Assembly: GCF_002002925.1 (NCBI RefSeq)
Contig: NZ_CP019511.1
Span: 186,001 to 250,000, forward strand
Length of the DNA: 64,000 nt
Direction of reading: 5' to 3'
Source: Sphingomonas sp. LM7
Lineage (GTDB): Bacteria > Pseudomonadota > Alphaproteobacteria > Sphingomonadales > Sphingomonadaceae
The notes under the pieces were generated by a model. The model made no database searches and was not told the origin of the DNA. It worked only from the letters and a program-made list of their open reading frames with translations. Shown here piece by piece: positions 1-64,000 of the stretch (positions are counted from its first letter, which is position 1; each line of letters starts with the position of its first letter). Position numbers and translations under genes: made by a program.

Positions 1-1019
1 GGTGCGGTGGCGAGATAGAGGCAGGCCTGGGCGATGGCGAGTTCGCCCTCCGGACTGCCGAGAAAGTCGTAGGTGTCCTTGGCGGCAATGCACTGGACCA
101 GCGCCTGCGGGTCGGCGAGGCCGATATCCTCGACCGCGGCGCGCGTGAGGCGACGCAGCACGTAGAGCGGCTCCTCGCCGGCGGTGAGCATGCGCGCGAG
201 ATAGTAAAGCGCCGCCTGCGGATCGCTGCCGCGGATCGATTTATGCAGCGCCGAGATGAGGTTGTAGTGGCCCTCGCGGTCCTTGTCGTAGACTGCGACG
301 CGGCGCTGGAGGAAGTCGCCGAGCGCGGCCGGGGTGAGCGGCGCTTCGAAGCTCACGGAGAAAAGAGTCTCGGCCTGGTTGAGCAGGAAGCGGCCGTCGC
401 CGTCGGCGCTGGCGACCAGTGCGTCGCGCGCCTCGGGCGTAAGCGGGAGCGGACGTTCCTCGAGTTCCTCGCCGCGATCGAGCAGCTTGCACAGCGCCTT
501 GTGGTCGAGGCGGTGGAGGATGAGCACCTGTGCGCGGCTGAGCAATGCAGCGTTTAGCTCGAACGACGGATTCTCGGTGGTCGCGCCGACCAAGGTGACG
601 GTGCCGTCCTCGACATAGGGCAGGAAGCCGTCCTGCTGGGCGCGGTTGAAGCGATGGATCTCGTCCACGAACAACAGCGTCTTGCGGCCCATCCGGGCAT
701 ATTCGCGCGCCTCGGCAAAGACCTTCTTCAAGTCCGCGACGCCCGAGAACACCGCCGAGATTGCGACGAAACGCAAGCCCACGGCATCGGCGAGCAGCCG
801 CGCGATCGTGGTCTTGCCGGTGCCCGGCGGGCCCCACAGGATGATCGAGCTCAACTTGCCCGCTGCGACCATCCGGCCGATCGCGCCTTCGGGACCGGTG
901 AGATGCTCCTGGCCGACGACCTGGTCGAGTTGCTGGGGACGCAGGCGATCGGCGAGCGGGCCGCTGGTGGGCACCTCGACCGGGCCGGATTGTTCGTGGG
1001 TGGCGAAAAGGTCGGCCAT
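1..1019 (-). CDS. rarA: Replication-associated recombination protein A (RarA/MgsA), C-terminal part outside window
   Basis: AAA+ ATPase of the clamp-loader-like RarA family, which acts at stalled replication forks with SSB and RecA. About 339 residues are visible and the rest lies beyond base 1. The Walker A motif GPPGTGKTT is at about residue 61, followed by a Walker B-like FVDEIHRFN, the sensor stretch GATTENPSF and the C-terminal tetramerisation region beginning near HYNLISALHKS. The ATG at 1017-1019 gives the expected N-terminus (MADLFATHEQSGPVEV). The gene is divergent from the ubiM-like gene. No defect is visible in the part present. Confidence 0.93.
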   Translation of the reverse strand, partial: MADLFATHEQSGPVEVPTSGPLADRLRPQQLDQVVGQEHLTGPEGAIGRMVAAGKLSSIILWGPPGTGKTTIARLLADAVGLRFVAISAVFSGVADLKKVFAEAREYARMGRKTLLFVDEIHRFNRAQQDGFLPYVEDGTVTLVGATTENPSFELNAALLSRAQVLILHRLDHKALCKLLDRGEELEERPLPLTPEARDALVASADGDGRFLLNQAETLFSVSFEAPLTPAALGDFLQRRVAVYDKDREGHYNLISALHKSIRGSDPQAALYYLARMLTAGEEPLYVLRRLTRAAVEDIGLADPQALVQCIAAKDTYDFLGSPEGELAIAQACLYLATA

Positions 1020-1122
1020 GGCATTTCCAGATAGGCGGTCGGGCGGCGATTTGCACCCGCTTTGACCGTGCGCAACACGCCCGAAGCATCGGCGTGCAAG
1101 ATGCGCGTGAAGGAGAATGCGC

Positions 1123-2286
1123 GTGGATTGCGACGTGGTGATCGTGGGCGCTGGGCCGGCCGGACTGGCGCTGGCGCGATCGCTTCGCGATTGCGGGCTC
1201 GATATCGTCATGGTCGAGCGCCAGCCGCTGGCGGCGTTGACCGAGCCGCGCTTCGACGGACGCGAGATTGCGCTGACGCATGGGTCGGTGGCTATCCTCA
1301 AGGCACTGGACGCGTGGGCGCGACTCCCGGCGGCGGAGATCTCGCCGCTGCGGGCAGCGCGCGTATTAAACGGCGGTTCGCCGTTCGCGCTCGACTTCGA
1401 TGCGGACGGCGAGGGGCCGCTGGGCTGGCTGGTGCCCAATCATTGCATCCGCGCGGCACTGTTCGATGCGGTGCGCGGGCAGGCGGGGTTGCGCATCCTG
1501 ACAGGCGTAGGCGTCGTGCAGGCGCGGACCGGGCGCGCGGCGGCGGAGGTGGTGCTGAGCGACGGCGTGATGCTGCGGACGCGGTTGCTGGTGGCGGCGG
1601 ATTCGCGGCTGTCGGCGCTGCGCGATGCGCTCGGTATCCCGGCGGAGATCAACCGGCTCGGGCGATCGATGCTGGTGTGCCGGGTTCGGCATCCGCGCCC
1701 GCATGACGGGATCGCCACCGAATGGTTCGATCACCACCAGACGATGGCGATGCTGCCGCTGGGCGAGGGGATATCATCGGCGGTGCTGACGCTGCCCAGC
1801 GCGGCGATCGACCGCCTGATGGCAATGGATGACGCTGCGCTCGACAGGGAGCTGGGTGCGCGATTCGGGCGGTCGCTGGGACCGATAGAGGTCGCGGGTG
1901 CGCGGGCCGCCTATCCGCTGGTGACGAGCTGGTCGCGGCACTTCGCGGCAACGCGCGCCGCGCTGATCGGCGATGCGGCGGTGGGGATGCATCCGGTGAC
2001 GGCGCATGGCTTCAACCTTGGGCTGCGCGGGCAGGACCTGCTGGCGCGGCTGGTCCGCCAGGCGGCGCGGCGCGGGCGCGATCCGGGCGCGACGCCGCTG
2101 CTGCGCGCCTATGAACACAAGCATCGCGCGGCGTGCTGGCCGCTCTATGCCGGCACCAATCTGCTGGTGCGGCTCTACACCGACGAGGCGATGCCGGCGC
2201 GAGTGATGCGGCATGCCGGGCTGCGATTGGGGGCAACGCTTCCCTTCGTGCGTCCCGGAATCCGGCGGGTGCTGATGGCGCGCTGA
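1123..2286 (+). CDS. ubiM: FAD-dependent ubiquinone hydroxylase, UbiM type
   Basis: Class A flavoprotein monooxygenase of the UbiH/UbiF/COQ6 superfamily. It should hydroxylate the aromatic ring of a ubiquinone precursor at the inner membrane. The Rossmann motif GAGPAG lies at the N-terminus, and the second FAD motif GDAAVGMHPVTAHGFNLGL near residue 290 has the form typical of UbiM. A GTG at 1123 lies 7 nt behind the Shine-Dalgarno AAGGAG at 1110-1115; an in-frame ATG at 1117 is only 1 nt behind it, so GTG is preferred, giving 387 aa. Assignment to UbiM rather than UbiH or UbiF rests on recalled family motifs, so the regioselectivity is inferred. Confidence 0.75.
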   Translation: MDCDVVIVGAGPAGLALARSLRDCGLDIVMVERQPLAALTEPRFDGREIALTHGSVAILKALDAWARLPAAEISPLRAARVLNGGSPFALDFDADGEGPLGWLVPNHCIRAALFDAVRGQAGLRILTGVGVVQARTGRAAAEVVLSDGVMLRTRLLVAADSRLSALRDALGIPAEINRLGRSMLVCRVRHPRPHDGIATEWFDHHQTMAMLPLGEGISSAVLTLPSAAIDRLMAMDDAALDRELGARFGRSLGPIEVAGARAAYPLVTSWSRHFAATRAALIGDAAVGMHPVTAHGFNLGLRGQDLLARLVRQAARRGRDPGATPLLRAYEHKHRAACWPLYAGTNLLVRLYTDEAMPARVMRHAGLRLGATLPFVRPGIRRVLMAR

Positions 2287-2322
2287 ATTTTCTTGGGCGC
2301 GGGGGCTTGCGTGTGTTGTTTC

Positions 2323-2334
2323 AAGATATATCTT
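2323..2334. promoter_or_regulatory. Perfect 12-bp palindrome AAGATATATCTT, probable PadR operator
   Basis: The palindrome lies 34 nt upstream of the PadR gene start, in a short AT-rich stretch of an otherwise GC-rich gap. AT-rich dyads of this kind are common autoregulatory sites for PadR proteins. The site is seen directly; its use as an operator is inferred. Confidence 0.55.
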
Positions 2335-2368
2335 AGAGCCATCGAAACGCACACTAGAAGGATTTAAG

Positions 2369-2980
2369 ATGCGATTTGGATTTCACCACGGCCCGCGCGG
2401 CGGGCGTGATTGTGGCGGCGGACGCCATGGCCGTCCCGGTGGCTGGGGGCGCGGCTTTGGCGGCGGTCGCGGCGGTTGGGGCATGCACGACGGTCGAGAA
2501 GGCGGTCGGGGCGGCGGACGCGGACGGCGGATGTTCGACGGGGGCGAGCTTCGGCTCGTCCTGCTCAAGCTGATCGAGGAGCAGCCGCGCCACGGCTACG
2601 ACCTGATCCGCGAGATCGAAGAGCGCTCGGGCGGAGCCTATGCGCCTAGCCCCGGGGTAATCTACCCGACGCTGACGATGCTCGAAGACATGGCGCTGGT
2701 CGAGGCCAGGGCCGAAGGCGCGCGCAAGGCGTTCGCCATCACCGAGGCCGGCTCGGCCGAACTGGCCGGGAAGGCGGAAGAAGTCGCGGCGCTGTTCCAG
2801 CGGCTCGCCGAGCTCGGCGAGCAGCATGCCCGCACCAGCGGCGGCCCGATTCGCCGTGCGATGGGCAATTTGCGCGCCGTGCTGCAGGAGCGACTTGCCG
2901 GCTCGGAAGTTGATCCCGAGACGTTGCACGAAGTCGCCGCGATCCTCGACGAAGCGGCGCGGAAGATCGAGCGGCTCTGA
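2369..2980 (+). CDS. yqjI: PadR-family regulator with Gly/His/Arg-rich N-terminus, YqjI-like
   Basis: A 203-aa transcriptional regulator. Residues 1-50 are a Gly/Arg/His-rich extension like the metal-binding tail of E. coli YqjI. Residues 55-130 form the PadR winged helix (ELRLVLLKLIEE, HGYDLIREIEER, SPGVIYPTLTMLED), followed by a C-terminal dimerisation helix. YqjI is a nickel-responsive repressor of a neighbouring ferric-siderophore reductase gene; metal sensing here is an inference from the tail. The SD AAGGA precedes the ATG, and a perfect AT palindrome lies just upstream. The DUF2218 gene follows directly and is probably co-transcribed. Confidence 0.85.
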   Translation: MRFGFHHGPRGGRDCGGGRHGRPGGWGRGFGGGRGGWGMHDGREGGRGGGRGRRMFDGGELRLVLLKLIEEQPRHGYDLIREIEERSGGAYAPSPGVIYPTLTMLEDMALVEARAEGARKAFAITEAGSAELAGKAEEVAALFQRLAELGEQHARTSGGPIRRAMGNLRAVLQERLAGSEVDPETLHEVAAILDEAARKIERL

Positions 2981-3044
2981 CATGCCGCGACTGGAGATGC
3001 TGCGGCGCCGGCTGGGACTGGCGCCGCAGGGGAAGGAACTGGAT

Positions 3045-3368
3045 ATGACGATCACGACCGCGACGGCTTCGGCGCTGGTGCCCACTGCGAGCGCCAGCAA
3101 ATATCTCCAGCAGCTTTGCAAGCACTGGGAGCACAACCTCCAGGTGGAGTTCACTCCCGAGAACGGGACGGTGATCTTCCCCAGGGATGCGCGCGGAGCC
3201 GATCACCCCGGCGATGCAGTGGTGACGTTCAACGTCGCCGAGACCGGGCTCGACGTGCGGATCGACGCCTCCTCGGACGAACAGCTCGAAGGGCTGAAGG
3301 GCGCCGTCGCCCGGCACCTCGACCGCTTCGCCTTCCGCGAGGCGCCGCTCGGGTTCGACTGGCGCTGA
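3045..3368 (+). CDS. DUF2218 domain protein
   Basis: A 107-aa protein that is almost entirely one DUF2218 domain (SASKYLQQLCKHWEHNLQVE, then a C-terminal LKGAVARHLDRFAFRE). DUF2218 is often encoded beside, or fused to, siderophore-interacting flavoproteins, and PadR/YqjI regulators occur in the same neighbourhoods, so a role in iron or metal homeostasis is likely but unproven. The ATG at 3045 has a good SD (GGGGAAGGA). A further in-frame ATG at 2982, just behind the PadR stop, would add 21 basic residues. No reductase gene is adjacent. Confidence 0.8.
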   Translation: MTITTATASALVPTASASKYLQQLCKHWEHNLQVEFTPENGTVIFPRDARGADHPGDAVVTFNVAETGLDVRIDASSDEQLEGLKGAVARHLDRFAFREAPLGFDWR

Positions 3369-3371
3369 ACG

Positions 3372-6300
3372 CTATTTGGCGTTGGCGGTGCCGACGGACG
3401 GAAGCTCGAGCCCGTAGCGTTTGAAACGCTCGCGGACCCCGGCTTCGTTGCGGACTGCCGCGGCGGCGTCGGCGTCCGCCTTGGCCTTGTCGCCTTTTCG
3501 CGACCAGGCGAGTGCCCGGCCAAAAAGCGAAGACGTCAGGCTCGGCACCTTGGCCAATGCGCGATCGTAGTCGGCGATCGCCTCGTCGACGCGGCCCAGG
3601 CGCAGATACACCAGCGCGCGGCTGTCGAGGAATCCGGCGGCGTCGGGTTCCTTTGCCAGCGCGGCATTGCAATCCGCCAGCGCGCTTTCCAGCACCAGCC
3701 CCTCGGTCGCCTTGGCCCAGCACAAATTGTTCAGTTCCACCGGCTTGGTAGCCTTGGCGGTGGCGGCAGCCAGATCCTTGTCGGCGCGCACCTTGTCGCC
3801 GGCATGGATATAGGCGATCCCGCGCTGGGCCAGCAGACCCGGGCTGTCCGGCATCTTGGCGAGCGCCTTCGAATAGGTCGCGATCGCGCCGGGATAATCG
3901 CCATTGTCCGCCTGGAACTCGGCCTTGCCGACCAGCGCATCGACCATTTCTGGCTCCAGCCGAAGTGCGGCGTCGATATCCTGTTGGCGGCCTGCCTTGT
4001 CTTCCTTGGGACGGATGCCGGAGCGATTGAGATAGACATAGGCTTCGGGCTTGATCGCCAGCGCGCGATCATAGGCGCGCATCGCATCGTCGGGCTTGTC
4101 GAAGGCATTGTAGATATTGGCGGCCGCGACATGCGCCCAGGGTTCGTTGGGAAGCGCCGCGACGATTGCGGTGGCCTCCGCCAACGCTTCTTCGCGCTTC
4201 CCCTGGCCGCGAAAGATATTGGCGCGCATCAGATAGAGCTCCGACCAGGTCGGCATCAGCTTCAATGCCGCGGCGGAGTCGCGCAACGCCGCCTCGTCGT
4301 CGTGCGCCGCACGATGTGCCAGGGAACGGTGGCCGAGCGAGAAGGCATCGCCGGGATCGACGTCGAGCGCAGTGGTGAACGCCGCGACTGCGTCCTTGGC
4401 AGCGCCATTGCGAGCGGCCATCAACCCGCGGGCGCGTAAGGCGACCGGATTGCGCGGATCCAGCGCGAAGGCGGCGTCGATGTCCTTGGTCGCGGCCGGG
4501 TATTCCTCTTTCCAGACGCGCGCGATACCGCGATCGGCCATCGCCCAGGCATTCTTCGGATCGAGTGCCAGCGCACGATCGAAATCGGCGATCGCTTCGT
4601 CAAATCGTTCGCGGTCGAGCAGCAGGGCGCCGCGGTCGAGAAAACCCTGCGCCGTGGTGGGCAGGGTTTCGAGCATCTGCGCGATTTCCTGGTCAGTCGG
4701 GCGATACCGGGCGGGCCGCTGCAGATAGACGGCCTTTCCGGCCAGCTCCCGCAACGTCTTTTGCGCGGCAGGGGCGTCGCGGGCCGGGAATTCCGGCGCG
4801 ATGGCCCGCTCGGTCTTCTCGATCGTGAAGGCGTTGTCGACGAGCTTGCTGTGGCGGCGATATTCGATTCCCGCGACCGTCTGGTCGATGTCGCCGTGCG
4901 TGCCCGCCTTGGCCTTGTCGAAGCCGGGGGGCAGCAGGATAGTTTCGGAGACGCGGGTATAATAGGGGTAGGCGACGGCGAACGGCGCGTCGCTGTCCGG
5001 CCCCGGATCGCGGCTGAAATCGGCCTTGTAGCCGACCGAGGTTCCGTCGGTCAGATACCAGCCGCTGCTCCAGTCCATTCGCGCCATGCCCGTCAGCGAC
5101 AGGCGCTGCTCGCCGGTCGCAGGATCGAAGGCCGCTGACACCGTCCTGGCTTCGATGAAATCGTACTCGCCTTTCCAATAGTCGCGCAGTGCCCGCTCGC
5201 GTGCCTCGCCGGTCAGGTTGGCGAGGCCGAGATTGGCGGCCGTTGCCGAATCGCCGCGCATCACCGTTTCGATGGTGGTCGGCGCCGGGACGGTGAGGCC
5301 CGCGCGCGCGTCGATGCGGATCACGGTCTCGTGGCCGGGCTTGTCGAGCGGCTGCGGCTGCATGCGGACCAGCGCCGCGCCCTTCGCGGTGAGCGGCAGG
5401 CCCCAGCCGAAATCGGGCACCGCCAGGCGGTCGAGGCTGGCATCGCCGGTGCGGGTTCCGTCGAGCCAATAAGTCTTGCCCCCGATTACCGTGCGAACCA
5501 GCACGTGATTGAACAGCCCGACCATCGGCAGGCGCGCGTCGAGCCCGTCGCCGAAGGTGGTGCTGACTGCGACCGGCTCGGCCTCGATGCCCATTTCGCG
5601 CAGGAGCGCGAGGAGCAGCGCCGTCTTGCCCTTGCAGTCGCCGTAGCGGCGTCCCCAGGTGACATCCGCGTCCGCCGGAACCAGTCCGCCGGTGCCCATT
5701 GCCAGCGCGACGTAGCGGACCCGGTCCTGGACCAGCGAAAGTGCCGCTTCGGCGCGGCGCTTCGGATCCGGGGATGCGGCGAGGATACGGTCCAGCTCGG
5801 CCCGCAGCGGGCTTTGCGCCGGCAAGGCCGCGGCCTTTTGATAGAGCGGCGCCAAGAGCCCGCCCATGTCCGCCCAGGAGCGGAAATCGGTGGTCTCGAC
5901 CGTCGCGCCCAGTGCATAGCGCGACGGCGCGTATTTGGGCGGTTCGACCGGCTGGACCCCATCGACGGAGAATTCCACTGTCTTGCGATTGCCCGACTGG
6001 ATGGGCTTGAGCGCGGGAAGGCCCGCGGTCTGCCGCAGCTGCAGCGGCAGGCTGGATGGCCACTCGATGCGCAGGTGCAGCCGATCGACGGTCATGCCGT
6101 TCCATCCGCCGACGAGATGCTCGACATGGCCGTCCAGCACGGGATCGCTCGACGAGAGCGACGTCGCGAATTCGATGATGTCGCCGACCTGCAGCCCCTC
6201 GGGCTGGATGTTGGCAGTCAGCATGCCGTCGAGCGTCGCGCTTTCCAGGTTGGTTTCACGCCGCAGCACGGTGAACGTCTGGCCCGATGCCAGCACGTCG

Positions 6301-6635
6301 ATCACCTTGTCGCCGCGCCGGATCGTCAGCTTGTGCACCGTCAGCTCGTCGGTGTCCGGCCGCCAGGGGAAGGAGATGTTCCCCGCGGCGAGCCCCTGCG
6401 GCGTCTGGATCTTGACCGCGACTTCGGAGTAGATCGTCTGGCGGCCGGCTTCCAGCGTAACCTGCTGGTCCCACAACAGCATCCGGATCGCGGCATCGTC
6501 GGGCTTGGCCGGCGCCGGCGGCAGGGCGACCGGTTTCACCCAGGCGGGCACCGGGCCGATCACCGGCTTGTCGCCTGCGTATGCGGCAGGCGTGATCATA
6601 GTTGACGCCAGAAATGCGACGAGCAGCTTCCGCAC
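3372..6635 (-). CDS. DUF3857 / transglutaminase-like protein with TPR repeats
   Basis: A 1087-aa exported protein with an N-terminal signal peptide (MRKLLVAFLASTMITPAAYA). A DUF3857 domain spans about residues 50-230 and a transglutaminase-like core about 270-400, with an apparent Cys-His-Asp triad: Cys in RYGDCKGK near 333, His in FNHVLV near 377, Asp in WLDGT near 391. The C-terminal 450 residues are a run of TPR repeats (LDPKNAWAMADRGIARVWKE and similar). Such proteins are frequent in Bacteroidetes and sphingomonads and their substrate is unknown. It converges on the DUF2218 gene with a 3-nt gap. Confidence 0.85.
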   Translation of the reverse strand: MRKLLVAFLASTMITPAAYAGDKPVIGPVPAWVKPVALPPAPAKPDDAAIRMLLWDQQVTLEAGRQTIYSEVAVKIQTPQGLAAGNISFPWRPDTDELTVHKLTIRRGDKVIDVLASGQTFTVLRRETNLESATLDGMLTANIQPEGLQVGDIIEFATSLSSSDPVLDGHVEHLVGGWNGMTVDRLHLRIEWPSSLPLQLRQTAGLPALKPIQSGNRKTVEFSVDGVQPVEPPKYAPSRYALGATVETTDFRSWADMGGLLAPLYQKAAALPAQSPLRAELDRILAASPDPKRRAEAALSLVQDRVRYVALAMGTGGLVPADADVTWGRRYGDCKGKTALLLALLREMGIEAEPVAVSTTFGDGLDARLPMVGLFNHVLVRTVIGGKTYWLDGTRTGDASLDRLAVPDFGWGLPLTAKGAALVRMQPQPLDKPGHETVIRIDARAGLTVPAPTTIETVMRGDSATAANLGLANLTGEARERALRDYWKGEYDFIEARTVSAAFDPATGEQRLSLTGMARMDWSSGWYLTDGTSVGYKADFSRDPGPDSDAPFAVAYPYYTRVSETILLPPGFDKAKAGTHGDIDQTVAGIEYRRHSKLVDNAFTIEKTERAIAPEFPARDAPAAQKTLRELAGKAVYLQRPARYRPTDQEIAQMLETLPTTAQGFLDRGALLLDRERFDEAIADFDRALALDPKNAWAMADRGIARVWKEEYPAATKDIDAAFALDPRNPVALRARGLMAARNGAAKDAVAAFTTALDVDPGDAFSLGHRSLAHRAAHDDEAALRDSAAALKLMPTWSELYLMRANIFRGQGKREEALAEATAIVAALPNEPWAHVAAANIYNAFDKPDDAMRAYDRALAIKPEAYVYLNRSGIRPKEDKAGRQQDIDAALRLEPEMVDALVGKAEFQADNGDYPGAIATYSKALAKMPDSPGLLAQRGIAYIHAGDKVRADKDLAAATAKATKPVELNNLCWAKATEGLVLESALADCNAALAKEPDAAGFLDSRALVYLRLGRVDEAIADYDRALAKVPSLTSSLFGRALAWSRKGDKAKADADAAAAVRNEAGVRERFKRYGLELPSVGTANAK

Positions 6636-6736
6636 GATTTCCCCCCTGTTTTGCGGGAGCTTAACCGCGGGATTCGATCATTGCATCAAAAGATCGTTGT
6701 CCGTGTGTCGACCACGCCGGCGTCCGTTCGCAGGCT

Positions 6737-7885
6737 TCAGCCGCGGCGCGCCATCACCTCCAGATAGGTGTCGAGCACTTTCTGGTTGATTGCATCCCAT
6801 TGGTAGGCCTGCGCCTTGGCGTAGCCGGCGGCTCCCTGCGCCTTGTGAAGCGCGGGATCGGCGACGAGACGGGAGATCGCGTCGGCATAGGCTTCGCAGT
6901 CGCGAGGGGGGACAAGGAAGCCGTTTACGCCGTCCTCGATCAGATCGACGGCGCCGGTGGCGCGCGCCGCCACGACGGGCACGCCGCAGGCCATTGCCTC
7001 CAGCGTCACATTGCCGAAGGTCTCGGTGACCGACGGATTGAACAGCACGTCCATCGAGGCGACGGCACGGCCAAGATCGTCGCCGCGCTGGAAGCCCGCG
7101 AACGCCGCGTCGGGAACGCGCTCGGCGAACCAGTCGCGCGCGGGGCCGTCGCCGATCACCAGCACCCGGTGGCGGACGCCGCGCTCGCGCAGTGCGGCGC
7201 AAACGTCGGCGAAGATGTCGAGGCCCTTCTCAAGCACCAGCCGGCCGAGGAAGCCGAGAGCGAATTCATCATCGGCGATGCCGAGGCTGCGGCGCCATTC
7301 GAGATCGCGGCGCGCGGGGTTGAAGCGGGCATGGTCCACACCGCGCGACCAGATGCGGATCGGCTTGGTGACGCCCCATTCGCGCAGGAGCTCGGCGGTG
7401 GACTCGCCGGGCGTGACGACCTGATCGACGCGGTTGTAGAAGCGGGTCAGCCCCTTGATCATCAGCGGCGCGAGAAAGCCGATGCCGTAATAGGCGGGAT
7501 AGGTCTCGAAGCGGGTGTGGAGCGAGGCGACGGTGGCGATGCCGTTGTCGCGCGCCCAGCTGACGGCGCGGTGGCCGAGCACTTCGGGTGCCGAGACATG
7601 GACGAGATTGGGCTTGAAGGTGGCGAGGTCTTCGCGCGTCGTGCGCGGCAGATGCCAGGCGAACTTGTATTCGGCACGCCCGCCCGGGACGGGAAGCGCG
7701 GGAACGCTGACCAGGTCGCCGGTGGGCGGGAAGGCAGGCGTATCGGTGGTCGGCGAATAGACCCGCAGCGTGACGCCCTGACGCAGCAAATGGCCGGCGA
7801 GCATGTTGAGCGCCTGGTTCGCGCCGTCGCGGACGTAATTGTAATTGCCGCTGAACATGGCGACGCGGAGGTTGAAAGGTTGCAT
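6737..7885 (-). CDS. Glycosyltransferase, GT4 family, GT-B fold
   Basis: A 382-aa cytosolic or membrane-associated glycosyltransferase. The N-terminal acceptor domain begins VAMFSGNYNYVRDGANQALN, followed by a GT1/GT4 donor-binding domain with LGFLGRLVLEKGLDIF and the EX7E-type motif in NPSVTETFGNVTLEAMACG. It resembles the MgtA/PimB-like mannosyl- and sulfoquinovosyl-diacylglycerol transferases (SLHTRFETYPAYYG), so glycolipid synthesis is plausible, but donor and acceptor cannot be read from sequence. It lies downstream of, and on the same strand as, the histidine kinase gene. Confidence 0.85.
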   Translation of the reverse strand: MQPFNLRVAMFSGNYNYVRDGANQALNMLAGHLLRQGVTLRVYSPTTDTPAFPPTGDLVSVPALPVPGGRAEYKFAWHLPRTTREDLATFKPNLVHVSAPEVLGHRAVSWARDNGIATVASLHTRFETYPAYYGIGFLAPLMIKGLTRFYNRVDQVVTPGESTAELLREWGVTKPIRIWSRGVDHARFNPARRDLEWRRSLGIADDEFALGFLGRLVLEKGLDIFADVCAALRERGVRHRVLVIGDGPARDWFAERVPDAAFAGFQRGDDLGRAVASMDVLFNPSVTETFGNVTLEAMACGVPVVAARATGAVDLIEDGVNGFLVPPRDCEAYADAISRLVADPALHKAQGAAGYAKAQAYQWDAINQKVLDTYLEVMARRG

Positions 7886-7923
7886 GAGGCGGCGGGCTTA
7901 GCCGCGGCGCGAGCAGCGGGCAA

Positions 7924-10371
7924 CTATGCGGCGCGCACTGCTCGTTCGGGCGCGGCGACATCGGGCGCCAATGCGGCAGCGAGCGCGGGGATGGCGACGG
8001 GCTTGGCAAGCAGCCGCGCGGCGCCGGTGGCCTGCAACGCGACTTCGGCGAAGTCGGCGGGGGCGAACAGGATCGTCGTGGTGGCGCCGGCGCGGGCGGC
8101 GGCGGCGGCAAGGGCTCGCAGCGCTTCCTGCGGATCGGGCGCCCGCGTGGCGGATTCGGCCTGGACGATGAGATGGTGGACGCCGCCTCGCGCAAGCCGC
8201 GCGTGCGCGGCAGCGAGGTCGGCAACGGCCTCGACCATCGCGGCAAGCGGCTTGAGGCCATGCACCGTGACGCTCTGTGCGAGGCGATTGGGCTCGACCA
8301 GCAACAGCGACGCGTCGGCGAGGCGGACACCGTTTGCCGGCCCGCGCGAAGGCGCGGCGGCTTCGCGAAGCGGCAGGCGGAAACGGAAGATCGTGCCGCG
8401 TCCCGGCGCGCTTTCGAGTGCGATCGATCCGTCCATAGCTGCGGCAAGGTTGCGCGCGACCGTGAGGCCGACGCCGACTCCGCCGAACCGCCGCGAAGTG
8501 CCGGCATCGACCTGATGGAATTTCTCGAACACCAGCGCGTGCTGATCCGCCGGAATGCCGATCCCGGTATCGGCAACGGCGATCTCGATCTTGTCGCCAT
8601 CGGCCCGCACGGCGAGCGAGACGGTGCCCGCGGGCGTGAACTTGACGGCGTTGGATAGCAGATGCCCGATGACCTGCGCGATGCGGTGGGCGTCGCCTTC
8701 GATCACGCCCGGGCATGAAGCGAGGTCGCGCCCGAAGGCGAGCTGCTTCGTATCGGCTTCGACTTGCCAGTGATCGGCGAGCGTTCCCAGCAGCGCGCGC
8801 AAGTCGAACGGCGCGTTGGCGAGGCGGACCTTGCCGGTATCGAGCATCGCGATGTCGAGCACGTCCTCGACCAGGGTCTGCATCGCCTTGCCCGCATCCT
8901 GGAGGATCGCGAGGCGGCCGAGCGCGCGCTCGGGCAGGTCGGTATCGGCGAGCAGCACCTGGGTCATGCCGAGGATACCGTTCAGCGGGGTGCGGAATTC
9001 GTGGCTGGTGGTCGCGAGGAAATCGGATTTGGCCTTGAGCGCGCGGGCGAGCGCGAGGTTGGACGCTTCCAGATCCACATTGGCGGCGCGGACCTGATTG
9101 CGGCTGCGGCGGATCTGGACAAGGCCGAAGCCAAGCAGCCCGGCGCCTGCAATTACCACGAACAGGGCGCCTCCCAGCAGGAAGGACCGGGTGCGCGCAA
9201 GCTCGGCGCGGCGCTGCGCCTCGTCGGCACGCAGCTTGGCGATCTGAAGCGCCTTGTTGGATGAATCGAAGCGCGCCGCCATCAGCGCGTTGCCGGTGTC
9301 GGTGGCGAGCTGCGCGGCCTTGTCATCAATCCGCTTCAGCGCGGCGAGATGCGCGAGTGCGTCGTCAAGGCGGCCGACTTGCCGATAGGCTTCGGTTGCG
9401 ACGCGATGCGCCTCGCCCAGCGCGGACGGGGTGGTCGCGACGTCCACGCCGGCGAATACGCGGTCGAGCAAAGCCGCGGCGCGGTGCGGATCGTGGCGCA
9501 CGAGTGCCAGACGGGCGGAGACGACGAGTATCGAACGCTCGCTTACATGGCCGGCGCGCGCGACGGCGAAGGCTTCGGCCAGCATGCGGTCGGCGGCGGC
9601 GAGCTTGCCCTGCGCGATGTTGATACGCGCGACGTTGGTCATCACCGGCGCCATCACGGCTGGCGAATGCATCAGGCGCGCGATCTTCAGCGCCTCGCCA
9701 TATTCGCGCGCCGCATCGTCATAGCGTTTTAGCGCATCATAGGTGTTGCCGACATTGTTGCGGATCGAGACCAGCAGATTGCGGTCCTTGTCGTGCAGCG
9801 CTTCGATCGCCTCGCGGAAATAGCGCAGCGCCGTCTGCTGGTCGCTGCCGTCCTGATAGAGCGTGGCGAGCATCAGCAGCGCGATCGTCTGGCTGCGCGC
9901 CTCGCCGAGGTCGCGGAAGAGGTTGTGCGCACGCTGGAACGCGGCGAGCGCGTCGCCCATCCGGTTCTGCTCCTTGGCGATGCCGCCACTGGTCATCCAC
10001 AGATCGGCATGCAGTTTGGTATGCGGCCAGCGCTGGCCCACGGTGTCGAGCGCGGCTGCCGCGATCGGCATGGCCCGGGCATTCTCGTCGAGCCGCGACA
10101 GCGCTTCGGCGCGCAGCCAATCGGCAGTCGCACGACTAAGGTCGGCTGCATCGCCGCTACTGCCCGCGAGTAGTCGCCGGGCGCCGTCGGCATCGCGCAA
10201 CGCGGCGCGCGGATTGACCATCATATCCTGCTTGGCCGCGGCGATCAGGGTGGCGGGTGTATCCGGGGCGCGCGCCAGCGCCGCGGGAGCGAGCATCAAT
10301 CCCACGGCGAGCAGGACCATCCGGATCGCGCGCCAAACCATCTGCACATTATAGAGGGCGTGCAGGCCCAA
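7924..10371 (-). CDS. TPR-sensor histidine kinase with degenerate C-terminal receiver
   Basis: An 815-aa sensor kinase. A signal or TM helix at about residues 10-33 is followed by a TPR sensor region (about 40-370) and a TM segment near 395-415 (SFLLGGALFVVIAGAGLLGF). The HisKA domain has the phospho-acceptor His at about 457 (TTSHEFRTPLNG). The HATPase domain carries the N box HLLSNAVKFTPAG and the G boxes ADTGIGIP and GGVGVGLTVA. Residues 680-815 look like a receiver fold (SLLLVEPNRLA) lacking the expected phospho-accepting Asp. No response regulator is adjacent, so partners are unknown. Confidence 0.85.
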   Translation of the reverse strand: MGLHALYNVQMVWRAIRMVLLAVGLMLAPAALARAPDTPATLIAAAKQDMMVNPRAALRDADGARRLLAGSSGDAADLSRATADWLRAEALSRLDENARAMPIAAAALDTVGQRWPHTKLHADLWMTSGGIAKEQNRMGDALAAFQRAHNLFRDLGEARSQTIALLMLATLYQDGSDQQTALRYFREAIEALHDKDRNLLVSIRNNVGNTYDALKRYDDAAREYGEALKIARLMHSPAVMAPVMTNVARINIAQGKLAAADRMLAEAFAVARAGHVSERSILVVSARLALVRHDPHRAAALLDRVFAGVDVATTPSALGEAHRVATEAYRQVGRLDDALAHLAALKRIDDKAAQLATDTGNALMAARFDSSNKALQIAKLRADEAQRRAELARTRSFLLGGALFVVIAGAGLLGFGLVQIRRSRNQVRAANVDLEASNLALARALKAKSDFLATTSHEFRTPLNGILGMTQVLLADTDLPERALGRLAILQDAGKAMQTLVEDVLDIAMLDTGKVRLANAPFDLRALLGTLADHWQVEADTKQLAFGRDLASCPGVIEGDAHRIAQVIGHLLSNAVKFTPAGTVSLAVRADGDKIEIAVADTGIGIPADQHALVFEKFHQVDAGTSRRFGGVGVGLTVARNLAAAMDGSIALESAPGRGTIFRFRLPLREAAAPSRGPANGVRLADASLLLVEPNRLAQSVTVHGLKPLAAMVEAVADLAAAHARLARGGVHHLIVQAESATRAPDPQEALRALAAAAARAGATTTILFAPADFAEVALQATGAARLLAKPVAIPALAAALAPDVAAPERAVRAA

Positions 10372-10414
10372 GTGGGCGGTTCCCTTTCTGTTCCTTGCGC
10401 GCTAAACCACCTTC

Positions 10415-11782
10415 ATGGCGAAGCCGAAGAAGCGATATGTGTGTCAGGCCTGTGGTTCGGTATCCTCGCAATGGGCGGGGCAATGCGCCGATTGCGGCGA
10501 CTGGAACACGCTGATCGAGGATGGCGGCGGGGTGGTGACGCCCTTCCAGGCCAAGCATAATCTCCAGTCGGGCGGGCGGGCGATCCAGCTGGTCGGGCTC
10601 GATACCGACATCGCGCTGCCCGAGCGGATGGAGACCGGGATCGCCGAGCTCGATCGGGCGCTCGGCGGCGGTTTCGTCCATGCCTCGGCAACGCTGATCG
10701 GCGGCGATCCGGGGATCGGAAAATCGACCCTGCTGCTCCAGGCGGCCGCCAAGATCGCGCTGCGCGGACTGAGCGTGGCCTATGTCTCGGGCGAGGAAGC
10801 GGCGGACCAGGTGCGGCTGCGCGCGCGTCGGCTGGGGCTGGGCAATGCGCCGGTGCAGCTGGCCGCGGCGACATCGGTGCGCGACATATTGACGACGCTT
10901 GGCGAGGGGCCGGCGCCGGCGCTGCTGGTGATCGATTCGATCCAGACGATGCATTCGGACCTGATCGAAGGCGCGCCGGGGACGGTGAGCCAGGTGCGCG
11001 CGAGTTCGCAGGAACTGATCCGCTTCGCCAAGGAGCGCGGTACGGCGCTGGTGCTGGTCGGCCACGTGACCAAGGACGGCAGCATCGCGGGGCCGCGCGT
11101 GCTCGAGCACATGGTCGATACCGTGCTGGCGTTCGAGGGCGAGCGCAGCCATCAATATCGTATCCTGCGCGCAGTGAAGAACCGCTTCGGCGGGACCGAC
11201 GAGATCGGCGTGTTCGCGATGCAGACCGAAGGGCTGAGTGAAGTCGGCAATCCTTCGTCGCTGTTCCTCACCCAGCGCGACGAGAGCGTGACCGGCACGA
11301 TCGTGTTCCCGGCGCTGGAAGGGACACGGCCGGTGCTGGTCGAAGTGCAGGCGCTGACCGTGCGGCTGGCGAGCGGGGCGACGCCGCGGCGCGCGGTGGT
11401 CGGCTGGGATTCGGGGCGGCTGGCGATGGTGCTGGCGGTGCTGGAGGCGCGCTGCGGGCTCAGCTTCTCGTCGTGCGAAGTCTATCTCAATGTCTCGGGC
11501 GGCTATCGCGTGCAGGATCCCGCGGCCGATCTCGCGGTGGCGGCGGCGCTGGTCTCGGCGCTGGCCGAGCGGCCGCTGGCGGCGGATGCCGTGGCGTTCG
11601 GCGAGATCGCGCTGTCGGGCGAGGTGCGTCCAGTCGCGCATGGCGCGCTGCGCTGTCGCGAGGCGGCCAAGCTCGGGTTCGGGCGCGCTCTGGCGCCGGC
11701 GGCGCAGGCCGATACCGGCGGGCTGCAACTCGCCGGGTTCAAGAACCTTGCGGCGTTCGTGGACCATCTGCTCGGGCGGTGA
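10415..11782 (+). CDS. radA: DNA repair protein RadA/Sms
   Basis: A 455-aa RecA-like ATPase that promotes branch migration during recombinational repair. The N-terminal zinc finger CQACGSVSSQWAGQCADCG has four Cys. The Walker A is GGDPGIGKST, the RadA-specific KNRFGGTDEIGVF is present near residue 250, and a C-terminal Lon-protease-like domain runs from about 290 (VYLNVSGGYRVQDPAADLAV). Length and all motifs match intact RadA. Confidence 0.96.
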   Translation: MAKPKKRYVCQACGSVSSQWAGQCADCGDWNTLIEDGGGVVTPFQAKHNLQSGGRAIQLVGLDTDIALPERMETGIAELDRALGGGFVHASATLIGGDPGIGKSTLLLQAAAKIALRGLSVAYVSGEEAADQVRLRARRLGLGNAPVQLAAATSVRDILTTLGEGPAPALLVIDSIQTMHSDLIEGAPGTVSQVRASSQELIRFAKERGTALVLVGHVTKDGSIAGPRVLEHMVDTVLAFEGERSHQYRILRAVKNRFGGTDEIGVFAMQTEGLSEVGNPSSLFLTQRDESVTGTIVFPALEGTRPVLVEVQALTVRLASGATPRRAVVGWDSGRLAMVLAVLEARCGLSFSSCEVYLNVSGGYRVQDPAADLAVAAALVSALAERPLAADAVAFGEIALSGEVRPVAHGALRCREAAKLGFGRALAPAAQADTGGLQLAGFKNLAAFVDHLLGR

Positions 11783-11827
11783 TCGACGCGATAATTGACG
11801 GCGGAAACGACGGGGTTAGATCGGCGG

Positions 11828-12175
11828 ATGGCCAAAGCAGATCGACTTGAACGCCTCGACGCGCGGCGTGTGGAACTCGAAGCGGAATATACAGCCGCGC
11901 TGACCGATGCGTTGCGCGTCGCGGCCTCGGGCAAATGGGGCCTGTTCGATCACAATGGCGATCGGCAGATGCGTGCCGCGATCGCACCGGTGATCGAGAC
12001 GCTTGGCGAGATCGGGGATGCGATCGACGACGCCAGGGAGCGGCTGGGCCTGCCGCCGTTCGAGCTGCAACAGCAATTCCTCGCCTCGCGCGGCAAGCCG
12101 AGCCCGCAGGCCGTGGGCGAGCCCAAGCAGGCGCAGGCGTGGCTCGATCGGATCGCTGCCGCGGACAAGGGCTGA
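11828..12175 (+). CDS. Conserved hypothetical protein, 115 aa
   Basis: A small, charged, mostly helical protein beginning MAKADRLERLDARRVELEAE with no signal peptide or membrane segment. It carries a central KWGLFDHNGDRQM. I recognise the type from sphingomonad genomes but no function is attached to it. The ATG at 11828 is chosen; a TTG at 11795 in the same frame would add 11 residues. Confidence 0.7.
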   Translation: MAKADRLERLDARRVELEAEYTAALTDALRVAASGKWGLFDHNGDRQMRAAIAPVIETLGEIGDAIDDARERLGLPPFELQQQFLASRGKPSPQAVGEPKQAQAWLDRIAAADKG

Positions 12176-12232
12176 GACGCGTCGCGCGCGCAGGGGCTGT
12201 CAATTCGGCGCCGGGCATCGCACTATGGCGGC

Positions 12233-12796
12233 ATGAAGCAATCGACTGCGCTTTCGATCGCCACCGGCGTCGCCGCTGCCGCCTTGGGTGGCCTGTTCCT
12301 CTATTCGCGCGCCACTCGGCCGCCGGTGATCAATCCGGATGTGCCCGAGCCGGCCAAGCCGGTGGATCTCACTCGCTATCTCGGCAAATGGTATGAACTG
12401 GCGCGGCACGAGAACCGTTTCCAGAAGGGGCTCGACGCCGTCACCGCGGAATATACGCTGCGCGAAGACGGCAAGATCGGCGTCTTCAACAGCGGCTGCC
12501 AGGGCGGGCCGCAAGGCGAGCGCAGTGCCGTCGAAGGCCGCGCGATCGTCGTCGACGATGCGACCAACGCCAAGCTCAAGGTCTCGTTCTTCGGGCCGCT
12601 CTACACCGGGGACTATTGGGTGCTCGACCATGGTGACGACTATGACTGGTCGATCGTCGGCGAGCCGAGCGGGCGCTATCTCTGGCTGCTGAGCCGCGAC
12701 GCGAAACCGGCGCCCGCGGTGGCCGAGGCGCTGCTCAGGCGCGTCGAGGCGTTGGGCTATGATCGCTGGGCGCTGCGGGTGACGCGGCAGGAGTGA
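12233..12796 (+). CDS. blc: Lipocalin family protein (Blc-like)
   Basis: A 187-aa protein with an N-terminal hydrophobic anchor (residues 6-27) and a lipocalin domain. The first structurally conserved region is DLTRYLGKWYELARHENRFQ, the bacterial Blc signature, and the third is near GRYLWLLSRD. Bacterial lipocalins bind fatty acids or lysophospholipids at the outer membrane. No lipobox Cys is visible in the signal region, so it is more likely held by its N-terminal helix than lipidated. Confidence 0.88.
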   Translation: MKQSTALSIATGVAAAALGGLFLYSRATRPPVINPDVPEPAKPVDLTRYLGKWYELARHENRFQKGLDAVTAEYTLREDGKIGVFNSGCQGGPQGERSAVEGRAIVVDDATNAKLKVSFFGPLYTGDYWVLDHGDDYDWSIVGEPSGRYLWLLSRDAKPAPAVAEALLRRVEALGYDRWALRVTRQE

Positions 12797-12890
12797 TCCC
12801 GCGGACTGACCTCATGGCATCCGATCGGGATTTGGTGCCTATCGCGGGGCTCGGCAGGCGATTATCAGGGCCGCGGGAGGGACGCGTTCC

Positions 12891-13457
12891 ATGGCTTTGA
12901 CTGGACTCGATATCGTCGTGCTGCTCGCGATCGGCGGGGCGGCGGTGCTGGGGTTCATCCGCGGGTTCGTGACCGAGGTGCTGGCGCTGGGCGCGTGGCT
13001 CGCAGTGGTGCTGGCGCTCAAGCTGTTCCATTCGCCGCTGGCCGAGGCGATGTCCGGCGCAGTCGGCACTGCGCAGGGCGGCGCGGTGCTGGCGTTCGCG
13101 ATCCTCTCGGGCGTGACCTATTTCGGCGGACGACTGGTGGCGAACACGATCGGCTCGCGGATGCGCGACAGCTTCCTGGGCCCGATCGACCGCGCGCTGG
13201 GGTTCGGCTTCGGGGCATTGAAGGGGCTGGTGCTGGTGAGCATCGGCTTCCTGCTGCTGGTGCTGGTGTTCGACACGGTCGGCGGCGGCCCGACCGGGCG
13301 GCCCGACTGGATCACGCGTTCGACCACCTATCCGCTGCTCGACAAATCGAGTGCGACGGTGGCGGATTTCGTCGACCGGCGGCGCAAGGGCGAGCCGGTG
13401 TTCGGCGGCAATGAGAGCGAACCCGTGCGGAATGCGAGCGGGGCGCCTGCCAGGTAA
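12891..13457 (+). CDS. cvpA: CvpA family membrane protein
   Basis: A 188-aa inner-membrane protein with four predicted TM segments at about residues 5-25, 30-45, 60-80 and 105-128. It starts with the typical CvpA pattern (LDIVVLLAIGGAAVLGFIRG). CvpA was named for colicin V production and is linked to envelope stress tolerance. The C-terminal tail is hydrophilic. The sequence begins at ATG 12891. Confidence 0.9.
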   Translation: MALTGLDIVVLLAIGGAAVLGFIRGFVTEVLALGAWLAVVLALKLFHSPLAEAMSGAVGTAQGGAVLAFAILSGVTYFGGRLVANTIGSRMRDSFLGPIDRALGFGFGALKGLVLVSIGFLLLVLVFDTVGGGPTGRPDWITRSTTYPLLDKSSATVADFVDRRRKGEPVFGGNESEPVRNASGAPAR

Positions 13458-13537
13458 CGGCTGCTGCGCGTACGCGTGTGCGGATTTTGTCGGAAGGGGT
13501 CGCATCCTTGGCGTGGGTCCCTTAAGTCGGAGGCGAA

Positions 13538-13963
13538 ATGAACGCGCCCCTGTACAATACGCAAATCCTGCGGCTCGCCGCCGAGATCCCCTTTCACGAG
13601 CGGCTCGTGGCGCCGATGGCGTCGGTCGAGAAGCGTTCGCCGGTGTGCGGGAGCCGTGTGACCGTGGATATCGACCTGGATGACGCGGGCCGCGTTTCGG
13701 CCGTGGGGATGCTGGTGCGGGCGTGCGCGCTCGGCCAGGCATCGGCATCGCTGATGGGCGCGCATGTGATCGGGCGCAGCGCGGACGAGATCGCCGCGGC
13801 GCGCGACGCGCTGGCCGCCTGGCTTGCGGGCGAGCGCCCGACGCCGCCCGACTGGCCGGGGCTGGAGATATTCGCGCCCGCCCTCGAGCATCGCGGGCGG
13901 CATGCCTCGATCCGGCTCGCGTTCGAAGCGGCGGCGGAAGCCGCGGCCGGGGCGGCGCGCTGA
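13538..13963 (+). CDS. Iron-sulfur cluster assembly scaffold protein, IscU/NifU-N-like
   Basis: A 141-aa protein with the NifU-like scaffold layout seen in alphaproteobacteria: MNAPLYNTQILRLAAEIPFH, a first Cys in SPVCGSRV, a second in VRACALGQASASL, and a C-terminal LEIFAPALEHRGRHASI. The third Cys of classic IscU is not obvious, with His/Arg in its place, so a divergent scaffold is likely. Its stop overlaps the start of the antiporter gene (TGATG). Confidence 0.85.
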   Translation: MNAPLYNTQILRLAAEIPFHERLVAPMASVEKRSPVCGSRVTVDIDLDDAGRVSAVGMLVRACALGQASASLMGAHVIGRSADEIAAARDALAAWLAGERPTPPDWPGLEIFAPALEHRGRHASIRLAFEAAAEAAAGAAR

Positions 13964-15744
13964 TGGAGGGCCATGGCGACCTGTCGCTGCTGCGCGACGG
14001 CGTGATCCTGCTCGGCTTCGCATTGGTCTTCGTGCTGATCTTCCGCCGGCTCGGGCTGGGTGCGACGCTGGGCTATCTTGTCGCCGGGGCGATCGTCGGG
14101 CCGCAGGTGCTCGGGCTGGTCGGCGATGCCGAGGGCAAGATGGGCTTCGCCGAATTCGGCATCGCGCTGCTGCTGTTCCTGGTCGGGCTCGAATTGAGCC
14201 CCAGCCGGCTGTGGCGGATGCGGCACGACATTTTCGGCTTCGGCCTGCTGCAGGTCACGTTGTGCGGGCTCGCCATCGCGCTGATCGTTGGGATGACCAC
14301 CAATGCGACCATCGCCGCGGCGCTCGCGCTCGGCCTGCCGCTGGCACTGTCGTCGACTGCGCAGGTGCTGCCGATGCTGCAGTCGCAGGGGCGGATGCGC
14401 ACACCGATCGGCGAGCGGACCTTTTCGAACCTGCTGTTCCAGGACCTGTCGATCGTTCCGCTGATCACGATCATCGCGGCGCTGTCGCGCAATCCCGAGG
14501 ACGCCGCGGGCCCGCCGGGCTGGCTGCTGGGGCTCTATACGGTGGTCGCGGTGGTCGGGCTGATCCTTGCCGGGCGCTTCCTGCTGCGGCCCCTTTTCAA
14601 GCTGATCGGCAATCTGGGCGAGCGCGAGATGTTCGTTTTCGCCGGGCTGTTCGCCGTGATCGCCAGCGCCGCGTTGATGGAGACGCTGGGGCTTTCGACT
14701 GCGCTGGGCGCGTTCATCGCCGGCGTGATGCTGGCCGACACGCCATATCGCCATGAGATTGAAGCCGATGTCGAGCCGTTCCGATCAATCCTGCTCGGGC
14801 TGTTCTTCCTCGCGGTCGGCATGGCGCTCGACTTGACGGCGATCGCCGAGCGGCCGCTGTTCGTGCTCGGCATGGCGCTGGCGCTGGTTGCGACCAAGGC
14901 GGCGATCATCACGCTGCTGGCCCGCATGTTCCGCATGGCGTGGCGGCAGGCGCTCGCAGTCGGGCTGTTGCTCAGCCAGGGCGGCGAATTCGGCTTCGTG
15001 CTGTTCGCCCAGGCGCAGAACGCCCAACTGATCCTGCCCGAGGCGGCGAGCCTGTTCGGCGCGATCGTCACGCTTTCGATGGCGACCACGCCGTTCCTGA
15101 TGATGATCACCCAACGGCTGCGCGCCGAGCCCGCGTTGAGCGCCGACGGGCTCGACGGGCCGCGCCAGGACGGCGCCAATGCCGTCGTCGTCGGCTATGG
15201 CCGGTTCGGTCAGACCGTGGCGCAGATGCTGATCGGGCAGGGCGTGCCGGTGACGCTGATCGATACCGATGTCGAGATGATCCAGACCGCCGGCGATTTC
15301 GGGATGAAGGTCTATTATGGCGACGGCACGCGGCTGGACCTGCTGCGGCTGGCCGGTGCCGCCGATGCCGAGCTGCTGCTGTTCTGCCAGGATGGCGACG
15401 GCATGGACACAGAGCAGCTGGAGGCGATCCACCACGCCTTTCCCGACGCGACGATCTTCGTGCGCGCCTATGATCGCCGTTCGGTGATGCGGATGAAGGG
15501 GGCGCCGATCGCCGGCGCAGTGCGCGAGCTGCTGGAAAGCGCGATCGTGATGGCGCGCCGGGCGATGGGCGCGATCGGCGTCAACGAGCAGGAGATCGAC
15601 AAGACCGAGGCCGAATATCGCCGCCGCGATTACGAGCGGCTCAAGGTCCAGAAGGAGACCGGCGACCTGCGCGCGGGGATCGACGGGATGTTCAGCCAGG
15701 CGGCGCAGGCCGCGGCGACCGAAGCGGATCTCGCAAACCGGTGA
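13963..15744 (+). CDS. Monovalent cation:proton antiporter-2 (CPA2/Kef-like) with RCK domain
   Basis: A 593-aa antiporter. Residues 1-400 are a Na+/H+ exchanger domain with about 12 TM helices (ALLLFLVGLELSPSRLWRMR, STALGAFIAGVMLADTPY). Residues 415-530 form an RCK/TrkA-N NAD-binding domain (AVVVGYGRFGQTVAQMLIGQ). It probably exchanges K+ or Na+ for H+. The ATG at 13963 overlaps the scaffold gene stop by 1 nt; upstream in-frame starts would read through that gene. Whether it is a glutathione-gated KefB/KefC type cannot be settled here. Confidence 0.93.
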   Translation: MEGHGDLSLLRDGVILLGFALVFVLIFRRLGLGATLGYLVAGAIVGPQVLGLVGDAEGKMGFAEFGIALLLFLVGLELSPSRLWRMRHDIFGFGLLQVTLCGLAIALIVGMTTNATIAAALALGLPLALSSTAQVLPMLQSQGRMRTPIGERTFSNLLFQDLSIVPLITIIAALSRNPEDAAGPPGWLLGLYTVVAVVGLILAGRFLLRPLFKLIGNLGEREMFVFAGLFAVIASAALMETLGLSTALGAFIAGVMLADTPYRHEIEADVEPFRSILLGLFFLAVGMALDLTAIAERPLFVLGMALALVATKAAIITLLARMFRMAWRQALAVGLLLSQGGEFGFVLFAQAQNAQLILPEAASLFGAIVTLSMATTPFLMMITQRLRAEPALSADGLDGPRQDGANAVVVGYGRFGQTVAQMLIGQGVPVTLIDTDVEMIQTAGDFGMKVYYGDGTRLDLLRLAGAADAELLLFCQDGDGMDTEQLEAIHHAFPDATIFVRAYDRRSVMRMKGAPIAGAVRELLESAIVMARRAMGAIGVNEQEIDKTEAEYRRRDYERLKVQKETGDLRAGIDGMFSQAAQAAATEADLANR

Positions 15745-16118
15745 AGAACCGGCCTTTCCGCGACCGCATGGGCTTTGCGCTGGAAGGCATTCGCACCGGC
15801 TGGGCGCGCGAGGCGAGCTTTCGCACGCAGACCGCGCTGGCGGGGTGCGCGCTGCTGGCGCTGATCGTGCTGAGGCCAGCACCGGTCTGGTGGGGGCTCG
15901 TCGCAGTGACCTGTGCGCTGGTGCTCGCGCTCGAGCTGCTCAATTCGGCGATGGAGGCCGTGATCGACTTGCTCCACCCGGGCATTCATCCTGCGGTCAA
16001 GGTGGCGAAGGACATGCTGGCCGGTGCAGTGCTGGCGATCAGCATCGCCGCGGTCGTGGTGGCGGTGGCGATGGTGGTGGAGACCGGGCCGCGATTCCTG
16101 ACGGAGATCGGATTGTGA
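15741..16118 (+). CDS. dgkA: Diacylglycerol kinase
   Basis: A 125-aa integral membrane kinase that converts diacylglycerol to phosphatidic acid and recycles lipid head-group by-products. It has three TM helices and the family signature ELLNSAMEAVIDLL followed by HPAVKVAKDMLAGAV. The GTG start overlaps the antiporter stop (GTGA), implying translational coupling. Confidence 0.94.
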   Translation: MKNRPFRDRMGFALEGIRTGWAREASFRTQTALAGCALLALIVLRPAPVWWGLVAVTCALVLALELLNSAMEAVIDLLHPGIHPAVKVAKDMLAGAVLAISIAAVVVAVAMVVETGPRFLTEIGL

Positions 16119-16453
16119 GACTGGTGACGATCTTTGCCGCGCTGTCCGGTGCATTGGCAGTAGCGGCAGGCGCGTTCGGGGCGCATGGCGTGGACGGGCA
16201 GGCGGCGGAATGGCTGCGCACCGGCGGGCAGTATCAGCTGATCCATGCGGTGGCGGCGCTGGTCGCGGTGCGGATGGGCGCGAAGGGGCCGGCCTGGCTG
16301 TTCGTCGGCGGCGCGGCGGTGTTCGCCGGGACGCTGTACCTGATGGCGCTTGGCCTGCCGCGCTGGCTGGGTGCGGTCACCCCGATCGGGGGCGTAGGAA
16401 TGATCCTCGGCTGGCTGTGGCTCGCGGTGGTGGCAGCGCGCAAGCAAGGTTGA
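16115..16453 (+). CDS. DUF423 family membrane protein
   Basis: A 112-aa protein with four TM helices. The N-terminal FAALSGALAVAAGAFGAHG and QYQLIHAVAAL are the DUF423 (YgdD-like) signatures. Function is unknown. The GTG start at 16115 overlaps the dgkA stop by 4 nt, so scaffold, antiporter, dgkA and this gene form one coupled run. Confidence 0.88.
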   Translation: MRLVTIFAALSGALAVAAGAFGAHGVDGQAAEWLRTGGQYQLIHAVAALVAVRMGAKGPAWLFVGGAAVFAGTLYLMALGLPRWLGAVTPIGGVGMILGWLWLAVVAARKQG

Positions 16454-16587
16454 GCGCTGACGGACTGTCCGCACAATAAAATTGTACGATTATTCGGATT
16501 ATTTAGCGGCTCAGTGTCGCATTGGGGACTTTCGCACGTCTTAGGAACGGGTGCGCATCTTTGCGCGAGTATCCTGTGTGAGATCCG

Positions 16588-16839
16588 ATGCCGCTCTATT
16601 ATTTCGAAATCCATGACGGCGCGAACGACATCGCGCCGACCACCGAGGATCTTGCCGACCTGGATGCCGCGCGCGAGCGAGCAATGGGGTTGTTGGCCGA
16701 TTTGCTGCGCTGGAGCCCGGCGAGCATCTGGGCGGGGAATGACGTGCGCGTCGAAGTGTTGAGCACAGACCGGCTGCTGCTGTTCCAGCTCTTCGCCTTC
16801 GCAAGCGTCAGCGCGGCGGGGCGGCAGCTGGGCGCCTAG
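16588..16839 (+). CDS. DUF6894-type small protein
   Basis: An 83-aa soluble protein beginning MPLYYFEIHDGANDIAPTTE, with LADLDAARERAMGLLADLLR and a C-terminal VLSTDRLLLFQLFAFAS. This layout is shared by short uncharacterised proteins common in Rhizobiales and sphingomonads. Its last 4 nt overlap the convergent EAL gene. Confidence 0.75.
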   Translation: MPLYYFEIHDGANDIAPTTEDLADLDAARERAMGLLADLLRWSPASIWAGNDVRVEVLSTDRLLLFQLFAFASVSAAGRQLGA

Positions 16840-18098
16840 GCACGCGCGGTGCACAGCCCGGTCAGGTCCAGCGCCGTGAGGGGCTGGGGGCGGCCGAGCA
16901 GATAGCCCTGGATGAGATCGACGCCGAGCGCACGGAGCATTGCCAGCTCGGCTTCGGTCTCGACACCTTCGGCGACGAGGTGCGCGGCGGTCTCGCGAGC
17001 GAAGGCGCCCAGCGCCGCGGCGAGCGCGCGGCGGCCGGGATCGTTCTGGATGTCGCGGATCAGGAAACGGTCGAGCTTGATCAGGTCGGGCCGCATCTGG
17101 AGGATCTGCTGGAGCCCGGCATAGCCCGCGCCCGCATCGTCGACCGCAAGGCGCAGGCCAAGCGCGCGCAGCGGCTTGAGCATTTCGAGCAGTGCCGCGA
17201 TGTCGGTGATGGCATCATGCTCGGTGATCTCGAGGACGATACGGTGGATCGGATGGCCGGCGAACACATCGGCCAGCCGGCCGCTGAGCACCGTTGCAGG
17301 GCTGGCGTTGACGGAAAGATAGGCATCGTGCGGAAACGCGACGAGGCCGGGCAGCGCGCGGCGGATCGCCAGGATTTCCAGCTCGACGCCCAGGCCGGCC
17401 TGCGCGGCTTCGGCAAACCACATATCGGGCGCGCGGAGCGGCTCGGCGGTGAATCGGGCGAGCGCTTCATAGCCGGCGGGTGTGTTGCGGCTGAGGCTCC
17501 AGATCGGCTGGTAGACGATGTTGAGATCGTCCTGGGCGAGCACCTGCTCGATCCGGGCCTGACGTGCGCGCGCCTCGGCAGTGGCGACCATGTCGCGCTC
17601 GATCTCGAACACCGCGATCTCGGCGAACGCCTTCATCATGCCGAGGTCGCGGGCATTGAGGCTGGGATCGGCCTGAGGTCCAAGGCAGCAGAACATGCCA
17701 TAGACATCGCCGTTCGACAGGCGCAGCGGCACGCTTACATGCGCGCCGATCGGCACCGCGGCGGTCATCGGCAGCGCCATGGCGATCGGCTCCGCGGCGG
17801 TGTCGGGGATCAACTCGGGCAGCCGGCCCGCCAGAATGTGACGGCAATAGACGTCATCGAGCGAATAGCAGTCGCCGGGCTTGGCAAGCGCCTCCAGCCC
17901 CGGCGCATCGACGACGCGGAAGATCGACTGGTTGCCGACGAATTCGGAGACATAGGCGACCTGGAGGCCGAGATGCTCGCGCACTGCCTGAAGCGCGCGG
18001 GCGACCACGCCATCCTCGACAACCGCGCAGCCCGCCGCGAACAGGTCGCGGAAGCTGGAAGGGCCCGCAATCCCGGACAGTTCGCCGCCTATCGTCAT
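16836..18098 (-). CDS. GAF-EAL domain protein, probable c-di-GMP phosphodiesterase
   Basis: A 420-aa soluble protein. Residues 30-165 are a GAF-like sensory domain and 185-415 an EAL domain that should hydrolyse c-di-GMP. Catalytic motifs are kept: EAL at about 210 (YEALARF), LSVNASP, LEITEHD, VDDAGAGYAGL in place of the usual DDFGTG, IKLDRFLI, VAEGVETE and QGYLLGRP. The acidic pair and Lys are present, so activity is likely. No GGDEF domain is present. Confidence 0.88.
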   Translation of the reverse strand: MTIGGELSGIAGPSSFRDLFAAGCAVVEDGVVARALQAVREHLGLQVAYVSEFVGNQSIFRVVDAPGLEALAKPGDCYSLDDVYCRHILAGRLPELIPDTAAEPIAMALPMTAAVPIGAHVSVPLRLSNGDVYGMFCCLGPQADPSLNARDLGMMKAFAEIAVFEIERDMVATAEARARQARIEQVLAQDDLNIVYQPIWSLSRNTPAGYEALARFTAEPLRAPDMWFAEAAQAGLGVELEILAIRRALPGLVAFPHDAYLSVNASPATVLSGRLADVFAGHPIHRIVLEITEHDAITDIAALLEMLKPLRALGLRLAVDDAGAGYAGLQQILQMRPDLIKLDRFLIRDIQNDPGRRALAAALGAFARETAAHLVAEGVETEAELAMLRALGVDLIQGYLLGRPQPLTALDLTGLCTARA

Positions 18099-18172
18099 CG
18101 CTCGTCGCCCCCATGCCCAGGAGCATTTTAGAACGCGCGAGGTAAAGATAGTCTGATCGAGGTTGCGTTTGA

Positions 18173-20059
18173 CTAGCCGCCGGCACCGACGATCTTGGCG
18201 ACCTGCGCGGCGGTGACCGGGTGATAGGTCGGGCGCGCCTCCTCGAAGAAGCGTTTCGCGATCGGCTGGCCCCAGTCGCCTTGCTTCATCAGGCCCTCAT
18301 AGACCGGGCGGATGAGCAGGCCGCGGCCGATGCTCGACACGAAGGCGCGGATCGAGGGGAGCGCGGGATCGTAGCGATTGGCGATAGCGAGTTCAGCCCA
18401 GGCCGAGCGGACATAGGCGTTGGTCGAGCCCGACAGGCCGAGCGTTTCGTCGAGCTCCTTGAGGCGCGCCGGGGTTTGCTGGCGCGGCAGGCCATTGAGG
18501 AAGCGGAGCCATTGCTGGGTGGCCCAGCCCTTGGGATCGACCGCCGAGACCGGCCCGCCAGCCTTGACCGCGGCGATCTGGGCATCGACCCGCGCGAGTG
18601 TGGCCGACGTGACGTGAACCGCGTTTTCGGGGAGGCCGGGCTGGTAGGTCCAGCGATCCAGCTGGAGCTTCGCTTCGAGCGCCTTGTCGCCCTTGATCAG
18701 ATTCTTGCGGATATCGGCAAGGAAGCCCGCGCTGGTCTGCGGCTGGAAGGCGTGGCGATCGAAATAGGAGCGCAGATAGGCGTCGAACGCCGGGCGGCCG
18801 ACGGCCTGCTCGATCGTGCGCAGGAAGGTCGAGCCCTTGAAATAGTCGAGCTGGCCCGCGGTGGCGCCGGGATCGCCGTGGAGCCGGGTGGTCGGCGCGG
18901 CCTGGCCGCCCGCATCGGTGATGTCGCTGTTCAGGCCATCCCAGTCGAGATCGGCGTACATCGCGGCGCGCTCGGCGCCGTACACCGCCTCCATGATGCG
19001 GTTCTCGAAATAGGTGGTGAAACCTTCGTTGAGCCAGTTGTCCGACCAGGTCGCATTGGTGACGAGGTTGCCCGACCAGCTATGCGCCAGCTCGTGCGCG
19101 ACGACATCGGTGTTCGAGCGGTCGCCGGTGACGATCGTCGGGGTCAGGAAAGTGAGGGTCGGGTTCTCCATCCCCCCGAACGGGAAGCTGGGCGGCAATA
19201 CGAGCATGTCGTAGCGGCCCCAGCGATAGGGCCCGTAGAGTGCCTGCGCGGCGTCGATCATCTTCTCGACATCGCCGACTTCATAGGCGGCGCCTTCGAG
19301 CATGCTGGGTTCGGTCCACACGCCCGAGCGCGGGCCGGTGGCCTTGAAGGCGAGGTCGCCGACCGCGAGCGCGATCAGATAGGGCGGCACCGGCTTGTCC
19401 ATCGCGAAGCGGAAGCTGTGCATGCCGTTCGCGGCCGGAACGCCCTTGGCGCCGTCGCGCCGCTCGCCGCTCATCACGGCGACCAGATCGGCGGGAACGG
19501 TGATCTTCGCGTCCCAGGTCTGGCGGATGCCGGGGCTGTCCTGCGTGGGGATCCAGCTGCGGTTGTTGATCGGCTGGCCCTGGCTGAACAGATAGGGCTT
19601 GGCCTTGCCCGCGGTGAGCTGGGGCGCGAGCCATTGCAGCGCGCTGGCGCCCGGCTTGCTGGCGTAGGCGACGGTGATGCGCTTGGCGCCGTTCAGCTGG
19701 ACGGTGAGCGCCGAGCCGAGTTCGGCATTGCGCGGGCCGACGGTGAAGGGGAGCTTCCGCCCGCGTTCGTCGGTGATCGCGGTGACGGCGATGTCATCGA
19801 CGTCGAGGACGATCTCCCGGGCGCCCTTGGCGGCGAGCACGTCGAGCGTCGCCTTGCCGGCCATGGTCTTGGCGGCGAAATCGGCCGTGAGATCGAGGCT
19901 GACATGCGTCACGCGCGCGATTTCGGGGCGGGCATGGGTCCACACGTCCTTCGCCTCGGGCGTGGCCAGGATCGGGGCGGGCTTGGCCTGCTGCGCGGCA
20001 GCGGGGGCGGCGAGGGCCATCAGCGAAGCAGTGGCGAGGGCAGTGGTGAGGATGCGCAT
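18173..20059 (-). CDS. M1 family metallo-aminopeptidase, leukotriene A4 hydrolase-like
   Basis: A 628-aa exported zinc aminopeptidase. A signal peptide (residues 1-22, ending AAAQQ) precedes the beta-sandwich domain. The exopeptidase motif GGMENPTLTF is near residue 290 and the zinc site HELAHSW with a downstream NEGFTTYFE lies about 325-350, followed by a helical LTA4H C-terminal domain. LFSQGQPINNRSWIP matches the LTA4H/ColAP subgroup. It probably trims peptides in the periplasm. Confidence 0.92.
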   Translation of the reverse strand: MRILTTALATASLMALAAPAAAQQAKPAPILATPEAKDVWTHARPEIARVTHVSLDLTADFAAKTMAGKATLDVLAAKGAREIVLDVDDIAVTAITDERGRKLPFTVGPRNAELGSALTVQLNGAKRITVAYASKPGASALQWLAPQLTAGKAKPYLFSQGQPINNRSWIPTQDSPGIRQTWDAKITVPADLVAVMSGERRDGAKGVPAANGMHSFRFAMDKPVPPYLIALAVGDLAFKATGPRSGVWTEPSMLEGAAYEVGDVEKMIDAAQALYGPYRWGRYDMLVLPPSFPFGGMENPTLTFLTPTIVTGDRSNTDVVAHELAHSWSGNLVTNATWSDNWLNEGFTTYFENRIMEAVYGAERAAMYADLDWDGLNSDITDAGGQAAPTTRLHGDPGATAGQLDYFKGSTFLRTIEQAVGRPAFDAYLRSYFDRHAFQPQTSAGFLADIRKNLIKGDKALEAKLQLDRWTYQPGLPENAVHVTSATLARVDAQIAAVKAGGPVSAVDPKGWATQQWLRFLNGLPRQQTPARLKELDETLGLSGSTNAYVRSAWAELAIANRYDPALPSIRAFVSSIGRGLLIRPVYEGLMKQGDWGQPIAKRFFEEARPTYHPVTAAQVAKIVGAGG

Positions 20060-20188
20060 GACGCGCTGCTATGCCGAACGCGGCTGAACGGCAACTGAGT
20101 CGGGCTCCTACCCGAAACAGAGAGATTGGAATTTGATCCGGGCATGTCGAACGGCGGTTCCCCGGCGAAGGTCGGCGCGCAGGTTCTT

Positions 20189-21277
20189 CTAGCGCTGCTC
20201 GTCGAGGAACGCCTCGACATCCTTCAGGTCGACGGTCTTGTCGAGGAAGGTCTGGCCGATGCCGCGGGCGAGGAGGAAGGGCAGGGTGCCGGCAGCCATC
20301 TTCTTGTCGTGGAGCATGTGCCCGACCAGCGCGGCGCCAGATGCGGTGATGCCGGCGGCGGCGAGGCCGTCGGGGAGGCCGACTGCGCGGAGATGCGCGG
20401 CGACGCGCTCGGCATCCTGCGCGGTGCACAGGCCGCGGCGCGCCGAATAGGCGAAGGCCAGCGCCATGCCCGCGGCGACGCCTTCGCCGTGGAGCAGCTT
20501 GTCCGAGAAGCCCGTGTCGGCTTCGAGCGCGTGGCCGAAGGTATGGCCCAGATTGAGCAGCGCGCGCTTGCCGGTGGTCTCGCGCTCGTCCTCGCCGACG
20601 ATGCGCGCCTTGGCGGCGACCGAATGGGCGATGGCATGTTCCCGCGCCTGCGCGTCGCCGGCGAGCAATGCGGCGGCGTTCGCTTCACACCATTCGAAAA
20701 AGGCGAAATCGTCGATCAGGCCGTATTTGACGACCTCGGCATAGCCGGCGCGGAGCTGGCGGGCGGGCAGCGTGTCGAGCACCTGCGGGTCGATCAGCAC
20801 GACGCTGGGCTGGTGGAAGGCGCCGACGAGGTTCTTTCCAGCGCGACTGTTGATCGCGGTCTTGCCGCCGACCGAGCTGTCGACCTGCGCGAGCAGGGTG
20901 GTGGGAATCTGGACGAAGTTGCAGCCGCGCTTGAGGATCGACGCGGCGAAGCCGACGAGGTCGCCGATCACGCCGCCGCCAAGGGCAATGACATGGTCGC
21001 TGCGCTCGACGCCGAGATCGAGCAGGCGATCGGTGAGCGATTCGAGCTGGCCCCAGCTCTTGGTCGATTCGCCCGCGGGCAAGACGATCGCCTCGCTGGC
21101 CGCGCCGAGGCTCGCCTGGAGCGTCGCCAGATGATCGCGCAAATTCTCGTCGGTGACGATGACGAAGCGGCGGCCCTTGTCGAAGGGCGCGAGCGCTTCG
21201 CCGGCGCGGGCGAGCAGCCCGGCTTCGATGCGGACGTCGTAGCTGCGGTCGCCCAATGCGACGGGGACGGTGTTCAA
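20189..21277 (-). CDS. aroB: 3-dehydroquinate synthase
   Basis: A 362-aa shikimate-pathway enzyme converting DAHP to 3-dehydroquinate with NAD+ and a divalent metal. Motifs include GGGVIGDLVGFAAS, PTTLLAQVDSSVGGKTAIN, LNLGHTFGHALE and HGEGVAAGMALAF. Its start overlaps the aroK stop by 4 nt (ATGA), so the two are translationally coupled. Confidence 0.97.
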   Translation of the reverse strand: MNTVPVALGDRSYDVRIEAGLLARAGEALAPFDKGRRFVIVTDENLRDHLATLQASLGAASEAIVLPAGESTKSWGQLESLTDRLLDLGVERSDHVIALGGGVIGDLVGFAASILKRGCNFVQIPTTLLAQVDSSVGGKTAINSRAGKNLVGAFHQPSVVLIDPQVLDTLPARQLRAGYAEVVKYGLIDDFAFFEWCEANAAALLAGDAQAREHAIAHSVAAKARIVGEDERETTGKRALLNLGHTFGHALEADTGFSDKLLHGEGVAAGMALAFAYSARRGLCTAQDAERVAAHLRAVGLPDGLAAAGITASGAALVGHMLHDKKMAAGTLPFLLARGIGQTFLDKTVDLKDVEAFLDEQR

Positions 21278-21813
21278 GTGCGGATAGCCTTCAGGATTTC
21301 GTCGACGGTGGCGTCGTGCGGCGCCGCGATGCTCTGCACCCGGATCGGCGCGAGGGCATAGAAAGGATTTCTAATCGCCGCCAATTCGGTGAGGATGTCC
21401 TCGGGGTCGCGGCCGCGCAGCAAGGGGCGGGTGTCGCGCCGGCGAACGCGGTCGGCGAGCACTGCGGGCTCGGCATCGAGCCAGATCGCGATCGCCTGGT
21501 CGAGGATCAGCCCGCGCGTCTCTTCGTTGAGGAACGCGCCGCCACCGGTCGCGATTACCTTGGGCGTGCCGTCGATCAGCCGCGCGATGACGCGGCGCTC
21601 CCCGTCGCGAAAATAGGGTTCGCCGAACTTTTCGAAAATATCGGAGATGGTCATGCCCGCCGCCGCCTCGATCTCGTGATCGGCATCGACGAAGGGCAGC
21701 CGCATGCGCTGGGCGAGGCGGCGGCCCACAGTGGTCTTGCCGGCGCCCATCAACCCGATGAGCACGATCGGCTTGCCCTTCCAGGGCCAGTCATGGGCGT
21801 GCGCTTGCAACAT
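21274..21813 (-). CDS. aroK: Shikimate kinase
   Basis: A 179-aa kinase that phosphorylates shikimate. Walker A is GLMGAGKTTVGRRLA, the shikimate-binding region is DADHEIE with GEPYFRDGERRVI, and the loop ATGGGAFL is present. The ATG at 21811-21813 (MLQAHAHDWPWKGKPIVLIG) is preferred; a start at 21864 would add a poor 17-residue tail. It heads the aroK-aroB pair. Confidence 0.96.
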   Translation of the reverse strand: MLQAHAHDWPWKGKPIVLIGLMGAGKTTVGRRLAQRMRLPFVDADHEIEAAAGMTISDIFEKFGEPYFRDGERRVIARLIDGTPKVIATGGGAFLNEETRGLILDQAIAIWLDAEPAVLADRVRRRDTRPLLRGRDPEDILTELAAIRNPFYALAPIRVQSIAAPHDATVDEILKAIRT

Positions 21814-21885
21814 CGTCGGGGGGCTATACAGCGAGGGCGGGTCTCGGGCAAAAGGCCCGCGCATTTCTCATTTACGGACCTTTCC

Positions 21886-22023
21886 ATGTCCCGTTTTCTC
21901 GTCGTGATCATTGTCGTCGTCCTCGTGCTGATCGGGGGAATCGTGCTCCTCTCGACGCGCAGCACCGAGCAGGAACCGGTCCGCATGGAAAAGGTGGTCC
22001 CGCTTGATAACCTCACGAACTAA
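21886..22023 (+). CDS. Small single-TM protein, 45 aa
   Basis: The frame encodes MSRFLVVIIVVVLVLIGGIV and a 25-residue polar tail ending VVPLDNLTN. One TM helix covers residues 4-23, probably with the tail in the periplasm. It is divergent from aroK and its last 20 nt overlap the next gene, which is likely co-translated. Function is unknown. Confidence 0.65.
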   Translation: MSRFLVVIIVVVLVLIGGIVLLSTRSTEQEPVRMEKVVPLDNLTN

Positions 22024-23785
22024 GCGTTCGCGGATCGGGTTCGCGGCGCTGCTGCTGGCCGGCGTGGGAATGCCCGCGCTGGGGCAGGACACGCCCGAAT
22101 CGCTGCTGCCGCCCGGGTTCGACGATCCCGCGCCGACGCCCGCGCCGGCACCCGGGCCGTCCGCCGCGCCGACGCGCGCGGCCGAGCCACTTGCGCCGGT
22201 AGACGGCGTGGCGCTTCCCGCCGACGCGGCCCTCGGCAATGTGTCCGACGAGGTGCAGCAACAGGTCGCCGTGGACCTGTCGAGATACGAACTACCCGAA
22301 TTCGCCAGGCATTCGCTCGACAAGGTCGGCGTGGTCGCATCGGGCAATGCGGCGTTCCCGGCCGATTCGTTCGGGGCTGCCGACGGGCGCTTCCTGCAGG
22401 TGCTGATGCGCCGGATGCGCGCGCCGATCGCGTCGCGCTGGGCGTCGATCGTGCTGCGGCGCGCACTGATGTCGCCGCTCGATACGCCGGCGGGCGTCAA
22501 CGGCGCGGACTTCGCCGCCGAGCGCGCCTGGGCGCTGCTGCGGATGGGCGAAGCCAATGCCGCGCGGGCGGTGATCAACGACGTCGATACCGACAATTAC
22601 ACGACCTGGCTCTACCAGGTGGCGATGCAGACTGCGCTGGCGACCGGCGATCCCGCGGCGCTCTGCCCGATCGCCGACAAAGGCGCTGCGATAGTCACGC
22701 AACGCGGCTGGGCGCTGGCGCAGGCGATGTGCCTGGGCCTTGCCGGCAAGCCCAATGAGGCCGGGCAGCTGTTCGATCGGGCGCGTTCGGGGACGAGCCC
22801 GTCGGATATCGACAATCTGCTTGCCGAAAAGGTGATCGGCACGGGGGCGCAGGGGCGCCGTGCGGTAACCATCGAGTGGAACCCGGTGAGCCATCTGACG
22901 GCGTGGCGCTGGGGCCTTGCCACCGCGACCGGCGTGGAAGTGCCCGCCGACCTGTACCAGACCGCCGCGCCGCAGGTGCGCTATTGGCAGGCGCTGGCAC
23001 CCAATATCGATCCGGCGGCGCGTGCCGCCGCGGCCGAGCTTGCCGCGACGGCGGGCGTGTTCTCCAACGCCGGGCTGGTCGATCTCTATTCGGAGATCGA
23101 GCAGAGCGGCGATTCGGGCCCCGGCCAGACAATCGCACGCGACCTGCGCACGGCCTATACCGACGGCAATGTCGGCAGCCGGGTCAAGGCGCTGCGTACC
23201 TTGTGGGATGGCGCAAGCACGCCGCGGACGCGCTATGCCCGGCTGATCCTGACCGCGCGTGCGGCATCGTGGATTCCGGCAAGCGACAAGGTCGAGGATG
23301 CCGACCGGCTGATCGCGTCGATGCTGTCGTCGGGCTATGAGGCGGCGGCGCTGGAATGGCGGCCGGTGGTCGCGCGCGGGAGCGAGGCATGGGCGCTGCT
23401 TGCGCTCGCCGATCCGGCGGGCGCCGGCGTTGCCGCCGGCGACGTCACCGGCTTTTCGGATAGCGGATCGCGGCGCAAGGCGCAGATGCTGCTCGCCGGG
23501 CTCGCGGGGCTCGGCCGGTTGAGCGCAGGCGAGGCACAGAGCGCCGCTGCGACGCTTGAAGTGCAGATCGGTGGCATCAATGCGTGGACCCAGGCGATCG
23601 ATGCCGCGGGCGAGCGCGGCGACGCGGCGACGGTGGCGCTGCTCGCGGGCGTAGGCATGCAATCGGCCAATTGGGACTATGTCGCGCCCGAGGCGCTGTT
23701 CCATATCGTCGCGGCGATGCGCGCGGCGGGAATGGTCCATTATGCGCGGATGATCGCCGTCGAGGCGGTAACGCGGGCGGCTTGA
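22004..23785 (+). CDS. Exported conserved hypothetical protein, 593 aa
   Basis: An alanine-rich, helical protein with an N-terminal signal peptide ending MPALGQ and a Pro/Ala-rich linker (residues 35-65). It has no recognised domain; repeated helical pairs suggest a TPR/SEL1-like solenoid scaffold. The start is TTG at 22004, supported by the SD AAGGTGG 6 nt upstream; ATG starts further in would destroy the signal peptide. Its stop overlaps the xerD TTG start (TTGA). Confidence 0.75.
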
Positions 23786-24680
23786 CCGGGTTTGCCGACC
23801 GCGCGCTGATCGAGCGCTTTCTGGAGATGATGCAGGCCGAAGCGGGCGCGGCGGCGAACACGATCGCGGCCTATGGCACCGATCTGCGGCTCGCCTCCGA
23901 AATGCTGGAAGGCGCGCTGGGCGAAGCGGGCGCGGCCGAGATCCAGCGGCTGGCGGGCGAATGGCAGGCGCTGGCGCGATCGACGGTGGCGCGCAAGGCA
24001 GCGGCGCTGCGGCGCTTCTTCGCGTTCCTGGCGGACGAGGGATTGCGCGCCGACGATCCGAGCGCGGCGCTGCCGCGGCCGGGCACGGCACGCGCGCTTC
24101 CCAAAGTACTGAGCATCGAGAATATCGACGCGATGTTCGCCGTGATCGCGGCGCGGCAGGCGCGGGTGCCCGCCGATCCGCTAGACCTGCGGCTCGCGGC
24201 GCTGATCGAGCTGCTCTACGGCTCGGGGCTGCGTGCGACCGAACTGGTGTCGCTGCCGCGCAACGCCGTGGCGCCCGACCGGCCCTATCTGATCCTCAAG
24301 GGCAAGGGTGGGCGCGAGCGGCTGGTGCCGATATCGGACCGGGCACGGGCGGCCGTGGCGGCGTGGCGCGAGCATGTCGCGGTCGGGCGGCCCTGGCTGT
24401 TTCCTTCGGGCAAGGCGCACCTGTCCCGGATGCGGCTCTACCAGCTGGTCCGCGCGCTGGCGGCCGAGGCGGGGATCCCCCCGATCGCGTGAGCCCGCAC
24501 GTCTTGCGGCATGCCTTCGCCACGCATCTGCTGGAAGGCGGAGCCGACCTGCGCGCGCTGCAGGCGATGCTGGGGCATGCCGACATCGCCACGACCGAGA
24601 TCTACACGCATGTCGACAGCAAGCGCCTGGTCGATCTGGTCAACCAGCGGCATCCCCTGGGGGAGGCGCTGCGAAAATGA
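23782..24680 (+). pseudogene. xerD: Tyrosine recombinase XerD, interrupted by a -1 frameshift
   Basis: XerC/XerD-type recombinase for chromosome dimer resolution. Frame 1 runs from the TTG at 23782 to a stop at 24490-24492 and holds the core-binding domain plus the first catalytic Arg ([16 protein letters not shown]). Frame 2 continues with [39 protein letters not shown] and supplies the His-X-X-Arg, second His and Tyr nucleophile. The shift maps to a run of six C at 24477-24482, where seven would restore [11 protein letters not shown]. The total of 899 nt fits a 299-aa XerD minus one base. Sequencing error, a real lesion or slippage are all possible. Confidence 0.88.
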
Positions 24681-24684
24681 CTGA

Positions 24685-24806
24685 TCCTCCCCCGCCAGGG
24701 GGGGTGGCAGGCATAGCCTGAGGGAGGGGGAGGAAGTCCTGCGCTAGTGGGTCGCTTACCTCCCCCTGCGTCACCTTCGGCGCCACTTCCCCCTGGCGGG
24801 GGAGGA
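24685..24806. repeat. 122-bp inverted-repeat element between xerD and accA
   Basis: Perfect 18-bp outer arms lie at 24685-24702 and 24789-24806 (TCCTCCCCCGCCAGGGGG and its complement). An inner pair AGGGGGAGG / CCTCCCCCT is at 24725-24733 and 24759-24767. It resembles the intergenic REP/MITE-like elements found in sphingomonads, and the RNA would form a long stem that could end xerD transcription. Confidence 0.7.
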
Positions 24807-24854
24807 TGCGCCGGGATCGTTGACGCAAAGCGCGGCGCGTCCTAACCGCCACCG

Positions 24855-25802
24855 ATGGCAACCTTCCTCGACTTCGAGAAACCGATCGCCGAGCTGCAGA
24901 GCCGGATCGACGAACTGCGCCGTACCGCCGAGGGCGGATCGGTGGATATCCAGGCGGAGATCACGCCGCTCCAGGCCAAGGCCGAACGGCTGCTGCTGGA
25001 CACCTATGCCAAGCTTACCCCGTGGCAGAAGACGCAGGTCGCGCGGCACCCCGAGCGGCCGCACTTCAAGCATTATGTCGCGGGCCTGATCGAGGATTTC
25101 ATGCCGCTGGGCGGCGACCGTGCCTTTGCCGACGACAATGCGATCATCGGCGGGCTGGGGCGCTTTCGCGGCCGCCGGGTGATGGTGATCGGCCATGAAA
25201 AGGGCGACGACACCGCGAGCCGGCTCAAGCATAATTTCGGGATGGGCAAGCCCGAGGGCTATCGCAAGGCGATCCGGCTGATGCGGCTGGCCGACAAGTT
25301 CCGGATTCCGGTACTGACATTGGTTGACACCTCGGGCGCATTCCCGGGCGTGCAGGCCGAAGAGCGCGGCCAGGCCGAAGCGATCGCCCGCTCGACCGAG
25401 CAGTGCCTCAATCTCGGCGTGCCTTTGGTCGCGACGATCCTGGGCGAAGGCGGTTCGGGCGGCGCAGTGGCGCTCGCGGCGGGCAACCAGGTGCTGATGA
25501 TGGAGCACGCAGTCTATTCGGTGATCTCCCCCGAAGGTTGCGCGTCGATCCTGTGGCGCACCGCCGACAAGGCGCCCGACGCCGCCGAGGCGATGAAGGT
25601 CACGGCGCAGCATCTCAAGGAGCTCAAGGTGATCGACGGGATCATTCCCGAGCCGCTGGGCGGCGCACATCGCGATGCCGCTGCGGCGGTGAAGGCGCTG
25701 GGCGATGCCGTGGAAGCGGCGCTCGACGGGCTCGACGGCCTGTCGCCCGAGGGGCTTCGTCAGGCCCGGCGCGCCAAGTTCCTCGCGATGGGCCGGATCT
25801 GA
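24855..25802 (+). CDS. accA: Acetyl-CoA carboxylase carboxyltransferase subunit alpha
   Basis: A 315-aa subunit of the carboxyltransferase that transfers CO2 from biotin to acetyl-CoA in fatty acid synthesis. It has the N-terminal coiled region ([17 protein letters not shown]), the [17 protein letters not shown] motif and the oxyanion-hole segments [14 protein letters not shown] and [11 protein letters not shown]. It is full length with accD elsewhere, as usual. Confidence 0.97.
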
Positions 25803-25830
25803 AACCTCACCGTTCCGGCGAGTAACGAAA

Positions 25831-25862
25831 AAGGGCGGCGGAACCTCGGTTCCGCCGCCCTT
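25831..25862. terminator. Bidirectional intrinsic terminator between accA and flp
   Basis: A 13-bp stem (AAGGGCGGCGGAA / TTCCGCCGCCCTT) with a 6-nt loop lies between convergent genes. The minus-strand exit has a TTTTT tract, so it is a strong terminator for the pilin gene, and a TT tail serves accA. Confidence 0.85.
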
Positions 25863-25886
25863 CTCGTAGCGTTAAGTCGAAGAGAC

Positions 25887-26054
25887 TTAGGTCGCCTTCA
25901 TGTTCGACGTGACGTTGCCGAAGGTCTTGTTGAGCTGGTTGCCCAGACCCTGCATCGCGGCAATCGCGGCGACGGCGATGAGAGCGGCAATCAGGCCGTA
26001 CTCGATCGCGGTGGCGCCCTTGGAATTCTTAACGAAGTTGCGAATCTTCTGCAT
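25887..26054 (-). CDS. Flp family type IVb pilin
   Basis: A 55-aa prepilin. The leader MQKIRNFVKNSKG is followed by the processing motif with conserved Glu and Tyr (ATAIEYGLIAALIAVAAIAA) and a short C-terminal helix. TadV-type peptidase would cut after the Gly, and the product is exported by a Tad system. No tad or cpa genes lie in this window. The ATG at 26052-26054 gives a standard leader length. Confidence 0.9.
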   Translation of the reverse strand: MQKIRNFVKNSKGATAIEYGLIAALIAVAAIAAMQGLGNQLNKTFGNVTSNMKAT

Positions 26055-26186
26055 AACCGGTCTCCAACGTTCAAGAAGTACTTCATTCACCCGGCCGATC
26101 CGGTTACCCGGTACGGCAACAACAGTCCTACGGAAGGGAAGTAAATAAACGGCTAAATCGTAGTATTACTTAGCTATTAACCTTGA

Positions 26187-26357
26187 TCAGCGTGCGGCTT
26201 GGACCTTGGTGCTGACATTGTTCCACATGTCCGCGGTCACACTTCCGAGCGCTACCAGTGCTGCCATGATGGCGAGCACGATCAACGCACAGATCAGGCC
26301 ATATTCGATTGCGGTCGCCGCCTTCGAATCGCGAAGCAGGCGGTGGAACGACTTCAT
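26187..26357 (-). CDS. Second Flp family type IVb pilin
   Basis: A 56-aa paralogue of the pilin downstream: leader MKSFHRLLRDSKA, then ATAIEYGLICALIVLAIMAA. Ala rather than Gly occupies the residue before the predicted cleavage site. An alternative ATG at 26369 adds four residues. The two genes point the same way with a 132-nt gap and probably arose by duplication. Confidence 0.87.
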   Translation of the reverse strand: MKSFHRLLRDSKAATAIEYGLICALIVLAIMAALVALGSVTADMWNNVSTKVQAAR

Positions 26358-26425
26358 AAGGCCTCGCATGATGCCGGCTTCTCCCCCACAGGATTTGCCG
26401 GAGATACCCAAGGAGAGTTAACGAA

Positions 26426-26839
26426 GTGTCGAAAGCCCACTCCGGACTATTGCTGGTCGTCGCCGTCGCGCTGGTCGATGGCGAGGGCCGGGTGCTGGTC
26501 CAGCAGCGCCCGCCGGGCAAGCCGATGGCGGATTTGTGGGAGTTTCCCGGCGGAAAGGTCGAGCCGGGCGAAGTGCCCGAAGCGGCGCTGGTGCGCGAGC
26601 TTGGCGAGGAGCTGGGGATCGAGGTTGCGCCAGACGCGCTGGTCCCTGCGGCGTTCGCCAGCGAAGGGCTGGGCGGGCGGCACCTGCTGTTGCTGTTGTA
26701 CGTCGCGCGCCAATGGGCCGGCGTGCCCGAACCGCGCCACGCCAGCGCTTTGCAATGGGTCAAGCCCGCCGAAATGCGCGCGCTGGCAATGCCGCCGGCG
26801 GACGTGCCGCTGGTCGATGCGCTGGAGCGGCTGCTCTAG
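26426..26839 (+). CDS. mutT: NUDIX (deoxy)nucleoside triphosphate pyrophosphohydrolase, MutT-like
   Basis: A 137-aa enzyme with a full Nudix box (GGKVEPGEVPEAALVRELGE followed by ELGI). Its N-terminal VVAVALVDGEGRVLVQQRP matches MutT enzymes that remove 8-oxo-dGTP. Start is GTG at 26426. Its end overlaps the convergent methyltransferase gene by 4 nt. Confidence 0.9.
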   Translation: MSKAHSGLLLVVAVALVDGEGRVLVQQRPPGKPMADLWEFPGGKVEPGEVPEAALVRELGEELGIEVAPDALVPAAFASEGLGGRHLLLLLYVARQWAGVPEPRHASALQWVKPAEMRALAMPPADVPLVDALERLL

Positions 26840-27687
26840 TCCGGGCGCCTGGGCTTGAGCGCGTCGGCGAGCGAGGCAGTGGCGCTGCCGCGGCGGGCAG
26901 GCTTGGGCTGCGAGGGATCGGGTGCCCAGCCGGTGAGATAGACGATCTCGAAGCGTTCGGGGGTGCGGCCGTCAGGCTCGGCGCGATCGGCGAATGCGGC
27001 GGAGGCGCGGACCAGCGTATCGCGGGTGAGCGGCGCGGGGTCGGGCAGCAAATTGGTTGCCGCCATGCCGCGCAGGTCGCGCAGCAGATTGGGCAGGCCG
27101 GCATAGCGCACCACCAGCGTCTCGACATCGGCGACGGGCAGCGCGAAGCCGGCGCGGGCGAGGAGATCGCCGCCGGCGCGGACGTCGATCTGGGGATGGA
27201 AGCGCGCGACCGGGCGGTCGCTCTCGGCTTCGCGCATGCAGCCGCGCAGCGTGGCGAGCGTGCCCGCGCCCGCGAATGCGGCGAGGAACAGCCCGTCGGG
27301 ACGCAGCACGCGGCGGGCGAGCGCAAGCGCGCCGGGCACGTCGTTGACCTGGTCGAGCACGCCCACCGACACCACCAGGTCGAACGATGCATCGGCGAAG
27401 GGCAGGCGGTCCTCGTCGCCCTGCACCCCGCCGGCTGCATGCGCGAAGCCGAAGCCGGCATCGAGATGCGCGACGCGCGCCCCGGGGATTTCGAGATCGC
27501 CGGTAAAGCTGCCCAGGTCGAGCACGTCGCGGAACTCGCGGTTCACGGCATCGAGCCGTTCGAGCAGCCCGTCGAGCATATGTTCGCGCAGGAACGCGAA
27601 GCCGGCATAGCCGGGCGCGGCGCGATCGCGGCGGCGGCGGCGCGTGGCGCGCGCAAAGATTTCGGAGGCGTTTTCGGAGTCGGGCAC
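26836..27687 (-). CDS. SAM-dependent methyltransferase, NDUFAF5/BioC-like
   Basis: A 283-aa Rossmann-fold methyltransferase. The degenerate SAM-binding motif DVLDLGSFTGDLEI is near residue 60, followed by DEDRLPFADASFDLVVSVGV and LARRVLRPDGLFLAAFAGAG. YAGLPNLLRDLRGMAATN is characteristic of the alphaproteobacterial homologues of NDUFAF5, a complex I assembly factor, but the substrate is not fixed by sequence. It is divergent from comF. Confidence 0.82.
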   Translation of the reverse strand: MPDSENASEIFARATRRRRRDRAAPGYAGFAFLREHMLDGLLERLDAVNREFRDVLDLGSFTGDLEIPGARVAHLDAGFGFAHAAGGVQGDEDRLPFADASFDLVVSVGVLDQVNDVPGALALARRVLRPDGLFLAAFAGAGTLATLRGCMREAESDRPVARFHPQIDVRAGGDLLARAGFALPVADVETLVVRYAGLPNLLRDLRGMAATNLLPDPAPLTRDTLVRASAAFADRAEPDGRTPERFEIVYLTGWAPDPSQPKPARRGSATASLADALKPRRPD

Positions 27688-27730
27688 GCGCGGCTTGTGC
27701 AGCGTGGCTGCGCCCGCGACAAGGATGCGT

Positions 27731-28462
27731 ATGGCTGCGCTCGCTTCCCTCGCCCGGCTGGCCGACTTCGCGCTGCCGCCGCGCTGCCCCGGCTGCGGCG
27801 AAGTGACCGCGGCCGACCACCGCTTCTGCGCGGCGTGCTGGGGACGGTTGCGCTTCCTCGGCCCGCCCTGGTGCGCGGGATGCCAGCTGCCGTTCGACTA
27901 TGACCGCGGCGAGGGCGCGCTATGCGGCGAATGCCTTGCCAAGCCGCCGCCGCATGACGGCGTCCGCGCTGCGGTGGCCTATGGCGATGTCGCGCGCGAA
28001 GTGGCGCTCAAGCTCAAATATTCGGGACGGCTCGCCTGCGCGCAGACCATGGCGCACGCGATGACGCGGCTGATGCCCGACGATGCCGAGCTGCTGGTCC
28101 CGGTTCCTTTGCATCGCTGGCGGATCTGGTCGCGCGGGTTCAACCAGGCGGCGGTGATCGCGGGCGCGCTGTCGCGGGCGCAGGGCGTTGCGCTCGACGC
28201 CGAGCTGCTGCGGCGCGTGAAGGCGACGCCGGTGCTGCGCGGGCTGGGACCACGCGGCCGCGCCAAGGCCGTCGCGGGCGCGTTTGCGCTGACCGGGAAC
28301 GCCAAGGCCAAGCTTGCCGGCAAGGCAGTGGTGCTGGTCGACGACGTCCACACCAGCGGCGCGACCGCGGCGGCCTGCGCGCGGGTGCTCAAGCGCGGCG
28401 GCGCGGCGAAAGTGATCCTTCTGTGCTGGGCGCGCGTTCTGGAAGGCGAAACGCTGGATTGA
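27731..28462 (+). CDS. comF: ComF family protein, double zinc ribbon plus phosphoribosyltransferase domain
   Basis: A 243-aa protein. The N-terminal zinc ribbon has CPGCGEV and CAACW, with further Cys pairs CAGC and CGEC. The C-terminal PRTase fold contains LKYSGRLACA, VPVPLHRWRIWSRGFNQA and the PRPP loop VVLVDDVHTSGAT. ComF acts in DNA uptake and single-strand handling during transformation. The ATG at 27731 has AAGG 6 nt upstream; an ATG at 27725 is less well placed. Confidence 0.9.
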   Translation: MAALASLARLADFALPPRCPGCGEVTAADHRFCAACWGRLRFLGPPWCAGCQLPFDYDRGEGALCGECLAKPPPHDGVRAAVAYGDVAREVALKLKYSGRLACAQTMAHAMTRLMPDDAELLVPVPLHRWRIWSRGFNQAAVIAGALSRAQGVALDAELLRRVKATPVLRGLGPRGRAKAVAGAFALTGNAKAKLAGKAVVLVDDVHTSGATAAACARVLKRGGAAKVILLCWARVLEGETLD

Positions 28463-28497
28463 CAAGCGCGGGCGAGACCCACAACCCGAGAGACGAC

Positions 28498-28755
28498 ATG
28501 GCCAAGATCGAAATCTACACCAAGGCATTCTGCCCCTATTGCACCCGCGCCAAGGCGCTGCTCGACTCCAAGGGAGCCGAGTATGAGGAGATCGACATCA
28601 CGATGGGCGGCCCGCGCCGGCCCGAGATGATTCAGCGCGCCAATGGCCGCACCACCGTTCCGCAAGTCTTCATCGACGACAAGCATATCGGCGGATCAGA
28701 CGATCTCGCGGCACTCGATCGCCAGGGCGGTCTGGACCCATTGCTCGCCGCATGA
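28498..28755 (+). CDS. grxC: Glutaredoxin 3
   Basis: An 85-aa glutathione-dependent thiol oxidoreductase. The active site CPYC is at residues 12-15, with the cis-Pro TVPQVFID and GGSDDLAALD glutathione-binding segments. Its stop overlaps the amidase start (ATGA). Confidence 0.95.
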   Translation: MAKIEIYTKAFCPYCTRAKALLDSKGAEYEEIDITMGGPRRPEMIQRANGRTTVPQVFIDDKHIGGSDDLAALDRQGGLDPLLAA

Positions 28756-29594
28756 GGCCCGCGAGTTCCGTCGAGAGAGCCGCGCTGCTCCAAATGACCA
28801 GCGGGATCGACCCCGCCGCCAATGCGCGCACTCTGGTAGAGGGCATCGCAAAGGCCAGGGCCGGCGGGGCGGCGATGCTGTTCACTCCCGAAATGTCCGG
28901 CCTGCTGGACCGCGACCGCGATCGCGCGGCGGGATCGCTGGCGCATGAGGACCAGGATCGCGTGCTGGCGAGCGTGCGCGACGCCGCGGCGAAGCACGGC
29001 ATCTGGGTGCATCTCGGAAGCCTCGGCGTGCTGCGCGAGGACGGCAAGCTCGCCAATCGCGGCTTCGTGATCGACGATTCGGGCACCATCCGGGCGCGCT
29101 ACGACAAGATGCACTTGTTCGACGTCGACTTGCCGACCGGTGAGAGCTGGCGCGAATCGAACAGCTATGCCCCCGGCGAGCGCGCCGTGACGGTGCAGAC
29201 TCCGCTGGGCGTGCTGGGGCTGGCGATCTGCTATGACCTGCGCTTTCCCGACCTGTTCCGCTCGCTGAGCGATGCAGGAGCGACGATCCTCGCAGTGCCC
29301 GCGGCATTCACCCGCCCGACCGGTGCGGCGCATTGGCATGTGCTGCTGCGCGCGCGGGCGATCGAGGCGGCGGCGTTCGTCATTGCGGCGGCGCAGACCG
29401 GCACCCACGAGGACGGGCGCGCAACCTATGGCCATTCGCTCGTCGTCGATCCCTGGGGCGAGACGCTGCTCGACATGGGCGATCCCGCCGGCGTAGATTT
29501 CGCCGAGATCGAACCCAAGCGGCTTGACGCGGCACGCAGCCGGGTGCCGGTGCTCCGCCATCGCCGCGCGATACCCGCCGTGGAAGCACTGTGA
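28752..29594 (+). CDS. Carbon-nitrogen hydrolase, Nit1/NitFhit-like
   Basis: A 280-aa nitrilase-superfamily amidase with the Glu-Lys-Cys triad visible: Glu in FTPEMSG, Lys in YDKMHLFDVD, Cys in ICYDLRFPDLFR. The form matches Nit1-type deaminated-glutathione amidases, which repair a side product of transaminases; the link with grxC just upstream makes that reading attractive but unproven. It is translationally coupled on both sides. Confidence 0.9.
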   Translation: MRPASSVERAALLQMTSGIDPAANARTLVEGIAKARAGGAAMLFTPEMSGLLDRDRDRAAGSLAHEDQDRVLASVRDAAAKHGIWVHLGSLGVLREDGKLANRGFVIDDSGTIRARYDKMHLFDVDLPTGESWRESNSYAPGERAVTVQTPLGVLGLAICYDLRFPDLFRSLSDAGATILAVPAAFTRPTGAAHWHVLLRARAIEAAAFVIAAAQTGTHEDGRATYGHSLVVDPWGETLLDMGDPAGVDFAEIEPKRLDAARSRVPVLRHRRAIPAVEAL

Positions 29595-30049
29595 TCGTCT
29601 TCGATCTCAAATGCGGCGGCGGGCATGTGTTCGAGGCGTGGTTCGGATCGAGCGCCGCGTGGGAAGCGCAGCGCGCGGCCGGGCTGGTGGCTTGCCCGAT
29701 CTGCGGGAACGGCGATGTCGCCAAGGCAGTGATGGCGCCCAATCTGGCCGCCAAGGGCAACCAGCGCGCCAAGGCTCCAGCGCCCGCCGCTCCGGGCACC
29801 ATGCCGCCGCCCGAAGTGATAAAAGCCGCGATGGAGATGCTGGCCTCGGCGCAGGCCAAGGCGCTCGAAACCTCGCAATGGGTGGGCACTGCGTTCACCG
29901 ACAAGGCCCGCGCGATGCATCTCGGCGACGAACCCGTCGTCCAGATCCACGGCCAGGCCACGCGCGAGCAGGCGGAAGAACTCGCCGAAGAAGGCGTACC
30001 CGTCGCGCCCCTGCTCGTGCCGATCGTGCCGCCCGAGCAGTGCAATTGA
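29591..30049 (+). CDS. DUF1178 family protein
   Basis: A 152-aa protein starting at a GTG that overlaps the previous stop. The N-terminal domain MIVFDLKCGGGHVFEAWFGS with a later CPICG forms a zinc-ribbon-like motif. A Pro/Ala linker and a C-terminal helix (QATREQAEELAEEGVPVAPL) follow. The family is conserved in alphaproteobacteria with no known role. Confidence 0.9.
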   Translation: MIVFDLKCGGGHVFEAWFGSSAAWEAQRAAGLVACPICGNGDVAKAVMAPNLAAKGNQRAKAPAPAAPGTMPPPEVIKAAMEMLASAQAKALETSQWVGTAFTDKARAMHLGDEPVVQIHGQATREQAEELAEEGVPVAPLLVPIVPPEQCN

Positions 30050-30083
30050 CCCTGTCCGCGGCGCTGAGTACCAGCGGCGGCGT

Positions 30084-30160
30084 GGCCCGGTAGCTCAGCA
30101 GGATAGAGCAAGCGATTCCTAATCGAGAGGTCGGAGGTTCGAATCCTCTCCGGGTCACCA
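30084..30160 (+). tRNA. tRNA-Arg (anticodon CCT)
   Basis: A 77-nt cloverleaf with encoded CCA. Acceptor GGCCCGG pairs with CCGGGTC (one G-U), the D-arm is GCTC/GAGC, the anticodon loop is TTCCTAA (CCT reads AGG), the variable loop has 5 nt, and the T-arm is GGAGG-TTCGAAT-CCTCT. The anticodon stem AGCGA/TCGAG has two adjacent A-G mismatches at its outer end. An AT-richer region starts directly behind it. Confidence 0.9.
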
Positions 30161-30230
30161 CAAGCGCGTTGGCGGAAAATGGCCATTTTCTGGCTTAGGT
30201 TAGACGATCTGATTATCAGCAGCGCGGCAT

Positions 30231-30255
30231 GTCCGCTAACGCCCCCCTTGCGGAC
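30231..30255. repeat. Short dyad GTCCGC...GCGGAC behind tRNA-Arg
   Basis: GTCCGC and GCGGAC arms flank a 13-nt C-rich spacer. The GCGGAC half and the following GTTC recur in the other repeats of this patch (near 30890, 31410 and 32020). Confidence 0.5.
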
Positions 30256-30306
30256 GTTCAAGCTAGAATGCATTACGCTCGAAAGCGGTCGTTACGGTGG
30301 AACAAT

Positions 30307-30816
30307 TTGACTTTGTCAGATGTGGAAAGTAAATTTAAACAGGTCCTTGCTGCCACGTCGACCACTCTGAAGGCGGCTGGGTTCACCAAACGTGGAACGT
30401 CGTTTCGTCGGAAATATGACGACAATATCGCCATTATAGACTTCCAGAAGAGCACCGACAATTCCGCCCAAGCTCTCAAATTCACGATCAACCTTGGAGT
30501 GATTTCATCTAAGCTTTTGTCCAGATGGGATCCCGAAAAGCTGCCATCGAAGCAAACTGTTTGGGAAGCTCCACTTCGGGAACGAATTGGTACCTTGGCC
30601 TATGGCGAAGACCGGTGGTGGACTGTCACATCAAACGAGCCGGTGTCGGCTATCGAGAATGAGGTCACAAACCTTATCGAAACCTGCGCGGTGCCGTTCC
30701 TGGACCAGCACCAAAGTGACAACGCCCTGATCGCTATGTGGAAAAGAGGTAACTCACCCGGCCTCACCGAGGGACAGCGCGTTAGAAACCTATCGTTGCT
30801 AGAGGGCGCAAACTGA
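30307..30816 (+). CDS. DUF4304 domain protein
   Basis: A 169-aa soluble protein with the DUF4304 pattern: KAAGFTKRGTSFRRKYDDNI, IIDFQKSTDNSAQALKFTIN, then a Trp-rich RIGTLAYGEDRWWTV. Function is unknown. TTG at 30307 is chosen because GGTGG lies 6 nt upstream and the domain begins soon after; ATG codons at 30268 and 30229 are alternatives, the latter inside a repeat. Base and codon use is AT-richer than the neighbouring core genes, consistent with horizontal transfer. Confidence 0.7.
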   Translation: MTLSDVESKFKQVLAATSTTLKAAGFTKRGTSFRRKYDDNIAIIDFQKSTDNSAQALKFTINLGVISSKLLSRWDPEKLPSKQTVWEAPLRERIGTLAYGEDRWWTVTSNEPVSAIENEVTNLIETCAVPFLDQHQSDNALIAMWKRGNSPGLTEGQRVRNLSLLEGAN

Positions 30817-30874
30817 CCACCTATCCCTAGTCCGCTCTCGTATGTTCCTGCCCTTAAAGCTGCCGGACCGCTTC

Positions 30875-30950
30875 CCACCCATTCTCGGACATTCGCGACC
30901 GACTAAGCGGCGTACGAAAGCGGACCGGCAGAAACGCCCCACTAGCGGAC
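30875..30950 (+). repeat. Accessory-patch direct repeat, copy 1
   Basis: About 75 bp sharing its first 38 bp without mismatch with 31398-31435 and the rest with several substitutions. It contains TCTCGGACATTCGCGACC and ends near a GCGGAC half-site. Confidence 0.75.
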
Positions 30951-30977
30951 TTACCTGCGAGCCGGCTAGCTGGCGCG

Positions 30978-31397
30978 ATGTATCGACTCGCTCGGAAACT
31001 ACTCCCTTGGCTCTTGGTCGGGGCGCTGCTGACCGGTGCGGTCCTATTTTATTTGGATGTGACGCGAACTTCGCACGACAAAGCGATTAATGCGGATGTG
31101 CTTCAGCCCCTTCGAGAGCAGAAAGACCTCCCTTTCGGAACCGTCGTTCCGCGAGATAACCGATGGGAAGCCAACGCTTTTATCGCGGAATATCGTGACG
31201 GGAAAATAGCTGTTCTGATTTTAGACGACCATTATTGGGGCGGTGATCCAGCGTATCGTTCCGGCAATGGCGTGATTGGCGATGACATCAGCTACGGCCT
31301 CCTATGCTCGATTCCGGCCCAAGCGAGGGCAAGGCGCGTCGCCCTCGATCCCGCAGTCGATATTATGATCAAGTCGCACTGCAGTGACGTCCGTTAA
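30978..31397 (+). CDS. Hypothetical membrane-anchored protein, 139 aa
   Basis: A single N-terminal TM helix (LLPWLLVGALLTGAVLFYL, residues 8-26) is followed by a soluble domain rich in short motifs (DNRWEANAFIAEYRDGKIAV, DDHYWGGDP). I recognise no family. The SD is weak. It lies between the two direct repeat copies; the second copy overlaps its stop codon. Confidence 0.55.
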   Translation: MYRLARKLLPWLLVGALLTGAVLFYLDVTRTSHDKAINADVLQPLREQKDLPFGTVVPRDNRWEANAFIAEYRDGKIAVLILDDHYWGGDPAYRSGNGVIGDDISYGLLCSIPAQARARRVALDPAVDIMIKSHCSDVR

Positions 31398-31472
31398 CCA
31401 CCCATTCTCGGACATTCGCGACCGACTAAGCGGCGCGCGAAAGCTGACTGGCGGGAAACGCCCCAGTTGCGG
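31398..31472 (+). repeat. Accessory-patch direct repeat, copy 2
   Basis: The second copy begins directly at the stop of the 139-aa gene. The first 38 bp are identical to copy 1 and the remainder diverges (GCGCGAAAGCTGACTGGCGG against the copy 1 equivalent). Confidence 0.75.
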
Positions 31473-31517
31473 CCAATCAGGTTGGCCAGCGCGAGACCCG
31501 GAAGCGGACGCGGGCGC

Positions 31518-31835
31518 CTATACACATTCTCTGCTCGTAACGGCTCGCCGGTTTTCCAAGCCGCGAATTTGCTCAAGTAAGTACATCCTCTCCCTGTCCA
31601 ATGCGAAGGTGCGACGATCACTCTTTTGGCTAAACTCTTTAAACTGCGATCGAATAACGATTTCGCGCTTATCGATTAGGCGAAGGGCTAAGTGACAGTC
31701 ATTAGCGTCCTGCGCTCGAATCAGAGTCCGAACGAACTCCCCTTCAGAACGCAGTTGCTGCGCCGTTTGTGCATGTGGTTTTTCTGGAATGAGCGTCAGG
31801 ATAGTGGCGCACGCTAAAAGAACTGCTGGCTTCAT
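31518..31835 (-). CDS. Hypothetical exported protein, 105 aa
   Basis: A signal peptide (MKPAVLLACATILTLIPEKP, cleavage likely after HAQ) precedes a charged helical domain (QQLRSEGEFVRTLIRAQDAN, ERMYLLEQIRGLENRRA) with two Cys (ANDCHLALR and a near-terminal RECV) that may pair. The SD GGAGGTG is strong, supporting a real gene. No family is recognised. Confidence 0.65.
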   Translation of the reverse strand: MKPAVLLACATILTLIPEKPHAQTAQQLRSEGEFVRTLIRAQDANDCHLALRLIDKREIVIRSQFKEFSQKSDRRTFALDRERMYLLEQIRGLENRRAVTSRECV

Positions 31836-32297
31836 GCCACACCTCCAATGCCGGCACTCCGACAGCTTTTACGCCGCCGCTGCGCCCCCGATCGGCCGTT
31901 GCTGGCATCCTTTCCGAATCTTCGCAATTCGACGATTTGAGCCGGCGATATTTCTGCGTGTAACGGGCAGCAATTCGCTGATCGGTACCCAGATCCCGTC
32001 GGGCAGCTTCCCACCCAATAGCGGACGTTCCCAATCTAAGAGGTTGCGGCAGGATGCCCGCCCGGTGCGGGTTGGACTAGAGGCGCGAGACGACGCAGGA
32101 ATGCGTGCGAGGTTTCCGGCAGTAGCCGAGCTACGCGATTGTCGTAGATTTCGCGCGGGGGGTCTCCCCGGTCACCACCGCGCCGCCGCCTGCCGCCAAT
32201 CCCGGCATGGCAACGTCCGCAAGGGCTGCTATAGGCGCGCCCCACGCCCGCCGCATTTGCTTGGCAGGCGACATGCTTCACTTGCCGAGGAACGACC
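31836..32297. other. Gene-less stretch at the right edge of the accessory patch
   Basis: I see no credible gene. Near 32008 a fragment (CCCACCCAATAGCGGACGTT) repeats the accessory-patch repeat motif. From about 32050 the base composition returns to that of the core. TCTCCCCGGTCACCA at 32163-32177 weakly resembles the 3' end of the tRNA-Arg. Confidence 0.5.
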
Positions 32298-32540
32298 GTG
32301 AGCGACCGCGCCGACATCTTCCAGACCGTCACTGCCCAGATCGAGCCCTTCAACAAGAAGGGCGTGGCGCTGGCCGAGACCACGACCTTCGCGGGCGACC
32401 TCGAATGGGATAGCCTGACCGTGATGGATTTCGTCGCGGCGATCGAGGACGAGTTCGACATCCTCATCACGATGAACATGCAGGCCGAGATCGAGACGAT
32501 CGGCCAGCTCGTCGATGCGGTGCAGAAGCTGAAGGGCTGA
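32298..32540 (+). CDS. Acyl carrier protein of the sphingolipid pathway
   Basis: An 80-aa ACP with the phosphopantetheine attachment Ser in LEWDSLTVMDFVAAIED. The GTG start has the SD GAGG. It lies 105 nt upstream of serine palmitoyltransferase in the same direction; in Caulobacter and Sphingomonas an ACP next to spt supplies the acyl-thioester for sphingoid base synthesis. It is thus probably not the fatty acid synthase AcpP. Confidence 0.9.
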   Translation: MSDRADIFQTVTAQIEPFNKKGVALAETTTFAGDLEWDSLTVMDFVAAIEDEFDILITMNMQAEIETIGQLVDAVQKLKG

Positions 32541-32549
32541 GCTATTTCC

Positions 32550-32627
32550 CCGTTCGCCCTGAACCTGTCGAAGGGCGCCTTCCTTTGCGAGAGAAGGTCG
32601 GTGCTTCGACAGGGTCGGCACGAACGG
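32550..32627. repeat. Sphingomonad REP-like inverted repeat
   Basis: Imperfect 24-bp arms at 32550-32573 and 32604-32627 (CCGTTCGCCCTGAACCTGTC... and CTTCGACAGGGTCGGCACGA...). Elements of this consensus are scattered in intergenic DNA of many sphingomonads. It lies between the acp and spt genes and could shape transcript processing. Confidence 0.75.
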
Positions 32628-32645
32628 ACCTAGGGACACAATGAA

Positions 32646-33908
32646 ATGACCGACGCCCCCCAGACCGCCGATGCGCTCCCCGAGCACCCGGAAGCCGTCA
32701 CCCCCGAGCGCGACTTGATGTCCAAGTTCGACGGGCTCATCGCCGAGCGCCAGGCGCTGCTCGACAGCGGCGTCACCGATCCGTTCGCGATCGTGATGGA
32801 ACAGGTGAAGTCGCCGACCGAGGCGGTGATCGCGGGCAAGGACACGATCCTGCTCGGCACCTACAACTATATGGGCATGACCTTCGATCCGGACGTGATC
32901 CAGGCCGGCAAGGACGCGCTCGACCAGTTCGGCTCGGGCACCAACGGCAGCCGCATGCTCAACGGCACGTTCCGCGACCATATGGAAGTCGAGCAGGCGC
33001 TGCGCGATTTCTACGGCGTGTCGGGCGCGATCGTCTTCTCGACCGGCTATATGGCCAATCTCGGCATGATCAGCACGCTGGCGGGGAAGGGCGACTACGT
33101 CATCCTCGACGCCGACAGCCATGCCTCGATCTATGACGGCTGCAAGCAGGGCTATGCCGACATCGTCCGCTTCCGCCACAACGACATCGAGGACCTCGAC
33201 AAGCGGCTGGGCCGGCTTCCCAGGGAAGCGGGCAAGCTGGTCGTGCTGGAGGGCGTATATTCGATGCTCGGCGACATCGCGCCGCTCAAGGAGATGGTCG
33301 CAGTCGCCAAGAAGCACGGCGCGATGGTGCTGAGCGACGAGGCGCATTCGATGGGCTTTTTCGGCCCCAATGGCCGCGGCGTCTATGAGGCGCAGGGTTG
33401 CGAAGGTGATGTCGATTTCATCGTCGGCACCTTCTCCAAGTCGGTCGGCACCGTCGGCGGCTTCTGCGTTTCGAACCATCCCAAGTTCGAAGCGATCCGG
33501 CTGGCGTGCCGTCCCTATATCTTCACCGCCTCGCTGCCGCCTTCGGTGGTCGCCACCGCGGCGGCGTCGATCCGCAAGCTCCAGTTTGCGCACAACAAGC
33601 GCGCGCATCTGTGGGAAAATGCCCGGACGCTGCACGGCGGGCTCAAGGAGATGGGCTTCCGTCTCGGCACCGAGAATCCCGACAGCGCGATCATCGCCGT
33701 GATCCTGGAGGACCAGACCCAGGCCGTGGCGATGTGGCAGGCGCTGCTGGACGGCGGACTCTACGTCAACATGGCCCGTCCGCCGGCGACGCCAGCGGGA
33801 ACGTACCTGCTGCGCTGCTCGCTTTGCGCAGAGCATACGGCCGCGCAGATCGCCCAAATCCTCGAAATGTTCCGGGCTGCGGGCCGAGCTGTGGGCGTGA
33901 TCGGCTGA
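32646..33908 (+). CDS. spt: Serine palmitoyltransferase
   Basis: A 420-aa PLP enzyme of the alpha-oxoamine synthase family that condenses serine with a palmitoyl thioester, the first step of sphingolipid synthesis. Motifs include NYMGMTFDPDVIQAGKDAL, SGTNGSRMLNGTFRDHMEVE, DADSHASIYDGC, SDEAHSMGFFGPNGRGVYEA and the PLP lysine in VGTFSKSVGTVGGF. It agrees closely throughout with the soluble homodimeric Sphingomonas paucimobilis enzyme as I remember it. Confidence 0.97.
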   Translation: MTDAPQTADALPEHPEAVTPERDLMSKFDGLIAERQALLDSGVTDPFAIVMEQVKSPTEAVIAGKDTILLGTYNYMGMTFDPDVIQAGKDALDQFGSGTNGSRMLNGTFRDHMEVEQALRDFYGVSGAIVFSTGYMANLGMISTLAGKGDYVILDADSHASIYDGCKQGYADIVRFRHNDIEDLDKRLGRLPREAGKLVVLEGVYSMLGDIAPLKEMVAVAKKHGAMVLSDEAHSMGFFGPNGRGVYEAQGCEGDVDFIVGTFSKSVGTVGGFCVSNHPKFEAIRLACRPYIFTASLPPSVVATAAASIRKLQFAHNKRAHLWENARTLHGGLKEMGFRLGTENPDSAIIAVILEDQTQAVAMWQALLDGGLYVNMARPPATPAGTYLLRCSLCAEHTAAQIAQILEMFRAAGRAVGVIG

Positions 33909-33958
33909 ACTGAAAGGAACGGCTTCCTTCCGACGCTCCGACGCCCTAAATTCAATAT

Positions 33959-35935
33959 ATGAGTGAGGGGCAGGGTATCGTCTTGGAGCGGGTTCGTCGG
34001 GTGACGAACTGGCGCCTCCTGCTGCTCGGCATGCTGGCGCTGCTCGGACTGGGCGTGCTCACTGCGATCATCGTGCTCCAGGCGCGCACCGATCAGGCGC
34101 GTGACCGCGCCGTCGCGCTGCAGCAGCACACGTTCGAAGTCGTGATCCGCGCCAACCAGCTGTCGAACGCCGTCTCCGCTGCCGAGGCCGCGCTGGGGCG
34201 CTATGTCGTCAGCGCCGACAAGACGCTGGGCCAGCAATATTCATCGCAATGGGGCCGCGCCACCGAGCAGCTCAGCCGGCTCCAGCAGCTCACGCGCGAC
34301 AGTCCGCGCCAGCAGGCGCAGATCGCGCAGCTGCAGCGCGCATTCGAGGCGCGGGGCAAGGAGCTGGCCGAGACGGCGCTGTATTCGACCTACAAGCGCC
34401 ATAACGACGCATGGGGCAGCTATTATCGCGTGCGGCAGAGCGCTGCGCGGCAGAATGTCGAGACGCTGCTGACGCGCATCGTCGATGCCGAGCGCGTGCT
34501 CCTGCGCGACCGGACGCGTTCGGCAGGCGAGCTGATCGACAATTCGAGCTTCGCGTCGCGGATCCTGACGGTGTTCGGCGTGATGATCGTGGTCGGCGCA
34601 GTGCTGCTCGGCTGGCTGGCGATCGCAGCGGAGGGCGAGCGCGCCGCCGCCGATGCCGAGGCCACCGCGCAGCGCGAGCGTGCGGCCGAGCTCCAGCTCG
34701 CGGTCGATGCCGCGACTGCGGACCTGCGCGCCGAGGCGCATGAGCGCGCCCAGGCCGAAGCGCAGCTGCGCCAGGTCCAGAAGATGGAAGCGGTGGGTCA
34801 GCTGACCGGCGGCATCGCGCATGATTTCAACAATATGCTGGCGGTCGTTCTCGGCGGTCTCGAACTCGCCAAGCGGCATCTGCACACTCGCGGCCCCGAT
34901 GCGCAGCAGCATATCGAGAATGCGATGGAGGGCGCCAATCGCGCCGCCGCGCTGACCAGGCGGCTGCTCGCCTTCTCGCGCTCCGAGCCGCTGCTTCCCG
35001 AAGCGGTGGAAGCGGGCGGGCTGATCGGCGGAATGTCCGACCTGCTCGACCGGACGCTTGGCGACACGATCGAAGTGCGCACGCAGGATGCCGACCAGAA
35101 ATGGACGGTGTGGGTGGATCGCCATCAGCTCGAGAATGCGCTGCTCAACCTCGCGGTCAATGCGCGCGACGCGATGGAAGGGCGGGGGACGCTCACCATT
35201 GCTACCGGCGGCGCCACGCTGGCCGAGAACGAAGTCGGCGAATGTCCGGCAGGCGATTATGTCACGATCAGCGTGACCGACACCGGCTGCGGCATGTCGC
35301 AGGACGTCGCCGATCGCGTGTTCGAGCCGTTCTTCACTACCAAGCCGGTGGGCAAGGGCACCGGGCTGGGGCTCAGCCAGATCTTCGGCTTCGTCCGCCA
35401 GTCGGGCGGCGAGATCGCAATCGATACCGCGCCGGGCGCGGGCACCACGGTAAAGGTCTATCTGCCGCGCCATATCGGCGAACCCGGGAGCGCGGCGGCC
35501 GAAGCGCCGGCTCTGGTTGCCGCGGCTGCCGAGGTCGCGCCGCCAGCCCGCGCGTTCGACATCCTCGTCGTCGAGGACGATCCGCGCGTGCTGGGGGCTA
35601 CCGTGGGGGCGCTGGAGGAATTGGGGCATCGGGTGACGTCGTGCCCCGATCCGCTCGCCGCGCCGGCAAAGGTTTCCACCATGCCGACACTCGACTTGGT
35701 CATTTCCGATGTGCTGATGCCCGGGCAGACCGGTCCCGAGATGATCGCCGGACTGGGCGAGCGGCTCGACGGGGTGGCAGTGCTGTTCGTCACCGGCTTT
35801 GCAGGAGAGGCCGATGCCGAGCTGTTCGGGGGGCGCGCCGTGCTGCGCAAGCCCTTCACCATGGCGTCGCTGGCTCGCGCAGTGGACGAAGCAGTGGAAT
35901 ATGAGGCCCGCCGCACCGCCCAGCAGGCCGCCTAG
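33959..35935 (+). CDS. Hybrid sensor histidine kinase with receiver domain
   Basis: A 658-aa membrane kinase. TM1 is at about residues 18-41, a CHASE3-like helical sensor at 43-200, TM2 at 203-226 and a coiled coil at 228-272. HisKA has the acceptor His at about 288 (GGIAHDFNNMLAVVLGGLEL). HATPase has ALLNLAVNARDAM, DTGCGMS and GTGLGLSQIFGF. The C-terminal receiver has its Asp at about 584 (LVISDVLMPG) and a Lys in LRKPF. The HDFNN type occurs in kinases that often lack a cognate regulator nearby. The last 4 nt overlap the convergent TetR gene. Confidence 0.93.
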   Translation: MSEGQGIVLERVRRVTNWRLLLLGMLALLGLGVLTAIIVLQARTDQARDRAVALQQHTFEVVIRANQLSNAVSAAEAALGRYVVSADKTLGQQYSSQWGRATEQLSRLQQLTRDSPRQQAQIAQLQRAFEARGKELAETALYSTYKRHNDAWGSYYRVRQSAARQNVETLLTRIVDAERVLLRDRTRSAGELIDNSSFASRILTVFGVMIVVGAVLLGWLAIAAEGERAAADAEATAQRERAAELQLAVDAATADLRAEAHERAQAEAQLRQVQKMEAVGQLTGGIAHDFNNMLAVVLGGLELAKRHLHTRGPDAQQHIENAMEGANRAAALTRRLLAFSRSEPLLPEAVEAGGLIGGMSDLLDRTLGDTIEVRTQDADQKWTVWVDRHQLENALLNLAVNARDAMEGRGTLTIATGGATLAENEVGECPAGDYVTISVTDTGCGMSQDVADRVFEPFFTTKPVGKGTGLGLSQIFGFVRQSGGEIAIDTAPGAGTTVKVYLPRHIGEPGSAAAEAPALVAAAAEVAPPARAFDILVVEDDPRVLGATVGALEELGHRVTSCPDPLAAPAKVSTMPTLDLVISDVLMPGQTGPEMIAGLGERLDGVAVLFVTGFAGEADAELFGGRAVLRKPFTMASLARAVDEAVEYEARRTAQQAA

Positions 35936-36522
35936 CCGGTCTTCGCTACCGAATGGCGCAGTTGCGCGACGGCAATCTCGCGGGCGCGGTCGCGCGGCAA
36001 GTCGATCGCCCGCGCCATCGGGCCACCCAGCAACGCGTCGCCCAGCGCCATCAGGGTGAGCTGCAGCGTCTCCTCGCGCAGGAGCTGGGGATCGACTTCC
36101 GCATCAACGCTGATCTCATCGACCAGCCGGTGGATCGCCTCGAGGATCGGATCCAGCGCATCCTCATTGCCGTTGAGGATCATCCAGCTTGCCAGCGCCC
36201 CGGCACCGCCCTTGCCGAAGGCGTCGAACGTCAGGTCGACCACTTCGCGCGGATCATGGTCCTCATGGGTACGGGTGCGCAGCACCGCGGCGCCGATCTC
36301 GGCAGTGACGGTGTCGGCGATGCTGGCGACGAGCGCCTTTTGCAGCCCCGCGGCCGAGCCGAAATGATGGAGGAGATTGGCGTGCGTACGGCCGATGCGC
36401 GCGGCGACGGCCTTGAGCGTGACGGCCTGGGGCCCGGTTTCGAGCAGCAGCGCGCGGGCAGCCTCAAGCGCGGCGTCGCGCGATTCTTCGGGAGACAGGC
36501 GCTTGCGGCCAGTGGCTGACAT
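35932..36522 (-). CDS. TetR/AcrR family transcriptional regulator
   Basis: A 196-aa repressor with a TetR helix-turn-helix at residues 12-58 (SRDAALEAARALLLETGPQA, VTLKAVAARIGRTHANLLHH) and a ligand-binding C-terminus. Ligand and targets are unknown. No efflux gene is adjacent. Confidence 0.9.
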   Translation of the reverse strand: MSATGRKRLSPEESRDAALEAARALLLETGPQAVTLKAVAARIGRTHANLLHHFGSAAGLQKALVASIADTVTAEIGAAVLRTRTHEDHDPREVVDLTFDAFGKGGAGALASWMILNGNEDALDPILEAIHRLVDEISVDAEVDPQLLREETLQLTLMALGDALLGGPMARAIDLPRDRAREIAVAQLRHSVAKTG

Positions 36523-36670
36523 CGACGGAAGGTTACTCTTGCCTGGGGAGTGCCCGGCTTAGGGGAGGACGCGCCGCTACGGAAGTGGCGAATGCGTAAC
36601 GGTTTCCGCGATCGGGACTATCCGATGCGAAAGGATGCAGGACGGCGGCGCGAATGGCGGCGTGTGCGAA

Positions 36671-37228
36671 TCACGCCGCCATTCGGGCTAGAGGATCATT
36701 ATCGACGGTCTCGGTCCCGTTGAGGTCGATCTCGAAGCGCGCGGAAGGGACGGCTTCGCCGCGGCCGCGCGAATAAACCGGCTCGACGCGCCCGGTGGGG
36801 CGGAAGCCGAGCTTGCGCAGCACCCTGCCCGAAGCGGGGTTGTCGAGATAATGTCCCGCGGCGACGCGGCGGATGCCCATCGCCCGCGCCGTGCGCAGCA
36901 CCGCCGCACCGGCTTCGGTGGCATAGCCGCGTCCCCAGGCATCGGGCGTGAGCCAATAGCCCAGGTCGTGCGGCTCGTCCTGAAACGGCCCTATGCCGAT
37001 GCATCCGATCAGCCGTACCGCGCCGCCCTGGTGCTCGAACATCAGGAGCTTGAGCTCGGCAGGGTCCTCGAAACTGGCGGCAAAGCTCTCCGCGGCTTCA
37101 TCGGTATAGGGCCAGGGCGCGCGGGCGAGATTGCGCACCACGGATTCATGCCCGATGGCGCGGGCGAGCTCGGGGGCGTCCTCGCGCCATGCGGGCCGTA
37201 ACGTCAGTCTTTGTGTTCGCACGAACAT
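36671..37228 (-). CDS. GNAT family N-acetyltransferase
   Basis: A 185-aa RimJ/RimL-type acetyltransferase: LTLRPAWREDAPELARAIGH at the start, LGYWLTPDAWGRGYATEAGA as the acetyl-CoA-binding A motif, and NPASGRVLRKLGFRPTGRVE at the C-terminus. The substrate may be a protein N-terminus or small molecule. Confidence 0.9.
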   Translation of the reverse strand: MFVRTQRLTLRPAWREDAPELARAIGHESVVRNLARAPWPYTDEAAESFAASFEDPAELKLLMFEHQGGAVRLIGCIGIGPFQDEPHDLGYWLTPDAWGRGYATEAGAAVLRTARAMGIRRVAAGHYLDNPASGRVLRKLGFRPTGRVEPVYSRGRGEAVPSARFEIDLNGTETVDNDPLARMAA

Positions 37229-37309
37229 GACCAGTCTCCTCGGTCTTGCGGTGCCCCTGACGTGTCTATGTGACAGTCAGTTTGCAGTCGCATTTCGTGG
37301 GAGCAAAGA

Positions 37310-37341
37310 AAAAGGGAGCCGGGGTGACCCGTCTCCCTTTT
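37310..37341 (-). terminator. Intrinsic terminator of rplU-rpmA
   Basis: The stem AAAAGGGAG/CTCCCTTTT has an inner GGG/CCC extension. On the minus strand it is followed by a T-rich tail (TTTTTCTTTG), placed about 60 nt downstream of rpmA. Confidence 0.8.
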
Positions 37342-37402
37342 CAGCTGGTCCGTTTGTCGGACCCGGGTCACCCTGGTGGGCAACCCGTCCGGTTACCCGA
37401 TG

Positions 37403-37672
37403 TTATTCGGCTGCTTCCGCAATAAGGTCTACCGAGCAGAATTTACGGCCCAGCTTGCCGACCTTGAACGACACGCGGCCGTCGGTAAGCGCGAAAAGCG
37501 TATGGTCCTTGCCCATGCCCACGTTCACGCCCGGATAGATCTTGGTGCCGCGCTGGCGCACGATGATGTTGCCCGCGATCACAGCTTCGCTGCCGAACTT
37601 CTTGACGCCGAGACGACGGCCTGCCGAATCGCGACCGTTGCGCGAAGAGCCGCCTGCTTTCTTATGTGCCAT
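37403..37672 (-). CDS. rpmA: 50S ribosomal protein L27
   Basis: An 89-aa ribosomal protein that reaches the peptidyl-transferase centre. The start [20 protein letters not shown] and [20 protein letters not shown] are diagnostic. It is the second gene of the rplU-rpmA operon. Confidence 0.98.
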
Positions 37673-37697
37673 TTGCTATACTCCTCGTGTCTCGCGA

Positions 37698-38081
37698 TCA
37701 GGCTTCGGCAGCCGGAGCTTCCGCCGTGGCGGGAGCAGCGTCGGCCTTCTTTGCCTTGGGCGCGGCCTTCTTCTTCTCTTCCTGTGCACCGATCGCGGTG
37801 ATCTTCAGGATGGTATGGTTCTGGCGATGGCCGTTCTTACGGCGATAGTTATGCCGACGGCGCTTCTTGAAGACGATGACCTTGTCGCCCTTCGCCTGCG
37901 CGACGATCTCGGCGGCGACCGTGAGGCCCTCCACCGACTTCAGTTCGCTGCCCTCGCCGGCGAGCAGAACGTCGCCCAGCGTGATCGACGAACCGGCTTC
38001 GCCATCGAGCTTCTCGACGACAATCTTGTCTCCAGCGGCGACGCGATACTGCTTGCCGCCCGTGCGCACGATAGCGAACAT
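37698..38081 (-). CDS. rplU: 50S ribosomal protein L21 with Ala/Lys-rich C-terminal tail
   Basis: A 127-aa protein. [18 protein letters not shown] and [18 protein letters not shown] identify L21. Residues 103-127 form a Lys/Ala/Pro-rich tail, an extension usual in alphaproteobacteria. The ATG at 38079-38081 sets the canonical start. rpmA follows after 25 nt. Confidence 0.97.
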
Positions 38082-38339
38082 GGGTCTCTTCTCTAACAAA
38101 AGCATGTGCCCGCCAAGGATCGCCTCGGCAGGAGGAAGGGCGCAGCTAAGGGAGGACGTCCCGGAAGTCAACCGCCGTTGCGCGATTCTCGACACGCCGG
38201 GCGTCGAATATGACCACCCCGCGGCAAGAAGGAAATCTATACCGATCCAGAGGAGGTTTCGCTTTCGTTCCGGGCGGGTTCGGCTGCATCCTTCGCAGAT
38301 CAGGGCAGGACGTACCTGAGGCTCCCAGGAGAGAAGCCC

Positions 38340-40925
38340 ATGTTTGCAAAGATTTCCCCATTTCTCGCCGGCGTTTCCCTCGTCGCCTTCGCAACTTCCG
38401 CCGCGGCGCAGACCGCCGATCCGGTCGACCCGGTGGAAGAGGTGGCCGCCGAGGACATCGTCGTCACCGGCTCGCGAGTCGCCGAGCGCAGCGTCGCCAG
38501 CAGCCCGGTTCCCGTCGATGTGATCGGCGGCGATGCGCTGACCAAGTCTGGCGCGACCGAAACCAATAAGGTGCTTCGCGATCTCGTCCCGTCGTTCAAC
38601 TTTCCGCAGCCTTCGCTGGTCGACGGCACCGATTCGCAGCGTCCCGCGACCTTGCGCGGCCTAGCGCCCGATCAGGTACTGGTACTGGTCAACGGCAAGC
38701 GCCGCCACCAGTCGGCATTGCTCAACCTCAACGGTTCGGTCGGCCGCGGCTCGTCGGCTGTCGATCTCAACCAGATCCCCGCGATCGCGATCGACCGAGT
38801 CGAGATTCTGCGCGACGGCGCCTCGTCGCTCTATGGATCGGACGCGATCGCCGGCGTGATCAACCTCCAGCTGCGGCGCAGCGAAGGCACCCGCGCCAGC
38901 GTGACCTTCGGCAAGTATGTCACGTCGATGGACGGCGTTTCGGACGTGACCGGCGTCGCCAATACCGGCGGTATCCCGACCGTGCTGACCCCGGGCGGCG
39001 TGACCAACGACCTTCTCCAGCTCAACACCGGCGGCGAGCGCGAGCGTCACGACGGCGACACGCTGACCCTGGCGACCAATTTCGGCCTGCCGGTGGGGGC
39101 GGGCGGCTATCTCAACCTCACCGCACAGTTCCGGGACCGTGATGCGACCAACCGCTCGGGCGCCGATCCGCGCCGCCAGTATCTCTCCGTCGGCGATCCG
39201 CGCGAACTCTCGATCGACCGCTTCACGCACCGCTACGGCGATGGCGAGGCGATCGATTACAATCTCTTTGCCAATGCCGGCTACGAGCTGGGCAATGGCT
39301 TCGAGCTCTATGCGTTCGGCAGCTATGGGATCCGCGACGCATCGGGCGGCGGCTTCTATCGCCGCGCCAACGACGTCCGCAACCGCGACTGGTCGGCATC
39401 GACCACGACGTTCGTGCCGCTCTATGCCGACGGGTATCTCCCCTACATCACCACCGAGATCGAGGACGTTTCGGGCGCGGTGGGCGTGCGCGGCGATATC
39501 GGCGGGTTCACCGGCGACTTGTCGGTGGTCTACGGCTCGAACGAGCTCAACTACGGCGTGACCAACAGCGTCAACGTCTCGCTGGGCGGCGCGAACAGCC
39601 CGCGCACGTTCGACGCGGGCGGGCTCCGCTCGGGCCAGACGGTGGTCAATCTCGATCTCAGCCGGAAGTTCGACTTTGCCGGGTTGCAGTCGTTCGGCAT
39701 CGCGTTCGGCGGCGAATATCGCAACGAGAACTACAAGATCGTCGCCGGCGACGTCGCCAGCTACATCAACGGGCCGTTCTCGGCCGCGCCGTTTAACGCG
39801 GCGGGGGGATCGCAGGTGTTTCCGGGATTCCGTCCTAACAACGCCACCGATGTCTCGCGCGACAGCTATGCAGGCTATGTCGAAGCTGATGCCGATGTGA
39901 CCGATTTCTTCTCGCTGCAGGCGGCAGGCCGCTACGAGCATTATTCGGACTTCGGCGACACCTGGAACGGCAAGATCGCCGCGCGGCTCGAACCGGTGAA
40001 GGGCGTCGCGATCCGCGGTTCGGCGTCGACCGGCTTCCGCGCGCCGAGCCTGGCCCAGCAATATTTCACGGCGACCTCGACGGTGTTTACGGGCGGCAAT
40101 CTGATCGAGACGGGCACCTTCGCGGTTTCCGATCCGGTATCCCAAGCGCTCGGCGCCAAGCCGCTCGAGCCCGAGAAATCGACCAATTTGGGTGCGGGCG
40201 TGGTGTTTTCGGCCATTCCCGGGCTCACGGTCACTGCCGACTATTACAACATCAAGATTCGCGACCGCGTGGTGCTGAGCGAATCGCTGAGCGGCGCGGC
40301 GGTGGTGGCACTGCTCACCGGGGCGGGAATCACTAACGCGACTTCGGCGCGGTTCTTCGTGAACGGCGTCGATACGCGGACCGAAGGCGTCGATGTCATC
40401 GCCAGCTATCGCGTTCCCGATTTCGGCGCGGGCAAGTTCACGCTTTCGGCCGGCTACAACCACAACAGCACCAAGATCCTCGAGCGAGCCTCGCTGCCGT
40501 CGCTGCCCGGGCTGATCGTGTTCGGCCGCTCTGAATCGCTGCGCCTCACCGACGGCCAGCCGCGCGACAAGATCAACGCGTCGATCGACTGGGATCTGGA
40601 GCCGGTAGGCCTCACCGTCCGCACCAACCGCTACGGCCGGGTGCTCTCGACCGGAAGCTCGACCGACCTGACGATCCCGGCGGGGCAGGGCGTCGCAGAC
40701 TATTGGCTCGAGCCCAAGTGGATCACCGATGTCGAACTGCGCGTCCAGGCGCTGCCCGGCGTCTCGCTGGCGGTAGGCGCGGACAATCTGTTCGACGTCT
40801 ATCCGACCAAGGCGCCGGCCGGCGGTGTGTACGGCAACAACAATTACTTCCTGCCGTACTCGTCCTTCTCACCGTTCGGCTTCAACGGACGCTTCGTCTA
40901 TTCGCGGATCGCGTTCAGCTTCTGA
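38340..40925 (+). CDS. TonB-dependent receptor
   Basis: An 861-aa outer-membrane receptor. Signal peptide residues 1-24 end SAAAQ, followed by a TonB box-like DIVVTGSRV, a plug domain with SRILRDG-type [20 protein letters not shown], and a 22-strand barrel ending in Phe ([14 protein letters not shown]). Substrate is not predictable from sequence; its neighbours give no clue. A good SD (AGGAGA) and a downstream terminator indicate a single-gene unit. Confidence 0.93.
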
Positions 40926-40932
40926 TCCGAAT

Positions 40933-40968
40933 AGCCCCCTCCCGTTCGCGGGAGGGGGCTACGTTTTT
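40933..40968 (+). terminator. Intrinsic terminator of the TonB receptor gene
   Basis: The stem AGCCCCCTCCCG / CGGGAGGGGGCT has a TTCG tetraloop and is followed by ACGTTTTT. It begins 7 nt past the stop codon. Confidence 0.92.
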
Positions 40969-41108
40969 CCGGTGGCTGAGGTCGCCTAACTGCGGCCCGA
41001 TAAACCGCTTGGAATGTAGGATTTAAACCGCTGAGATCCGACGCTCGGGGCACTTGGCCGTTGGCTCTTTGAAAGCGTCGATCCCGACCAGAACGCAAAC
41101 TCGCGCTG

Positions 41109-41193
41109 GCTCAACCTTTGCGATTTTCCGCAGGGCCCGGTCGCCGCTGGAACATGGCGACAATGTGACCTCTGCCTTCGCAAAATGCGCGCC
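41109..41193 (+). repeat. Dispersed ~90-bp intergenic repeat, copy 1
   Basis: It contains ACCTTTGCGATTTTCCGCAG and CGCTGGAACATG. The same element occurs inverted at 56080-56174. The 336-nt gap 40926-41261 holds only this and the terminator. Confidence 0.8.
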
Positions 41194-41261
41194 AAAGCCT
41201 GCGGCGAGGATCCGACCGTTCCCGGAAACGAGACGGGAGCGCAGAAAGCGCAGCCCGGATA

Positions 41262-41642
41262 TCAGTGCCGGTGCGATGCCTTCAGCTTGTAGCGGCCGCC
41301 GGCATAGCGCTCGAACAGCCCGCCGATCGCCGGGTGATCGACCGGCTCGTCGCTATCGTCGACGACCAGGTTCTGCTGGCTGACATAGGCGATGTAGCTC
41401 GACTCGTCGTTTTCGGCGAGGAGATGGTAGAAGGGCTGGTCCTTGCGCGGGCGCACGTCCTCGGGGATCGAATCATACCATTCGTCCGAATTGGCGAAGA
41501 CGGGGTCCACGTCGAACACCACGCCGCGGAAATCGAACATGCGATGGCGCACCACCTCGCCGATCGCAAAGCGCGCGGAGGAGACCGGCGGCATCGGGAC
41601 AGCGGCTTCGAGGGGGAGCGGGGGAACTGCGGTACGCGGCAT
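41262..41642 (-). CDS. hspQ: Heat shock protein HspQ
   Basis: A 126-aa protein with the YccV/HspQ hemimethylated-DNA-binding-like fold: FAIGEVVRHRMFDFRGVVFD, WYDSIPEDVRPRKDQPFYHL and ESSYIAYVSQQNLV. In enterobacteria HspQ modulates Lon. A 20-residue Pro-rich N-terminal extension precedes the domain; a start at its second Met (residue 17) is possible. Confidence 0.92.
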   Translation of the reverse strand: MPRTAVPPLPLEAAVPMPPVSSARFAIGEVVRHRMFDFRGVVFDVDPVFANSDEWYDSIPEDVRPRKDQPFYHLLAENDESSYIAYVSQQNLVVDDSDEPVDHPAIGGLFERYAGGRYKLKASHRH

Positions 41643-41777
41643 ATCGATAATCTAATGCTTAAGCGGCTAGGTACAAGCACTGCGCTTGCAGCCCCCGATT
41701 CATTGCGCTAATGGCCCGCCCTCATCGACCGGTGCCGATGTTGGGACGTCCCGACTATCGGCATCTTAAGACCTCGC

Positions 41778-41867
<90 letters not shown>

Positions 41868-41891
41868 CTTACCCTTCAGCTTCTCATCGGC

Positions 41892-43073
41892 TCATCCCGC
41901 TGCTGCATTGACCAGCGGCCGCCGCGCCGCGCGCCATGCCGGCACCGCGCCGCCCAGCACCCCGACGATCATAGCCAGCGTCACTGCCTGGACGATGTCG
42001 TGCGCAGTGAGATCGAACTTGAACATCACCTGGGTGAGGTTGCCGCCGATCGTGCTTGCGCTGCGGCCCTGCAGGAAGATGCCGGCCAGTACGACGCCGA
42101 GCCCCGCGCCGAGCAGCACCAGAAGCACGGCCTCGGCCATTGTGCTCACGAAGATCGAAGGGCCGCGAAAGCCGAGGATGCGCAAGGTCGCGATCTCGGT
42201 GGAGCGCGTCGATACCGACGTGAACATCGTGTTGAGCGCGCCGGCGAGCGCGCCGATAGCCATCGCGATGCCCAGCGGCCAGCCGACGAACAGGATGAGC
42301 TTGCCCATGTTCTTGGCCTGGCGGGCGAAATATTCGCGCTCGGAGCGGGCCACCAGCTTCAGGCTGGTATCGGCGGCGATATAGCTTTGGAGACCGGCGA
42401 GCGCGGAAGGATCGGTCAGGCGCGCGCGCACCGATTGCACCGCGGCGCTGGAACCGAAGAACTGGCCGACCAGCTTGCGATCGGCCCAGACTTCGGATTC
42501 CATCGCCGAACCGCCCGCTTCGAACACGCCGACCACGCGCCAGTCCATACCCGCCACCCGGATGCTCGCGCCGGGCTTGAAGTCGCGGTAACGCGCTGCG
42601 ATCGCGCTGCCGACCACCAGTTCGTTGCGTCCTGCCACGAACATGCGCCCGCTCGCCAGGCGGGCCAGCGGGCGCACCGCCAGACCCTGTGGCCCCATGC
42701 CGCGCAGCGTCACGCTCGATTCGCTGCCACCGTCCTCGACTGCGCTGATCATCGCGAAGCTCTCGGCCGAGAGCAGCGGCCCGTTCTTGTCGACTGCGAT
42801 CCCGGGTGCGTTGTCGAGCCTGGCGAGCCGTGCGGTGTCGATCGCGCTGTTGAACTCGGACGCCGATCCTTCGGCAAGGATGATCGCGCTCTGGTCCGAT
42901 CCCGTGCCCGCGACCGTTGAGCGGAAGCCCGATGCCATCGCCAGGAAGCCGAGCAGGACCAGCGTGGCGAGCGCGATGCTCAGCACTGTGGCGGAGGACA
43001 TGCGCGCACGCGACGGCAGCCCGAGCAGCGCGATGCGCGCCACTGCGCCGATCTGTTTGACGCTGCTGAACAT
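41892..43073 (-). CDS. ABC transporter permease, MacB/FtsX-like (second subunit)
   Basis: A 393-aa permease of the MacB/FtsX class: TM1 near residues 30-50, a periplasmic domain of about 210 residues, then three C-terminal TM helices (LILFVGWPLGIAMAIGALAG, EAVLLVLLGAGLGVVLAGI, VTLAMIVGVLGGAVPAWRA). EIATLRILGFRGPSIFVSTM is the coupling helix. It is the last gene of the minus-strand cluster and overlaps the previous permease by 1 nt. It works with the ATPase at 44230-44946. Confidence 0.9.
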   Translation of the reverse strand: MFSSVKQIGAVARIALLGLPSRARMSSATVLSIALATLVLLGFLAMASGFRSTVAGTGSDQSAIILAEGSASEFNSAIDTARLARLDNAPGIAVDKNGPLLSAESFAMISAVEDGGSESSVTLRGMGPQGLAVRPLARLASGRMFVAGRNELVVGSAIAARYRDFKPGASIRVAGMDWRVVGVFEAGGSAMESEVWADRKLVGQFFGSSAAVQSVRARLTDPSALAGLQSYIAADTSLKLVARSEREYFARQAKNMGKLILFVGWPLGIAMAIGALAGALNTMFTSVSTRSTEIATLRILGFRGPSIFVSTMAEAVLLVLLGAGLGVVLAGIFLQGRSASTIGGNLTQVMFKFDLTAHDIVQAVTLAMIVGVLGGAVPAWRAARRPLVNAAAG

Positions 43074-44233
43074 CACTTCCTCCCCAATGCTTCGACGATG
43101 TTGACGCGGCTTGCCTTGAGTACCGGTAGGATGCCGGTCAGCAGGATCAGCAGCGCCGCAAGCCCCGCCGCCATGGCGAGGGTCGCCGGGCCCATCGCAA
43201 GTCCCGGCAGCATGTCCTTGAGTGCAACGCCGATGGCGGAGACGATCAACGCGGCGGCGCTCATCCCGGCGACGGCGCCGGCGAGGGTGATCAGCGCGAC
43301 TTCGCCGGCGAAAATCCGCGCGACGCGCAGTCGCGAGAAGCCGAGCGTCTTGAGCACGCCGATTTCGCCGGTCCGCTCGCCTACCATAAAGATCAGCGTG
43401 TTGCCGACGACGCACAGGATCACGACGAACGCCGCGCCGACGATCAGGCGGACGATCAGCATCAGGTCGCCGATCTGCGACAGGAAGGCGCGGCCGAGCG
43501 CGGCTTCGCTCTGGGTGCGCGTCGCGGCCGCCGAATTGGCGTAGCCGGCGTCGATCGTGCGCGCCATCGCATCGTTGGCGGTCAGGTCGCGGCCCGTGAC
43601 AAGGATCCAGTTGATCCGGTCGCGCCCGGTGAGCAGCGCTTCGTTGAAATAGGCGAAATGACCCGCCATGCCGAGTTCGCTGCCGCCGGGCTGGGTGGAG
43701 GTGTAGATTGCGGCGACCGTGAAGCGCCACGCCCGCGTGCCGTCTTCGCGCAAATCATTGAAACTTTGCAGCGTAACCTGGTCGCCGCGCTTCCAGCCAT
43801 AGCGATCGGCCAGCGCGCGGCCGACCAGCAGGCCGTCCCGCGTGCCGACAAAGCGCGCGCGGTCCTCGTCGGTGACGGTCACCACATCCTTCGACATGCC
43901 CAGATAGGTCTCGGGTTCGACCATCACGGCCGAGACGATGTCCTTGGGCTCGCGCCAATAGACGAGCGCCATGCGCACCGGGCTCGAGGTGGCGACATTG
44001 GCCTGCCGGGCGACGTCGCGGGCATAGGCGATCGGCAGCGTCTGCTGGAAACCGTTGCGGTTGACCACCATCATCCGCTCCTGCGCGCCGGGCTGGTCCT
44101 CCAGCCGGAACGCGGTGGCGACCGCGCTCAGCACGCCAAAGATCAGAAAGGCGATGGCGATGCATGCCACCATCAGGAACATGCGGACCGGATTGCGCAG
44201 CGCGTTGCGCCGGACGAGCGTGGTCTCCCTCAT
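43073..44233 (-). CDS. ABC transporter permease, MacB/FtsX-like (first subunit)
   Basis: A 386-aa permease with TM1 at about residues 18-38, a large periplasmic loop, and a C-terminal FtsX domain (VGNTLIFMVGERTGEIGVLK, TLGFSRLRVARIFAGEV, LLILLTGILPVLKASRVNIV). With its paralogous neighbour it should form a heterodimeric mechanotransmission transporter. The ATG overlaps the ATPase stop by 4 nt. Confidence 0.9.
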   Translation of the reverse strand: MRETTLVRRNALRNPVRMFLMVACIAIAFLIFGVLSAVATAFRLEDQPGAQERMMVVNRNGFQQTLPIAYARDVARQANVATSSPVRMALVYWREPKDIVSAVMVEPETYLGMSKDVVTVTDEDRARFVGTRDGLLVGRALADRYGWKRGDQVTLQSFNDLREDGTRAWRFTVAAIYTSTQPGGSELGMAGHFAYFNEALLTGRDRINWILVTGRDLTANDAMARTIDAGYANSAAATRTQSEAALGRAFLSQIGDLMLIVRLIVGAAFVVILCVVGNTLIFMVGERTGEIGVLKTLGFSRLRVARIFAGEVALITLAGAVAGMSAAALIVSAIGVALKDMLPGLAMGPATLAMAAGLAALLILLTGILPVLKASRVNIVEALGRK

Positions 44234-44946
44234 GCCGCGATCGCTTCGTCGACGAAGCGTCCCTTTTCGAGGTGGAGCACGGTGTCGGCGGCACGCGCGG
44301 CGACGGGATCGTGGGTGACCATCACGATCGTCTTGCCGAGCTCGTCGGCGAGCAGCCGCAGGATCTCGAGCACCGAATCCGCGCTGGGCCGATCGAGGTC
44401 GCCGGTGGGCTCGTCGGCGAGGATCAGCTTGGGATCGGCGACCAGCGCGCGGGCAATTGCGACGCGCTGCTGCTGTCCGCCGGAAAGCTCGCGCGGGCGG
44501 TGCTTGGCGCGGTCGGCCAGACCGACGACATCGAGGGCGGTCTCGACGCGGCGGCGGCGCTCCTTCGCGCTCATCTTGTGAAGCAGCAGCGGCAGCTCGA
44601 CATTCTGCGCCGCGGTGAGCATCGGCATCAGGTTGTAGAACTGGAAGATGAAGCCAAGCGTGTTCGCCCGCCACTGCGTCAGTGTCGATTCGCTATAGCT
44701 GTCGATCCGCTCGCCATCGACGGCAAGCATCCCGCTGTTCGGACGATCGATGCCGGCGAGCATGTTGAGCAGCGTGGTCTTGCCCGATCCCGACGGACCC
44801 ATCAGCGCGACGAAGCGGCCGCGCTCGATCGACAGCGAGAGCTTATCGAAGATCGGCACTTCGGTGTTGCCGCGGCGATAGCTTTTGGAGAGATCGACGA
44901 TGTCGATGAGAGTGTCGGCGGCGGGAACGCGCTGCATGAAGTTCAC
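44230..44946 (-). CDS. ABC transporter ATP-binding protein, LolD/MacB-like
   Basis: A 238-aa nucleotide-binding subunit: Walker A GPSGSGKTTLLNMLAG, Q-loop FIFQFYNLMPMLTAAQNVEL, signature LSGGQQQRVAIARAL, Walker B LILADEPTGDLD, H-loop VTHDP. It energises the two permeases downstream and is coupled to the adaptor gene by a 4-nt overlap. Confidence 0.95.
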   Translation of the reverse strand: MNFMQRVPAADTLIDIVDLSKSYRRGNTEVPIFDKLSLSIERGRFVALMGPSGSGKTTLLNMLAGIDRPNSGMLAVDGERIDSYSESTLTQWRANTLGFIFQFYNLMPMLTAAQNVELPLLLHKMSAKERRRRVETALDVVGLADRAKHRPRELSGGQQQRVAIARALVADPKLILADEPTGDLDRPSADSVLEILRLLADELGKTIVMVTHDPVAARAADTVLHLEKGRFVDEAIAA

Positions 44947-45989
44947 GACCGGTCTCCTGTGGGAAGGAATGCCGCCTTGGCGGCCATTTGCGGGAGGATG
45001 CGCGGATCGCTGCGCACGAACGCGATGTTGACGCGTACCGTGGCGCGGTTGCGGTCCGCCGAGGGGACGATCGCGGCGACCGCGGCCTCGAACCGCTCGC
45101 CGGGAAGCGCATCGAAGGTCAGTACCACGCGCTGGCCCGAGCGAATGCCGCTGATATAGGCTTCGTTGACGTCCGCCTCGACCTGCAGGCTGGCCATATC
45201 CACCAGGGTGACCACGCCGGTGCGGGTGAAGCCGCCGCCCGCGGAGATCGGCGAGACGAGTTCGCCGACTTCGGCATTCTTCTCGATCACCACGCCGGAG
45301 AACGGCGCGCGGATCGCATAGCGATCGAGCATGACATGCGCGGCGCGTACCGATGCCGCCGCGCCGCTGAGCGCGGCCTCGGCAGCGGCGATGCGCGCGC
45401 CCAGCATGCCGCTTTCGGCCTGACTTTCCTCCAGCGCCGCCATGGTGGTGAAGCCGCGCTGGCTGAGCGCCTGTCGGCGGGCGAGCGTGGCGACGGCCTG
45501 GCGATGCTGGTGACGCAGCGCGGCGACGGTCTGGCGGGCCTCGGCCTGGGCGGCGATCGCGCGGTCGAGTCCGGCGCGCGCGTCCGAATTATCGACGCGG
45601 GCGATGATCTGGCCGGCCTGGACGTGGTCGCCCTCCGCGACGAGGACCTGGCGCAGCTGCCCGGTGACCTGTGACCCCACGGTGCCGCCGCGCTGAGGCA
45701 CGACGAAGCCGGCGGCGACCAAGCTCGCCACCGGCGCATCGGCGGAGGGTTGCGCCGGTCGAGCGGGCGGGGCGGCGACCGGTGCCGCCGTGCCCGTGGC
45801 ACCGCCCAGCAGCGCTGCCGTCGCAACGCTGCCAAGCGCGAGGCTGGCCATGCCGGTGAGGAGCAATGGGAGCATGGAACGGCGGCCATTGCGCTCGGCG
45901 CGAAGGACGGGCGCCGGCTTGGGCACGGACCGCATCGGCTCGCGGTCGAGCTTGAGCTCGCGCAGGCGATCGGCGACGGTGGCGGTCAT
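44943..45989 (-). CDS. HlyD/MacA-family periplasmic adaptor
   Basis: A 348-aa membrane fusion protein. A cytoplasmic N-terminus of about 40 residues precedes TM 42-65. The split biotinyl-lipoyl domain shows GGTVGSQVTGQLRQVLVAEG and YAIRAPFSGVVIEKNAEVGE, with an alpha-hairpin (about 125-205) between and a beta-barrel domain after. It links an inner-membrane pump with an outer-membrane channel; no TolC-like gene is in the cluster. It overlaps its neighbours on both sides by 4 nt. Confidence 0.9.
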   Translation of the reverse strand: MTATVADRLRELKLDREPMRSVPKPAPVLRAERNGRRSMLPLLLTGMASLALGSVATAALLGGATGTAAPVAAPPARPAQPSADAPVASLVAAGFVVPQRGGTVGSQVTGQLRQVLVAEGDHVQAGQIIARVDNSDARAGLDRAIAAQAEARQTVAALRHQHRQAVATLARRQALSQRGFTTMAALEESQAESGMLGARIAAAEAALSGAAASVRAAHVMLDRYAIRAPFSGVVIEKNAEVGELVSPISAGGGFTRTGVVTLVDMASLQVEADVNEAYISGIRSGQRVVLTFDALPGERFEAAVAAIVPSADRNRATVRVNIAFVRSDPRILPQMAAKAAFLPTGDRS

Positions 45990-46477
45990 TGGTCTGCCTC
46001 CGTCTTGCGCTCGCAGCGCGCCCGCGCGGCGGCCCACACCAGGCCCGCGCCCGCGCCCAACAACAGATGCGGTGCGGTGGCGACAGCGCCCGCGTTCCAC
46101 AGCAGGCTGCCGCTGGTTGCGGCGAAATAGTCGAACGGCGCGGCGCACAGCACCGCGACCGCGGCGACGAGGCCGGCTACCATCCCGGTGGGAGCGCGCC
46201 CGCCGGGCAGTGACAGCCGCGGCAGGACATAGAGGAGCAGCAGGAACAGCGCGCCGAAAGCGATCTTGGCGTAGGGCGGCACCTTATCCGCCACCGTGAA
46301 CACCGCCATGGGGATGCCGCGGACTTCGGTCTCGGCGCCGGTCTGCAGCCACCGCACCGCCGCAGACACATAGGTGAACGACGCCCAGCCGATCATCCAC
46401 CCGATCAGCGTGCATTTGTGCGTCGCCAGGCCCGAGAGCGTCGCTCCCCGGGCCGGACGCGTGAAAGGCGCGGTCAT
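45986..46477 (-). CDS. Four-TM hypothetical membrane protein
   Basis: A 163-aa integral membrane protein with TM segments at about residues 22-44, 70-92, 97-120 and 128-150 (for example KIAFGALFLLLLYVLPRLSL). Family unknown. It lies between the ABC exporter and adaptor with 4-nt overlaps on both sides, so it is made with the export machinery. A role as an immunity or transporter accessory subunit is an inference. Confidence 0.75.
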   Translation of the reverse strand: MTAPFTRPARGATLSGLATHKCTLIGWMIGWASFTYVSAAVRWLQTGAETEVRGIPMAVFTVADKVPPYAKIAFGALFLLLLYVLPRLSLPGGRAPTGMVAGLVAAVAVLCAAPFDYFAATSGSLLWNAGAVATAPHLLLGAGAGLVWAAARARCERKTEADQ

Positions 46478-48267
46478 GCGGACTTCTCCTGAATGAACTG
46501 GCGGTGGACGAGGCGGCGATAGAAGCCGGCGCCGGACAACAGGGCCTCGGGGGCGCCGCGCTCGACGATTTCCCCTCCGTCGAGCGCGACGATCTGGTCC
46601 ATGGCCTCGAGCCCGGCCATGCGATGGGTGACGAGGATGCAGGTGCGGCCGCGCATCAGCGCTTCGAGGCCCTGCAGGACGAGATGGGCGTTCTCCTCAT
46701 CGAGGCTCGACGTGGCCTCGTCGAGGAGCAGGATCTCGGGATCGCGCAGGAACATCCGCGCAATGGCGAGCCGCTGGCGCTCGCCGCCCGACAGCCGCGC
46801 GCCGCGCTCGCCGACCTGGGTGTCGAGGCCGAGCGGCAGTGCCGCGACGAACCCGTCCGACCGCGACAGCGCGAGTGCGCTGGCGATCGCCTCTTCGCCG
46901 ACGGGGCGGTCGATCCCGTAGAGCAGATTGTCGCGGACGCTGCCCGAGAGCATCGCCGAAGTCTGCGCGACATAGCCGATCCGGCCGCGCCATTCGCGCA
47001 ACGGGATCGCGGTGATGTTGTCGTCGCCGTGGCGGATGCTGCCCTGGTCGGGGGCATAGAAGCGCTCGACCAGTGCGAGCATCGTCGACTTGCCCGAGCC
47101 GCTGGGGCCGATGATCGCCGTGCGGCTGCCCGGCGCGAAGACAAGCGTGTCGAGCGACAGCGCGACGCGATCGCCATAGCTGAACCGGACACCGTCGAAG
47201 GTCAGCGCCTTGGGCGTGCGGCTGGCGGTGCGCGGCGCGGGCGGCGCCGACCATTCGGGGGCGAGGCGCAGCACTTCGGCGAGCCGCGTCGAGGCGCCGC
47301 GCGCGACCGAGAGCTGCGAGAAGAAGCTCGTCAGCTGGGCGAGGGGGCCGACTACGGTGAAGATGTAGAGCAGGAAGGCGGTGAGCGTGCCCGAAGAGAG
47401 CGTTCCCGCGGCGACGCGCATCCCGCCATAAGCGAGAATCGTGACCAGCGAGATCGTCACTGCCAGCGTCATCACCGGGCTGAGCGCAGCTTCGATTCGG
47501 GCGGAGCGGCAGCCGAGCGCGAACAGCGCGGAAATGCCGGTATCGGCCCGGCGGCGCTCGCGCTCCTCGGCGCCGAAGGTCTTGACCATCCGCATTTCGG
47601 CGAAGATCTGGGTGAGGCGGCCGCTGAGCTTGGCGGTCTCGTCCTGGGTGCGATACGCTACCGCCGCCATCGTCAGCATCACCGGAAGCATCGCGAGGAA
47701 CGCCGCGCCGATCACCCCGAACAGGATGCCGGCGAGCGCCCCGTCCATCGAGAACAGCACCACCGCGGCGCCGGTCAGCAACAGCACGGCCGATCCGGCG
47801 TTGAGGCTTTCGCGCGAGATGAGCTGTGCGACGGCCTTCGTGTCGTTGATGACGCGGCTGGTCACTTCACCGCTCGCCAGGCCGTCGAGATAGGTGACGG
47901 GGGCCGCCACCAACCGCTCGATCGCCGCGCTGCGCAGCCGCGCGCCGAGCGCGAGGCCCGAACGGCTGGTGAGATAGCGCGCCACCGCCGCGGCGACCGC
48001 GGCGGCGAGGAGGACGAGGACCAATTGCACGACCACCGGCTGGCCGAACACACCGCCGGAAACCGACACTGCGCCCGACCCGTCGACGATCGTACGGGTG
48101 AGCAGCGGAAAGCCGAGCGTGCCGCCCACCTCCACCAGGGTCAGCAGTGCCGCGAAGCACAGAGCCGCGCGATCGATGCGGACATGGCCCAATACCGAGA
48201 ACAGGTCGGCATAGGACGCAGGCCCCTTTTTGGGGCCTGCGGTGTCGGTGGGCGCCGCGCGGGTCAC
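46474..48267 (-). CDS. ABC exporter, fused permease and ATPase
   Basis: A 597-aa type I exporter half-transporter. Residues 20-330 form a six-TM domain and 355-590 the nucleotide-binding domain: Walker A GPSGSGKSTMLALVERFYAP near 390, signature LSGGERQRLAIARMF near 494, Walker B ILLLDEATSSLD near 514, and VTHRMAGLEAM. No N-terminal C39 peptidase domain is present, so any leader removal needs another protease. The GTG at 48267 overlaps the preceding stop (GTGA). It probably exports the cluster peptides. Confidence 0.92.
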   Translation of the reverse strand: MTRAAPTDTAGPKKGPASYADLFSVLGHVRIDRAALCFAALLTLVEVGGTLGFPLLTRTIVDGSGAVSVSGGVFGQPVVVQLVLVLLAAAVAAAVARYLTSRSGLALGARLRSAAIERLVAAPVTYLDGLASGEVTSRVINDTKAVAQLISRESLNAGSAVLLLTGAAVVLFSMDGALAGILFGVIGAAFLAMLPVMLTMAAVAYRTQDETAKLSGRLTQIFAEMRMVKTFGAEERERRRADTGISALFALGCRSARIEAALSPVMTLAVTISLVTILAYGGMRVAAGTLSSGTLTAFLLYIFTVVGPLAQLTSFFSQLSVARGASTRLAEVLRLAPEWSAPPAPRTASRTPKALTFDGVRFSYGDRVALSLDTLVFAPGSRTAIIGPSGSGKSTMLALVERFYAPDQGSIRHGDDNITAIPLREWRGRIGYVAQTSAMLSGSVRDNLLYGIDRPVGEEAIASALALSRSDGFVAALPLGLDTQVGERGARLSGGERQRLAIARMFLRDPEILLLDEATSSLDEENAHLVLQGLEALMRGRTCILVTHRMAGLEAMDQIVALDGGEIVERGAPEALLSGAGFYRRLVHRQFIQEKSA

Positions 48268-49181
48268 GCGCGCAGGCTCTCTAGGCGAGTGAGCTTGTGC
48301 TGTGCCCAGCCTGCAACCAGCGCGCTGTCGCTTCGGGCACCCTGCTGGAACACTTCCATCGTGGTCTCGAGGTCCGGCTGCTTCGCGGCCATTGCCTTGA
48401 GCGCGGCGAAGCGCACCCGTTCCGAGAGATGCGACCGTGCCGTTTCGATGAGATAGTCCTGGGCGTTCTCGCCGCCCACCTGGGCGACCATCGGCATCAG
48501 CGAACACATCGACATGCGATTGATCATGTTGCCGACGAAGTTGCGCTCGACGTCGAAGCCGTACTGATCGACCACGCTGCCGCGCACGGTTAGCTCCATG
48601 ATGTTGAGGCTGATCGACATGCTCTCTGGCGGCAGCTGATCGTGGATGTCGTAGCAGGCGCGGTAGAGCATCACCTTGCCCTCGTTGAGCGAGCTCTTCT
48701 CGACGAATTTGAGATCCACCGGCTCGCCGGGATAGCCGGCGGTTTCCTCGTAATCATAGGTGTAATAGTTGCTGCTGTAGCCCGGGCCGAAATGACCGAC
48801 GGTCAGGAAGTTGAACGAATGGTCATGCGGGTGATGGTAAAAGAACTGCTCGGGCCCGCTGGCGCGCAACAGGTGGTCGTTTGACGACGGCCAGAAATTG
48901 GCGCGCAGGAAGAAGGTCTGCTGACGCTTGGTCGGCGCGTAGAGCATGATGACCTGTGGCCCGTAGTTGTTCGAGCCGTTGCCGATGCCGGTACGCTTCT
49001 TGAGTTCGTCGAGCGCCATGTCGCCGAGGAAGGTACGGTTGTTGCTCAGCCGCTTGAGCATCGGCGCCGCGGCGATCATCTGATCGTGATCCGAAGTGTC
49101 GATATTCTCGTCGTGCAGATATTCGATGATTTCGCCGAGCTCGATCGCGTCGGTCTGCGGAGAGTCGATGACTAGGGGCAT
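48264..49181 (-). CDS. Putative peptide-modifying protein P1 with PHDH motif (family uncharacterised)
   Basis: A 305-aa soluble protein, paralogous to that at 51380-52306. Shared blocks include YGPQV, FFLRANFWPSSNDHLL, GPEQFFYHHPHDHSFNFLT, GPGYSSNYYTYDYEE and YRACYDIHDQLPP...SISLNIME. His119 and His121 plus a later His (about 178) recall the metal site of cupin-like oxygenases, but I recognise no family. The C-terminal 80 residues look HEAT-like (RVRFAALKAMAA). The ATG at 49179-49181 has the SD AGGAGA. It is coupled to the exporter gene by a 4-nt overlap. Confidence 0.75.
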   Translation of the reverse strand: MPLVIDSPQTDAIELGEIIEYLHDENIDTSDHDQMIAAAPMLKRLSNNRTFLGDMALDELKKRTGIGNGSNNYGPQVIMLYAPTKRQQTFFLRANFWPSSNDHLLRASGPEQFFYHHPHDHSFNFLTVGHFGPGYSSNYYTYDYEETAGYPGEPVDLKFVEKSSLNEGKVMLYRACYDIHDQLPPESMSISLNIMELTVRGSVVDQYGFDVERNFVGNMINRMSMCSLMPMVAQVGGENAQDYLIETARSHLSERVRFAALKAMAAKQPDLETTMEVFQQGARSDSALVAGWAQHKLTRLESLRA

Positions 49182-49209
49182 GGTGGCGTCTCCTATCGGT
49201 GGGTGAGCG

Positions 49210-50190
49210 TCATTCGGCCGCGATGGCCGGCATTTCGTCGCTGAGCATTTCGATCGTGCGCTGCGCGGCGCGGCGCACCGCCGCCTGCGGATCCTGGTCA
49301 CGCATGCGCTCGAGATGCGGCCATGCGCGTTCGAGGTTGAGCCCGAGATATTCCCGCATCGTGTGCCAGCGGACATAGTGTGAGGGATGTTCGAGCAGCC
49401 GTTCGAGCTGGTCGCAGCTGTCCTGCCGGCCGAACAGGCGCATCGCGGTGGCGAGCATCTGCAGGCGCGTCGGCTCCTGCGCGGGCGAGCTGGCGCCGAC
49501 CATGCGGCGCGTATCGAAGTCGAACTCGAGCGCCATCGGCATGCCGCCGCGGTACATCTGGATCTGCAGCACCAGCGCATGCGATCCGGCCTTCGCGGCA
49601 TATTCGAAGGATTCGTTCGCCTTGAAGTGGAGCGCGTCGCCGGCCTTGCAGTCGAACCGCTCCCCTTCCTCGAAGCGCAGGTCGAGCGTGTGGAGGTCGT
49701 CGTCGTCGCCGAAGGTCGGGATTTTCCACGATTGCAGCGGAAATTCGTGCGAGCGGAAGAATTTGAGATAGGTCTCCTGGCCGCCGAAGGTCAGCGTGCG
49801 CCGCTCGCCATAACGCTGCTTGGCGAGATCGATCTCGAAGCCGTCGAGCGCCAGCAGCATCGCCGTGAACTGATCGGTGGAGGCGAGCACCATGCCGCCG
49901 AAGAACTCGCCGCCGATCGGCTGGAACGACGAGCCGTAAAAAGGATTGCGGTCGGCGCAGCGCTGCTCTTCGGCAACGATCGCCTGGATGCGGTCCTCGG
50001 TGAAGAAGACGTCGCACAGGCGAAATACTTCCGCCGGCGTCATGTCTTCGTTTGCTGCCAGGACTCGCTTGAGATCGCCGAAGCCGAGATCGTCATTGTA
50101 ATAGCTGACGCTGCGCTTGTTGTCTTCCAGCAGGCCGGGACGGAACTCGGGAGCCGTCACTACCGCCATGATGTCCTTGAGATTCTTCAT
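49210..50190 (-). CDS. Putative peptide-cluster protein P2, HEAT-like C-terminus
   Basis: A 326-aa soluble protein without a recognised domain at the N-terminus (MKNLKDIMAVVTAPEFRPGL, PIGGEFFGGMVLASTDQFTA). A middle part (FDCKAGDALHFKANESFEYA, ALVLQIQMYRGGMPMALEFD) looks like a beta-rich, cupin-type barrel. The C-terminus has HEAT-like repeats (HPSHYVRWHTMREYLGLNLE, QDPQAAVRRAAQRTIEMLSD). It is related in layout to P4 (52294-53271) and lies between peptide A and P1, so it may act on the peptides. Confidence 0.7.
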   Translation of the reverse strand: MKNLKDIMAVVTAPEFRPGLLEDNKRSVSYYNDDLGFGDLKRVLAANEDMTPAEVFRLCDVFFTEDRIQAIVAEEQRCADRNPFYGSSFQPIGGEFFGGMVLASTDQFTAMLLALDGFEIDLAKQRYGERRTLTFGGQETYLKFFRSHEFPLQSWKIPTFGDDDDLHTLDLRFEEGERFDCKAGDALHFKANESFEYAAKAGSHALVLQIQMYRGGMPMALEFDFDTRRMVGASSPAQEPTRLQMLATAMRLFGRQDSCDQLERLLEHPSHYVRWHTMREYLGLNLERAWPHLERMRDQDPQAAVRRAAQRTIEMLSDEMPAIAAE

Positions 50191-50257
50191 GTCATCTTCC
50201 TCATGTCGATCGAGGTCCCGAAGGTTCGCCCCGTCCAGAGTGGAAAGGCGGTCCTGC

Positions 50258-50389
50258 TCAGTAGAAGACCGCGAGGATCAGCCCGATCGGCACCACCATC
50301 AGGCCCGTGACGACCGGCTTGCACTTGAGCGAGCCGGGCGCACCGACTTCGAGCTCGAGTGCCGGCAGGGTTTCGACGTTCACGGTCAT
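50258..50389 (-). CDS. Small peptide A, 43 aa, candidate precursor
   Basis: MTVNVETLPALELEVGAPGS is followed by a short Cys-containing, Lys-rich segment (LKCKPVV) and a hydrophobic tail (GLMVVPIGLILAVFY). It shares LPAL(D/E)LEVGAPGS with peptide B. The ATG at 50387-50389 is placed 7 nt behind AAAGGA; an ATG two codons upstream is too close to the SD. It is shorter than usual gene-calling limits. Possible roles are exported bacteriocin-like or modified peptide; no activity is known. Confidence 0.75.
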   Translation of the reverse strand: MTVNVETLPALELEVGAPGSLKCKPVVTGLMVVPIGLILAVFY

Positions 50390-50423
50390 GGTCATTTCCT
50401 TTCTTGTCCGATCGGCAGAGTGT

Positions 50424-50454
50424 TTGCGGGCGCGGCAATCCGCCGCGCCCGCAA
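50424..50454 (-). terminator. Strong hairpin directly behind peptide B
   Basis: A perfect 13-bp stem (TTGCGGGCGCGGC and complement) with a 5-nt loop begins 4 nt past the peptide B stop. No T-run follows, so it may be an attenuator or a 3' stabiliser rather than a full terminator. Confidence 0.75.
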
Positions 50455-50458
50455 GCGG

Positions 50459-50611
50459 TTATTCGGCGCTGATTGCGTCGTTGGTGACCGCGATCACGAC
50501 GCCGATGATGATGCCGGCGATGACCTGGCCAGCGACGACCGGGGTGTGACGGGCCGAGCCGGGAGCGCCGACTTCGAGGTCCAGGGCGGGCAGATTGTTG
50601 GTGTTGATCAT
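50459..50611 (-). CDS. Small peptide B, 50 aa, candidate precursor
   Basis: MINTNNLPALDLEVGAPGS, then ARHTPVVAGQVIAGIIIGVV and a polar end (NDAISAE). The N-terminal half is acidic and leader-like; residues 27-42 are hydrophobic. The SD AAAGGGGAAA is good. It is most similar to peptide A and is followed by a strong hairpin. Confidence 0.8.
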   Translation of the reverse strand: MINTNNLPALDLEVGAPGSARHTPVVAGQVIAGIIIGVVIAVTNDAISAE

Positions 50612-50634
50612 GGAATTTCCCCTTTGAGAGTATG

Positions 50635-50787
50635 TTAGAGCTGGTCGACGTCGGCGAAGAAGATCGCGCCGATAATCGAAGCAATGCCTGCGGTGAGGCT
50701 GCAAATAACGGCTTCTCCGCGCTGTTCAACGAGCATGCCGACTTCGAAGTCGAGGGAGGGCAAGTTATGTACCTGATGGTTGCTCAT
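50635..50787 (-). CDS. Small peptide C, 50 aa, candidate precursor
   Basis: MSNHQVHNLPSLDFEVGMLV is followed by EQRGEAVICSLTAGIASIIG and AIFFADVDQL. It keeps the LPxL(D/E)xEVG motif of peptides A and B but has a different core with one Cys and a GIASIIGAIFF segment. The SD is GGAG. It is the first peptide after the putative operator and lies 23 nt upstream of peptide B. Confidence 0.8.
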   Translation of the reverse strand: MSNHQVHNLPSLDFEVGMLVEQRGEAVICSLTAGIASIIGAIFFADVDQL

Positions 50788-50831
50788 GTTAAGTCTCCAG
50801 TTGTTGAGCCTAAGCTCGTTTGCCTGTCGAT

Positions 50832-50851
50832 TTGTCAGCTCTTTCTGACAA
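50832..50851. promoter_or_regulatory. 20-bp inverted repeat TTGTCAG-N6-CTGACAA, candidate operator
   Basis: Perfect 7-bp arms lie between the regulator gene and peptide C, 45 nt upstream of the peptide C start. Position and symmetry fit a MarR-type binding site. Binding is inferred. Confidence 0.6.
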
Positions 50852-50872
50852 CTGGATGTTGCGACCATTCAA

Positions 50873-51367
50873 CTATACAGTCAATGCGCTGAGGTTGTTG
50901 TTGCGCTCAACTTGAGACCAGTTCCGCGATGCGCCGGGAAGGCGTGCGAGCGTGCGGGCCACTTCGAGGAAATAATGCTCCAGCGCGGCGCGCGATTCGG
51001 GGCTGAGCTCGACCCAGGTGCGGCGTCCGTCGCAGCTGTCGGGCTCGCTGCTGAGCGTGCCTGCCTCGATCAGCGTGCCGACCCAGCGGACGCCGGTGCT
51101 GCGTGGTACGCCGGCGGCCAGCGCAAGGTCCGAGATCGAGACGCGGACGCCCTTGCGCTCGGACAGATACAGGTCGAGCAGCATGTCCCACACCGGGTCC
51201 GCCATCTGGAAATCGGCCAGCAGGCGGCGGCGCAGGCTGCGCGAGCGGGCGATGTCCGACGCGACGCGGCGGCACCATTCGGAATCGGACGGCGGCGCCT
51301 CCGCAGTGTCCCAGGTGCCCGTCGCCTGAAGCGGGGCGTTGGTGGGCAGGGTGATATGCACGAGCAT
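50873..51367 (-). CDS. MarR-like winged-helix transcriptional regulator
   Basis: A 164-aa protein. Residues 55-150 form a MarR-type wHTH: MLLDLYLSERKGVRVSISDL, ALAAGVPRSTGVRWVGTLIE, then a wing (CDGRRTWVELSPESRAAL). The first 50 residues are not conserved with classic MarR. The SD GAGGAGG is near perfect. It lies 12 nt behind P3 and just before the palindromic site and peptide C, so it is the likely local regulator. Confidence 0.85.
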   Translation of the reverse strand: MLVHITLPTNAPLQATGTWDTAEAPPSDSEWCRRVASDIARSRSLRRRLLADFQMADPVWDMLLDLYLSERKGVRVSISDLALAAGVPRSTGVRWVGTLIEAGTLSSEPDSCDGRRTWVELSPESRAALEHYFLEVARTLARLPGASRNWSQVERNNNLSALTV

Positions 51368-51379
51368 CGCAGCACCTCC

Positions 51380-52306
51380 TCAGTGAACAGATCTCTGGAT
51401 CCAGGGACGCCCGGTCTCGACCGCCGCGCATTGGCGTGCGGCCATCCGGGCAATGAACGGATTGGCGTCGCGCGATCCGCGCTCGAACACCGCGAGCCGG
51501 TCTTCCAGGCTGGCCTGGGACGAGGCGAGCGCCGTGATCGCGCTGAACTGGATCCGGTCGCTCGGGTGGTGCGCCGCATAGGACTGGACCAGATCGCGGC
51601 CATCGCCGCCGCCCAGTTGCGCGCACAGCGCCAGCAGCGGCTCGATCGCGCTGCGAGTGAGATGCGCCGCGACGGTCTTGCCCGTCGCATCGAAGCGATA
51701 TTGGTCGCGGAAGCTCAGATGCGGCGCGCGCTCCATGATGTTGAGCGATACGGAGAGTTCGTCGGCGGGCAGCTGCGCATGCACATCGCGGTGTGCGCGG
51801 TAGAGCATGATCTTGCCCTGCTCGAGCCGCGACCGCTCGACGAACTGCAAGTCGACTTCGTCGCCGATCGCGCCGGCGAAGCTGTCATACTCATATTCGT
51901 AATAGTCGCTCCAATAGCCCGGGCCCATGTAGCCGGCGGTCAGGAACGAGAAATTATGGTCGTGCGGCACGTGATAGAAGAACGCCTCGGGGCCATTCTC
52001 CTGGAGCAGCCGATCATCCTCGGACGGCCAGAAATTGGCGCGGATGAAGAAGTCGCGCGACTGGTGGAGGATCACCACCTGCGGGCCGTAGACATTCTGC
52101 GCGCTCTGATCGCGGCAGCGCTGCTTGAGCTCGGCGACGATCAGGTCGGCGAGGAAGTCGCGATTGTTGGCAAGCGCCTTGAGGCCGTCGCCGAACGACG
52201 CGAAACAATCCTCGTCGCGCGCGTCGAACCGGCCGGTCTCGAGCGCTTCGACCAGTTCGCCGAGCTCGGCGCGATGCTGCGTGGCGGTTTCGATTATGCG
52301 TGGCAT
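51380..52306 (-). CDS. Putative peptide-modifying protein P3 with PHDH motif
   Basis: A 308-aa paralogue of P1. It keeps LANNRDFLADLI, YGPQVVILHQSRDFFIRANF, GPEAFFYHVPHDHNFSFLTA, GPGYWSDYYEYEYD and YRAHRDVHAQLPADELSVSL. The conserved His-X-His with a later His in an HAQLP/HDQLP context supports a metal site. The C-terminus has HEAT-like helices (PSDRIQFSAITALASSQASL). Its start overlaps the P4 stop by 13 nt. Confidence 0.75.
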   Translation of the reverse strand: MPRIIETATQHRAELGELVEALETGRFDARDEDCFASFGDGLKALANNRDFLADLIVAELKQRCRDQSAQNVYGPQVVILHQSRDFFIRANFWPSEDDRLLQENGPEAFFYHVPHDHNFSFLTAGYMGPGYWSDYYEYEYDSFAGAIGDEVDLQFVERSRLEQGKIMLYRAHRDVHAQLPADELSVSLNIMERAPHLSFRDQYRFDATGKTVAAHLTRSAIEPLLALCAQLGGGDGRDLVQSYAAHHPSDRIQFSAITALASSQASLEDRLAVFERGSRDANPFIARMAARQCAAVETGRPWIQRSVH

Positions 52307-53271
52307 GCGCGTGCCTCCGTTGCGAGTACGCCCAGCGCGTTTCTCGCCGCGGCGCGCAAATCGGGGTGCGGATCTTCGTCGGCCATCGTGTGGAGCCGCG
52401 CGCGGGCACGGCCTTCGTTCAGGCGGAACAGCTCGGTGGTCGCGTGCCAGCGCAGGAAGAAGCTGTCGTCATGCGTGAAGGGCTCGACCACCGCATCGTC
52501 CTCGCTGCGGCCCAGCGTGGCGAGGAAGGAGAGCAGCATCTGGCTGCGCGAGGCATTGTCGCTGGTGCTGCACGCGGCGACGGCAGTGAAATCCTCTGAA
52601 TCATATTCGATCAGCAACGGCGCGCGATCGAGCAGGATTTCGGCCTGAAGCACGACGATATCGGCGATGGCGTGCTCGATGACATAGCTCTGGGTACGCC
52701 CGTCGAGCGTCAGGATGTCGCCGTCTTCCAGCGCGCGATGCCCGGCCGGGCGGCACGCCAGACCATCGTCGAGGCTGAAATTGTCCGATACTGCGGGCGC
52801 GCTCCACATCCGGAGCAGGCCGCCGCCGGCGCGCAGGAACTTCTGCACCGAGACGGTACCGGTGAAGGTGATCGCCGCGGGACCGCTGCGCTGCATCTTC
52901 TTGGCCGCCAGCACATCGACCGGCAGGCTGTTCAGCGCGATGTTGACGTGGCGATGGGCGAAGACGGCGACGCCGCGCTGGAATCCGTTGCTGGTCGGCG
53001 CGAGCGGCGGCTCGAAATAGGCGTCGTGAAGCGCGTCCTGCGCCATTGCCGCGATCCAGCCGTCGATCCAGTCGGTGTCGGCAAAGGCTGACGCTACCAA
53101 CTCGCGGACGGTTTCAGCGGTTGGATCGACGAGTGCGTCGAGCGCTGCGTGGAGCGAAGCCAGCGCCGGCTGGAGGCGCCAGTGGTGCGCGGGCAGGCTG
53201 GTGGGGAGCGCGCCGCCGCGGGGCCGCTGCGCCTGGGTGAAATAGTGCCGAAGTTCCTGCCTGGAAATCAT
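52294..53271 (-). CDS. Putative peptide-cluster protein P4, HEAT-like C-terminus
   Basis: A 325-aa soluble protein with the same layout as P2: helical N-terminus, a central beta-rich part (DILTLDGRTQSYVIEHAIAD, IVVLQAEILLDRAPLLIEYD) and HEAT-like repeats (DDSFFLRWHATTELFRLNEG, DPHPDLRAAARNALGVLATE). The ATG at 53269-53271 has the SD GGAGGA. P2 and P4 are far less alike than P1 and P3. Confidence 0.7.
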   Translation of the reverse strand: MISRQELRHYFTQAQRPRGGALPTSLPAHHWRLQPALASLHAALDALVDPTAETVRELVASAFADTDWIDGWIAAMAQDALHDAYFEPPLAPTSNGFQRGVAVFAHRHVNIALNSLPVDVLAAKKMQRSGPAAITFTGTVSVQKFLRAGGGLLRMWSAPAVSDNFSLDDGLACRPAGHRALEDGDILTLDGRTQSYVIEHAIADIVVLQAEILLDRAPLLIEYDSEDFTAVAACSTSDNASRSQMLLSFLATLGRSEDDAVVEPFTHDDSFFLRWHATTELFRLNEGRARARLHTMADEDPHPDLRAAARNALGVLATEARACHA

Positions 53272-53385
53272 ACATCCTCCAAGGCCAGGCACGGGTCCGC
53301 GCACACCGCACCGTTGTCGGCGGCGGCGGGATCATTGGCTGGCTTGTATGCAGACGTTTAAGTTCGAGCGTCCGGCGTGGTGCCG

Positions 53386-53412
53386 GGCCGGGAGCGGCGA
53401 CCGCCCCCGGCC
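53386..53412 (-). terminator. Strong GC hairpin directly behind peptide D
   Basis: GGCCGGG/CCCGGCC outer and GCGG/CCGC inner pairing around a CGA loop begins 6 nt past the peptide D stop. No T-run follows. Its position matches the hairpin behind peptide B. Confidence 0.65.
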
Positions 53413-53418
53413 GATCGG

Positions 53419-53559
53419 CTAGCCGCCGATCAGGTAGGTGCCGACAATCACGCCGATGCAGACCGGTCCTCCGACCTCCTGCCGGGTGACATGGCCGCAA
53501 AAGCCCACCGGCGTGCGGAGGGTGAAAGCGGAAGCGTGTACGTTGCTGGTCTTCGTCAT
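53419..53559 (-). CDS. Small peptide D, 46 aa, candidate precursor
   Basis: MTKTSNVHASAFTLRTPVGF, then CGHVTRQEVGGPVCIGVIVG and TYLIGG. Two Cys (residues 21 and 34) flank a GG. It lacks LPxLDxEVG but matches the others in size, strand, SD quality (GGGGGA) and hydrophobic Gly/Ile/Val tail. It precedes P4 by 147 nt. Confidence 0.7.
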   Translation of the reverse strand: MTKTSNVHASAFTLRTPVGFCGHVTRQEVGGPVCIGVIVGTYLIGG

Positions 53560-53801
53560 CGATGTTCCCCCGAAAAGCAGCCGGCAGGACCGGCCAGTAC
53601 CTCCCAAATCGCGGCCCCCGGCGCACAAGTCTCCGCTTCGCCGATCGCGTGATATCGCGTTCGGCGGACCGGTGTCCGTCTGAGGCTTTCGACGAGAACG
53701 GCTGTTCAAAGCCGTCAATCAATTAGTCTCACTGCGGGAGAAAACCTGTCGCACTATTTCGAATTATTTTTCGAAAGGCGGAACTTAGCGGCGCGGCGCC
53801 T

Positions 53802-54416
53802 TCAAAGGCCGAGCATCAACTGGTCGATCGCAGTTTCGCGCCGATGGTCCGCGAGCACATCGGACAGCTGGCGAATGACGGCGCGCTGGCGCCGCAGCCG
53901 GAAGATCAGGAAGGCAATCGTGGCGGCGAGCACCGCGAGGCCGAGCACCGCCGACCAGCTGAGCAGCGTATCCAGCAGGTGCGGGCCGAGCGGGCGTCCG
54001 TCGCGCTGGCTCAGTACCGCGAACAGCATCCCGAGCAAGGTCGCCGGCCCGAACAGCGTGATGTCGAACAAGGTGCGGCGGACGCGGGCGCGGTATCGCC
54101 GGATCTGGCCTTCGAGGAAGCTTTCGCGATCGCGCTGGTCGGCGCCCCATTCGACGCGGCGGAGACGATAGCGGGTGCGTGCCGACCAGAGCAGCAGCAG
54201 GACGATCATCACGCCGACTGCGAGAGATCCCAGAGTGAACTTCCGCCAGATGCCGAAGACGACGAAGACGGTCAGGCAGGCGCTGACCAGCAATTCGGCG
54301 CGTTCGATCCAGCGCGCGCGGCGCAGCGCCCGCTCCGACGCTGCCGACACTTCTTCGGCCGGATGCGCGACGCTGCCGCGCCACAGCTCGGAGAGATCGT
54401 CGTACTCACCGTCCAT
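53802..54416 (-). CDS. Membrane protein partner of the sigma factor, possible anti-sigma factor
   Basis: A 204-aa protein. Residues 1-35 are acidic and soluble (MDGEYDDLSELWRGSVAHPA), followed by four TM helices near 42-60, 62-80, 118-138 and 150-172, and a charged C-terminus. It is coupled to the sigma gene (11-nt overlap), the classic sigma/anti-sigma order, but no zinc-binding anti-sigma HxxxCxxC is present. The role is inferred from position. Confidence 0.7.
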   Translation of the reverse strand: MDGEYDDLSELWRGSVAHPAEEVSAASERALRRARWIERAELLVSACLTVFVVFGIWRKFTLGSLAVGVMIVLLLLWSARTRYRLRRVEWGADQRDRESFLEGQIRRYRARVRRTLFDITLFGPATLLGMLFAVLSQRDGRPLGPHLLDTLLSWSAVLGLAVLAATIAFLIFRLRRQRAVIRQLSDVLADHRRETAIDQLMLGL

Positions 54417-54912
54417 GTGCCGCCCCCATATGTTCGACGAGCGACGCCTTGGCCCGCTGGCAGCGGAGCATCGCGGCATTGGCGGTGATCCCCAATGTCT
54501 CGCCGATTTCGATGAACGAGAAGCCTTCCAGCATCAGCGTTGCCGTCTCCCGCTGGGCCACACTCAACTCGCGCATCGCCGCCAACAGCCGTGCCCGTCG
54601 ATCCGCGACAATCGCCGCTTCGTCGGGCTGCAGGTCGGCAGTGGGAAGCTCTTCGTCCAACTCCTCTGTAACAGGACTTCGCACGCGGCGCGAGACGTGC
54701 GTCACTGCGCGCTTCTGGGCAATGCTCGCGACATAGGTCTTGAGCGAAGACTGGCCGCGAAAGGACGGCAGCGCGCGCCATACGGCGAGGACTATCTCCT
54801 GCTTGAGATCCTCGCGCTGGCTGGGATCGGCTTCATAGGCCAGCGCTATGCGCGAAAGCAGCCCGGAGTGGGACCGTATGACGTCGTCAAAGCTTATAGC
54901 GCTCTGGCTCAA
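54406..54912 (-). CDS. ECF-type RNA polymerase sigma factor
   Basis: A 168-aa sigma-70 family factor. Region 2 is REDLKQEIVLAVWRALPSFR with FRGQSSLKTYVASIAQKRAV; region 4 is MRELSVAQRETATLMLEGFS followed by FIEIGETLGITANAAMLRCQ. It lacks regions 1 and 3. It is upstream of the peptide cluster on the same strand, 850 nt before peptide D, and may control it. Confidence 0.9.
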   Translation of the reverse strand: MSQSAISFDDVIRSHSGLLSRIALAYEADPSQREDLKQEIVLAVWRALPSFRGQSSLKTYVASIAQKRAVTHVSRRVRSPVTEELDEELPTADLQPDEAAIVADRRARLLAAMRELSVAQRETATLMLEGFSFIEIGETLGITANAAMLRCQRAKASLVEHMGAAHGR

Positions 54913-55032
54913 GACGTTTACCCGCCCCCGGACAAGCAGTTACTTTCAATGGCCTAACGCGATCTGCTGCGACAGGGAAGCGTTCTTGTCGGGATTTGGC
55001 GGTTACGGCGCTATTCAGCATGCTTGGGCAAG

Positions 55033-55051
55033 TATTGCTATAAATGAAACA
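55033..55051. promoter_or_regulatory. Degenerate TGTWGC-N7-GCWACA operator before the esterase
   Basis: TATTGC-TATAAAT-GAAACA, with one mismatch per half-site to the consensus found at 57108 and 60175. It lies 46 nt upstream of the esterase start. Confidence 0.45.
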
Positions 55052-55097
55052 TCGTGCTTTTGGCACGTCGCGGCGAGGGTGACCGTGGAGAAAGACG

Positions 55098-56057
55098 ATG
55101 CTGGCGACTTCCCGACGGGCATTCCTTGCGATGACGGCCGCGGTCGCGCCGCAGTCGTTCGATTTCTCCGCCGATCCTGCCGAGCCGGACAAGGTGATCC
55201 CACTATGGCCGGAAGGACGAATGCCGGGCATTGCCACGCGGAAGATGGCGGAGCGCGTCATCGACCAGGTCGACGTGCTGGGGCTGCGCTATCGGGTGGC
55301 CGAGCAGGTGCAGCGGCCGAGCATCGCATATTTCCGGCCCGAAAAGCCCAATGGCGCGGCGATCCTGATCATTCCAGGCGGCGGCTACACGCGCGTGGGC
55401 ATCGATCGCGAAGGCTATGAGACGGCGCGGTGGTCGCGCGCGCAAGGTGTCGCCGCGTTCGTGTTGCGATACCGGCTGCCCGGCGACCGCTGGAGCAGCG
55501 GACCCAAAGTGGCGTTCCAGGACGCCCAGCGCGCGATGCGGCTGATCCGCGCCGGCGGCGGCTGGTCGATCGATCCGGCGCGCGTCGCGGTGCTTGGCGG
55601 CTCGGCAGGCGGGCATCTGGCGGGCAGTTTGTGCACGCGGGTGTATGAGCAGAGCTATGACGCAGTCGATGCGGCGGATCGCTTCGTCACGCGTCCCGAT
55701 GGCGCGGTCCTGCTCTATCCGGTGGTCTCGATGCAGGCCGGGTTCGACAGCGCGTCGCGGCGGGCGCTGCTCGGCACGGACCCTGTGCAGGCCGACGCCG
55801 ATGCCTGGTCGCTCGAGCGCACTATTCCCAGCGTGTCGCCGCCGCTGATGCTCGTTCATTCGCTCGCAGACCGGACGGTGCCCTGGCGCCATACGATGCT
55901 GTTGTTCGAGGCAGTGCGCGCGAGCGGCGGCGCCGTCGATCTTCACCTCTTCCAGGATGGTGCGCACGGGCTGGGGCTGCGCGGCGATCCTTCGTGGCCG
56001 ATGTCCGAATGGCCGACGCTCGCGCTTCGCTGGCTGCGGCGCAACCGGCTGGCCTAG
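55098..56057 (+). CDS. Tat-exported alpha/beta-hydrolase, acetyl-esterase-like
   Basis: A 319-aa serine esterase of the BD-FAE/Aes-like group. A twin-arginine signal (ATSRRAFLAMTAAVA) points to Tat export. The oxyanion motif IPGGGYTRVG, nucleophile elbow LGGSAGGHLAG, acid in SLADRTVPW and His in DGAHGLGL form an intact active site. Such enzymes remove acetyl groups from plant polysaccharides, which fits the sugar-acid genes beyond. It is divergent from the sigma factor gene. Confidence 0.87.
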   Translation: MLATSRRAFLAMTAAVAPQSFDFSADPAEPDKVIPLWPEGRMPGIATRKMAERVIDQVDVLGLRYRVAEQVQRPSIAYFRPEKPNGAAILIIPGGGYTRVGIDREGYETARWSRAQGVAAFVLRYRLPGDRWSSGPKVAFQDAQRAMRLIRAGGGWSIDPARVAVLGGSAGGHLAGSLCTRVYEQSYDAVDAADRFVTRPDGAVLLYPVVSMQAGFDSASRRALLGTDPVQADADAWSLERTIPSVSPPLMLVHSLADRTVPWRHTMLLFEAVRASGGAVDLHLFQDGAHGLGLRGDPSWPMSEWPTLALRWLRRNRLA

Positions 56058-56079
56058 CGTTTGGCCCTGGCTGATCGGG

Positions 56080-56174
56080 GCGCGCGTTTGCGAAAGCAAA
56101 GGTCACATTGGGGTCACACTGTCGCGCATGTTCCAGCGGGAGCGTGGCCCTGCGGAAAATCGCAAAGGTCGAGC
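56080..56174 (-). repeat. Dispersed ~90-bp intergenic repeat, copy 2 (inverted)
   Basis: Reverse-complement match to 41109-41193 with about 10 extra bases (a duplicated TGTGACC-like block). It lies between the convergent esterase and lactonase genes. Confidence 0.8.
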
Positions 56175-56211
56175 CCAGCCGCACCCGATCGTATCCAACT
56201 GGGGCCAGACC

Positions 56212-57096
56212 CTAGCCGGCGAAGCGCGCCACCGGTTGCCCCGCGACTGCGAGGCGATAGGCGAGGAGCGCGCCGGAAGCGCCGAACGCCGGATCGTCCG
56301 GATTGAGGCCGATGCGGGCGCTGGTGACGTAAAGCGTGCGCAGATCGGTGTCGCCGAACGCGCAACTGGTCGGGCGCGGGCAGGGCGTCGGCAGCCAGTC
56401 GATCGGTACGCCCTGGGGCGAGAGGATGACGATCCCGCTGCCGTCCCACATCGCACACCAGATACGTCCCACGGCATCGACTGCGAGACCGTCGGGCTTG
56501 CCCGGCACGCCTTCGAAGCCGGACAATAGTTCGCGGTGCCCGAGCGCGCCGCGCGCGGCGTCATAGTGGAAACGGTACAGGTGCCGCGGTACGGTATCGA
56601 TCAGATAGAAGAAGCGGCCGTCGGGGCTCCATCCCATGCCGTTGCAGACGTCGAACCCCGAGGCGATCGGCTCGGGCGCGACGCCGCCTTCGAACCTGAA
56701 CAGCGTGCCGCCGCCGCTGCTCCCGTCGCGTGCGCGGCTGCCGATCCAGAAACGGCCGGCGGAGTCGCATTTGCCGTCGTTGAAGGTGATGCCGCGCATG
56801 TCGGGCGAGGGCAGGCGTTCGAGGGGCCGATCCAGACGCCAGCGATATAGCCCGTCGTCGGTGGCGAGGATCGCAGTCCCGGCATCGATCGGTGCGGCGG
56901 ACCCGACCCGGTGGGGGAAGCGGTGGGTTTGGGTGGCGCCGGTCGCGGGATCGAGCGTCGCATAGCGTTGGCCGGCGATGTCCACCCAGGCGAGACGGCT
57001 TGCCCCGGCGATCCAGTACGGACATTCGCCCAGTTCGGCATCGATGTCGTACCGCCGTGGCGCAGCATTGTCGTCGGTCCAGAGGCGAGGGCGCAC
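56212..57096 (-). CDS. SMP-30/gluconolactonase/LRE family protein
   Basis: A 294-aa six-bladed beta-propeller lactonase. Metal-ligand motifs are ELGECPYWIAGASRLAWVDI (Glu), MRGITFNDGKCDSAGRFWIG (Asn/Asp), GMGWSPDGRFFYLIDT and GKPDGLAVDAVGRIWCAMW (Asp). It opens sugar lactones such as galactono- or arabinono-lactone. The GTG at 57096 has AGGA 8 nt upstream. It is divergent from the transporter with a shared palindromic site. Confidence 0.9.
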   Translation of the reverse strand: MRPRLWTDDNAAPRRYDIDAELGECPYWIAGASRLAWVDIAGQRYATLDPATGATQTHRFPHRVGSAAPIDAGTAILATDDGLYRWRLDRPLERLPSPDMRGITFNDGKCDSAGRFWIGSRARDGSSGGGTLFRFEGGVAPEPIASGFDVCNGMGWSPDGRFFYLIDTVPRHLYRFHYDAARGALGHRELLSGFEGVPGKPDGLAVDAVGRIWCAMWDGSGIVILSPQGVPIDWLPTPCPRPTSCAFGDTDLRTLYVTSARIGLNPDDPAFGASGALLAYRLAVAGQPVARFAG

Positions 57097-57107
57097 GCGC
57101 AAAGTCC

Positions 57108-57126
57108 TGTTGCTATAAACGCTACA
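57108..57126. promoter_or_regulatory. TGTTGC-N7-GCTACA palindromic operator
   Basis: A 19-bp inverted repeat in the 88-nt divergent gap of the lactonase and transporter genes. It shares both half-sites with the site at 60175-60193. A repressor of the GntR or LacI class is likely. Confidence 0.65.
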
Positions 57127-57184
57127 TATGCTAGCCTGCTTGCCATGATCCGGCAAGCACAGGCCGGGCAAAAGGGAGAGCTGC

Positions 57185-58429
57185 GTGCCGATCGAGCCGC
57201 TTGTATCGCGTTTCCGCTGGACGATCGTGGGAATGCTCGCGCTTGCCGCGGTGCTCAACTATGTCGACCGGCAGACGCTCGCACTGATGGCGGGCGTGGT
57301 GCAGCGCGACCTCGGCATCGACGACGTCAGCTACGCCTGGTTGGTCAACGCATTCCTCGCGGCATATATGATCGGCGGGCTGATCAGCGCATGGCTCGTC
57401 GCGCGGCTCGGCGCGGGCAGGGCGATGGCGGTGCTGGTGACGGGCTGGTCGCTGGCGAGCGCCGCATCGGGGCTGGTGCACGATCCCTGGCAGCTCGCGA
57501 TGACGCGCTTCGTGCTCGGCATCGCGGAGGCGGGCGGCTGGATCGCCTCGGCAAAGCTTGTCCAGGAATGGTTTCCCAAGGGCGAGCAGGCGCTGGGTAT
57601 CGGCATCTATTCGGCGGCGGCGCATATCGGCGCCGCATTGTCGCCGCTGGCGATCACTGCGCTGCTGCTCTCGGTCGGGTGGAGAATCACCTTCGGGCTG
57701 ACCGGCGCGGTCGGGATATTGTGGCTGCTGGCATGGCTGGCACTCTACCGCCCTGCGCAGAAGCCGGTGCGCAGCATCGACGAACCCGTCGATCCCGAGC
57801 CGGGATCTGCGGCGTGGAGCGAGATTTTCGCGACGCGCGGCGTGTGGGGCATCGCCACGGCCAACGCGCTGGTGAACCCGGTGTGGTTCTTCTATTTGTT
57901 CTGGTTCCCCAAATACCTGACCGAGGAGCGCGGGCTGACCATCGCCGAGATGGGGCGGCTGAGCTGGATCGTCTATGCCGCGGCCGGGCTGGGCTCGATC
58001 GCCGGCGGGGTCGCCTCGGGCGCGCTGATCCGCCGCGGCATGCGTCCGGCACGCGCGCGCGTCGCCGCGATGGCGGCCGTCGCAATGGTCGCGCCGCTCG
58101 GTGCGCTCAATGCGCTGGAGCCGAGCGTCGCGATCAGCCTTGCGCTCGGCGCGCTGGTCGCCTTCGGGCACACCGCCTGGGTCACCAACCAGACTGCCCT
58201 GTTCGTCGATCTCTATCCGCCGCATCAGGTCGGCCGGGTGATGGGAATCGCCGGGGTGGTCACCGGGCTGGTGACGATCCTGTCGACCTATATGGTCGGG
58301 CAGCTCGTCGCGAGCATCACGTATCGCCCGATGTTCCTGGTGATCGCGATTGCCTATCCGCTCGGGCTGGCGGCGGCGTTCTTCGCGACGACGCAGCGGC
58401 GCGCGGCGCCGGTGGCGGCCGCGGCATGA
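57185..58429 (+). CDS. MFS transporter, anion:cation symporter (sugar-acid) type
   Basis: A 414-aa, 12-TM major facilitator. LNYVDRQTLALMAGVVQRDL and GIAEAGGWIASAKLVQEWFP are typical of the ACS subfamily (ExuT/DgoT-like uptake of hexuronates or aldonates). GTG at 57185 follows AGGGAG. Its stop overlaps the kinase start (ATGA). Confidence 0.9.
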   Translation: MPIEPLVSRFRWTIVGMLALAAVLNYVDRQTLALMAGVVQRDLGIDDVSYAWLVNAFLAAYMIGGLISAWLVARLGAGRAMAVLVTGWSLASAASGLVHDPWQLAMTRFVLGIAEAGGWIASAKLVQEWFPKGEQALGIGIYSAAAHIGAALSPLAITALLLSVGWRITFGLTGAVGILWLLAWLALYRPAQKPVRSIDEPVDPEPGSAAWSEIFATRGVWGIATANALVNPVWFFYLFWFPKYLTEERGLTIAEMGRLSWIVYAAAGLGSIAGGVASGALIRRGMRPARARVAAMAAVAMVAPLGALNALEPSVAISLALGALVAFGHTAWVTNQTALFVDLYPPHQVGRVMGIAGVVTGLVTILSTYMVGQLVASITYRPMFLVIAIAYPLGLAAAFFATTQRRAAPVAAAA

Positions 58430-59337
58430 GCGCGCCGTTCATTGCCGTCGAATGGGCGACGACGCAGCTGCGTGCACGGCTGCTGGCGCCTGACGGGACC
58501 AGCCTCGGCGAATATCGCGAGGCCGTGCGCCTTGCGGATCTCGACCGCGAGGGCATCGCCGCGCATCTCGACGCGATCGTCTCGCACCTTGCCGAGGGGG
58601 CGGAACGGATATTGCTGAGCGGCATGATCGGTTCGGCGATGGGCTGGCGCGAAGTGCCGCGCGTGGCATGTCCGGCGGGGGCAGAGGCGATTGCGCGCGG
58701 CGTGGTCGAGGATCGGATCGGCGCGCATCGCGTCGCCTTCGTACCCGGGCTGCATTGCACGTCGCGCTTCGGCGATCCCGACGTGCTGCGCGGCGAGGAA
58801 ATCGCGGCGCTGGGCGTGCTCGCCGAGCTGGGGCAGGAGCGGGCGCAATTGCTCTCGGTGCCGGGGATGCACGGCAAGTGGCTCGATCTGGGTGCGGGAC
58901 GCGTCCAATCATTCAGCACGTCGATGACTGTCGATCTTCACCAGCTGCTCGCCGAGCACAGCATCCTCGCGCCGCTGATGACGCCGCCGCCGGAGGACAT
59001 GGAGGCGTTTGCCAAGGGCGTGCACCGCGCCGCAGGTGGAGGCGGGATTGCCCGGCTGCTGTTCGCGGCGCGATCGGCTGTCGTGCTGGGCGCGTTGCAC
59101 GAAGCGGCCGCCGCGAGCTATTTGTGGGGTGTGCTGATCGGATCGGACGTTCGCGAGCAAATCGGGGGAGGGGCCGACGTGCGCGTGATCGGCGCGGCGC
59201 CCGCAGCATCGCTGTTTCGCGCGGCGATCGTGCAGCTTGGCGGTGTTGCGCGGGAAGCCGATTCCGATGCGACGATGGCGCGCGGGTTCGCCGCGATTGC
59301 GCGGCTGCTCGGCCCGGCATGGGAGCAGGCGGCATGA
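58426..59337 (+). CDS. dgoK: 2-dehydro-3-deoxygalactonokinase
   Basis: A 303-aa kinase that phosphorylates 2-keto-3-deoxygalactonate in the De Ley-Doudoroff galactonate route. Motifs include FIAVEWATTQLRARLLAPDG, ILLSGMIGSAMGWREVPRVA, LRGEEIAALGVL and SVPGMHGKWLDLGAGRVQSF. Substrate assignment follows the DgoK family. It is coupled to the transporter upstream and the SDR downstream. Confidence 0.92.
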   Translation: MSAPFIAVEWATTQLRARLLAPDGTSLGEYREAVRLADLDREGIAAHLDAIVSHLAEGAERILLSGMIGSAMGWREVPRVACPAGAEAIARGVVEDRIGAHRVAFVPGLHCTSRFGDPDVLRGEEIAALGVLAELGQERAQLLSVPGMHGKWLDLGAGRVQSFSTSMTVDLHQLLAEHSILAPLMTPPPEDMEAFAKGVHRAAGGGGIARLLFAARSAVVLGALHEAAAASYLWGVLIGSDVREQIGGGADVRVIGAAPAASLFRAAIVQLGGVAREADSDATMARGFAAIARLLGPAWEQAA

Positions 59338-60068
59338 GTGGGCGCTATGCAGGCGAAATAGCGCTGGTGACCGGTGCGGCGGGCGGGATCGGCGGCGCGA
59401 TCGCGCGGCGGTTCGCATCCGAAGGCGCGCGGGTGATCGCCGTCGATCGCACCAAGGCAGTGATCGGCGACTCCGTGCTGGCCGACCTCGCCGATCCCGC
59501 CGCCGTGCCTGCGCTGGCGGTCGCGCTGGAGGCACAGGGGATCTATCCGAGCGTGGTCGTCCACGCCGCCGCCAATGGCGAGAGCAGGGCGACGATGGCG
59601 ACCGACGCGGCCTTCCTGAGGGACATGTTCGCCGTCAATGTCGGTGCGGTGTTCGCGCTGGCGCAGGCCTTCGCCCCGGCGATGCAGGCGCGCCGTGCCG
59701 GGGCCTTCCTGTTCATTTCTTCGATCAATTCGACATTCGCGACGCCGGGGCTCGCCGCTTATGCTGCGTCCAAGGCGGCGCTCGACAGCGTCACGCGTAC
59801 GCTGGCGCTCGAGCTCGCGCCGGACGGCGTTCGCGTCAATGCCATTCGCCCGGCTTCGATCGATACGCCGCTGCTTCGGCGCGGGTTCGACTCCCAGCCC
59901 GATCCGGAAGCGGCGCGGATGCGGAACGTGACGCGCCATCCGCTTGGCCGGCTGGGCACCGCCGAGGATGTCGCTGCCCTCGCGGCCTTCCTGTGTTCAG
60001 CGGAGGCGGGGTGGATCACCGGCGGTGACTATCTGGTTGATGGCGGCGCTGCGGTCACGCGTCGGTAA
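59334..60068 (+). CDS. SDR family oxidoreductase, probable sugar dehydrogenase
   Basis: A 244-aa short-chain dehydrogenase: cofactor motif VTGAAGGIGGAIARRFASEG, catalytic Ser in FISSINSTFATPG and YAASKAALDSVTRTLALELA (Tyr-X3-Lys), and a C-terminal ITGGDYLVDGGAAV. In this context it may oxidise galactose, fucose or arabinose to a lactone. The last step of the pathway cannot be read from it. Confidence 0.9.
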   Translation: MSGRYAGEIALVTGAAGGIGGAIARRFASEGARVIAVDRTKAVIGDSVLADLADPAAVPALAVALEAQGIYPSVVVHAAANGESRATMATDAAFLRDMFAVNVGAVFALAQAFAPAMQARRAGAFLFISSINSTFATPGLAAYAASKAALDSVTRTLALELAPDGVRVNAIRPASIDTPLLRRGFDSQPDPEAARMRNVTRHPLGRLGTAEDVAALAAFLCSAEAGWITGGDYLVDGGAAVTRR

Positions 60069-60174
60069 GCACATAAAGCAACGTTACGCAGGGTCTTCGC
60101 GTTGCTCGGCGCGAGGGTTTTGGGCGTTCTATCTCCCCGATGGGTAGTATCCTGACAATTCTTGGCGCTTGACA

Positions 60175-60193
60175 TGTAGCTAAATGTGCAACA
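60175..60193. promoter_or_regulatory. TGTAGC-N7-GCAACA operator in the receptor promoter
   Basis: It lies directly behind a -35-like TTGACA at 60169-60174 and 36 nt upstream of the receptor start, a position that would block RNA polymerase. It shares half-sites with 57108-57126. Confidence 0.65.
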
Positions 60194-60228
60194 CTCTTGT
60201 CGCATAAGAACGATAACGGGAGGATTGC

Positions 60229-62943
60229 ATGAAGGCGTGGCTGTTGGGCGGCGTGGGCGCGTTTGCGCTGGTGGCGGCAGGACCGGCTTGGGCGCAGCAG
60301 GCTGAGCCGGCGCAGGATTCGGCCGAGCAGGCGGCGTCGGCGGAAGCCGATCAGGTCGAGGGCGATATCGTCGTCACCGGCATTCGCCGCAGCCTTGAGC
60401 AGGGTCTCGCGGTCAAGCGCGAGAGCACCCAGTTCGTCGATTCGATCGTCGCGACCGACGTCGCCAAGCTTCCCGACACCACGATCGCGGAATCGCTCCA
60501 GCGCGTCTCGGGCGTGCAGATCCGCCGCGCGCTCGGCGTCGGCACCAGCGTGTCGATCCGCGGGCTCCGTCAGAACCGCACCGAGGTCAATGGCCGCACC
60601 CTGGTCAATCCGAGTGGCCGCGGACGCAATGCCGATGCGGTCGCAGACTCCGATTACGGCCCCCTTTCGCTGTTCCCGGCCGAGCTGATCAGCCGGCTCG
60701 ACGTCATCAAGCTGCAGGGCGCCGACCGCAACGAAGGCTCGCTCAGCGGCACGGTCGACATCATCACGCGCAAGCCGCTGGACGGCAGCGGCGACCGGGT
60801 GATCGCGATGTCGGCGTCGGGCGTCTATTCGGACCAGGCCGATCGCTTCGGCTATGACGCCTCGGCGCTGTTTTCGGACAGCTTTGCCGACAAGACCTTC
60901 GGCATCGTCGCGAACATCACCTATTCGCGCAAGCCGATCACCGACCAGTCGTTCAATTCGTTCACCGGCTACACCCCGATCACCGCGGCGTTTAACACCG
61001 GAGCCAATCCGCGCGCCAACGATCCCAATGGCGACGGCGTGCCCGGGCTTTACATCAACGACCTGCGCTTCCAGAATCTAGAAGAGACGCGCGAGCAGAT
61101 CGGCGGCAGCCTGGGCTTCCAGTGGCGCCCGGCGCCCAATCTCGAATTCTATGGCGACGCAGTCTATTCGCACCTCGACACGCAGCGCGACCGCGACTGG
61201 TTCTCGGTGCCGCTCAGCACCAGCGCGGCCGACTATGTCAGCTATACCATGTCGCCCAACGAGATTCTTTCCGCGGGCACGATCCGCCAGGTCGCGCAGA
61301 CCAATGCCGAGGCGCTCAAGGTCACCAGCGATACGGTGAGCGGGGCGATCGGCTTCAAGTGGAGCACCGACGACGGCCGCTTCAGCGTGCGCCCCGAATT
61401 CAACTATTCGGACGCGACGCTCGACAGCACCCAGACCTATTTGCGGCTGACGTCGGTCGCCAAATATAACTTCGCCTTCGATCTCAACGATGGCGGCGTC
61501 CCCTCGGTGTCGCAACCGACGGGGTTGGATCTCACCAACCCCGGCCTATTCCGCTATTCGAACATCTTCGACAATTTCATCACGACGCATGCCCGCGAAA
61601 ATGCGGGGCGCGTCGATTTCAGCTTCAAGCCGCAGGGCGGGTTCCTCTCGTCGATCGACACCGGGGTGCGCTATGCCGCGCTCAACGCCGAACGGACGTC
61701 GACCTTCCGCCAGGCTGCCTTTGCCGGGACGACGCCGGCGAACACCTTTCTCGCGAGCGCAGGCAATTCGAGCTACTACGGCGTGCGCGATTATAACGGG
61801 TTGCTGGGCGGCGATGCGGGCGATTTCGTCACGCGCTATGTTGCGGCGCTACCGCGCAACATCGACGGGCTGGCGTGCGAGGCAATCGCCTCGGCCGCGG
61901 CCTGCGGAGCCCGCGTGGTCGATCCGCTGCAGAGCTTCAGCGTAACCGAAAAGACGATGGCGGCCTATGCCAAGGCCAATTTCACGACCGATCTCGGCGC
62001 GATGCCGCTGTCGGGCAACATCGGCGTGCGCTATTCGGACATCGAGCGGGTCGCGCGCGGTTCGGTCAAGCGTGCCAGCGGGCTGGTCGATCCGCTGCTC
62101 TCCAAGAGCCGCTTCGTCGACTGGCTGCCGAGCGCGGCGCTCAAGCTCGAACTGACCGACCGGCTGTTGCTGCGCGCGGGCGCGGCGAAGGTGCTGGGCC
62201 TGCCGGACACGATCGATCTTTCGCCCAACCTGACGCTCAATCGCCTGACTCCGTATAACGGCTCCGCAGGCAATCCCGAGCTTCAGCCGATCCGCGCCGA
62301 CCAGGTCGATGCGTCGCTGGAATGGTATTTCGCGCCGGGCGCGGCACTCACCGTCGGCGCGTTTTACAAGGACGTGAAGACCTTCATCGTCCGCCGCGCA
62401 GCCTATGAAGTGCCGCCGGGCGAAGTCGCGCCGGATCCGCTGGGGCAGGGCTTCCTGATCACCCGGCCGTACAATGCGGACGGCGGCAAGGTGAAGGGCG
62501 TCGAGGTCCTCTTCCAGACGCCGTTCTACTTCCTGCCCGCGCCGTTCGACGGCTTCGGCCTGGTTGCCAACCTCTCCTATATCGACAGCACCACGGCGCT
62601 CACCGACCGACGCGGCGCCGCGCTGCCGCTCGAGGGGCTCTCCAAGCTCAACTATAATCTGGTCGGCTATTTCGAAAAGGACGGGTTCGGTGCCCGGGTC
62701 GCGTACAATTATCGCGACAAATATTTCGACAGCGTCGGTGCCGGTGCGACGGCGATCTTCTTCGCGCCCAATCGCACGATCGACGCGTCGATCCGCTACG
62801 AATTCGCCAAGTTCACGATCTACGCCGACGCGACCAACCTCACCGACGAGGTCCAGCAGAAATACACCGAAACCCCCGAGGCGACGTCGCTCTACGCGAT
62901 GCAGGGACGGCGCTTTTCGGCCGGGGTCAATTTCAAGTTCTGA
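60229..62943 (+). CDS. TonB-dependent receptor, Xanthomonas/Caulobacter carbohydrate type
   Basis: A 904-aa outer-membrane receptor. Signal peptide residues 1-22 end AWAQQ; the TonB box-like DIVVTGIRRSLEQGLAVKRE and PDTTIAESLQRVSGVQIRR are typical of the TIGR01782-type receptors that import oligosaccharides. The barrel ends in Phe (RRFSAGVNFKF). The SD GGGAGGA is strong. Co-regulation by the palindromic operator links it to the sugar-acid genes. Confidence 0.94.
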   Translation: MKAWLLGGVGAFALVAAGPAWAQQAEPAQDSAEQAASAEADQVEGDIVVTGIRRSLEQGLAVKRESTQFVDSIVATDVAKLPDTTIAESLQRVSGVQIRRALGVGTSVSIRGLRQNRTEVNGRTLVNPSGRGRNADAVADSDYGPLSLFPAELISRLDVIKLQGADRNEGSLSGTVDIITRKPLDGSGDRVIAMSASGVYSDQADRFGYDASALFSDSFADKTFGIVANITYSRKPITDQSFNSFTGYTPITAAFNTGANPRANDPNGDGVPGLYINDLRFQNLEETREQIGGSLGFQWRPAPNLEFYGDAVYSHLDTQRDRDWFSVPLSTSAADYVSYTMSPNEILSAGTIRQVAQTNAEALKVTSDTVSGAIGFKWSTDDGRFSVRPEFNYSDATLDSTQTYLRLTSVAKYNFAFDLNDGGVPSVSQPTGLDLTNPGLFRYSNIFDNFITTHARENAGRVDFSFKPQGGFLSSIDTGVRYAALNAERTSTFRQAAFAGTTPANTFLASAGNSSYYGVRDYNGLLGGDAGDFVTRYVAALPRNIDGLACEAIASAAACGARVVDPLQSFSVTEKTMAAYAKANFTTDLGAMPLSGNIGVRYSDIERVARGSVKRASGLVDPLLSKSRFVDWLPSAALKLELTDRLLLRAGAAKVLGLPDTIDLSPNLTLNRLTPYNGSAGNPELQPIRADQVDASLEWYFAPGAALTVGAFYKDVKTFIVRRAAYEVPPGEVAPDPLGQGFLITRPYNADGGKVKGVEVLFQTPFYFLPAPFDGFGLVANLSYIDSTTALTDRRGAALPLEGLSKLNYNLVGYFEKDGFGARVAYNYRDKYFDSVGAGATAIFFAPNRTIDASIRYEFAKFTIYADATNLTDEVQQKYTETPEATSLYAMQGRRFSAGVNFKF

Positions 62944-62977
62944 ACGCGCATCGTCGCATCATAAAGAAGGAATCAAC

Positions 62978-63877
62978 ATGACGATTGCGACGCTCGGCGG
63001 CGTGTTTCCGGTGCTGCCGACGATCTTCCACGAAGATGGCACGATCGATGAAGGCGGACTTGTCGCGGTGGTCGACTATGTGGTCGCCGCAGGTGCGGAC
63101 GGCGTGGTGTTCCCCGGGCTGGCGAGCGAATATGACCAGCTCTCGCTCGACGAGCGCAAGCGGCTGATCGCCGTGGTCGGCGGCGCGGTGCGCGGGCGCA
63201 TCGGCTTCATCGTCGGGGCGAGCGCCGATACGGTGGAGGACAGCGCCGCGCTGCTCGGCGCCGGTGCGGCGGCGGGCGCCAGCGCGGCGATGGTAATGAC
63301 ACCCAGGGCCGTCGGGCGCGACCTGGATGCGCTGGCCGGTTTCTACTCGGCACTGGGCGCGCGCGCAGGGCTGCCGCTGATGCTCCAGAACGCGCCGGCG
63401 CCGATGGGGCTGGGCCTCGATCCCGCCGACGTGCTCCACATCGTCTCGCACACCGATGCGATTGCCTGGGTCAAGGAAGAGAATATGCCGTGCGGCCAGC
63501 GCATCACTGCGCTGCTGGAGGAAGGCGACGCGCGACTGGCGGGCGTGTTCGGCGGTGCGGGCGGTCGCTATATCGTCGATGAGCTCGGTCGCGGTGCAGT
63601 AGGTACGATGCCGGCTGCCGAGACCCCCGAGGCGCATGTCGCGCTAATGGCGGCGCATCGGCGCGGCGACGCGGAGGAAGTGCGGCGCGTCTATGAGGCG
63701 ATGCTGCCGATCCTGATGGTGCAGGCAGTGTTCCGCTGGCGGCTTACCAAGGAAATCCTGCGCAGCCGCGGCGTGATCGATTCGGCCTATACGCGGGCGC
63801 CGGGGCCGGCGTTCGACGCCGCCGATCTGACGGAGCTGGCAGTGCTGCTCGGGCGGCTGGAGGCGAAGCTGGCGTAA
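62978..63877 (+). CDS. DHDPS/NAL family aldolase or dehydratase for a 2-keto-3-deoxy sugar acid
   Basis: A 299-aa class I TIM-barrel lyase. The Schiff-base Lys is at about 166 (IAWVKEENMPCGQ) and GVVFPGLASEYDQLSLDERK is the substrate loop. The Tyr of the canonical YNxP motif is replaced by Gln at about 137 (LMLQNAPAPMG), seen in L-2-keto-3-deoxyarabonate-dehydratase-like members as I recall them. So it may dehydrate or cleave a keto-deoxy acid, not make dihydrodipicolinate. Start ATG has the SD AAGGA. Confidence 0.85.
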   Translation: MTIATLGGVFPVLPTIFHEDGTIDEGGLVAVVDYVVAAGADGVVFPGLASEYDQLSLDERKRLIAVVGGAVRGRIGFIVGASADTVEDSAALLGAGAAAGASAAMVMTPRAVGRDLDALAGFYSALGARAGLPLMLQNAPAPMGLGLDPADVLHIVSHTDAIAWVKEENMPCGQRITALLEEGDARLAGVFGGAGGRYIVDELGRGAVGTMPAAETPEAHVALMAAHRRGDAEEVRRVYEAMLPILMVQAVFRWRLTKEILRSRGVIDSAYTRAPGPAFDAADLTELAVLLGRLEAKLA

Positions 63878-63881
63878 GTGC

Positions 63882-63908
63882 TTCCCCCTCCCTTTGCAGG
63901 GAGGGGAA
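63882..63908. terminator. Hairpin between convergent genes
   Basis: TTCCCCCTCCCT / AGGGAGGGGAA with a TTGC loop and a one-base bulge, followed by AATTT. It lies 5 nt past the aldolase gene stop. Confidence 0.7.
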
Positions 63909-63917
63909 TTTGCGCAG

Positions 63918-64000
63918 TTATACCGCGATGCGATAGTCCAGGATCGTCTCTGCCGGGGCAGTCGAGCCTGTTTCGTCGCCGCTCTGCTCGATCTTGACCG
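63918..64000 (-). CDS. C-terminal end of an unidentified gene
   Basis: An open frame enters from the right edge and ends KIEQSGDETGSTAPAETILD followed by YRIAV and a stop. The gene converges on the aldolase gene. The 27 visible residues are too few for identification. Confidence 0.5.
   Translation of the reverse strand, partial: VKIEQSGDETGSTAPAETILDYRIAV

Follow-up and report, generated by a model that had tools for sequence, protein, structure and literature searches.

A Sphingomonas gene cluster encoding small peptides and a protein of predicted thiol dioxygenase fold: a candidate RiPP-like class

Cysteine, 3-mercaptopropionate and mercaptosuccinate dioxygenases (the CDO superfamily, PF05995 and relatives) are known for small thiols, and the superfamily also acts on N-terminal Cys. 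The Ser-x-His-x-Tyr motif of these enzymes has a catalytic role. Among peptide systems, lasso peptides carry the leader motif YxxPxLxxxG. MNIO (DUF692) RiPP enzymes and the pbs cluster combine an oxidative metalloenzyme and a partner with a short precursor gene. PbsQ of the pbs cluster is described as a cupin-like hydroxylase related to a JmjC-domain protein (PMC12257519).

We analysed a cluster in a 64-kb window (the whole stretch of DNA under study) from Sphingomonas sp. LM7, whose genome comprises 4,155,514 bases in one contig. Four small peptides (A–D) are encoded here with two pairs of proteins, P2/P1 and P4/P3.

Cluster layout and the small peptides

The original prediction proposed a minus-strand cluster for making and exporting peptides. 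All 17 genes that it named were found on that strand at the coordinates given in Table 1, and a gene caller based on codon usage, with the 64-kb window as training set, picked every one, the four small peptide genes included. Between P1 and the last permease, where overlaps of 1–4 nt had been claimed, successive genes share 4, 4, 4, 4, 4 and 1 nt. P4 and P3 overlap by 13 nt, the sigma gene and the adjoining membrane protein gene by 11 nt.

Table 1. Genes of the cluster, from highest to lowest coordinates in the window
Gene	Position	Strand	Basis
ECF-type sigma factor, TTG start	54406..54912	-	sigma70-ECF TIGR02937 E 5e-22; Sigma70_r2
Membrane protein, possible anti-sigma partner	53802..54416	-	Gene caller; orthologue in L041, L042
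Peptide D, 46 aa	53419..53559	-	Gene caller; substitution pattern; without strict motif
P4, P2-family	52294..53271	-	Weak HEAT_2; alignments with P2
P3, P1-family	51380..52306	-	44% identical to P1; His triad kept
Winged-helix (MarR-like) protein	50873..51367	-	MarR_2 E 4.7e-4, below cut-off
Peptide C, 50 aa	50635..50787	-	Gene caller; substitution pattern; LPSLDFEVG
Peptide B, 50 aa	50459..50611	-	Gene caller; substitution pattern; LPALDLEVG
Peptide A, 45 aa (first ATG) or 43 aa (second ATG, 50389)	50258..50395	-	Start uncertain; LPALELEVG
P2, predicted cupin without conserved histidines, HEAT helices	49210..50190	-	Model pLDDT 87.9; fold matches
P1, predicted thiol-dioxygenase-fold, three-histidine protein, HEAT helices	48264..49181	-	Model pLDDT 92.5; fold and profile matches
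Fused ABC exporter	46474..48267	-	ABC_membrane and ABC_tran
4-TM protein (topology from the original prediction)	45986..46477	-	No Pfam match at E 1
HlyD/MacA-like adaptor	44943..45989	-	HlyD_D23 E 5e-20 (scanned from earlier start)
MacB-like ATPase	44230..44946	-	BLAST: 38, 45, 43% identical to ATPases in L086, L100, L105
MacB-type permease 1	43073..44233	-	29, 35, 28% identity with the L086, L100, L105 permeases
Permease 2 (named in the original prediction)	41892..43073	-	Gene caller; orthologues in L041 (91%), L042 (72%)

The TTG start of the sigma factor is kept in L041 and L042, which carry orthologues of the window cluster; a locus in S. gei is 97% identical to the window P1. The membrane protein beside the sigma factor, in which a Pfam scan revealed no family above cut-off, is a possible anti-sigma partner, and the winged-helix protein is a probable regulator. 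Peptide A is started by the gene caller at the second ATG. Pfam revealed no C39 peptidase match in the fused ABC exporter, and none of the cluster genes was recognisable as encoding a leader protease. The L100 ATPase matching the MacB-like ATPase of the window is an ABC_tran protein, and the permeases of L100 and L105 related to permease 1 match MacB_PCD and FtsX. Seven proteins of the cluster were compared with the anti-phage defence families of PADLOC, and none matched at E up to 0.1.

Most of the substitutions that separate peptides B, C and D from their orthologues leave the amino acid unchanged: in comparison with L041 we counted 18 synonymous and 1 nonsynonymous in C, 15 and 3 in D, and 8 and 3 in B. 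Against the more distant L042, dN/dS is 0.11 for C, 0.26 for B, 0.33 for D and 0.60 for A (20.1 synonymous, 41.9 nonsynonymous). Taken together, the peptides show purifying selection. Since its ratio is the highest, A is the least supported of the four as coding; a search with the pattern LPxL[DE]x[DE]V detected no A-like frame in L041, L005 and L006, where B and C were found.

Peptides resembling the predicted LPxLDxEVG type recur outside the window cluster. De novo analysis of 26 peptides less than 40% identical (three from the window) gave the common motif [IL]PxL[DE]x[ED]V[GA], with a score of 138 versus a mean of 89.2 (sd 3.7, maximum 93.9) for 15 shuffles, the real set having a slight advantage from 20 restarts and 25 rounds as against 8 and 20 for the shuffles. 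Leu or Met occupies the fourth place in 19 of the 26 printed sites; seven sites, that of D included, lack it. The shorter pattern LxxxV[AG] is present in 30 of 53 associated peptides, many of them related, where 3.4 were expected. (The window, L041 and L042 do not contribute to this set, in which two wrong ORFs, of 68 aa in L052 and 59 aa in L105, had been exchanged or removed.) The motif is N-terminal and shared while the remainder varies, and it may represent a leader. In L100, three peptides (IPSLEMEVG, IPTLDFDVA, VPCLDMDVG) precede P2 and P1; A, B and C align with these at z 4.2 to 8.6, and poorly with two peptides of L086 (z 0.3 to 2.0). Peptide D shows no clear pairing with the peptides of solo units (mean z 1.48, against 3.24 for those of L100 and L086).

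Recurrence of the unit and its neighbourhoods

In the wide loci, a P2-family gene is located directly upstream of 41 of 42 P1-family genes, and a same-strand ORF of at most 70 aa precedes the partner in 40 of 42; this layout occurred at only 10 of 374 other genes of at least 200 aa. Two of the 40 small ORFs are wrong. In L052 the true peptide gene lies one further upstream (10100-10252), and the ORF at the L105 gene at 4020 resembles a protein with a signal peptide; nearby, the other strand carries two peptide genes. The P1-family genes without an upstream ORF (L104; L105 at 12977) have peptide genes just downstream. Partner, enzyme and peptide ORF also occur in L101, L118 and L119, which the gene caller missed; these were read from ORF lists, the peptide ORF being chosen by eye among the small ORFs. 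The prediction that P1 homologues adjoin small peptide genes was thus borne out.

The layout count retains L041 and L042, which leaves 38 genes that are not of the window type, and omits the window itself, L006, L007 and L008 of the window type, L005, L009 and short loci; the wide loci exclude G953, the weak second match of G909, G1084, G531 and many matches from the genus sample. For L043–L059 the partner count is biased, because these loci came from a P2 search. Among the loci found with the P1 profile (L100 and L102–L117), the partner is present at 18 of 19 genes, the neighbour in L107 having scored below the cut. Several peptides may belong to one enzyme pair, as do A, B and C to P2/P1 and three peptides each in L100 and L104. 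In many loci a short precursor gene stands beside candidate modifying genes, as in RiPP systems.

Exporters do not follow this pattern. ABC or RND proteins lie near 12 of the 42 P1-family genes and, with the window type set aside, near 8 of 38, as judged by BLAST (1e-8) to five ABC/RND proteins from nine genes before to eight after, a search that misses other exporters. Peptide plus exporter is therefore not the general layout, contrary to what had been assumed; of the two associations on which the prediction was staked, that with peptides held and that with exporters did not. In L100, genes for an HlyD adaptor, an ABC ATPase and a MacB permease precede the peptides, and an ABC ATPase and a further gene follow P1. 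In L086, on an Alteromonas plasmid, the peptides come after a permease and an ATPase named as a macrolide ABC transporter, and downstream of P1 lie ABC_tran and ABC-2 genes. MacB-type pump genes and a second ABC transporter adjoin these two copies, the nearest to P1. In L114 a C39 peptidase exporter and HlyD are encoded beside the peptide on the other strand.

In Sphingomonas, 18 units stand alone (L040, L043–L059), and the same test revealed no ABC/RND exporter near any of these solo units. L040 has as neighbours thioesterases, an enoyl-CoA hydratase and a protein whose DNA-binding domain is of the OmpR type. Most of the solo units have a core-gene neighbourhood in common; by the sequences listed, which cover L048–L050 in part, most of L043–L058 are alike, and L059 differs. 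Such exporter-less units in a core-gene neighbourhood suit a house-keeping role as well.

In a tree, P1 groups with the copies from L100 and the Alteromonas plasmid (support 0.90), and P3 weakly with solo Sphingomonas copies (0.60). In our reading the window contains two units, D-P4-P3 and ABC-P2-P1, which have exporters and regulators in common; D is a candidate for P4/P3 by its place in the gene order. P1-profile matches were obtained in 43 of 151 genomes of a genus sample, 6 of 385 of a class sample (one, G531, E 7.8e-4, doubtful; its locus L071 gives no P1-family gene), 15 of 398 of a phylum sample and, for two additional families, 6 of 149 and 6 of 147, samples which overlap one another.

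Predicted fold and altered catalytic residues of P1 and P3

The structural model of P1 matches thiol dioxygenases and has a cupin fold of the CDO type, although TM-scores are modest (Foldseek against 4tlf: 0.41 by query, 0.61 by target). H119, H121 and H180 are conserved in 52 of 52 alignment rows (51 distinct genes, as the L079 and L115 rows are one gene), as are eleven further residues. A profile alignment places the three histidines on H91, H93 and H144 of L121, a 3-mercaptopropionate dioxygenase relative, and the three-histidine metal site of thiol dioxygenases thus appears to be present in P1. From sequence alone the link between the families is weak (A1 against A4, E 0.086); a broader profile gives a local E of 2.4e-4 with probability 43.

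The Ser-x-His-x-Tyr motif of thiol dioxygenases aligns with Ser191-x-Asn193-x-Met195 of P1 and is hence not retained. Asn193 is found in 52 of 52 rows, position 191 is Ser in 48 and Thr in 4, and position 195 is Met, Leu or Ile in the printed segments. The Pfam family CDO_I was matched neither by the cluster proteins scanned (E up to 1) nor, at E 0.001, in the window's own genome. By their predicted fold, P1 and P3 belong to the thiol dioxygenase superfamily, with altered catalytic residues. As to the JmjC-type fold of 2OG cupin hydroxylases, 1vrb_A ranked 39th in Foldseek (TM 0.18). The P1 family has 1732 database matches, some misnamed ‘transposase’; this name, given by NCBI to P0001 and others, was rejected in view of the cupin/HEAT model and the lack of any transposase match in Pfam or NCBIfam.

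P1–P4 had been regarded as four paralogous enzymes. P1 and P3 are 44% identical to each other and P2 and P4 22–23%; the two pairs are different families of like architecture, not one set of close paralogues. As P2 and P4 lack conserved histidines, the four are not equivalent enzymes either. P2 is probably the partner of P1, and P4 probably a non-catalytic partner of P3; L064 carries P4- and P3-type parts in one ORF.

Proposed pathway and comparison with known systems

The recurrence of peptides with a matched protein pair, one member of which has the predicted fold and metal site of thiol dioxygenases but altered catalytic residues, points to a route to modified peptides that has so far gone unrecognised. 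The best explanation of the whole, which we consider reasonably probable, is that the cluster peptides are modified by P1/P2-type pairs and, in the window, then exported. The ribosomally encoded peptides A, B, C and D would be the starting products, modified inside the cell. The P1/P3-type protein would be the catalyst, a cupin of thiol dioxygenase fold carrying iron (or another metal) on three histidines, and would use O2 to oxidise a peptide residue, not generally Cys. The P2/P4-type protein would hold the peptide, probably by the [IL]PxL[DE]x[ED]V[GA] motif near its N-terminus. P2/P1 would act on A–C and P4/P3 on D, and the products of the window would leave by the ABC and MacAB-like pumps.

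The residue modified bears on one alternative, that P1 and P3 are true thiol dioxygenases converting peptide Cys to sulfinate. The fold, the three-histidine site and the Cys residues of A, C and D would suit this reaction, but B has no Cys, and of the 53 associated peptides that are not of the window type only 11 contain it, which excludes thiol oxidation as a general reaction. With the His/Tyr pair replaced by an invariant Asn and an aliphatic residue, we regard this explanation as very improbable. Catalysis might be absent altogether, if the peptides were unmodified bacteriocin-like or membrane-active products, bound by P1/P2 as immunity or chaperone proteins on a dead cupin scaffold. The peptides do have hydrophobic C-termini, and the leader in L114 beside its C39 exporter resembles the double-glycine type; an invariant His triad together with eleven other invariant residues is not expected of a dead scaffold, which makes this view decidedly unlikely.

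More weight, albeit still little, is due to the possibility that the peptide serves a P1/P2 complex as a stable small subunit or as a regulator, the complex acting on a small-molecule substrate and no peptide product being made. The thiol dioxygenases named among the fold matches act on small thiols, purifying selection on the peptides suits this view too, and the exporter-less solo units, L040 with its metabolic neighbours included, stand in a recurring neighbourhood. That one pair has several different peptides (A–C, L100, L104), and that the peptides diverge widely beyond the motif, fits substrates better, and exporters adjoin some units.

Peptide modification by the pairs, the reading we favour, would add a peptide-modifying family to a superfamily known for small thiols, assign a function to the many P1-family proteins in the databases and provide a genome-mining signature of three genes (peptide, P2-type, P1-type). 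For the solo units of Sphingomonas, the question would then be the cellular role of a conserved modified peptide without an adjoining exporter. Whether this is a RiPP class that is widespread in Pseudomonadota and so far unreported, defined by a three-His CDO-fold metalloenzyme with altered catalytic residues, a degenerate cupin partner, modification of non-Cys residues with O2 and an [IL]PxL[DE]x[ED]V[GA] leader, we judge to be evenly balanced. A new class, as originally proposed, is plausible because P1–P4 fall above cut-off into none of the families of Pfam, NCBIfam or PADLOC; the fold of P1 and P3 is that of a known superfamily, and we rate the system as a new RiPP-like class, not as categorically new. 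A full-text literature search found no description of the P1 family; subscription papers lay mostly outside it, so an earlier description is possible.

Consistent with the prediction, no lanthipeptide, radical SAM, YcaO, lasso or MNIO enzyme was matched by Pfam or NCBIfam among the ten proteins scanned, a set without the MacB ATPase and the two permeases. The lasso leader has a Pro-x-Leu core near the N-terminus like that found here; its spacing to Gly differs by one. The L114 peptide with LTLDEADVVSAGA, whose leader we take to be of the double-glycine type as in bacteriocins with C39 exporters, lies beside a Peptidase_C39 ABC exporter and HlyD as in those systems, whereas the window exporter has no C39 match. 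TMcin (PMC13252029) is a different system. PbsQ, as described (PMC12257519), belongs to another family than P1, whose best matches are thiol dioxygenases. From these P1 differs by its C-terminal HEAT helices, its partner gene and small peptide gene, the replaced His and Tyr and the lack of a CDO_I match, while fold and three-His site are shared. In gene arrangement there is a likeness to the MNIO enzymes and the pbs cluster, where, as here if P1 is indeed oxidative, a metalloenzyme and its partner are encoded beside a short precursor.

A tRNA gene at the cluster edge

The peptide cluster of the window is bordered by a gene for tRNA-Ser(cga), with 24 bases between its end and the last permease gene. 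The tRNA 3' end recurs nowhere else in the window and is absent from the fetched orthologous clusters.

Further P1/P2 units

Besides P1 and P3, the window's genome encodes one more member of the P1 family, the third, which has a partner gene of its own (L040, G000:C1:3120000-3139000). The peptide of this unit has 52 residues (MKLVQIDQSEIVELDTQVAVHG...), and the unit adjoins fatty-acid genes and a gene for an OmpR-type domain protein. BLAST comparison (1e-8) with five ABC/RND proteins, from nine genes before to eight after, revealed no ABC or RND exporter.

In locus L105, three P1/P2 pairs are located inside 16 kb (41% GC). The small peptides encoded there number at least four, and the stretch also carries genes for a HlyD/MacB-type pump and for a second ABC ATPase. 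The L109 unit has a 1694-aa ORF in its vicinity, as well as three small ORFs that each contain a GGG stretch; one of these is immediately upstream of P2. Genes for 459 and 438 aa lie downstream of P1 in L106, on the same strand.

A joint P4-P3 ORF and P1-family copies with a stop codon

P4 and P3 form a single 598-aa ORF in L064. The genome search flagged one stop codon within the matched frame of each of two P1-family copies, in L081 and in G030; these are perhaps decaying.

Locations of the features (within the locus unless indicated)
Feature	Location	Strand
tRNA-Ser(cga)	window 41778-41867	+
Third unit	L040 9058-11065	
Three-pair stretch	L105 3358-19346	
P1/P2 unit	L109 82-8024	
P1 and downstream genes	L106 6236-8924	
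P4 + P3 ORF	L064 1435-3231	
Copy with stop codon	L081 1504-2370	
Copy with stop codon	G030:C3:56464-57351
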